NCBI GenBank assembly: GCA_030378105.1
Contig: JAUCGL010000025.1
Coordinates: 1 to 40,054 of the forward strand
Direction of reading: 5' to 3'
DNA: 40,054 nucleotides
Origin: Candidatus Halobeggiatoa sp. HSG11
GTDB taxonomy: Bacteria; Pseudomonadota; Gammaproteobacteria; Beggiatoales; Beggiatoaceae
In this document: positions 1 to 40,054 of the stretch, piece after piece
Layout: the number at the start of each line of letters is the position of its first letter
Numbering within the stretch: position 1 is the first letter of the stretch
Notes under the pieces: generated by a model
Database searches by the model: none
The model's input: the letters and a program-made list of their open reading frames with translations, nothing else
Told to the model about the DNA's origin: nothing
Position numbers and translations under genes: made by a program

Positions 1-400
1 TATCTGGACATAAAATTATTATTTCTGTATTAATTTTTTCGCACATATATTCCAATACCTTTATTAAGTGTTTATCTTGATATAAAATACTATGATAACA
101 TACCTACATCGGTTTGTAGGGACTACCCGCATGAGAGTTCAGTTCATTACTTTATCCTTTGAAATTCAATTATTTTAATACTTTTATTGCCACCACTTTG
201 ATAATCCTTCAAATATTTGGCGAGCGAAATTATAGCAAATACTACATATACAGCAAATATCTTTATGCGTAATATCCTTAAAGGTTTACGTTTTCTTATG
301 AACATTATATAATGGTTTTTTAATCCCTGAAGCAAAATATATTTTGGAGAGTTTTGCAAAAAGCTCTTAAATCCCTTATTAAATTCTATTACCTATTCAT
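1..400. other. Intergenic region upstream of the TolC-family gene
   Basis: No convincing gene is seen here. A 70-codon minus-strand frame (359-147) has one hydrophobic stretch but no family resemblance and no ribosome binding site, so it is not called. The text near 109-127 (tttgtagggactaccc) resembles one end of the GGTAGTCC-type MITE found elsewhere in the window. The 40 bases before the TolC-family ATG contain no clear Shine-Dalgarno sequence. Confidence 0.4.
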
Positions 401-1711
401 ATGTATAAATATTTAACTCTTTTATTATTAATATATTGTTTGCCTATTCAGGCTGAAAATCTGTTAGAACTATATAAATTGGCAGAACAACATAATCCAC
501 AATTAAAAATTGCTGATTCTGAACGTTTGGTGGCTCAACAGAAAAAACCACAAGCTCAAGCTCCATTGTCACCACAAGTTACACTGACAGCCAATGCAGT
601 GGAAAACTGGAATGATAATGGCGGTCAAGATATGGAGAATACTACCATTGGTTATAATGCTTCTTTAAGTTATGCTATCTATAGACGTAATTTAAATATT
701 CAATTAAAACAAACTGATGGTATAATTATACAAGCAGAAGCTAATTATGAAACAGCTAAACAAGCATTGATAAAAAGATTAGCAGATAGTTATTTTGCTG
801 TACTTGCAGCTAGTGATAATATTGAATTTACTCTTGGAGCTAAAAAAGCATTTTTAAAGCAATTAGATGATGCAAAACAACGATTTGAAGTTGGATTAAT
901 AGCTATTACTGATGTACAGGAAGCTCAAGCTGGTTATGATTTAGCGGTAGCAGATGTTATTGCGGCTCAAAATCAATTGGACAATTCTCATGAGTCTTTA
1001 CGTTCTATAACAGGTACTTATCATGAAATATTGGCTACTTTAAAAACTGAAGCTCCGGTTATGGAACCTAAGACAAATGAGCTTGATGTTTGGACTGAAA
1101 TTGCATTGCAACAAAATCCACAAATATTAGCAATTCAACAAGATTTAGAAGTTGCTACCCAAGAAGTTGCCAAACAACGAGCTGCAAATTTGCCTACTCT
1201 TGATTTGGTTAGTAATTTTAATCATAGTGATTCTGTTAGAGGTGATGAAAATCAGTTTGGTAATAAGGTGAAAGGTGCTAGTGTGGGCTTACAATTAAAT
1301 TATTCTTTATATTCTGGTGGAATAGTTCAATCTCGAATCAAAGAAGCTCAACAACGGCGAATTCAAACTTTAGACCGGTTGGAGCAGCAACGGCGTACAG
1401 TGCAAATGCAAACTCGGCAAGCATTTTTAAATTTGTTATCTAATATAAGTAAAATCAAGGCATTACAACAAGCATTGAAATCAACTCAAATAGCGTTGAA
1501 GGCTATCCAAACTGGGTTTGATTTAGGTACACGTACTTCGGTTGATGTGGTCAATGCTCAACGTGATTTATTGCGAGCTCAAAGTAATCATTCAACTGCT
1601 CGTTATGCTTATGTGCTTAGTACTTTACAGTTAAAACAAGCGGCTGGAATGCTGAGTTTAGATGACTTAAAAATTGTGAACGGTTGGTTGATTGAGGATT
1701 CTAAACTTTAA
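401..1711 (+). CDS. TolC-family outer membrane efflux channel
   Basis: This 436-residue protein belongs to the outer membrane efflux protein (OEP/TolC) family. Members trimerise into a beta-barrel plus periplasmic alpha-helical tunnel that serves tripartite efflux pumps or type I secretion. A short signal peptide (MYKYLTLLLLIYCLPIQA) is followed by ENLLELYKLAEQHNPQLKIA, the typical first OEP motif. Two long helical repeats follow, the second starting near residue 225 (ALQQNPQILAIQQDLEVA), with the usual YSLYSGG hairpin near 305 and FDLGTRTSVDVVNAQRDLL near 373. It is somewhat shorter than E. coli TolC (about 490 residues), as many family members are. No adaptor or ABC/RND partner is adjacent, so the substrate is unknown. 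The start is chosen because the signal peptide begins exactly there; no strong ribosome binding site precedes it. Confidence 0.93.
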   Translation: MYKYLTLLLLIYCLPIQAENLLELYKLAEQHNPQLKIADSERLVAQQKKPQAQAPLSPQVTLTANAVENWNDNGGQDMENTTIGYNASLSYAIYRRNLNIQLKQTDGIIIQAEANYETAKQALIKRLADSYFAVLAASDNIEFTLGAKKAFLKQLDDAKQRFEVGLIAITDVQEAQAGYDLAVADVIAAQNQLDNSHESLRSITGTYHEILATLKTEAPVMEPKTNELDVWTEIALQQNPQILAIQQDLEVATQEVAKQRAANLPTLDLVSNFNHSDSVRGDENQFGNKVKGASVGLQLNYSLYSGGIVQSRIKEAQQRRIQTLDRLEQQRRTVQMQTRQAFLNLLSNISKIKALQQALKSTQIALKAIQTGFDLGTRTSVDVVNAQRDLLRAQSNHSTARYAYVLSTLQLKQAAGMLSLDDLKIVNGWLIEDSKL

Positions 1712-1730
1712 TGTTTATATAATAATTGTT

Positions 1731-2033
1731 TAAATTAAGTCTGGGTGAACCATCACTGCCATTTACGTTAAGGGCAACCATAAAGGATTGCCCCTACGTT
1801 AAAGGTTCATCGTTAATAGGTATTTAAGTACTTGAAATAAAAATATATTATGTAGGGTGGGTAGTAACGAAGTGGAAACCCACCGAATCTTCAAAATGGT
1901 GGATTTCATTTCATTCTATCCACCCTACATTTGTTGCTTGGGACTTATGTATAACGATGAGACTTAAATTAAGTTTGGGCGAACACATCACTACCATTAC
2001 GTTAAGGGCAACCATAAAGGATTGCCCCTACGA
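1731..2033. repeat. Direct 67-bp repeats flanking a MITE
   Basis: Two near-identical blocks (about 1731-1798 and 1967-2033) read aaattaagt..gggtgaac...cattacgttaagggcaacc and each end in the hairpin GGGCAACC-ataaa-GGATTGCCC. They flank the GTAGGGTGG element at 1851-1929. The hairpin core recurs at 11472-11498. This fills the gap between the TolC-family gene and the end of giant gene A; no gene is present. Confidence 0.7.
1851..1929. mobile_element. MITE-like element with TGTAGGGTGG terminal inverted repeats
   Basis: The element runs from tgtagggtgggtag to ctatccaccctaca, so its ends are inverted copies of each other, with two internal hairpin arms (gtggaaacccacc; aaaatggtggatttcat). It has no coding capacity. 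A second copy lies in the opposite orientation at 34205-34279, and similarity extends beyond the core on both sides (about 1819-1955 against 34310-34181). This type of short GTAGGGTGGGT palindromic repeat is common in gammaproteobacterial and cyanobacterial genomes; no transposase is present here. Confidence 0.7.
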
Positions 2034-2075
2034 CAAGATAATGACTAGAATATTTGGATTTTTCCGCAAATCAAA

Positions 2076-5000
2076 CTAAAAATCACACTCCAACTCACCT
2101 GGCATTATTTCAATACACAAATCATTCGGAGCTATTTCTAAAAACAGGTCAAAAAATAATATTTCATAAACTTCAGTGCTACGAGTTTTGATTTCTGTTT
2201 CAATAGCAATACTATATCTGATACTCCCGTCACTATTAGACACAATACTTGGTTCAACTGGTTCAGAAATCCGTTCATTTTGCACAGTAAAGTTAGGATG
2301 CACAAAATATGATTTGCCTTGATATAAAACTGCAAAAGTTCCATCAGCTTTATAAACAACCTGCTCAACTCCTTCAAATTTGAGAGCTTCTTCAATAAAC
2401 ACATCTGGAGACAAAACCGTTGGTCGGATTGTTTGAGCAGTACCATCTGGATATTTTATCTTTCTGATTTTAGCATGGGAAGAACGCTTGCGTTGATTGA
2501 TAACATCACATTCCAATTCACCTGGCCTTATTTCTATACATAAATTATCTTGAATAAAATCTTCTACAAATGGGTCAAATATTGCTATTAAATAAATTTC
2601 AGTGCTGCGAGTCCGATTGGAACGTTTCATTATGACATCACCACGTTTCCCAACCCTAACTTCGCTATCTGTTACTTCTGATAATATCACTGGGTCTTTG
2701 GGAGCAGGAATCACTCTAAATTGTTGTCCTTCAGGAGTAGTTATGGTGTAAAAACCTCCGGGGCCAACTGATAAACCAATAGAAATTTCATCAGTATCAA
2801 CTTGAATGATATTGTCAGCATCAGGAATGAAGGTATATAGCTTACCTGTTTGAGGACCAGTACCTTTCACATTTAAAATTCCATTTTCGTCTTGAGACAA
2901 TACAAAGTCAGTCAAGTCTTCCTCATCTAAAGCCTTAACCGTAGATTGTAATAATGAATATTTGCCATAACCACCAACTCCAATACTTTTACGCATATTA
3001 ACTATATATGGTAAATTAACTGATTTAGGCAATAAATACCGAGCATTTAATTTAAAATCAAACGGTGCTACAAATTTACCTGAGTTTAAATCAAGCGTCC
3101 AACCTTTTGGTACTAACCTATTTATTAAGCTTATATTGGCAAAATCTGTATTGACAAAAAATTTAGCAACATTTTCACTTAACATAGCTTCAAATTCAGG
3201 TTCATTAAGAGTTTCTATATGTTCTGGAGTCAATTCTTGCAAAACCTCAATCGGCAAATCACCCATATTTTCACTTGTTAGACCACTGAAAGCCATAATT
3301 GGTATTTGAGCAAATTGTTCTGTGGTTAAGCCTTCAAATCCTGTGATAATTGACATTTGTCTAGCTGTCATAACACTGAAAGAACCAGCAGGAATAGTTT
3401 TAATATGTTTACCAGTGAAAATGGCCAAAGCTTCTAATTCTAAATTTGAGAATTGTTCAGCAGTTAAATTGGCAATATATTCATCACTTAAACCAAAATC
3501 TGCTGGGGTATATGGTTTGGTTGCTATACTTACCCCTTCACCCAATATAACATTTTTGGACAGTCGCACTGTTGGGCTTAAGTGAACATTGGACAGAACT
3601 GTGCCGGGCATGATTATAACATCGGTAAGTACTGGCTTATCTATTGGATTACCAGTGATTGTTCCAGCAACTTTGCCACCTCTAACAACTGTACCCGAAG
3701 CTAAATAAACATCTTGAATAATTCCACCAATTTGGCTTTCATTGATTATATTGCCGGATAATATTCCACCACTTAATTTAGTTCCGATAAATGTTATGTT
3801 TTCTATAATGCCTTTATTCAGAATTGTACCGCTTAAATAGCCACCAGTTAAGCTGGCATCAGTATCTATAACAGAATTTGCAACTAAACCTAGGTTATTA
3901 ACATTGGCTTTAAATACGGCGTAAGAAACACTGCCAGTTTCACCAATATTTATATCTTCTGGAAATATATTTTGCCCAACATCACAAATACCATTAACAT
4001 TGTCGCTGTATACATTACATGGAATTGGTAAGTCATAGACTAACTCCAGAGGTTCTATAGTTGTACTTAAATCTGGTACTGCAATTCCGCCGTCATCAAT
4101 AATGATTCCATCAACTCCAGTATCATCTCCAAGTTGACCATCAGTCAGAGTTAAACTAACTTTAACTATACCAACTAAATCATTTATATCTGCCAGTCCA
4201 AAAGTTACATTGGAGAGATTATACCAATTAACAGTACTGTTGTTTCCGGGAGTGGTAGGGCCATATTTACGATAAATAAAATCATCTAAACTGTTAATAT
4301 TTTTATAATATATATCAAGATGTGCTGTCCCTGATGTTTCTAATTCAAAAGTAACTAAACTTTCTGGGAAAGAATAGCTTTCAGTGGATGCTGGCAAACT
4401 AGCTATATCAACTAGAGTAGCATTTTTGATAGAGCAGTCTTGGCAAATTAGAATGATTGCTCCTAAATCTATTTTACTCACTGAATCTACAATATTAACT
4501 ATAACATCAGCTATTAACAGGTTAGTATAACCAACATCGTCACTACTAATTTTATGGACAATAGTGTTGATGTGAGTATCTTCTTCTATCAAATCATCAT
4601 TGACTGCAATAACATTTACGGTTTGCTTGATATTCCAATTAGTTGAAGTAAATACAAGCGTATTAGGAGAGACTTGGCTATGTTCGCTAGTAGTTAAATT
4701 GATGGTAACTGGATAAGTCGGTTCAACAGCTAAAACTAAAGTGTAAGAGCTGCCAGCACCTTCTTCAAATACAGTTATTTGGTTACTGGAAAGCAGGACA
4801 TTAGGTTTATCATTGTCGGTAACATTAACGATTAAACTTTCTACCGTTAGGTTGTTGTAATTAATATCCACACTGGTTGTATTAATGTGTACTGTGTGGA
4901 TTTCATTGGTTATTATTTCATCTTCTATTGAAACGACAGCTATAGTTTGAGGGTTATTCCAATTATTATCATCAAAGGTAATAGATTTTGGAGATAAAGT

Positions 5001-7580
5001 AATACCAGCTTCTGGAATAAAATTAACCGTAACTGGTTGAGTTGGGGCCATAGTTAAAGCCACAGTTATGTTATCGCTCTCACCTTCATTAAAATTAAGA
5101 TTATAGGTAGATAATAAAATATTGCTTATGTCATTATCTATAATATTAACAGTAACATTCTCAACTTCTAAATCTTTATAATTTAAATCTTCACTACTAA
5201 CTTGATGCTGGATGGGGTTATGTTTATGTTCGCCTTCAGCAAGCTTATCATCTTCTACGGAAACAGTTACATCTTGTGGTATATTCCAAGTTTCGGTTGT
5301 GAAAACTAATGTTGTTGGATTAAGAGTAGTATTTCCATTGGTGCTTAATGTTATGCTAACGTTATCAATAGGTTGGCTGGCCAATACGATATTGTAACTA
5401 TTAACATCACTTTCATTAATAATGATATTGTTAATTGATAGATGGACATTTGGACTGTCATCATCGGTAACTTGGACTATAACATTTTCTATTTGAAGAT
5501 TGTTGAAATTATTATCGTCACTAGTTACGATATGCGAGATAATATGTTCATGTAATCCTTCTGCTAAATCATCATTAACATCAGTTATTTGTACTGTTTG
5601 TAAAATATCCCAATTGCTGGCATCAAAGGTCAATGAGGTTGGTTCAAAAATTAACTCTTCTGTATTTTCAAAAGTTATTGTAACCGGTCCAGTTGGAGCA
5701 AAATTTAATGATAAGCTATAGCCATTTTTGGAAATTCCTTCAATTAAACTAACTGTATTAGTTGAAATTTCAACATTGGATGTAATGAAAGTTGCGGTAC
5801 AAGCTTTCTCTTTATTGATTAGTATTTCACCATTGCTATCACAATCTCCTGTCCAACCGTTGAATAGCCAACCGGTGTCTGGAGTTGCAATTAAGGTAAG
5901 TTCGGTTTGGTCAGCATAATCATATTCGCAAATATCGCCACAGTTAATGCCATATTCGACTGGAACTATGTTACCATTGCCTATTTTTTCTATGGTTAAT
6001 TTATAATATACGGTTATTGGACAAGTTGAAGTGGTTGCACTTGCTGTTGCTGCTGCGGAGTCAATGGTTCCATCTGTTGCTTTAACGGAATAACTGTAAG
6101 TTGTTTCACAGGATAAGCTGCTATTATTGTAATTTGTGGCATCGGCGGCGGTTGTTGAGATTAAGCTTCCTGCTCGTTCTATTTTAAAACCAGTTTCACT
6201 TGTGCTGTTATCAGTCCAAGAGAGATTTATTTGACTTTCGGAAGCTGTTGTTGCAATTAAATTTGTAGGTGCTTCTGGTGCAGCAATTTCATAGGCTCCA
6301 ATATCACAAGGGTCAGCTACGGTTTTGGGACGAGTGGCACTGCGTTGGTCAGTTGCTTCGCAGGAACCATTGTCGCCAGCATTAATTGCTAGACTGCCGT
6401 TTAGTAAGGCCATTGTTTGGGTGTCACCACCGTTGTCGGCTAATGAGCTTAAAAGTGGGTCGCCACTAAAGGTTGAGCTACAACTACCGTCCATAATTAT
6501 GTTGTTGGTGTTGGTGGCAATAGTTCCATAGTTTTTGCAGTCTCCGCCACTTGTACTATTAGCAATGATAGTATTTTTTAAGTTCAAAGTTCCGTAATTT
6601 ACAATTCCAGCACCTGGATCGCCGGCTGCCGCAGAATTGTTTGAAAAAGTGCTATTATTGACGGTAGCTGTATCTCCTGTTCCAACACTTAAACCAGCAC
6701 CACGCCCTCCGACTGCTGAATTATTGACGAAGGTACTATTATTAACGGTTATGGTGTTACCATTGGTACCAACATCAATTCCAGCATTATGCTTGGCAGA
6801 ATTTCCAGTAAAAGTACAATTGTTAATGGTGACATTAATTCCGGGAGTTCCTGACATGCGAATACCTCCACCGTTGTTAGTACCTACATTTCCATTAGCA
6901 ATTGTTAAACTATTAAACGTCACTGTTCCACTAATTATTTCAAATACTCTGACTGCATTATTCCCACTGATAGTTATTTTTTGTCCAGTACCATCAATAG
7001 TGAGATTTTGAGCAATGTTTAATTGACTAGTCAAGGTGATGGTTTGCCCAGCTATACTTGGGTCAAAGGTAATTGTATTGCCAGCATTGGCGTTGGCAAT
7101 GGCTTCGCGTAGGGTGTTTTGTCCCAAGCTGTAGTTACCATCTTCCGTATCGGCGGTACTGCTAACCACGAGGCTTATTACTTCAACTGTCACAGTTGCA
7201 ATATTGGAATCAGCTATACCGTCGTTGATTTTGTAGGTAAAAGTACGAGTACCAAAAGTATTGGGGGTGTAAGTGAATGCACCAGTGTTGGCATCGTCAA
7301 TCACAGCAGCACCACCATCATCATCGACAATTATATAAGTGAAAGCATCACCATCAGAGTCATAGCTAACAAAACTAGCCAAGGTATCACTGAGAGGCGT
7401 GTTTTGTTTGGTTGAAAATGGCCAAGTCATATCACCATTTAAAGTTCCATCGTTGCTATTGATTGAACTATCAACTGTGGTTGTGCCGGTATTGTCTTCA
7501 AATTTCCAATAACCGACTAAATTTGGTTCAGTGCCGGTTAAGATATTGGGTAGTCCTCCAAAAAGTAGTGATAACTCCAA
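2076..7580 (-). pseudogene. Giant mosaic exoprotein A, carboxy-terminal fragment
   Basis: This 1834-codon frame is the downstream part of disrupted gene A. Its first dozen codons come from the MITE at 7549-7640 and the genuine sequence begins at NILTGTEPNLVGYWKFEDN, the end of a LamG domain. Then follow: a cadherin-like Ig module (about 62-137), a CSLREAI-type right-handed beta-helix ending in a choice-of-anchor Q motif (138-433), fibronectin type III (435-521), a Cys-containing InlB-like repeat (523-600), four Calx-beta-like repeats of about 105 residues (601-1030), a choice-of-anchor U domain with GQLGDDTGVDGIIIDDGG (1032-1168), a second beta-helix (1183-1350), a helical tandem repeat (1355-1477) and a C-terminal module ending in PGELECDF. 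No membrane anchor, LPXTG or other known sorting signal is seen. It lacks its own signal peptide, so this fragment is unlikely to be exported. An adhesive or surface role is inferred from the modules. Confidence 0.8.
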
Positions 7581-7640
7581 AAAACATGTTAAGTTTCAAA
7601 TACCTAATCAGGTTTAACACTACATATTGGAGGACTACCA
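7549..7640. mobile_element. 92-bp MITE inside giant gene A with 7-bp target duplication
   Basis: The ends GGTAGTCCTCCAAaaaGTAGTG and (reverse complement of the right end) GGTAGTCCTCCAAtatGTAGTG are near-perfect inverted repeats. The element is flanked on both sides by GATATTG (7542-7548 and 7641-7647). Removing the element and one duplicate leaves ggttaaGATATTGttcatattgg, which aligns without gaps to the intact paralogous cassette near 8536 (ggttaaggtattattcatattgg) and restores an open LamG frame. There is no transposase. A diverged relative is at 27958-28026. Confidence 0.88.
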
Positions 7641-10223
7641 GATATTGTTCATATTGGCTTGGATTTCGGCTTCAGTGCGGACATCATCCCAAACACGGAC
7701 TTCATCTATTTGTCCGTCAAAAAAAAGACCGTTAGTTCCCATATACCTCATACTTCCAAAATATAATTGGTTAATTATTGGAGTATTTGTAAAAGAAGCC
7801 GAAGAAGCACTTAGTGTTCCATTAACATATAAAGATACGTTAGTTCCATTTTTGACCATAGCCAAATGAGTCCACATATTAGCAGTTAAAGAATCAGCAG
7901 CAGCTAATAAATTCGTAACAGAGGATGGTGCACCGTATGCGATGTCAAATTTTGAAAGATTGATACGAAGTTGTATTATATTTTTTGAATTTCCAGTATC
8001 TCCATAATCAATAATATCTTGATTAGTAACAGTATTTTGTCTTACCCAAGCTTCCAACGTCAGAGTTGATGGAGAACTAGAAAATGTTGGTGAGGCATTG
8101 ATATAATCATCCACCCCATCAAAAGTTAATGCAGTACCAAAACCAACAATCGGGGCATTATTCGGTAAAACTTCAACTGTCACAGTTGCAACATTAGAAT
8201 CAGCTAAACCATCATTGACTTTGTAGGTAAAAGTACGAGTACCAAAAGTATTGGGTGTGTAAGTGAATGCACCAGTGTTGGCATCATCAATCACAGCAGC
8301 ACCACCGTCATCATCGACAATGATATAAGTGAAAGCATCACCATCGGGATCAGAGTTCACAAAATTAGCCAAAGTGTCACTGAGAGGCGTGTTTTGTTTG
8401 GTTGAAAAAAGCGGTGGCCAAGTAATACCACCATTTAACGTGCCATTGTTGCCATTGGGTGAACTATCGGTAGCGATTGTTCCAGTATTGTCTTCAAATT
8501 TCCAATAACCGACTAAATTTGGTTCAGTGCCGGTTAAGGTATTATTCATATTGGCTTGGATTTCGGCTTGGGTGCGGGCAGCTTTCCAAAGACGAACTTC
8601 GTCTATTTGACCATTAAATTCATCCGTTCCACCACAATTATCCCGTCTTCCAATCCAATTTGTTCCACTTGAATCAGTGATATTACCTGTTGTGTTATCC
8701 ATTACATTGGCTTGTTCTATACCATCCAGATAAACAATAACGGTATCTGAAGTGACATTTCTAACAGCAGCTAAATGATGCCAATTACCGTCATTAACAA
8801 CAATGTTAAGTGTTACAGTAATTTCTGTGCTGCTTGTTCCCCTTAATCTAAATACAGGATTACCATTACTATCTAAAAATAACTGAATAACTCCATTCGT
8901 GAAGCATTTTTGTTGGCTAAAAATTATTTGTAGATTTGTTGAAGTTGTTTTGAAATAAGCTTCAAGTGTTATATTGTCAGTTGCTAAAAAATTTAAACTG
9001 CTGGTTTCAGGTAAATCAATACCATCATCCGTCCCATCAAAAGTTAATGCAGTACCAAAACCAACAATCGGGGCATTATTCGGTAAAACTTCAACAGTCA
9101 CAGTGGCAACATTAGAATCAGCTAAACCATCATTGACTTTGTAGGTAAAAGTACGAGTACCAAAAGTATTGGGTGTGTAAGTGAATGTACCTGTATTGGC
9201 ATCGTCAATCACAGCAGCACCACTGTCATCATCGACAATAATATAAGTGAAAGCATCACCATCGGGGTCAGAGTTCACAAAATTAGCCAAAGTGTCACTG
9301 AGAGGCGTGTTTTGTTTGGTGGAAAATGGCCAAGTTATATCGCCATTTAAAGTTCCATCATTGGTATTCGGTGAACTATCAGCGGCGGTTGTGCCAGTGT
9401 TATCTTCAAATTTCCAATAACCAACTAAATTTGATTCCGTGCCGGCTAAGGTATTATCCATATTGGCTTGGATTTCAGCTTGGGTGCGGGCATCATCCCA
9501 TACGCGGACTTCGTCTATTTGTCCACTAAATTCATGAAGACTATCCCATGGTGCATTTCCAATTCGAAAATTGTCAGAGCCAGTATAATTATCTGTATTA
9601 GCAGACTGTCCAACTAAAACACCATTTTGGTATATTTTTTTACCAACTCCTTGTTCAAAAACACTAGCCCAGTGATGCCAATTATTATCAATGACAGGAC
9701 TACTGGCAATAAAATTATTATTATAAAAGTTTAATCCAAAGTTATTACCCGGACTAAAACCAAAGTATATTCCAGCATTGGTTGTAGAAGTACCTATGCC
9801 AATTATGGCATCTGCTGTTCCAGTACCGTTGCGTTTGGCCCACGCTTCATATGTAAACGAACTATTGGCAATGTTAATACCACTTGGCACATCAATATAA
9901 TCATCCGTCCCATCAAAAGTTAACGCAGTACCAAAACCAGCAATTGGACTAGTATTCTCATAAGCCAAACTAAAATATTGCCCATTGCTCAAATTAACCC
10001 CACTAAATTCAATTTTATTACCATTAAAAGTTCCACCAGTCGTAACACTTGCATTACTAAAATCACCATCGGCATCAATCAACAAAGAATACTTAGTATT
10101 ATCAACTAAATCAGCCCCAGCCACATTAGTCAAATCAAAACATAAGTGTAGTAGTACCAGTCTCCCCAGTTTCCGCCACTTTCCATTCCCGTGCAAAACG
10201 TCTAATATTACTCGGCACTTCAA
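7635..10223 (-). pseudogene. Giant mosaic exoprotein A, middle fragment (LamG / Ig cassettes)
   Basis: This is an 862-codon frame in the middle of disrupted gene A. About 29 codons at its start are out-of-frame sequence; the real homology begins at FDLTNVAGADLVDNTKYSLL. Three cassettes follow, each a LamG/concanavalin-like domain (FGTALTFDGTDD...WHHWASV...DGQIDEVRVWDDARTQAEIQANM..TL) coupled, in the first two, to a cadherin-like Ig domain (FTYTPNTFGTRTFTYKVNDG). The third LamG is cut at MNNIW by the MITE at 7549-7640. The cassettes are nearly identical at DNA level around 7180, 8168 and 9088, so the array grew by tandem duplication. LamG modules usually bind glycans or proteins. The fragment has no signal peptide and is probably not a functional gene by itself. 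Confidence 0.8.
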
Positions 10224-11229
10224 TGGAAGAAAAAGTCAAAGTACCATCATCATTCCCCCAAATCAAAAAATTACCATTCGCAATCCCAGAACCAGCAATA
10301 GTCACCACACTATCAGTATTAACACTACGAGATTTTGGTTGACTCAAACCACTGCCAGTACCGATGCCAGCAATATCATTGATGTAGCCGCTGTGAGAAC
10401 CAGTTGAAGGGTAAATAGCAGTACCACTGGAATTAACGTAATTAATCGTACTGTCCAAAGTTATACCATATTTAATAGCCAAATAACTATTTACTTGCTG
10501 TGTTTCTGCCACATTCAGCACTTTATCATACAAAATAATTTCTGCTATATGGCCTTTCCATACTTGTCCAACAAAAATATGTTTACCGATCATAGCAGCC
10601 GGCGAAGTACTAAGATCAGTATTCCAAGGCGTAACAAAGGTATGAGTCCAACCCAATTGTCCATTTACATAAAGTTGACTTATATTGGTGTTATCATAAT
10701 TAGCAATAACAATATTAGGGATAACAGTACTCCAAACAACAGCAGCTTCATTATAACCATTAAGATAACCGCTCCAAGATATACTAGTAGTTGAGTCATG
10801 GTCAAATAATGCACAAATTTCTCCCGATGGTAATATAGGAGAGCTTCTTCCGTAAGATAAAATGGGACCATCATTATTAGCAAATGGTTTTGCCACTGTA
10901 ATCACGGTTCTTGCATTATTACCAGTTGGAAAATTTGTAAAAGCGTTTAAATTCATAAAATCATCCGTACCATCAAAATTCAAAGCTGGATTAAAATTCA
11001 TGGCATCTACCACAACACTTGGTTGACTAGCTCCAGTACCCTGACTGGCTTGGAGATTATTTAGACTTTGGTCATCCCAAGTCCCACCAGTTGCATCAAC
11101 ATCAGCTTTAAGCCACAACTGCAAATTGCTTGAGACACCACCCGGATTGGCTTGTACCAATGGAGTTAACATCATCACCAACATAGCAATGATAAATCGT
11201 AATTTAGTTTTAAAAGTTAAATAATTCAT
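10135..11229 (-). pseudogene. Giant mosaic exoprotein A, amino-terminal fragment
   Basis: This 364-residue fragment holds the true start of gene A. It has a Sec signal peptide (MNYLTFKTKLRFIIAMLVMMLTPLVQA), then a LamG-like jellyroll (LQLWLKADVDATGGTWDDQS ... FDGTDDFMNL) and a DUF8202-type domain (VNSYLAIKYGITLDSTINY ... YINDIAGIGTGSGLSQPKSRS). It stops at TTTLMF where paralogous sequence would continue. Deleting one T from the TTTTGA on the coding strand (A-run at 10137-10140 on the plus strand) joins it to FDLTNVAGADLV of the next fragment. A ggaag sequence lies 9-13 bases before the ATG. Up to the break the protein closely matches the two amino-terminal units of gene C. A truncated secreted protein could be made from this fragment. 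Confidence 0.82.
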
Positions 11230-11300
11230 AAATGATATCTTCCTTTAAGGTGTTAAAATTATTCGAACAAGAATATGGCCATAAACTTGCTGTATTTGCG
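11230..11300 (-). promoter_or_regulatory. Leader of gene A conserved with the leader of gene C
   Basis: The block aaggtgttaaaattattcgaacaagaatatg..cataaacttgctgtattt upstream of A (about 11247-11298, plus-strand text) is repeated almost exactly upstream of C (about 26928-26979), whereas B lacks it. It probably holds the promoter and 5' untranslated region. I cannot assign -35/-10 boxes with confidence. Confidence 0.45.
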
Positions 11301-11543
11301 TCTTCATTAGACATCTTTCCTAAATAATTGATGGTTAACGCAGAGAATATTTTAATTAATTTGATTCCATAGGTTTCACCTATGTCTATTCAAGTGTGAA
11401 CCCCGTTGGGGTTGTTCAAATCCTGAAAGGATTGAATGTGAATAGCCACCGATGAAATCGGTGGAATATATAAGGGCAACCATAAAGGATTGCCCCTACG
11501 ACAAGATAATGACTAGAATATTTGGATTTTTCCGCAAATCAAA
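11230..11543. repeat. Spacer between giant genes A and B with a run of hairpins
   Basis: No gene is seen here. The first 70 bases are the leader of gene A, conserved with the leader of gene C. From 11368 to 11498 there are five successive palindromes: CATAGGTTTCACCTATG (11368-11384), AACCCCGTTGGGGTT (11399-11413), AATCCTGAAAGGATT (11419-11433), CCACCGATGAAATCGGTGG (11446-11464) and GGGCAACC..GGATTGCCC (about 11474-11495). CTATTCA and TGAATAG enclose the second and third. The last 75 bases are almost identical to the sequence downstream of gene A (2003-2078). Confidence 0.75.
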
Positions 11544-14500
11544 CTAAAAGTCACACTCCAATTCACCTGGCATTATTTCAATACACAAATCATCAGGAGC
11601 AGCTTCTAAAAATGGGTCAAAAGATAACATTTCATAAACTTCAGTACTGCGAGTGTTAGTTTCTGATTCAATAGCAATGCTATATTTGATACTACCGTCA
11701 TCATTAGGCACAATACTTGGTTCAACTGCTTCAGAAATCCGTTCATTCTTCACGGCAAAGTCAGGAACAACAAAGTATGGTTTGCCTTGGTATAAAATTG
11801 CAAAAGTTCCATCAGCTTTATAAACAACCTGTTCAACTCCTTCAAATTTAAGAGCTTCTTCAATAAATACATCTGGAGATAAAACTGTTGGCCGGATTGT
11901 TTGAGCAGTACCATCAGAATATTGAATTTTTCTGGTTTTAGCACGAGAAGAACGTCTGCGTTGATTACCATCACATTCTAAATTACCGGGAGAAATCTCT
12001 ATACATAAATTATCAGCAAAATCTTCTACAAATGGGTCAAACATTGCTATTTCATAAACATCTGTGCTGCGAGTTCGATTGGAGGATTTCATCATCACAT
12101 CACCACGTTTACCAACTGTTACTTCGCTATCAGTTGTTTCTGCCAAAGCTATTGGGTTTTTAGGAGCTGGCACAACTTTATATTGCTGACCTTCTGGAGT
12201 AGTTATGGTGTAAAAACCACCAGCTCCGACTGACAAACCAATAGGAGTTTTATCAGTATCAACTTGAATAACATCGTCAGCATCAGGAATAAAAGCATAT
12301 TGCTTTCCTTCTGAATCACCTATACCTTCCACATTTAAAATTCCACTATCTTCTTGAGATAATACGAACTCAGTTAAGTTTTCCTTTTCTAAAGATTCAG
12401 TAGAAGATTCAAGTAATGGAGTACCAGCACCACCTATTCCAAATCCACTGTTCATATCTGGTAAAGTCGGCATATTTTCTGAGGTTGAAAGACTCTTTGG
12501 GGTTATTTTGGCACCCATTGGAGCTGTTAATTCACCGGTTTCTAAATTTAAATCCCAACCTTCAGGCAATAATTTGACTATATTTTTTGGTTTAATGGTG
12601 TCAATATTAAAATTAACAAACAGCTTAGAAACATTTCTACTTGGCATCCTTTGAAAGACTTTAACATTAAGTGTATTTACATGCTCTGGAGTAAATTCTC
12701 CTAAAACTTCAGGCGAAAAATCACTCATATTTTCTTTAGTTAAACCTTCTAAAGCTTCCACTGGAATTTCGGCAAACTGTTCCTCAGTTAAACCTTCAAG
12801 TCCCTCTATAACAGCCATTTGTTCTGGCCCCATTTCAGTTAAGGCTTCTGGCGGAATGTCTGCGATATCTTCAGGGTCAAAAGTTGTCAAAGCTTCTAAT
12901 TCTAATTTGGAAAATTGTTCAGCATCTAAATTAGCTATATCTTCAGCATCTATACCAAAATCTTCTGGTTGATATGGTTCAGTCGGTATGATAACGCCTT
13001 CACCTAATATAACATCATCTGGCAGTTTAACTGTTGGACTCAAAATAATGTTGGTTAAAACTGTACCGGGCAGAACTTCAACATCGGTTATTAGTGGAGG
13101 ATTAATTGGACTACCAGTTATAGTTCCACCAATTTTGCCACCTTTAACAACTGTGCCTGAAGTCAGTTCAACATCTGTAATAGCACCACCAATTTGACTT
13201 TCATTGGTTATATTGCCGGACAAAGTTCCACCACTTATTCCACTTCCAACAAATGTGATGTTTTCTATGGTGCCTTCATTTTCAATAGTACCAGTCAAAG
13301 AACCACCAGTTAAAATAACTCCTTCTCCTATAGTTGAATTACCAATCATTCCTTGGTTTTCAACATCGCCTTCAAATGTAGCATTAGAAAGACTACCACC
13401 ATTGCCTAAAGTTATTTCTTCGCTAATAGTTTGCTCTCCTACATTGCAAACACCACTTGTACCACATACAGTTGGTAAATTATTTTCTTGTACTACTTCC
13501 GGGTCTTCAATTGTAATTTCATCTAGGTTAACCCCCTCAGGTAAATCTTCTTCTAATAGAGGCGGTAAGTCTTCTTCTGCAATTGGTTCTTGGATAGCAA
13601 TTCCACCGTCATCAATTATGATTCCATCAACTCCGGTGTCATCTCCGAGTTGGCCATCAGTCAAGGTTAAATTTACCTTAACCATATTATTAACTAGTTC
13701 AAAAGTTACATTGGAAAAGGTATACCATCCTATGGTACTGCTATTCCCCGGAGTTGTTGGCCCATATTTGCGATAGACAAAGTTATCTAAACTATTAATA
13801 TTTTTGTAATATATACCTACATGAGCGGTTTCAGTTGCTTCTAATTCAAATCTTATCAAATCAGTTGGGAAAGAATAGCTTTCGGTTGATTGAGGCAAAG
13901 ATTCTATTGCTACCGTTCCAGCATTTTTTATAGTGCAACCTTGACATTCTAAAGCAATTTCTCCTAAATCCATTTGAGCTACTTCATCAACAATATTCAC
14001 CGTAACATTAGTAACTAACAGATTATTATAACCAATATCATTACTGATAACTTTATGAGTTATGGTATTAATGTGAGTATCTTCCTCAACTAATTCATCA
14101 TCAACTGCGGTAACGGTAACAGTTTGCTCAATATTCCAATTGGTTGAAGTAAATGTTAGCGTATTGGGAGAGACTTGCGTATGTTCGCTAGCAGTTAAAT
14201 TAATGGTAACTGGATTGGCCGGTTCAACAGTTAAAACTAAAGTATAATTGCCGCCAGTACCTTCTTCAAATACGGTTATTTGGTCACTGGAAAGCAGCAC
14301 ATTAGGTTTTTCATTGTCGGCAACATTAACGATTAAATTTTCTACAGCCAAATTGTTGTAATTAAGGTCATTACTAGTTGTATTTATATGTACTGTATGG
14401 ATTTCATTGGTTATTATTTCATCTTCTATTGAGGTGACAGATATAGTTTGAGACGCATTCCAATTATTACTATCAAAGGTAATAGATTCTGGAGATAAAG

Positions 14501-17500
14501 TGATACCAGCTTCTGGGGTTAAATTAACCGTTACTGGTTGAGTTGGAATTATACTCAAAGCTATGGTTATGTTATCGCTATCACCTTCATTAATATTGAG
14601 AGTGTAGGTAGATAATAAAATACTGCTTATATCGTTATCTATGACATTAACCGTAACATCGTTAACTGCTAAACCATCATAATTTAAATCAGCACTACTA
14701 ACTTGATGTTGGATAGGGTCGTGTTGATGTTCACCTTCGTCTAAACTATCATCTTCTACGGAGATGGTTATATTTTGTGGTATATTCCATGTTTCAGCAG
14801 TGAAAATTAATGTTGTTGGGTTAAGAATGGTATTTTCATTGGTGTTTAATGCAATGGTGACATCATTAACTGGTTGGCTGGTCAATACGATATTATAACT
14901 GTTAATATCACCTCCTTCATTAACAATAACATTGTTAGTTGAAATATGAACAGCCGGACTGTCATCATCGGTTATTTGAACTATAACATCCTCTATTTGA
15001 AGATTGTTGAAATTAATATCACTACTACTAATGGTATGAGAGATAGTATGTTCGTGTGAACCTTCAGATAAATTATCATTTATATCAGTTATTTGTACTG
15101 TTTGCGGAATGTTCCAATTGCTGCTGTCAAAAGTTAGTGATTCTGGTTCAAAAAGCAATTTCTCTCCCCCATTTAAGGTTATAATAACTGGTTCGGTTGG
15201 AGCAAAATTTAATGATAAGCTATAGCCATTATTGGAAATACCTTCAGTTAAACTTATTGTGTCAGTTGAAATTTCAATATTGGGTTTAATGAAAGTTGCA
15301 CTACAGCTTTTATCGCTATTTATCTGCACTGCACCATCATCATCACAGTCTCCTGCCCAACCAGTGAATATCCAACCGGTATCTGGAGTTTGAGTTAAGA
15401 TAAGTTCGATTTGGTCGGCATAGTCATATTCGCAAGTAATACCACAGTCAATTCCGTAAGAAGTAGTTATGGTTCCGTTGCCAGTTTTGCTGACTGTGAG
15501 TTGATATAATACGGTTACTGGACAAGCTGAGGTGGTTGCACTTGCTGTTGCTGCTATGGAATCAACGGTTCCATCTGTTGCTTTAACAGAATAACTGTAT
15601 GTTGTTTCACAAGATGGACCACTATCACTATAACTTGTGACATCGGCAGCAGTAGTTTGAATTAAAATACCATCACGTTCTATTTTAAAACCAGTTTCAT
15701 TAGTAATGTTATCAGTCCATGATAGATTTATTTGAGTTTCGGAAGCAGTTGTCGCATTTAAACTTGTAGGAGCTAGTAGTTCATATTCATAGGCTCCTAT
15801 ATCACAAGTATCATTCTTGGGACGAGTTTCACCACGTTGGTCAGTTGCTTCGCAAGTTGCATTATCGCCGGCATTTATCGCTGGACTACCAGTTTGTAAA
15901 GCCATTGTTTGAGTAGTACCACCATTATCGGCTAATGCACCTAACATTGGATCACCACTAACTGTCGGGCTACATGTATTGTCTTCAATTAGGTTGTTGG
16001 TATTAGTAGAAATAGTTCCTGTATTTTCACAATCTGTAGTAGTGCTATTGGCGATTATTGTATTTGACAGATGCAAAGTCCCTGAATTTATGATACCTTT
16101 ATCATTGCCTGAAATGGTAGAGTTTTTTATATTTAATGTATCAGTATCTCTAATACCTTCCCAAATATTAGTATTATTGAAAATTGTACTGTTATTAATA
16201 TTTATAACGTTATCAGAATATATAGCATAAAAAAAACCATTATTATTAGCAACAGTAATATTATTAAATGTAACATTAATATTTCCCATAGAATAAAGAG
16301 ATTTTCCAGTATTTCCAAAAAAATTACTATTATTAATAGTTAAAGTACTATAAGAATAAACAATACCACTATTACCATTAAAAGTATTGTTGGAAAACTC
16401 GCAATTATTAAACGTCAAAATCCCATCATTATAAAAAAAACCAGAAATATTTCCGCCAGTACTATCAGAAAATGTACTATTATTTATTGTTAAATCGCCT
16501 CCACTATTGAGTCTAATAGCACCATTGTAATCAGCACCAGCATAACTTTTGGTAAAAGTTAAATCATTAATAGTCATTGTGCTAGAAATTTGGAAAAACT
16601 GTGTATCTGCCAAATCTGCCGTACCATTACCATTTGCATCACCACTAAGAGTTATATTTTGCCCAGTACCATCAATAGTTAAATTTTTATCAATAGTTAA
16701 TTGACTACTGAAAGTTATAGTTTGCCCTGCAATGCTGGAATCAAAGGTTATTGTGTCACCTGAATCGGCATAAGTAATAGCTTCTCGTAAAGTATTATTT
16801 CCAGAACTGGTATCTGCATCTAAAACATCCGAAGTATTATCAACTACTAAGTTTTTAGGTGGATGGATAAATTCATAAGCTCCAATATCACAACTAGCAT
16901 CTCTTGTTTCACCACGTTGATCAGTGGATTCACAAGTTCCACTATCACCAGCATCTATCGCTGGACTACCAGCTTGTAAAGCCATTGTTTGAGTAATACC
17001 ACCATTATCGGCTAATGCACCTAACATTGGATCACCACTAACTGTCGGGCTACATGTATTGTCTTCAATTAGGTTGTTGGTATTAGTAGAAATAGTTCCT
17101 GTATTTTCACAATCTATAGTAGTATTATTGGCAACTATTGTATTTGACAGATTTAAAGTATTCCAATTTGTGATACCTTTGTCATTATTGGAAATGGTAG
17201 AATTTTTTATATTTAATATGACTAAATCACCTGTCCAAATATCAGTATTATTAACAATTGTGCTATTATTGACATTTATGTTTTTATCAACCCAATGACT
17301 GTACAAAAATCCCGCATTATTATTAGCAGTAACATTGTTAAATGTAACAGCACTACCTGCCGAAATATATATAACCCTTCCAGAATTTCCGGAAAAACTA
17401 CTATCATTGAAAGTTAGTTGACTAGTTTGATGGAAAACAATGCCACTATTATCATTAAAAGTATTGTTAGAAAATTCGCAATTATTAAACGTCAAAGCCC

Positions 17501-18875
17501 CATCATTATAAATAAACCCAGAAATATTTCCGCCAGTACTATCAGAAAATGTACTATTATTTATTGTTAAATCGCCTCCACTATTGAGCCTAATAGCACC
17601 ATTGTAATCAGCACCAGCATAACTTTTGGTAAAAGTTAAATCATTAATAGTCATTGTGCTAGAAATTTGGAAAAACTGTGTATCTGCCGAATCTGCCGTA
17701 CCATTACCATTTGCATCACCACTAAGAGTTATATTTTGCCCAGTACCATCAATGGTTAAATCTTTATCAATAGTTAATTGACTACTGAAAGTTATAGTTT
17801 GCCCTGCAATGCTGCTAAAGGTTATTGTGTCACCTGAATCAGCATAAGTAATAGCTTCTCGTAAAGTATTATTTCCAGAACTGGTATCTGCATCTAAAAC
17901 ATCCGAAATATTATCAACTACTAAGTTTTTAGGTGGTGGAAATTCATAAGCTCCAATATCACAACTAGCATCTCTTGTTTCACCACGCTGATCAGTGGAT
18001 TCACAAGTTCCACTATCACCAGTATCTATTGCAGGACTACCAGTTTGTAAAGCCATTGTTTGGGTATCACCGCCGTTGTCTGCTAGTGTGCTAAGTAGCG
18101 GATCGCCAGTGAGGGTTGCACTACAGCTTCCGTCTTCAACTAGATTATCACTACTGACACTTATACCACTGCAATCACCACCTGTATTACCGGCAATAAT
18201 GGTATTTGTTAGATTGACTGTACCACTAGTATGATGTATACCACCGGTTCCAAGAATAGCTGAATTATTAGAAAAGGTACTATTATTAATTATTGTTGAT
18301 ATCACGTTGTAATTCGTAATACCTCCACCATATCGGTCAGTTGAATTACCAACAAAAGTACTATTGTTAACTATTAAAGTTGCTTCACTACTGCTAATAG
18401 CACCTCCATCCCAACTTGCTGAATTATTAGAAAAGGTACTGTTATTGACTGTTACTGTTGTTCCCGAATCAACACGAATACCAGCTCCAGCATTAGTATC
18501 AGTACTTACATTGGTTTTTCCATTGGCAATTGTTAAATTATTAAATATCACTGTACCAGAACTAACGTCAAACACTCGCACCGCATTATTGCCACTTATA
18601 GTTATATTTTGTCCGGTACCATCAATGGTTAAATTTTTATCAATATCTAATTGGCTACTGAGAGTGATAGTATAATCAGCATCAAAATTGATAGTGTCAC
18701 CGGCAGTTGCATCAAGAATAGCTTGTCGTAAAGAATTGGCTCCACTATCCGAGTTATTTGTGACAGTGATAGTTGCCGCTTGTACCAATGGACTTGGCAC
18801 AAAAATCATTAATAATGTCGCTATTAATATAGCAACGATAAATCGTAATTCAGTTTTAAAAGTTAAATAATTCAT
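11544..18875 (-). CDS. Giant mosaic exoprotein B (intact, beta-helix / Calx-beta / anchor U)
   Basis: This 2443-residue secreted protein is the only undamaged member of the array. Modules in order: signal peptide (1-33, ending SPLVQA); three CSLREAI-type right-handed beta-helix units, each closing with a choice-of-anchor Q motif (about 34-310, 315-668, 672-1026; for example GSPAIDTGDSGTCESTDQRG); fibronectin type III (1030-1117); an InlB-like repeat with four Cys (1120-1195); four Calx-beta-like repeats (1197-1630; LTFTSTNWNIEQTVTVTAVD); choice-of-anchor U (1632-1765); a hexapeptide-like beta-helix (about 1800-1950); a helical tandem repeat (1965-2088; EQFAEIPVEALEGLTKENM); and the shared C-terminal module ending in LCIEIMPGELECDF. 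Beta-helix units two and three are a recent 1.08-kb duplication. Weak ribosome binding site (aaggtag). Export by Sec is likely. Final location is unknown because no known anchor is visible. An adhesin or matrix role is inference. Confidence 0.88.
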   Translation of the reverse strand: MNYLTFKTELRFIVAILIATLLMIFVPSPLVQAATITVTNNSDSGANSLRQAILDATAGDTINFDADYTITLSSQLDIDKNLTIDGTGQNITISGNNAVRVFDVSSGTVIFNNLTIANGKTNVSTDTNAGAGIRVDSGTTVTVNNSTFSNNSASWDGGAISSSEATLIVNNSTFVGNSTDRYGGGITNYNVISTIINNSTFSNNSAILGTGGIHHTSGTVNLTNTIIAGNTGGDCSGISVSSDNLVEDGSCSATLTGDPLLSTLADNGGDTQTMALQTGSPAIDTGDSGTCESTDQRGETRDASCDIGAYEFPPPKNLVVDNISDVLDADTSSGNNTLREAITYADSGDTITFSSIAGQTITFSSQLTIDKDLTIDGTGQNITLSGDANGNGTADSADTQFFQISSTMTINDLTFTKSYAGADYNGAIRLNSGGDLTINNSTFSDSTGGNISGFIYNDGALTFNNCEFSNNTFNDNSGIVFHQTSQLTFNDSSFSGNSGRVIYISAGSAVTFNNVTANNNAGFLYSHWVDKNINVNNSTIVNNTDIWTGDLVILNIKNSTISNNDKGITNWNTLNLSNTIVANNTTIDCENTGTISTNTNNLIEDNTCSPTVSGDPMLGALADNGGITQTMALQAGSPAIDAGDSGTCESTDQRGETRDASCDIGAYEFIHPPKNLVVDNTSDVLDADTSSGNNTLREAITYADSGDTITFDSSIAGQTITFSSQLTIDKNLTIDGTGQNITLSGDANGNGTADLADTQFFQISSTMTINDLTFTKSYAGADYNGAIRLNSGGDLTINNSTFSDSTGGNISGFFYNDGILTFNNCEFSNNTFNGNSGIVYSYSTLTINNSNFFGNTGKSLYSMGNINVTFNNITVANNNGFFYAIYSDNVININNSTIFNNTNIWEGIRDTDTLNIKNSTISGNDKGIINSGTLHLSNTIIANSTTTDCENTGTISTNTNNLIEDNTCSPTVSGDPMLGALADNGGTTQTMALQTGSPAINAGDNATCEATDQRGETRPKNDTCDIGAYEYELLAPTSLNATTASETQINLSWTDNITNETGFKIERDGILIQTTAADVTSYSDSGPSCETTYSYSVKATDGTVDSIAATASATTSACPVTVLYQLTVSKTGNGTITTSYGIDCGITCEYDYADQIELILTQTPDTGWIFTGWAGDCDDDGAVQINSDKSCSATFIKPNIEISTDTISLTEGISNNGYSLSLNFAPTEPVIITLNGGEKLLFEPESLTFDSSNWNIPQTVQITDINDNLSEGSHEHTISHTISSSDINFNNLQIEDVIVQITDDDSPAVHISTNNVIVNEGGDINSYNIVLTSQPVNDVTIALNTNENTILNPTTLIFTAETWNIPQNITISVEDDSLDEGEHQHDPIQHQVSSADLNYDGLAVNDVTVNVIDNDISSILLSTYTLNINEGDSDNITIALSIIPTQPVTVNLTPEAGITLSPESITFDSNNWNASQTISVTSIEDEIITNEIHTVHINTTSNDLNYNNLAVENLIVNVADNEKPNVLLSSDQITVFEEGTGGNYTLVLTVEPANPVTINLTASEHTQVSPNTLTFTSTNWNIEQTVTVTAVDDELVEEDTHINTITHKVISNDIGYNNLLVTNVTVNIVDEVAQMDLGEIALECQGCTIKNAGTVAIESLPQSTESYSFPTDLIRFELEATETAHVGIYYKNINSLDNFVYRKYGPTTPGNSSTIGWYTFSNVTFELVNNMVKVNLTLTDGQLGDDTGVDGIIIDDGGIAIQEPIAEEDLPPLLEEDLPEGVNLDEITIEDPEVVQENNLPTVCGTSGVCNVGEQTISEEITLGNGGSLSNATFEGDVENQGMIGNSTIGEGVILTGGSLTGTIENEGTIENITFVGSGISGGTLSGNITNESQIGGAITDVELTSGTVVKGGKIGGTITGSPINPPLITDVEVLPGTVLTNIILSPTVKLPDDVILGEGVIIPTEPYQPEDFGIDAEDIANLDAEQFSKLELEALTTFDPEDIADIPPEALTEMGPEQMAVIEGLEGLTEEQFAEIPVEALEGLTKENMSDFSPEVLGEFTPEHVNTLNVKVFQRMPSRNVSKLFVNFNIDTIKPKNIVKLLPEGWDLNLETGELTAPMGAKITPKSLSTSENMPTLPDMNSGFGIGGAGTPLLESSTESLEKENLTEFVLSQEDSGILNVEGIGDSEGKQYAFIPDADDVIQVDTDKTPIGLSVGAGGFYTITTPEGQQYKVVPAPKNPIALAETTDSEVTVGKRGDVMMKSSNRTRSTDVYEIAMFDPFVEDFADNLCIEISPGNLECDGNQRRRSSRAKTRKIQYSDGTAQTIRPTVLSPDVFIEEALKFEGVEQVVYKADGTFAILYQGKPYFVVPDFAVKNERISEAVEPSIVPNDDGSIKYSIAIESETNTRSTEVYEMLSFDPFLEAAPDDLCIEIMPGELECDF
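15790..17940 (-). repeat. 1.08-kb tandem duplication within giant gene B
   Basis: Sequence at 15941-16060 recurs at 17021-17140 (offset 1080) and sequence at 16480-16860 recurs at 17557-17940 (offset about 1077), with only scattered differences. Each copy encodes one complete beta-helix unit from VVDN.SDVLDADTSSGNNTL to the choice-of-anchor Q end. The central part of each copy is the most diverged, consistent with selection or conversion acting unevenly across the repeat. Confidence 0.85.
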
Positions 18876-19113
18876 AATTGATATCTACCTTAAAATGGTC
18901 AAATAATTAATAAATCCATACTTAAAATATATTATACTCCAATAACTTTACACATGCCAATTTATTGAGCAAGAAGGATGTTTTCTCGTTCCCAACAGTT
19001 TCGTCTCATCGTTTACATTTAAGTCCCAAGCAACAAATGTAGGATGGATGACTTCTCTCCTTACCTGACTCCAGAAAATAACATATCCGGAGTCGCAAGG
19101 TCTCCTTGCTATT
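18876..19113. other. Spacer between giant genes B and C
   Basis: No gene is seen here. It holds the leader of B, which lacks the 70-base leader shared by A and C, and fragments of dispersed repeats: ctcgttcccaac at 18984-18995, and taagtcccaagcaacaaatgtagg near 19020, which matches the flank of the GTAGGGTGG element. The hairpin GCAAGG-tct-CCTTGC (19095-19109) lies directly after the stop of gene C and could act as a weak terminator, but there is no T-run. Confidence 0.5.
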
Positions 19114-22101
19114 TTAAAAATCACACTCCAACTCACCTGGCATTATTTCAATACACAAATCATCAGGAGCTGCTTCTAAAAATGGGTCAAAAGACAACAT
19201 TTCATAGACTTCAGTACTGCGAGTGTTAGTTTCGGATTCAATGGCAATACTATATTTGATACTACCGTCACCATTAGGCACAATACTTGGTTCAACTGCT
19301 TCAGAAATCCGTTCATTTTGCACGGTAAAATTAGGAACAACAAAATATGGGTTGCCTTGATATAAAATTGCAAAGGTTCCATCAGCTTTATAAACAACCT
19401 GCTCAACTCCTTCAAATTTAAGGGCTTCTTCAATAAACACATCTGGAGATAAAACTGTTGGCCGAATTGTTTGAGCAGTACCATCTGAATATTCAATTTT
19501 TCTGGTTTTAGCACGAGAAGAACGTCTACGCAAATTGCCATCACATTCTAATTCGCCGGGAAAGATTTCTATACATAAATTATCTGGAGCAAAGTCCTCA
19601 ACAAATGGGTCAAACATAACTATTTCATAAACTTCTGTGCTGCGAGTTCGGTTAGAAGATTTCATCATCACATCACCACGTTTCCCAACCCTAACTTCGC
19701 TATCAGTTACTTCTGACAATATCAATGGGTCTTTAGTAGCAGGAATCACCTTATATTGCTGTCCTTCTGGAGTAGTTATAGTGTAAAAACCTCCTGGACC
19801 AACTGATAAACCAATAGGAATCTCATCAGTATCCACTTGAATAATATTGTCAGCATCAGGAATAAAAACATATAGCTTGCCTTTTTGAGGACCAGTACCT
19901 TCCACATTTAAAATTCCATTTTCGTCTTGAGACAATACAAAGTCAGTCAAGTCCTCCTCAGCTAAAGCCTTAACCGTAGATTGTAATAATGAATATTTGC
20001 CATAACCACCAACTCCAATGCTTCTACGCATATTAACTATATATGGCATTTTGACTAATTTGGGCAATAAATACCGGGCAGTTAATTTGGAACCAAACGG
20101 TGCTACAAATTTACCTGAGTTTAAATCAAGCGTCCAACCTTTTGGTACTAACCTATTTATTAAGCTTATATTGGCAAAATTCGTATTGACAAAAAATTTA
20201 GCAACATTTTCACTTAGCATGGCTTCAAATTCAGGTTCAGCAATGATTTCTAAATGCTCTGGAGTTAATTCTTGCAAAACTTCAACCGGCAAATCACCCA
20301 TATTTTCACTTGTTAGACCACTGAAAGCCATAATTGGTATTTGGGCAAATTGTTCTGTGGTTAAGCCTTCAAATCCTGTGATAATTGACATTTGTCTAGC
20401 TGTCATAACAGTGAAAGAACCAGCAGGAATAGTTTTAATATGTCTACTGGTAAAAGTAGCCAAAGCTTCTAATTCTAATGTGGAGAATTTTTCAGCAGTT
20501 AAACTAGCAATATCTGCATCACTTAAACCAAAATCTGCTGGAGTATATGGTTCGGTTGCTATCGTAACCCCTTGACCAAATATAACATTTTTTGACAGTC
20601 GCACTGTTGGGCTTAAGTGAACATTGGACAGAACTGTGCCGGACATGATTGTAACATCAGTAAGTACTGGCTTATCTATTGGGTTGCCAGTGATGGTTCC
20701 AGCAATTTTGCCACCTCTAACAACTGTACCTGAAGCTAATTCAACATCTTGAATGACTCCACCGATTTGACTGGCATTGACAATATAACCTGATAATATA
20801 CCACCACTTAATTCGGTTCCAATAAATGTTGTATCTTCTATAATGCCTTTATTCAGAATTGTACCACTCAGATAACCACCGACTAAAGTTGCTCCGGTAT
20901 CAATAATTGAATTGGCAATCAAACCTTGATTATTAACATCATCTTTAAATATGGCATAAGCAACACTTCCATCCTCACCAATATTTATATCTTCTGGAAA
21001 TATATGTTGTCCAACATCACAAATACCATTAACAGTATTGCTGTGTACGTTGCATGAAAGTGGTAAGCCATAGGGTAATTCCAGAGGCCCTGTTATTGTA
21101 CTTGAATCTGGTACTGCAATTCCGCCATCATCAATAATGATTCCATCAACTCCAGTATCATCTCCAAGTTGACCATCAGTCAGAATTAAACTAACTTTAA
21201 CTATACCAACTAAATCATTTATATCAGTCAATCCAAAAGTTGCATTGGAAAGATTATACCAAGCTGTTGTATTGCTTTCACCCGGAGTTGTGGGGCCATA
21301 TTTACGATAGACAAAGTTATCTAAGTTGGTGATATTTTTATAATATATATCAAGATGAGCTGTCCCTGATGTTTCTAATTCAAAAGTAACTAAACTTTCT
21401 GGGAAAGAATAGCTGTCGGTTGATTGTGGCAAAGAAGCTATATCAACCAGAGCAGCATTTTTGATAGAGCAATCTTGGCAAACTAAAATGATTGAACCTA
21501 AATCTACTGTTGAATTATTATCAGTTACATTGACGGTTAAAGTTTCTATCGTGTTGGAATCATCACTGACAACACGTATAGTATGAATTTCATTAGTTAT
21601 AACATCTTCTATCGCTGTTATCGCTATTGTTTGAGATAAATTGGAATCGGTAAAAGTTATGGTTTCTGGAAATACTGAAATGCCAGCCTCTGCAATAAAG
21701 CTGATTGTAATTGGTTGATTTGGAGTAGAACTAACAGACACAGTTATATTACCAGTTTCACCTTTATTTATTTTAATATTGTTGGTGGAAAATAAAACAC
21801 TTTTAATATCAATAATTTTAACCGTAACATCATTTATAGGTAGATTGTGATAGTTTGGGTCATCACTACTTACCTGATGGTGAATAGATTCGTGTTGATG
21901 TTCTGTTTCATTAAGATGGTCATCATATGCAGAAACAGTGACATTTTGTAGTACATTCCAATTTTCATCGGTAAAAATTAACGTGGTTGGGTTAAGAGTG
22001 GTATTTTCACTAGTATTTATGGTAATGGTAACATAACTCATTGGTTGGCTAGTCAGCATAATGTTGTAACCACTATCAGTGTCGTTTTCATTGATAACCA
22101 T
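19114..22101 (-). pseudogene. Giant mosaic exoprotein C, carboxy-terminal fragment
   Basis: This is the downstream part of disrupted gene C. Codons remain open upstream of the first ATG (22101) as far as the insertion at about 22460, encoding KIEISTTTINLTEGISNDGY and the rest of a Calx-beta-like repeat. The fragment therefore really spans 19114 to about 22458. It has three Calx-beta-like repeats where A and B have four, then a choice-of-anchor U domain, a beta-helix (SGNILS-like hexapeptides), a helical tandem repeat (AEKFSTLELEALATF; EQFAQIPIMAFSGL) and the C-terminal module with two FDPF...LCIEI motifs. Its carboxy half is closer to that of A than to that of B. There is no signal peptide in this piece. 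Confidence 0.8.
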
Positions 22102-22460
22102 AGCGTTATTTGAGATATGGACACCAGCACTATCATCATCAGTGGCTTGAACTATGACATTTTCTACTTGAAGGTTATTGAAATTAATGTCATTGCTAGT
22201 AACTGTGTGAGAAATGATATGTTCGTGTGAACCTTCGGCTACATCGTCATTTAGATAAGTTATTTGTATGGTTTGTGGAATATCCCAATTATTACTGTCA
22301 AAAGTTAATGAGTTTGGTTCAAAAATAAGTTCTTCGGTGCTATCTAAATTTATAGTGACTGGTTCTGTTGGCGACGTACTAAGCCATAAACTATAACCAT
22401 CATTGGAAATACCTTCTGTTAGGTTGATTGTAGTAGTTGATATTTCTATTTTAGAAATGA

Positions 22461-22740
22461 GTTTCGCAGAAATTTCATGATGTCCCCGGAACGTCCATGT
22501 CCCGTTGACTAATCAATTTTTCAGCGAAACCGGTTATAATTGCCCCGACACGTCCGGTCTCATCGGGCGACTCTGCACTGAAGCAGCTCCGTCCCACCGA
22601 CTCCCCCATGACTTAACGGTGAGCTTGTTCAAAATTTCAAGAAATGCACTCCGTTTAACTATTTCTTCAAATTTAAGAACTCTCACCTAGTCGCGGACTA
22701 CTCGACTTCGGCTTCGCCTCTCCATGTCTCGCAGCGTTGG
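22461..22740. mobile_element. Insertion element of about 280 bp disrupting giant gene C
   Basis: Paralogues A and B read straight through ..aatgaaagttgc.. at this point. In C, ttagaaatga is followed by about 280 foreign bases (gtttcgcagaaatttcatg ... catgtctcgcagcgttggacg) before aagttgcgg resumes. No target duplication is visible. The insert is visibly more GC-rich than the gene around it. Its interior (ctctgcactgaagcagctccgtcccac) resembles the 3' end of IS200/IS605-type tnpB elements, and such elements insert without target duplication; that assignment is tentative. The same element with an interior deletion of about 130 bases is at 28255-28402. Confidence 0.7.
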
Positions 22741-25700
22741 ACGAAAGTTGCGGTACAAGCTTTATCTTTATTGATTCGTACTTCTCCATTGCTGTCACAA
22801 TCTCCATCCCAGCCAGTGAATATCCAACCAGTATCTGAAGTTTGAGTTAAGGTCAGTTCAGTTTGATCGGCATAATCGTGTTCGCAGTCAGTACCACAAC
22901 TTATGCCGTAATCTGCTTCTATAGTTCCATTGCCGTTTTTTTCTACAGTTAAGTTATGATATACGGTTACTTGTACTGGACAAACTGAGGTGGTTGCACT
23001 TGCTGTTGTTGCTGTGGAATCTCCATTGACATTGGTTGCTGTGACGGAATAGTTGTAGGTTGTTCCGCAGGATAGGCTGCTATTACTGTAGCTTGTGACA
23101 TCGGAAGCAGTTGTTGTGATTAAACTACCGGCTCGTTCTATTTTAAAACCAGTTTCATTGTTGCTGTTGTCAGTCCATGACAGGTTGATTTGAGTTTCGG
23201 ATACAGTTGTTGCATTTAAATTGGTTGGGGCATTTGGAGGACAAGCTGAAGTGGTTGCACTTGCTGTTGTTGCTGTGGAATCTCCATTGGCATTGGTTGC
23301 TGTGACGGAATAGTTGTAGGTTGTTCCGCAGGTTAAACCAGTATCATTGTAATTAATTGCATCGGCAGCAGTTGTTGTTATTAAACTACCATCACGTTCT
23401 ATTTTAAATCCGGTTTCATTATTACTATTATCAGTCCAAGACAAATTTATTTGGATTTGGGAAACCGCAGTAGCAGTTAAGGCAGATGGAGCAACTGGTA
23501 TAGCAATTTCATAAGCTCCAATATCACATGGGTCAGCAACAGTTTTGAGGCGGGTTTCATCACGTTGGTCGGTGGATTCGCAAGTACCATTATCACCTGC
23601 GTTTATCGCTGGACTTCCGGCTTGTAACGCCATTGTTTGAGTGTCACCGCCGTTATCAGCTAATGCACTTAAAAGTGGATCACCGCTGACTGTTGGGCTA
23701 CAACTGCCGTCCTCAATCAGATTATTAACATTAACTGCTAGTGAACCAGAACAGTCACTTGCTGCTGTACCCTTATTAGAAACAATACTGTTGTACATTT
23801 CTAAAGTACCTAAATTTGTTATGCTTCCATACGGACTAGTAGTGGAATCATCAAGTATAGTCGTATTCTTTATAATTATAGTATCACCGAGGTCATTCAT
23901 TATGGAAGCAGAACTACCAACATTATTGTTATTATTGTAAAATGTGCTGTTAGTAATATTAATGGTTCCTGAAAATCCACCACGTAAAGCTGTACCTAAT
24001 CCTAAATTACTGCTAGAATTACTAATAACAGAATTTTCAATATTAAAAGTTCCACCATTCGCAATAGCACCCGGAGATGAATTACCATCATTCCCATTCA
24101 GCACACATCCATCAATAGTAACATTTGTACCAGTTCCGGTTGTTATAGCTGTGCCAAATGTACCACCAGCATTAATAATGTTGAGAGTATTAAATACTAC
24201 TGTGCTGTTGTTTGTTATGCTAAATATTGATGTTGTGTTATTCCCACTAACCGTTATATTATTAGTGCCACCATCAATAGTTAAATCCTTATCAATAGTT
24301 AATTGGCTACTGAGAGTTATGGTTTGGTTGGCAATACTGAAAGTTATATTACTAGTAGCACAAGAATTATCAATTGCATAACGTAGAGAATCAGTACCAC
24401 TATCTGCATTATTAGTTACTACCGGGTTTGTGATACAAGACACATCTGTTGCTAAAGTAAATACATTTCCATCAGCCAAATTAATACCGGTAAAAGTAGC
24501 AATTCCGCCGGTATAACTATCTGCAACAATTTGAGTAGGAGTTCCGGTAGTAAAATTTCCATCATTGTCGGTATCAACTAACAATACAGCATCAGTTCCG
24601 GTTAAAGTTAAAGCATTCACATCCATCGTTACCGTTACTGTTCCAACATCATTAGTGTGTTGTACTTTCCATTCACGTCCTAAGCGACTTGAGGTTAAAG
24701 CCGGAACATCTGTAGTTTCATCATCTGTAATTGTTCCATCATCATTACCCCAAATCAAAAAATTACCATCAGCGATACCAGAACCAGTGATGGTGACAAT
24801 ACTATCAGTATTAACACTCCGTGATTGAGGTTGGTTCAAATCACTACCAGTATCAGTACCAATGCCGGCGATGTCGTTAATATAACCGCTGTGTGTACCA
24901 GTTGAAGGATAAATAACCGTTGAACCATCTGAAGCAAGGTAGTTAATACCACTGTCTAAAGTCAGCCCATATTTTAAAGACAAATAACTATTTACTTGTT
25001 GTCTTTCAGTTGCATCAAGTGCTTTATCATAAAGAATAATCTCAGAAATCTGCCCATTCCAAAATTGTCCACCAAAGCCAAAATGTTGACCAATATATCC
25101 AACGCCTAAAACCGTATTCCAAGGTGTACCATATGTGTTAGTCCATATTGATTGCCCATCGACAAAAAGTTCGCCGATACCAGCATCATAAGTTCCCATA
25201 GCAATTTGAGGAGTTTCAAGCCAAGTTGCCCCAGCAGTACTATAAGGAATCATAAAACCACTCCAAGATATTTGTCTAACAAGCAAATCAACAGCCAATG
25301 AACAAGATTCTCCTGTTCCCGGCGGATTTTTTCCATAAGCAAAAATAACCCTTGTACCAGTATCAGTTGAAGTAGCCACTGCAATCATAGTTCTTGCATT
25401 ACCGCCGGTTGGAAAATAAGCAGTGCTATCTAAGGTAAGAAAGTCACTTATCCCATCGAAATTCAAAGCTGGGTTAAAATTCATGGCATCAGTTACTACA
25501 CTTGGTTGGTCAGCTCCAGTACTCTGGCTGGCTTGGAGACCATATGGACTTTGATCATCCCAAGTCATGGTTGCCCCAGTTGTTACACCAGTATCAGCCT
25601 TAAGCCACAGTTGCGGTGCTGAACCAATGCCACCGGGAGTGGGAGTAGAATCTATAGCTAGAGTAAAAAATTCTCCAGCATTAAAATCAACACTAGTACT

Positions 25701-26909
25701 ACTACCAGTGAAAGAATAAGCCGTAGCAGCAGAAAAATCAGTACTATTACTAACTAATAAGTATTTTGCATTTGTACCTGATATAGTGACAGTTACACTA
25801 CCAACCGTACCAGTTTCCTGTACCTTCCAAATCTTTGTCAAATGTATCTTATCACCGGAAGTTTGATTGTAAGTCACAGTACCATCATTATTGCCCCACA
25901 CAAGAAAAGAATTGTCAGCAGAAAATGCCCCGCCATTATCTATGGTTATCAGTGCATCAGTATTGATACTTTTGGATTTGCGTTGGTCAAGGTTTGAAGC
26001 ATCATCACGTCCAATACCAGCAATATCATTGATATAACCACTGTGTGTGCCAGTTGAAGGATAAATAACCGTTGAACCGTCTGAAGCAAGATAATTAACG
26101 GTGCTGTCCAGCGTGATGCCGTATTTAATGGCTAGATAGCTTTCAATTTTTTTTAAATCAAGAGTTCCATTAAGAGCAGCACTGTAAACAATGATTTCGG
26201 CAACACTACCATTCCAGTCATCCGCACCCGGTACCCAAGGATTCTCACCAATATACCCATCGGCTGCTGCTGTTACTGTATCCCAAGGTGGTGTAAAAGT
26301 AAATGGTGTTGAAGCATCAGCTGTACCATTACCATAAATGTAGCCTTTATCACCATTACCATAGATACCACTAATGATGCTTGGAGTAGTATCCCCCCAC
26401 GTTAAACTAGTACTTTCATAAAAATGGAATCCACCATTAATAACCGGTCGTCCGGTTCCAGAATGAAAACTAAGTGCTGATGCTTGAGTTCCCACTATTG
26501 CTCCGTAGTAAAAAATTATAGGATTTGTAACAGAATTTGTTTGATTTGCTACCGCAATCATAGTACGATCACCACTACCTGTTGGTAAACCAACTAGATC
26601 GCTTAATTTAAAATTTTGATTTGCAGCTGCATCAAAATCAAGTGTTGGGTTAAAATTGAACGCATTGGTAGCAAAAGTCGGTTGCTGAGAGGCAATAGCT
26701 TGGTCAGCTGTGCGAGTATTTGGACTTTGATCGGTCCAAGAAGTAACACCAGCACCGTCAGTGGTAGTACTGGTTCCTGCATTAGCTTTAAACCACAATT
26801 GTAAATCCGTAGAAACCCCACCCGGATTTGCTTGTACCAACGGAGTTAACATCATCACCAACATAGCAATGATAAATCGTAATTTAGTTTTAAAAGTTAA
26901 ATAATTCAT
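22698..26909 (-). pseudogene. Giant mosaic exoprotein C, amino-terminal fragment
   Basis: This 1403-codon upstream part of gene C ends inside the insertion; its last residues (QRCETWRGEAEVE) are encoded by the element. It has a signal peptide identical to that of A (MNYLTFKTKLRFIIAMLVMM), then two LamG-like plus DUF8202 units (about residues 28-420 and 425-825; FDAAANQNFKL, YLAIKYGITLD, YINDIAGIG), a beta-helix with choice-of-anchor Q end (about 835-1130; GSPAINAGDNGTCESTDQR), two nearly identical fibronectin type III domains (about 1133-1310; INLSWTDNSNNETGFKIERD) and an InlB-like repeat (about 1313-1390). A good ribosome binding site (aaggag, 9 bases before ATG) supports the start. The fragment could be exported but would lack the shared C-terminal module. 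Confidence 0.82.
22981..23505 (-). repeat. Tandem duplication of a fibronectin type III domain in gene C
   Basis: Two copies of about 260 bases start near 22981 and 23241 (acaagctga.gtggttgcacttgctgttgttgctgtggaat). They encode consecutive FN3 domains that differ at only a few positions. Genes A and B carry a single FN3 at the corresponding place. Confidence 0.8.
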
Positions 26910-27551
26910 TATTTGTATCTCCTTTTTAAGGTGTTAAAATTATTCGAACAAGAATATGATCATAAACTTGCTGTATTTATATACTCATTAATTTTTAAGT
27001 GGTCTATAATAATACCTTCACAAAAAATCCAGATAAAAAATGTATATTATTGTTCCCAAACTCCTGTTTGGGAACGTAATGCTGTTAAAGCTCTGCTTTG
27101 ATTTTAGGTAAAATATATCATTGATAAAAGATGTGTTAATAATTAAAATGGAAATTATTAAGTCAAGTATCTGATTATATAAAATTTGTCGGCTGTTAAT
27201 ATTAGCATAAGCAATATTATTAATGAGTAATTGTATCCTGATAACCTGACAAAAACTTTAACTATGATCAAATATTTAAGTTTTAACTCCTTGCATAAAT
27301 TATCAAAATCAAAATTTCCAAAATAAATTTTTTCTAAATGACATAGTTATACTATTGTTTTAAATGACGTAATTACCAATATTCTATATCTGATAATAAG
27401 CCTTTAAGAATTTTTTAAGCATTGTCTGTTGATCAAAACTAGCAATTTCAAGTATCATTATTTAGATGAGCAAACAAGCTCAAAAAATACTTAGATTCCA
27501 TCATTTCGAATTGGTATCTTAAATTTTTATAAATAATAATTGGAATAAGCA
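26910..27551. other. Intergenic region upstream of giant gene C
   Basis: The first 70 bases are the leader of gene C. The palindrome gttcccaaactcctgtttgggaac (27052-27075) belongs to the 'gttccc' repeat family scattered through the window. The remainder (27100-27551) is very AT-rich and I see no gene in it. Confidence 0.5.
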
Positions 27552-27725
27552 GTGGAAAAATCTATCTATATAGCTATCGTAGAACAATATGATAAACAAT
27601 TAGTTAAATCTGTTAATGAAAAAATAAAAGATGGGTATAAACCACATGGAAATATTGTTGTATCTTTTGATAAAACTGGTGTTATTAAATCTTATGTACA
27701 AGTCATGATGTTACAGGAAGAGTAG
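27552..27725 (+). CDS. DUF1737-like mini-protein
   Basis: This is a 57-codon frame beginning at GTG and ending in TAG. The product starts MEKSIYIAIVEQYDKQLVKS, continues with VNEKIKDGYKPHGNIVVSFD and ends QVMMLQEE. The pattern 'regulator of helix, then DGYKPxGxI, then YVQVM' matches small DUF1737 proteins, which have one helix and a short sheet and no established function. GGA lies about 9 bases before the GTG. It stands alone between repeat-rich spacers. The match to DUF1737 is from memory of the family pattern; the length is usual for the family. Confidence 0.6.
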   Translation: MEKSIYIAIVEQYDKQLVKSVNEKIKDGYKPHGNIVVSFDKTGVIKSYVQVMMLQEE

Positions 27726-27832
27726 TATTCAACAGCTTAACAATTGGTGTAGTTTATGGCGTGTATTAAGAATATACACATAAAATATCCTCGTTCCCAA
27801 TCTCTACAGTTTAACTACCATTGAGGCAACGT

Positions 27833-27940
27833 GCATAAAATAACATATGATTTTCTTAAGGATTTCGGAGTACAAGGTTCCCTTGTTTTAACTTGCAAGG
27901 AGACCTTACAACTCCAAAAGTTGAGTAAGTTATTTTATGC
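27833..27940. mobile_element. MITE-like element with GCATAAAATAAC ends
   Basis: GCATAAAATAAC at the left and GTTATTTTATGC at the right are perfect inverted repeats. The interior reads ggatttcggagtacaaggttcccttg...cttgcaaggagacctt. A second copy at 37643-37747 has slightly decayed ends (gcataaaataat / agttatttcata). No coding capacity. Confidence 0.65.
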
Positions 27941-27957
27941 TCGTTCCTTATGTAACG

Positions 27958-28026
27958 GGTAGTCTTGCACAAAGTTCATTCTAAAAAATCTGATAGATTT
28001 ATCACTACATTATTGCAGGACTACCA
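27958..28026. mobile_element. Diverged copy of the GGTAGTCC MITE
   Basis: Ends GGTAGTCTTGCA and TGCAGGACTACC are inverted repeats with one mismatch. The right arm (cactacattattgcaggactacca) matches the right arm of the MITE in gene A (cactacatattggaggactacca). It is 69 bases long against 92 for that copy. No clear target duplication remains. Confidence 0.6.
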
Positions 28027-28254
28027 ATTTTTATATACAGAGCAATAAACTTTTCTGGTATTAATTTAACTATATTATCTAGCTTAATGCACACAATATG
28101 CTTTAATGTAAATGGCTTCTCTTAATTTCAAAAAAGGCAAATCATGTTGTTTATTAAATATTTATAACCTTGTTATCAAATTGTACATTTATTTCAGCAA
28201 ATGCAGAACCTACATTCCGCACACCCATATCCAACATATAATCTTTCATAAGGA

Positions 28255-28402
28255 GTTTCGCAGAAATTTCATGATGTCCACAGAACATCCATGTCTCGTG
28301 AACTAATCAATTTTTTAACTTAACTATTTCTTCAAATTTTTGAACTCTCACACAAATCACAGACTACTAGACTTCGGATTCGCCTCTCCATGTCTCGCAA
28401 CG
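28255..28402. mobile_element. Internally deleted copy of the element found in gene C
   Basis: Left arm gtttcgcagaaatttcatgatgtcc and right arm gacttcgg.ttcgcctctccatgtctcgca.cg match the element at 22461-22740. About 130 central bases are missing here. The two copies are in the same orientation and about 5.8 kb apart. The gap 28027-28254 shows no gene. Confidence 0.7.
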
Positions 28403-28597
28403 TAAGTTATAATAAAAGTTGACAAAATTATAGATTTTGTGATAAATTTCATACTGATTTATGGTTGTTTATATCATTTGATTACTTAAAATTTTTTTCA
28501 TTCCTAACCTAGAGATTAGTGACTAGAACCTTATTATTTGAAAGCTCTCTGTGTTATATCAATTATCTTAATAAAATCCCTCAAAATTTATAAAATT

Positions 28598-31500
28598 ATG
28601 TCTTTATTAAAAAAAATCCCGTATTTAATTTTAATCATTGTTTCAATAGTAAATGCTGAACCAACTTCTGAAATTGTAACTTCAGAAGAAATTGTAACAG
28701 TTACAAAAGAATGGGTGGAAACTCAAGAAAACGTTATTTCTAAAATTAGTTCTAGTCTGAAAAATGTTAGCAATACTCTGAAAAAACAACAAAAGGATTT
28801 TAAAAAGAAAACCTTGAAATTAAAAAAAGTTGATAAGATTACTGACAAAATGTTGGAAGAAGCGGCAGAACAAAAGCAGCTTATTAAAGCCAAACTGGAG
28901 AATTTGAAAGTTAAACGCCAACAATTACGAGATAATTTAGATCAACATATATCTCATGTAGCAAAATTGCCAATTAAAGCACAGAAAGAAATAACCTTGT
29001 ATAAACAAGCAATTAAGCTGGAAAAATCTCATATTGAACTACTCAATAAAAAAGCTAAGTTGTTTATTAAGCAGATTAATATAGCTATGCAATGGCACAG
29101 TAAGTTACAAACTAAGCGTATCCAAACCATAATTAAAGAACATAAACAAATAATTGAACTAACTCAAACTGAGTTAAAACATATTCAGGAAAAATTCATA
29201 TTAGAAACAGATGAACACCACAAAAGTCTAGAAAATTTAGAGAGTTTAGAAAATATTACTGACACAATGATGGACGAATCTGCTCAATCCAAACAGGATA
29301 TTAATAATAAACTGGAAAAATTACGAGTGGAACGTCAAACAGCCCAAGGTTTTTTGGAAAATTATTCTACTCGTTTAATGGAACTACAAACTGCTTTGGA
29401 AAAACTGCCTCAATCCAAAGAATTAAAAATTATTCAAAAACAAACGGCTACTGAAATAGAACAATATACTATTTTATATCAGCAATTAGCTTCACTTGAG
29501 AAGGTACATCTTGAGCAACTCAATACTAAAAATATAACAATTATTAAGCAAACTTTATTGGCTTTAGAATGGCACTCTCAACTGAAACATGCTCGTATTA
29601 AACGATTCATTAACAAGCAAGAGCAAACCATAAATACTTCTAAAATTAATCTTGTCAAAAATAAAGAAAGTTTGGATTTAGAACAAAAAGATTTACCTAA
29701 TAAAATTATTACGTTGAAAACAGCAGAATCTACTGTAGAAGCTCTAAAAATCAAATTTGAAAAAGCAGTTTTAGATAACCATGCTGCCGAAGTTGAAGCT
29801 AAAAATTTGGATTTAGAATACCAAAGTACAGATTCAGATTTAAAACATCTAAATAGTGACTTTGAGCAATTGCAAATTAAACTTGAAACTATGCGTAAAA
29901 CTCCTCCAGTTGAGGAAGAACAATTACCAATACATGAAAAGAGAATTGCTATTTTAGAAAATAAAATCAAATTAAAAGAACAAATTTTAAATTTAAAACA
30001 GCAACAATTAGATATTATTAAACAACAATTTGAACAAGCCAATAAGCGAGTAACATTAAATGTTGAGTGGTACGATAAAATAAGAACTGTGTATTTAGCT
30101 CAACAAGAACAGGAATTAGAAAAACATATCCGACAAGAGCAACGGCATTATTTTAAACAAGCTGATGATTTGCGACAAAAATTAGATTTAATACCAGATT
30201 TAGAACAAAATTCTATTCAACGTTATTTATTAGAAGTAAAAATTCAGGTAGCTAATGAACTTGCTCAGAGAGCTATGCGACAACTAAAAGTTCGTCATGT
30301 TAATGAACAATTGGAACAATGGTATAAAACTGTTGATGCTCAAAAAGAACTTAAAGAAGTTTTACAGGGTCATGTAGATGGCATTAATGTTATTCTCAAA
30401 GAATTAACTAAATTATTACAAGAGATAAAAAGTTTAGAAATTTCGTTACAAGATAAAACTAAAATATTAAAACAACAGCTAAATATGGCGGTGGAACAAA
30501 GTAAAACTTTAACTGAAAAAAATTTACAATACAATACGACAACGCAACAAGAACTAACAACATTACACAGCAGCTTACGACAAGAGTTAAGTAAACTACC
30601 ATCGTTATTAAAACAGGGTAATAAATTATTAACTTTATTAGAAGAAGTTTATAAAGATAATGTACATCAAGCTTTAGTGAGACAACGTATATTACCAGCT
30701 ACTATTGATGGTTGGCAGAATATGTTGACAGAAATCACTACCATCCCTAAAGTCTTTTTTGAACAACTGAAATTTATCCAAGATAGTTTTTTCCAATCTT
30801 TGCAACAAACAACTAATAAAAATTGGATTATTTTTGGAACCATCATGCTTATTTGGACTATGTTAATTATTTGGTTTAGATTTTGGAGTAACAAAGTTCT
30901 TAAAGATGCTCCATCTAATAAGAAATATTTGTTGCGATTATGGCATAAAAATTCTGTTACTATTATATTTGCTAGTGGTTTCCTACTATTCATGTGGATC
31001 ACCAAACCAAATCAGGCCAGTGTTTTGTTTAGCTTAATTTTAATAGGAGTTTTTTTAGCTAGTAAATTACTATTAAATTTCGCTTGGTTAATATTATCTC
31101 AATTGCAAGAAAGCAATAAATTTTACCCACAAGTACGCCGTATTGTCATCATTATTAGTATTTTAATAATAATTACTGCCCAAATTCATTTACTATCAGA
31201 AGGACAAGTATCTTTAGGTGTTAGAGACTTGATTGATAGTGTATTTATGATACTTTTGTCTTTAGCAATACCAATATTATTCAGTATTCGCAAATTTATC
31301 ATAGCTCCTTTAGAAGTTTATGTTCAAGGTTATTTGCTAAATATAACCAAGTTGTTGCTACTGACATTACCAATAATAATTCTAACAATATCTATATTGG
31401 GCATAGTTGGTTACATAACGTTAGGTTGGATAATTATAAAATACTTAAGTATGCTGTTATCAGTATTACTTGGTTGGATGATTATACAATTATTTACCGA

Positions 31501-32563
31501 TATTTTAATTGGTATATGGAAAAATATAGCTTTAAAACAAGGTGTTTATGGCTCTTTATGGGCGGAAGATTTAATTCCATTAATTCACAGCATCTTAAGA
31601 TTAGCTTTATTTGGAGTAGCAATAGTTAGTTTACTATGGTTGACTGGTTGGTATTCAGATGTTGCAATCAGAGAGGGAATAGATAATGTATTACACTATC
31701 CGTTAGCTACTTTTAATAATGGTAATCACATAACTGTTATTAGTATATTTACATCAATTCTGATGATTTGGATAGTATTTTGGTTTGGTAGCTGGACTCG
31801 TCGTATTACTTATCGGTGGATATTTTCAAACATAACAGACTCTGGAATACGACATAGTTTATCAATATTTACTCAATATACTATCATTGTACTTGGGTTG
31901 ACAACAACTTTAAAAGTTATTGGTGTGGACCCAACTGCATTAAGTGTTTTTGCTGGAGCTTTAGGTGTTGGTATTGGTTTTGGGATGCGAAGTTTAGTTG
32001 CCAATTTCATAAGTGGGGTTTTATTGTTGATAGAACGTCCATTGCGAGTTGGTGATCTTATTGACATAGGTGGTAATTCTAAAGGAGTTGTTAAACGCAT
32101 CGGCATACGTTCTACAGTTATAGAAACTGAAGATAAAAAAATTGCTGTACCAAATTCAAGAGTGATTGATCGGCCTTTTACTAATCTTGGCAAAGATGAA
32201 GATAATGAGGATGAAAATGAAAAGATTATCATTGAAGTAAGTTGTGAGAATGATCCACATTTGGTAAAAAAATTACTCACAAACACCATGAAGAAGATTC
32301 CAGCGATATTAGAAGAACCAAAATCAAATGTATTATTGGCTGAATTTATACATAATAAAATGAGTTTCAGTATTAGCTATAAAGTCACCAATTTAGCAGA
32401 GCCAGAAGAAGTAAAATCTCAACTGTTATTTGATATTTGGGATCAGTTTAAAGCGAATAAGATAAAGATTTCTCAGACAATAAGCGAAAGTCTTTCATCA
32501 AATGGTAATTCTAATTATGGTAAAGGTAACGATGATGATTTTATTCAATTGTTTTTAAAATAG
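28598..32563 (+). CDS. MscK/KefA-like giant mechanosensitive channel (MscS family)
   Basis: The protein has 1321 residues if started at the ATG that opens a signal peptide (MSLLKKIPYLILIIVSIVNA); a TTG 60 bases upstream would only add an implausible extension. Residues 20-735 are a very long, charged, coiled-coil-rich periplasmic region. About eleven hydrophobic segments follow from NWIIFGTIMLIWTMLIIWF (near 745) onward. The MscS pore helix and beta domain lie near 1115-1190, with AGALGVGIGFGMRSLVANFI followed by ERPLRVGDLIDIGG and AVPNSRVIDRPFTN. Such channels open on membrane tension and protect against osmotic downshift. Size and layout resemble E. coli MscK and MscM (about 1100 residues). 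No neighbour is co-directional and close, so it is probably a single transcription unit. No clear ribosome binding site is seen. Confidence 0.92.
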   Translation: MSLLKKIPYLILIIVSIVNAEPTSEIVTSEEIVTVTKEWVETQENVISKISSSLKNVSNTLKKQQKDFKKKTLKLKKVDKITDKMLEEAAEQKQLIKAKLENLKVKRQQLRDNLDQHISHVAKLPIKAQKEITLYKQAIKLEKSHIELLNKKAKLFIKQINIAMQWHSKLQTKRIQTIIKEHKQIIELTQTELKHIQEKFILETDEHHKSLENLESLENITDTMMDESAQSKQDINNKLEKLRVERQTAQGFLENYSTRLMELQTALEKLPQSKELKIIQKQTATEIEQYTILYQQLASLEKVHLEQLNTKNITIIKQTLLALEWHSQLKHARIKRFINKQEQTINTSKINLVKNKESLDLEQKDLPNKIITLKTAESTVEALKIKFEKAVLDNHAAEVEAKNLDLEYQSTDSDLKHLNSDFEQLQIKLETMRKTPPVEEEQLPIHEKRIAILENKIKLKEQILNLKQQQLDIIKQQFEQANKRVTLNVEWYDKIRTVYLAQQEQELEKHIRQEQRHYFKQADDLRQKLDLIPDLEQNSIQRYLLEVKIQVANELAQRAMRQLKVRHVNEQLEQWYKTVDAQKELKEVLQGHVDGINVILKELTKLLQEIKSLEISLQDKTKILKQQLNMAVEQSKTLTEKNLQYNTTTQQELTTLHSSLRQELSKLPSLLKQGNKLLTLLEEVYKDNVHQALVRQRILPATIDGWQNMLTEITTIPKVFFEQLKFIQDSFFQSLQQTTNKNWIIFGTIMLIWTMLIIWFRFWSNKVLKDAPSNKKYLLRLWHKNSVTIIFASGFLLFMWITKPNQASVLFSLILIGVFLASKLLLNFAWLILSQLQESNKFYPQVRRIVIIISILIIITAQIHLLSEGQVSLGVRDLIDSVFMILLSLAIPILFSIRKFIIAPLEVYVQGYLLNITKLLLLTLPIIILTISILGIVGYITLGWIIIKYLSMLLSVLLGWMIIQLFTDILIGIWKNIALKQGVYGSLWAEDLIPLIHSILRLALFGVAIVSLLWLTGWYSDVAIREGIDNVLHYPLATFNNGNHITVISIFTSILMIWIVFWFGSWTRRITYRWIFSNITDSGIRHSLSIFTQYTIIVLGLTTTLKVIGVDPTALSVFAGALGVGIGFGMRSLVANFISGVLLLIERPLRVGDLIDIGGNSKGVVKRIGIRSTVIETEDKKIAVPNSRVIDRPFTNLGKDEDNEDENEKIIIEVSCENDPHLVKKLLTNTMKKIPAILEEPKSNVLLAEFIHNKMSFSISYKVTNLAEPEEVKSQLLFDIWDQFKANKIKISQTISESLSSNGNSNYGKGNDDDFIQLFLK

Positions 32564-32938
32564 TACGATAGCATTTGGCCTAGTTATTAAGGCCAACGTT
32601 ATATTAATAATCAAATATGACTTAACACATTTGATTCTTTTCTATAGTTTTTTGGATGATTCATAACCTTTCTGTTGAATGTGAAATCACAATTTTTTCG
32701 GTTAATATTTCATCAATCATCCATTTTGCTAGGATATTTTGTTGTAAATTTGGTAGTGCTGATGCTTTTGTGAAGGCTTTTTTTAATAATTACGTCATTT
32801 TGTTAAAATATAATTAAGATTTAGTTTAAGTTCACAATCACCAACCAAAAATTAATTGAGAATCATGAACAAAGGTGGGTTGCAGTGATAGTGAAACCCA
32901 TCGCTATCTTGAAAATGGTGAGTTTCGCTACCGCTCAA
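32564..32938. other. Spacer between the mscK-like gene and obgE
   Basis: TTGGCC-n10-GGCCAA (about 32576-32597) follows the channel gene and could form a hairpin, without a T-run. The text at 32867-32937 (ggtgggttgcag..gaaacccatcg) is a decayed relative of the GTAGGGTGG element. A possible antitoxin remnant at 32661-32786 is listed separately. Confidence 0.45.
32661..32786 (-). pseudogene. Possible remnant of a small antitoxin-like gene
   Basis: The minus strand between two stops encodes KAFTKASALPNLQQNILAKW followed by MIDEILTEKIVISHSTERL. The pattern 'AF.KAS.LP...Q...A.W..DE' is typical of short helical proteins encoded beside toxin genes in AT-rich gammaproteobacteria. There is no start codon at the expected place and no toxin gene next to it, so it is probably a broken leftover. 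The family assignment is uncertain. Confidence 0.25.
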
Positions 32939-34481
<1,543 letters not shown>

Positions 34482-34763
34482 ATGAAAAAAATGTTTAAAT
34501 TAACCGATCCAAAGATCAAAGTTCCAAGGCTTGTTGACGCAATCAGACATGAAGTTAAAAAATATATAAAAAGAGAACGTAAAAAGACTCTACCCAAAAA
34601 TGTTGATTTTTGGGATTTTGACTGTCGGTTCGGTGTTGATGAAAAAAATAGCGAAGTTATTCGTGTGTCTGATATTAATAAATACATTTCTCAGGCTGAA
34701 TCAAAACAGCTAGAATTCTTTTATTTGGAAATTCTGGCCAAACCGGGGCATCGAAGTTCGTAG
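34482..34763 (+). CDS. DUF6172 family protein
   Basis: This 93-residue protein starts MKKMFKLTDPKIKVPRLVDA and contains the conserved stretch EVKKYIKRERKK.LP and DFWDFDCRFG, ending in LEILAKPGHR. This matches the uncharacterised DUF6172 family, found as a short standalone gene in many Gammaproteobacteria. The basic amphipathic N-terminal half suggests nucleic acid or ribosome contact, but that is a guess. A weak ggaat ribosome binding site is about 6 bases before the ATG. It is flanked by repeats on both sides and not in an operon. Confidence 0.8.
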   Translation: MKKMFKLTDPKIKVPRLVDAIRHEVKKYIKRERKKTLPKNVDFWDFDCRFGVDEKNSEVIRVSDINKYISQAESKQLEFFYLEILAKPGHRSS

Positions 34764-35511
34764 ATACTCTGTTCCTTGTCAAGCTAAATAGTTAAAAAAA
34801 ATGAAAATAGTTTTTCTGGTGTCAAGGTTCTACCTTGGTACCTAATTTAAATGGCTCTACCACGAATTAAACCAAAATGAATACCGCGAGCGGTATGGTA
34901 GGCATTCTCAACGAAGACGTTGGGAACGAGATAAAACTTTCACATGATACTAAACCTTGAAGGTTTTGGAAACCTTCAAGGTTTTTGTACGAACGAACTT
35001 TTCACATGGACTAAACCTTTATCTCGTTCCCACATGCCATGTGGTAACGCCATAACACCGCACCGGCGGTGCGTATCAAATAGTATTAATCTTAATATAT
35101 CAGCAAATTCATAGCTATACTCAAACCATTGGTGCGGTACTTCTGCATTCCAAAATAGCATGTGAGAACGAGATAAACTTGATAATCAAATCATAGAAAA
35201 TAAGTAAGAAAAGATATACAGTTACTTTTTGAATTGCAACTAATAAAATGTTAAAATGTTTTAAGTTGTAATATTTAATTTTATTGAGGTTATTATCTTT
35301 AATTACTCCTTATTTTCAAGAAAAATTACAAAATAATGTTATATACTACCGGTAGTTTTCTACTTTAAGGAATAGATATTGCTGTAGAAAAACTGCATAT
35401 AATATACCTAATTCTGACAATTAAAAGATATTTAAATCAATTAATTAATAAAAAATATCAGATCAAAAAATTATTACTTAAACCTTGTTCAAACAACTAT
35501 AGATAGAATTA
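34764..35511. repeat. Repeat-rich spacer before the hybrid kinase
   Basis: No gene is seen. It holds several palindromes: AAACCTTGAAGGTTT..GGAAACCTTCAAGGTTT (34952-34985), ctcgttcccacatgccatgtggtaacg (35023-35049), CGCACCGGCGGTGCG (35059-35073), and gttgggaacgagataaa copies at about 34919 and 35163. The 61-codon minus-strand frame across 34976-35161 is made of these repeats and is not a gene. 35180-35511 is very AT-rich and presumably carries the kinase promoter. Confidence 0.6.
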
Positions 35512-37593
35512 ATGGACATTAATAACCCAGTTATATTAACCGTAGATGACAGTATAGCAAATTTATTTTTAGCTAGTACAGTTTTACAACAAGCCGGTTA
35601 TGAAACTTTATTAGCCAAAAACGGTAAATCAGCATTAGAAATAACTAAAGAAAAAAAACCTGATTTAATTTTATTAGATATAGAAATGCCCGGTTGGACC
35701 GGTTATGAAACTTGTCAGCATATCAAAGCAGAACCTGAAATAGCTGCCATACCAGTTTTATTTTTATCAACTTTAACCAAAGCCAAAGATAAAATACGAG
35801 CTTTTGAAGCTGGTGGTATTGATTATATAAATAAACCATTTGAGGAAAAAGAGCTATTAGCCAGAGTACATACTCATGTTGAGTTATATCATTTGCGAGA
35901 AAAACTTGAACAAAAAATAGGTGAACAAAATAAAGAAATATCAGAATATGCTAACCACTTAGAACAACAGGTTGAAAAACGTACTGCAGAACTTAATCGA
36001 GCTAAAAAAGCTGCCGAAGAAGCTAATGTTACAAAAAGTCAATTCCTATCTAATATGAGCCATGAATTACGCACTCCTATGAATGCCATCATTGGTTATA
36101 GTGAGATGTTAAAAGAAGATTCAGATGATATGGATTTGGCTGATTTTTCAAATGATTTGGATAAAATTAATTCTGCTGGTAAGCATTTATTGGGACTCAT
36201 CAACGATATATTAGACCTATCTAAGATTGAATCAGGTAAGATGGAATTATTTTTGGAACAGTTTCAAATTGAAAGTTTAGTTAACGAGGTTCTTGATACT
36301 GTTAAGCCATTGGCTGAAAATAAAGGTAATAGTTTTGAAGTTCATTTCATTAAGTCACCAATTGCTCCTATTAATGGAGATTTGACTAAAACTCGTCAAA
36401 TTTTATTTAATTTGTTGAGTAATGCCAATAAATTTTCTGAAAATAGCACAATTTTTATTGAAGTAGAACAAGAATTTATGCAATGTCAAGATGGAGATAG
36501 AGATTTTATTCGAGTTGAAGTCGTTGATGATGGTATTGGCATAACTCAAGAGCAACAAAATAAGCTATTTCAACCTTTTACTCAATTAGATGCTTCTACT
36601 ACTCGTAGATTTGGTGGAACTGGTTTGGGTTTATCTATAACCAAACAGTTTATTGAGATGATGGGTGGTTCAATCTGTGTAGACAGTAGATTTGGTGAAG
36701 GGAGTGCATTTAAATTTTATCTACCAATAAATGTTAAAAAACCAGAAATTTTAATACAAGAAGAGCCTCAAGTTAAAGAACACGGAATTGTGCTAATTAT
36801 TGACGATGATAAATTTACCAGAGAGATGCTCAAAAAATATTTAAGCAATTTGGGTTATTCGGTTGCAATTGCCTCTGATGGAGAACAAGGACTGAGATTA
36901 GCTAAAAAATTACGACCAGATGCCATTTTATTAGATATAAAAATGCCTAATATGGATGGTTGGAATGTACTTTCTAGTTTGAAAGATGATTCATTTTTGT
37001 CCGATATTCCCGTTATTATGACTTCTATAGAAAAACAGCATGACAAAGGGCTTGCGATGGGAGCAACTGATTATTTAGTTAAACCGGTTGGGCAAGATCA
37101 ATTAGCTACAATTTTAAACAAATATAATATTGGTGATGAATCACAACAATTAGTCATGGTTATTGAAGATGATATAGTTATTCGAGAAATTATGAATGAT
37201 ATGTTGAAAACAGAAGGTTGGCGAGTATTTAAAGCTGAAAATGGTAAAGTTGCCTTAGAACATTTGGAGGATAAAAAACCTTCTTTGATTTTATTAGATT
37301 TATTAATGCCAGAAATGGATGGGTTTGAATTTATAGCTCGTTTACGAAATGATGAAAAATGGCATTCTATACCAGTTGTTGTATTAACTTCTGCTAAACT
37401 AAGTGCTAGTGATCAAGCTCATTTACACGGTTATGTTGATGGTATTTTTCAAAAGGAAAGTTATAATAGTGAAGACTTATTTGAGGTAATCAGAAAACAA
37501 GTTGCTGCTGCCATCGTTGCTATGGATAAAATTGCTCAACAGCCTAATTCTATTAAACAAAATCTTGAACTTCAAATAAAAAATTTGAGATAG
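35512..37593 (+). CDS. Soluble hybrid histidine kinase, REC-HisKA-HATPase-REC-REC
   Basis: The 693-residue protein has no transmembrane segment. Receiver 1 spans about 6-125 (acid pair D12/D13, phospho-acceptor D56, Lys108 in NKPF). A coiled coil follows (130-172), then a HisKA domain with SHELRTP (His184), a HATPase domain with N-box LLSNANKFSE, VVDDGIGI and FGGTGLGLS, receiver 2 (phospho-acceptor D475, VKPVG) and receiver 3 (D596; the usual K-P is K-E, QKES). No PAS, GAF or periplasmic sensor is seen, so input probably comes through receiver 1 or from another kinase. No output domain is seen, so phosphate is likely passed to an external phosphotransfer protein or regulator. It stands alone; no cognate regulator is adjacent. 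Ribosome binding site weak (agatag). Confidence 0.94.
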   Translation: MDINNPVILTVDDSIANLFLASTVLQQAGYETLLAKNGKSALEITKEKKPDLILLDIEMPGWTGYETCQHIKAEPEIAAIPVLFLSTLTKAKDKIRAFEAGGIDYINKPFEEKELLARVHTHVELYHLREKLEQKIGEQNKEISEYANHLEQQVEKRTAELNRAKKAAEEANVTKSQFLSNMSHELRTPMNAIIGYSEMLKEDSDDMDLADFSNDLDKINSAGKHLLGLINDILDLSKIESGKMELFLEQFQIESLVNEVLDTVKPLAENKGNSFEVHFIKSPIAPINGDLTKTRQILFNLLSNANKFSENSTIFIEVEQEFMQCQDGDRDFIRVEVVDDGIGITQEQQNKLFQPFTQLDASTTRRFGGTGLGLSITKQFIEMMGGSICVDSRFGEGSAFKFYLPINVKKPEILIQEEPQVKEHGIVLIIDDDKFTREMLKKYLSNLGYSVAIASDGEQGLRLAKKLRPDAILLDIKMPNMDGWNVLSSLKDDSFLSDIPVIMTSIEKQHDKGLAMGATDYLVKPVGQDQLATILNKYNIGDESQQLVMVIEDDIVIREIMNDMLKTEGWRVFKAENGKVALEHLEDKKPSLILLDLLMPEMDGFEFIARLRNDEKWHSIPVVVLTSAKLSASDQAHLHGYVDGIFQKESYNSEDLFEVIRKQVAAAIVAMDKIAQQPNSIKQNLELQIKNLR

Positions 37594-37873
37594 TATTTTT
37601 TTTGTTACCAAATTGCCCACTGCTATGTTAAGTTAGGGGCGTGCATAAAATAATATATGTTTTCTTATAATTTTCGGAGTACAAGGTTCCCTTGTTTCGA
37701 CTTGCAAGAAGACAACTTCTATTACAGTTGACAAAGTTATTTCATACGTATTCCTTAAGACTTTGGAGTTCAAAGCGTAGCTTTGTTAAGATTCTTATTT
37801 TAATATAAACCAAGCTAAATATAAAGCTTTGAACTCCAATAAATTTTTCTTGTTAAATTAGCTCAATTATAAT
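37594..37873. repeat. Spacer with second GCATAAAATAAC element
   Basis: Convergent spacer between the kinase gene and rnfA. 37643-37747 is a second copy of the MITE-like element at 27833-27940. Another inverted pair follows: ttggagttcaaagcgtagcttt (about 37784) and aaagctttgaactccaa (about 37820-37840), which could serve as a bidirectional terminator-like hairpin. There is no gene. Confidence 0.6.
37643..37747. mobile_element. Second copy of the GCATAAAATAAC MITE-like element
   Basis: It matches 27833-27940 along its whole length (gtgcataaaata...tttcggagtacaaggttcccttgttt.gacttgcaag...agttatttcata). The right end is more decayed than the left. Same orientation as the first copy. Confidence 0.6.
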
Positions 37874-38449
37874 TTACGAACTAAACAACCCAGAAAAACC
37901 CATAAAAGCCAAAGATAAAATTCCCGCAATAATCATACTCATAGCTGTACCTTTAACAACTTGCGGAATACTAGACAACTCATTTTCTTCCCGTAAACCA
38001 GCCATCAATACCAATGCTAAAGTAAAACCACCACCAGCTCCCAACGCAAAAATAATTCCTTCTCCAAACCCATAACCACGATTAGTAGAAAAAATAGCAA
38101 ACCCAAGAATTGCACAATTAGTTGTTATCAACGGCAAATAAATTCCTAATGCCTTAAACAATGCTGGGCTAAATTTTTTAATCACCATTTCTACAAATTG
38201 CACAGTACTTGCGACTACCACAATAAAACTTATCAAGCGTAAATAAGGAGCATATATCAAAATGTAAGTATTTAAAAACCAAGTACAAATTGCTGTTATT
38301 AACATAACAAAAGTACTTGCTAAACCAAGCCTTAATGCAGTTTCCAATCTTCCAGACACTCCAAAAAATGGACATAACCCTAAAAAATAAGAAAACACAA
38401 AATTATTAACTAATAACGCACTGATAAATATCCAAATAAGATTATCCAT
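37874..38449 (-). CDS. rnfA: Electron transport complex subunit RnfA
   Basis: This 191-residue integral membrane protein has about six hydrophobic segments and belongs to the RnfA/NqrE family. It forms part of the Rnf ferredoxin:NAD oxidoreductase ion pump. VNNFVFSYFLGLCPFFG carries Cys26 and LITTNCAILG carries Cys112; in characterised complexes these paired cysteines, with those of RnfE, hold an intramembrane [2Fe-2S] cluster. The sequence fits RnfA (LETAL, STFVM, ending AGILSLAFMGFSGL) better than NqrE. The ATG overlaps the stop of rnfE by one base (TAATG), so the two are translationally coupled. The other Rnf subunits are not in the window. Confidence 0.94.
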   Translation of the reverse strand: MDNLIWIFISALLVNNFVFSYFLGLCPFFGVSGRLETALRLGLASTFVMLITAICTWFLNTYILIYAPYLRLISFIVVVASTVQFVEMVIKKFSPALFKALGIYLPLITTNCAILGFAIFSTNRGYGFGEGIIFALGAGGGFTLALVLMAGLREENELSSIPQVVKGTAMSMIIAGILSLAFMGFSGLFSS

Positions 38450-39087
38450 TAGACAAGTTCCTTAGTGGCTAATTGCTCTACTAAATTATCTTTTTTCTGT
38501 TTTAACCAGTTGAAAAATAATAAAATTAACCCAAGCATAATAAAACCACCTGGTGGTAATAACATAATAACCCAAGGTTCAAAATTAGGTCCAAATAACG
38601 ATATGCCAAATAACGAACCATTGCCTAAAATTTCTCGTAAACCACCTAAGATAAATAACGCAAAAATAAAACCTATCGCTACTCCAAATGCGTCTGCAAC
38701 AGCAAGTTTAACATTATGTTTGGAAGCAAAAGCTTCTTGGCGACCTAAAATCATACAATTAACTACTATTAATGGTACAAAGGCTCCTAATTCCTTATGT
38801 ACAACTGGTACAAGAGCTTGTAAAGTATAATCTGCTACAGTTACAAAGGTTGCTATAATAATTATGTAACAAGATATGCGTACTTGTCTGGGAATAAGGT
38901 TTCTAAATAAAGATACCAAAGTGCTTGAACCAACTAACACAAAAAAAGTTGCTAATCCCATTGCAATGGCATTGATTGCTGAATTAGTAACTGCTAACAT
39001 GGGACATAATCCCAATACATGTACAAATACTGGATTTTCTTTCCAAATCCCTTTCAAAAATTCGTCAGAAGCGGTTGTTGATTGCAT
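38449..39087 (-). CDS. rnfE: Electron transport complex subunit RnfE
   Basis: This 212-residue integral membrane protein is of the RnfE/NqrD family, the inverted-topology partner of RnfA. It starts with FLKGIWKENPVFVHVLGLCP (Cys28) and carries LIVVNCMILGRQEAFASK (Cys111), LGGLREILGNGSLFG and MLLPPGGFIMLGL, all typical of RnfE. About six membrane segments. It is the first gene of an rnfE-rnfA pair. The E-then-A order is that of the clostridial rnfCDGEAB arrangement, not of the usual proteobacterial rnfABCDGE, and the rest of the operon is missing on both sides. No strong ribosome binding site precedes the ATG. Confidence 0.94.
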   Translation of the reverse strand: MQSTTASDEFLKGIWKENPVFVHVLGLCPMLAVTNSAINAIAMGLATFFVLVGSSTLVSLFRNLIPRQVRISCYIIIIATFVTVADYTLQALVPVVHKELGAFVPLIVVNCMILGRQEAFASKHNVKLAVADAFGVAIGFIFALFILGGLREILGNGSLFGISLFGPNFEPWVIMLLPPGGFIMLGLILLFFNWLKQKKDNLVEQLATKELV

Positions 39088-39388
39088 TTTTTAATTATGA
39101 AGTTCTTTAAAATTATTTTGAACATACCGAATCAAGTTTTATTTGTCAACTTAATTTTATAGAACATAGTTTGTGATGGTATTGAGCTTAATAGTTTTTC
39201 AGATAAATAATTTCACTTAAAACCTACGAGGTTTCCAAAACCTCGCAGGTTTCTATACGAATGTATTTTTATGAATGTCTATAGATAAATTATTTAAAAA
39301 TGGTAATTCATTAAATATCAACTAATTATAAACACTAAAATTTTAAGTGTAAATCTCTCTTTCTTATTAACATCAAATATTTTTTACA
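39088..39388. other. Divergent spacer between rnfE and an exported protein gene
   Basis: The palindrome AAACCTACGAGGTTTccaAAACCTCGCAGGTTT occupies about 39220-39252, followed by tctatacgaatg; a relative of the 34952-34985 repeat with similar trailing text (tttttgtacgaacg). Promoters for both genes must be here; none is assigned. No gene is seen. Confidence 0.5.
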
Positions 39389-40054
39389 ATGAAAAAACTT
39401 ATTATAGCAATGACTTTAGCAGCTACTTTGGGTGGAGTTAAAGCTTATGTTGATCATCAATTACATCAAAAGTTGGATAAAGCAATAATAGCCAATCAAA
39501 TTGCAGCAGAATATTCCAAAATAACTAGTTCATTATTGGGGCAAGTTATTGTGAAAGATTTGCATTTAAAAACATATGCTCAAATTGATACAATCACATT
39601 GTCCAAGGCATATCAATTTTACAATAAATTACCAGAATCAATGTCCTTAAATTTGGAAGGAGTACAAATTCCTATTGATAACAACAGCCAATCCATCCCG
39701 ATACTTATATCCGCTCTTGGATACAATCAATATTATGCCAGTTTAAAAGAATTAAATAGTTTGGGTTATTCCAACATTCGTGCAGATATATCTATAAATG
39801 TAAAGCTACAAAACAAAAAATTATTGTTGTCAGGAAAAATTGATGCTAACAGTTGGGGAAACTTCGATATTTTAGCAGAATTAAATAATGTGTCTAAATC
39901 GTTTAAAAAAATGGAATTAGTATCTTTACAATTAAAATATTTTGATAATGGATTAATAAATAAAATAGTTAGTTATTTAGCTGGTCGTAATAAAATAACA
40001 CAGGCACAATTGCAGCAAAAATTTATTACTAAGTTAAACAACGATATTAAACAA
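39389..40054 (+). CDS. Exported protein of unknown function (3' end beyond window)
   Basis: 222 codons are open from an ATG to the window edge with no stop. The product begins with a signal peptide or anchor (MKKLIIAMTLAATLGGVKAY) and then alternates short beta-rich segments: VIVKDLHLKTYAQIDTITLS, LNLEGVQIPID, ADISINVKLQNKKLLLSGKI, FDILAELNNV, MELVSLQLKYFDNGLINKIV. The 'l.yfDnGL..ki......g' pattern recalls periplasmic DUF945/AsmA-like proteins, but I cannot assign a family. It is divergent from rnfE with a 301-base gap. Confidence 0.75.
   Translation, partial: MKKLIIAMTLAATLGGVKAYVDHQLHQKLDKAIIANQIAAEYSKITSSLLGQVIVKDLHLKTYAQIDTITLSKAYQFYNKLPESMSLNLEGVQIPIDNNSQSIPILISALGYNQYYASLKELNSLGYSNIRADISINVKLQNKKLLLSGKIDANSWGNFDILAELNNVSKSFKKMELVSLQLKYFDNGLINKIVSYLAGRNKITQAQLQQKFITKLNNDIKQ

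Follow-up and report, generated by a model that had tools for sequence, protein, structure and literature searches.

A C-terminal tandem beta domain of Beggiatoaceae proteins as a candidate cassette for surface display

Three genes on one contig of Candidatus Halobeggiatoa sp. HSG11 end in a module that is an undescribed domain family. Judging from its sequence and its predicted structure, this C-terminal domain is a tandem of two homologous, beta-rich units of about 130 residues each, and a search of the literature found no description of it. We read the module, tentatively and at a little under an even chance, as a portable, uncleaved C-terminal surface-display or anchoring cassette, the proteins of which would pass the inner membrane by Sec, fold in the periplasm, leave through the T2SS, and be retained noncovalently.

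Module genes of the window

The window, that is, the whole stretch of DNA analyzed (40,054 nucleotides), is an entire contig (G000:C161) of a 5.2-Mb genome in 326 contigs; among genome contigs searched with a closer subset of the alignment, the named closest relatives were Thioploca, Thiomargarita, Parabeggiatoa, and Thiotrichales MAGs. A single module gene of the window, P0001, is intact. From the N terminus, its product consists of a signal peptide, three choice_anch_Q parallel beta-helix domains, an fn3-like domain, an InlB-B-like repeat, Calx-beta-like repeats, choice_anch_U, and the module, where the labels fn3-like and Calx-beta-like rest on similarity to paralogues. Its features are as follows.

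11544..18875, minus strand: P0001, the sole intact module gene in the window, 2443 aa
18777..18875, minus strand: Sec signal peptide of P0001, MNYLTFKTELRFIVAILIATLLMIFVPSPLVQA (sequence and heuristic rule)
13593..13883, minus strand: choice_anch_U, residues 1665-1761 (41.1 bits, cut-off 32)
13047..13448, minus strand: beta-helix part of the stalk, residues ~1810-1943, hexapeptide-like (AF2 model; weak GlmU-hexapeptide match of a paralogue)
12570..12968, minus strand: helical repeat solenoid, residues ~1970-2102, related to ALTTAQ repeats (AF2; PF20080 in 11/45 members)
11967..12374, minus strand: unit 1 of the tandem beta domain, residues ~2168-2303, ending in motif copy 1 (AF2; hhalign with unit 2)
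11970..12074, minus strand: motif copy 1, residues 2268-2302, TRSTDVYE...LCIEISPGNLECD (pattern TRST.[VI]Y...LECD)
11547..11936, minus strand: unit 2 of the tandem beta domain, residues ~2314-2443, holding the most conserved block of the family, DGTAQTIRPTVLSPDVFIEEALKFEGVE (AF2; conservation)
11547..11654, minus strand: motif copy 2, C-terminal, residues 2408-2443, TRSTEVYE...LCIEIMPGELECDF (same pattern)

P0002 and P0003 are apparently the 3' parts of genes broken by small mobile elements. Because their 5' halves are cut off and lie upstream, neither has a signal peptide of its own, and P0001 to P0003 are not three independent complete witnesses. An element of about 281 bp (22456-22737, minus strand) splits P0003 from the part at 22698-26909, and intact paralogues align on either side of it.

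2076..7580, minus strand: P0002, 3' part of the second module gene, severed from its 5' part by a hairpin element of ~92 bp
2505..2612, minus strand: motif copy 1 of P0002, residues 1657-1692
2079..2186, minus strand: motif copy 2 of P0002, residues 1799-1834, FDLF variant
7635..11229, minus strand: 5' parts of the P0002 gene (ORFs 7635-10223 and 10135-11229, mutually out of frame), with signal peptide and LamG repeats
19114..22101, minus strand: P0003, 3' part of the third module gene (open frame to 22512), severed by the element of ~281 bp
19540..19647, minus strand: motif copy 1 of P0003, residues 819-854
19117..19224, minus strand: motif copy 2 of P0003, residues 960-995
22698..26909, minus strand: 5' part of the P0003 gene, with signal peptide, LamG, choice_anch_Q, and fn3

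With two of the three window genes interrupted, several fragments, and about 20 genomic copies, the module might be taken for a lineage-specific repeat family that spreads mainly by gene conversion, leaves many decaying copies, and has no dedicated role in localization. We give this explanation next to no credence, as the fold-defining residues are kept across about 20 genera and the pairing of the cysteines is kept as well, which points to selection on the protein.

The element of about 281 bp carries no ORF, has sharp ends (CGCTGCGAGACATGG...CTGCGAAACTCAT), occurs in about 40 genomic copies of 83-100% identity, and folds well as RNA (z -3.3); it had no match in Rfam even at an E value of 5, and no terminal repeats or target duplication were obvious. 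Another partial copy, 88-89% identical, lies at 28250-28403 of the window, in the interval that separates the module cluster from the gene at 28538. The hairpin element of about 92 bp that interrupts the P0002 gene (window 7548-7639, TGGTAGTCCTCC...GGAGGACTACC, with CAATATC on its flanks) is multicopy, with up to 99% identity, and similar copies are found directly downstream of further module genes (e.g., L023:5145-5232 and L033:3935-4029).

Predicted fold and the duplicated hairpin motif

Profiles over 45 homologues align unit 1 with unit 2 over 89 columns, the greater part of each unit (hhalign probability 98.7%, E 2.9e-16). Structure prediction, which an earlier note on this DNA had proposed, returned a confident beta-rich tandem domain: from 20 sequences, AlphaFold modeled the last 345 residues of P0001 with a pLDDT of 84 and a pTM of 0.84, as beta hairpins plus one short helix per unit, the weak spots being the last hairpin (pLDDT ~60-66) and, lowest of all, the linker after the first hairpin. 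A helical repeat stretch precedes the tandem units, and closer relatives add a beta-helix; a model of 660 residues (pLDDT 80, pTM 0.69) places this beta-helix and the helical solenoid upstream of the tandem domain. The helical stretch matches PF20080 (ALTTAQ repeat) in 11 of 45 members at E values up to 1 (best, 4e-8), the window member being without a match.

The same note had recognized no known sorting domain in this region, and the searches bore this out, the tandem domain having no match in Pfam, NCBIfam, or PDB; the best hit of a profile search of PDB sequences (E 0.32) is at the level of chance. Foldseek gave no match at E 0.001 or better for either model (345 and 660 residues). For the longer one, OspA and mesothelin appeared in the weak list only (E 0.02-0.1, TM 0.3 or less). 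A VIA second look reached Z 3.2 at best, over 38 residues, which is noise; this is not evidence of a new fold.

The motif that had first been noticed in the window proteins, FDPF...LCIEI.PG.LECD, is indeed present twice in each of P0001, P0002, and P0003, and all six copies were located. The second copy stands at the very C terminus, all three proteins ending at the stop in the reported Phe, and the cysteines of each pair are 10 residues apart. Other details needed adjustment: the first copy, which had been placed about 115 residues before the end, ends 141-142 residues before the C terminus; FDPF is found in every copy but the second of P0002, which reads FDLF; and the basic patch described between the copies exists as RRRSSRAKTRKI in P0001 and P0003 only, P0002 having QRKRSSHAKIRKI. 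The two copies of P0001 align with a BLOSUM62 score of 131, whereas none of 2000 shuffles scored above 42, and a degenerate DNA pattern for the motif had a single, unrelated match. The duplication spans whole units of about 130 residues, with the motif as the end of each unit.

Across the family, the weighted occupancy of the LCIEI hairpins is ~60%, and the motif sequence is well conserved in genera g1 and g2 only. When cysteines were scored near the four Cys columns, 25 of the 45 modules held all four, 10 held none, 5 held the first pair only, and 2 the second pair only; the two cysteines of a hairpin were concordant (both or neither) in 44/45 modules for hairpin 1 and in 43/45 for hairpin 2, counts that do not represent independent events, as the modules are related. 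The two cysteines of a pair are thus acquired or lost together, which is what a disulfide inside each hairpin would predict, and such pairing fits an oxidizing compartment. Because the cysteines come and go in pairs, FDPF...LCIEI.PG.LECD reads as a dispensable, disulfide-stapled hairpin, an optional decoration and not the signal that the duplicated motif had been taken for; the modules that miss all four cysteines and the restriction of the conserved motif to two genera both speak against the latter.

Position, passengers, and distribution

In almost every locus read, the module lies at or near the end of the protein, and Sec signal peptides were found in P0001 and, with a crude predictor, in most intact module genes. 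The expectation that matches would always be C-terminal and accompanied by a Sec signal is therefore nearly correct for the first part and correct for most intact genes for the second. A crude rule detected a signal peptide in 24 of 34 5'-closed frames, the same rule firing on 60 of 138 background frames; the misses are mostly fragments, interrupted genes, or frames with a later start, and in L026 the region upstream of the gene break encodes a signal peptide. Exceptions to the terminal position include L060, L087/L109, and L110, which extend 74-253 residues past the module. In L087:147-2888 (L109 apparently holds the same protein) and in L110, a Cys-rich tail of 74-92 residues follows the module.

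The passengers comprise FG-GAP, LRR, PARCEL/DUF285, LamG, cadherin, He_PIG, Calx-beta, and fn3 domains. Among 17 proteins, all 136 pairs match in the module and 14 of the 136 in the N terminus. Where the modules are at least 60% identical, 17 of 23 pairs are without detectable similarity over the N-terminal 200-500 residues, an example being L029 (PARCEL/DUF285) and L030 (cadherin), whose modules are 85% identical and whose N termini show no similarity. These close-module pairs indicate that the module is a cassette exchanged between passengers. Three short module proteins (L113:907-2781, L114:700-2826, and L036:2153-4372) carry no further passenger: a Pro-rich tandem repeat is all that lies between their signal peptide and the module.

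In the three short proteins, the functional head may be the cassette itself. Together with the tandem repetition of the units and with the sequence that continues after the module in L060, L087/L109, and L110, this would suit a ligand-binding or structural head or stalk (e.g., for sheath polysaccharide or neighboring cells) that is C-terminal by chance. We consider such a role rather unlikely, as a near-universal C-terminal place over unrelated passengers would be unusual for a plain binding domain.

The domains that precede the module offer a further hint as to its place. Ahead of it, choice_anch_U (NF041766) scores 41.1, 34.1, and 33.4 bits in P0001, P0002, and P0003, respectively, above the cut-off of 32, and it stands upstream of many module copies; choice_anch_Q (NF041518) is present in P0001 and P0002. 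Both models cover domains upstream of an anchor, and the module, which has no model of its own, sits at the anchor position. Since six choice_anch_U proteins without the module, from the same genomes, end right after choice_anch_U, the module appears to take the anchor's place.

The homologue search that the earlier note had suggested was run with profiles and brought out the undescribed family, mostly in C-terminal position. In its own genome there are 34 profile matches, 21 of which reach past the helical repeats at E < 1e-60 (~20 module copies). With E values up to 0.001, a search of the order found the module in 33 of 42 genomes, which represent 21 of 25 genera; in g14 and g16 the matches are weak, and G014 and G032 (4.3 Mb, closed or nearly so) have three matches each. 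In the class-level search, matches outside Beggiatoaceae went only to the helical repeats (profile positions up to ~122), the one stretch that the ALTTAQ model also matches, and came without the beta domain; when the beta domain alone was searched at phylum level, this genome was the only one of 398 with a match. The module thus appears confined to Beggiatoaceae among the genomes sampled.

Known sorting systems and a possible link to the T2SS

The exact C-terminal position of the motif and a last Phe that is conserved in the genus might suggest that the FDPF...LECDF tail acts as PEP-CTERM, GlyGly-CTERM, or the T9SS CTD do, as a sorting signal that is cleaved off and covalently processed. We regard this as very improbable. 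None of the 45 modules has a transmembrane helix at the C terminus (maximal 19-residue Kyte-Doolittle mean 0.74-1.63, median 1.04), 33 of them lack a basic tail to the extent of having no Lys or Arg in the last 8 residues, none has an LPXTG-type motif in the last 80, and neither a curated CTERM tag model nor a T9SS C-terminal tail model is among the NCBIfam matches of the 45 members at E values up to 1; a covalent sorting signal was rejected for lack of such a helix, tail, motif, or CTERM model. Furthermore, the last residue is Phe in 13/45 modules, and the motif is missing from many relatives. A signal processed at the C terminus is made unlikely by where conservation peaks, namely 100-125 residues from the end (in DGTAQTIRPTVLSPDVFIEEALKFEGVE, at 2.7 and 2.4 bits per column), and by a tail that varies or runs on in some relatives. 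Thus, where a new domain for secretion, processing, or anchoring had been proposed, the processing part is unlikely, and secretion or anchoring stands as the best guess for a C-terminal, Sec-exported, undescribed family.

Nor do the processing enzymes track the module. Exosortase (PF09721) occurs in 16 of 42 genomes, is absent from many module-rich ones (e.g., G002, G009, G024, and G060), and is present in G016 and G021, which have no module; exosortase processing was rejected on this basis. Sortase processing was likewise rejected, given that PF04203 occurs independently of the module and LPXTG is absent. This sortase (~200 aa, usually single copy) is encoded by 30 of the 42 genomes of Beggiatoaceae, among them genomes that carry the module and genomes that lack it. 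An OMP beta-signal or autotransporter C terminus was a further candidate, rejected because a terminal F or W is present in only 15/45 modules.

With the pairs GlyGly-CTERM/rhombosortase, MYXO-CTERM/myxosortase, and PEP-CTERM/exosortase, the module shares that it is a C-terminal element common to many Sec-exported proteins of one genome. However, CTERM tags are a short motif, a transmembrane helix, and a basic tail, cut by a membrane protease, whereas the module is ~300-450 aa long, soluble, and folded, and has no such helix, basic tail, or linked protease. In Bacteroidota, diverse cargo carries the T9SS CTD at its C terminus, a beta-rich folded domain that has no transmembrane helix; these CTDs are Ig-like, ~70-100 aa long, and cleaved. 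Like them, the module is a soluble beta domain at the C terminus, but no relation was found, the structure searches having given no confident match to any fold, and it differs in phylum, in its tandem units of ~130 aa with hairpin insertions, and in having no NCBIfam match. Repeats of the SLH, CWB2, GW, and LysM type are portable modules that keep varied passengers on the surface noncovalently. By analogy, the module may work alike, although no sequence or profile relation to them was found and, unlike them, the family is Gram-negative and found with a T2SS.

We infer that the module retains its proteins at the surface. According to the surface-display reading that we favor, Sec would move the module protein across the inner membrane; the cassette would fold in the periplasm, where its hairpins would oxidize; the T2SS would export the folded protein through the outer membrane; and the uncleaved cassette would remain noncovalently on the outer surface, slime, or sheath, with the passenger facing outward. 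The FDPF/LCIEI element would stabilize the cassette without itself being the sorting signal. It is tempting to go further and to speculate on a new Gram-negative sorting system found only in Beggiatoaceae, in which a soluble, uncleaved, disulfide-stapled tandem beta domain of undescribed fold would be a portable C-terminal address for diverse adhesin-like proteins, taking them out via the T2SS and keeping them on the surface or sheath of these giant sulfur bacteria by way of a putative receptor; this we consider possible, yet well short of probable.

Module proteins are probably type II-exported. GspL was above cut-off in all module-bearing genomes except the highly fragmented G058 and G059, and the genera without GspL, g23 and g4, are also without the module; g13 and g18 have the T2SS and no module. 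A 2-by-2 comparison of T2SS and module over 25 genera gives p of about 0.02 with relatedness ignored, and it rests on two genera, perhaps one loss; the T2SS step of the mechanism is weakly supported.

This loose co-occurrence, the Sec signal, and the folded C-terminal beta domain would also suit a module that is not an anchor but a recognition domain for outer-membrane export, as a T2SS or other secretion signal, in which case passengers may enter the slime. To our knowledge, T2SS substrates generally have no common sequence-conserved domain, and this counts against pure export recognition, as do the two genera with a T2SS and no module; while the present data do not separate export from retention, we think it unlikely. 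A point in its favor is VesB of V. cholerae, in which an Ig fold is the T2SS secretion signal (PMC13393428). For GlyGly-CTERM and MYXO-CTERM, surface display is T2SS-dependent (PMC11980579, PMC13393428).

Beggiatoa, Thioploca, and Thiomargarita are organisms of sheaths, mats, gliding, and epibionts, and descriptions of how they place proteins on their surface are few. If a C-terminal cassette is common to the family, it would label the surface proteome of the Beggiatoaceae, amounting to ~20 proteins in this genome; the module would also fill a gap among the domain models used in annotation and could be put to the test in cultured Beggiatoa.
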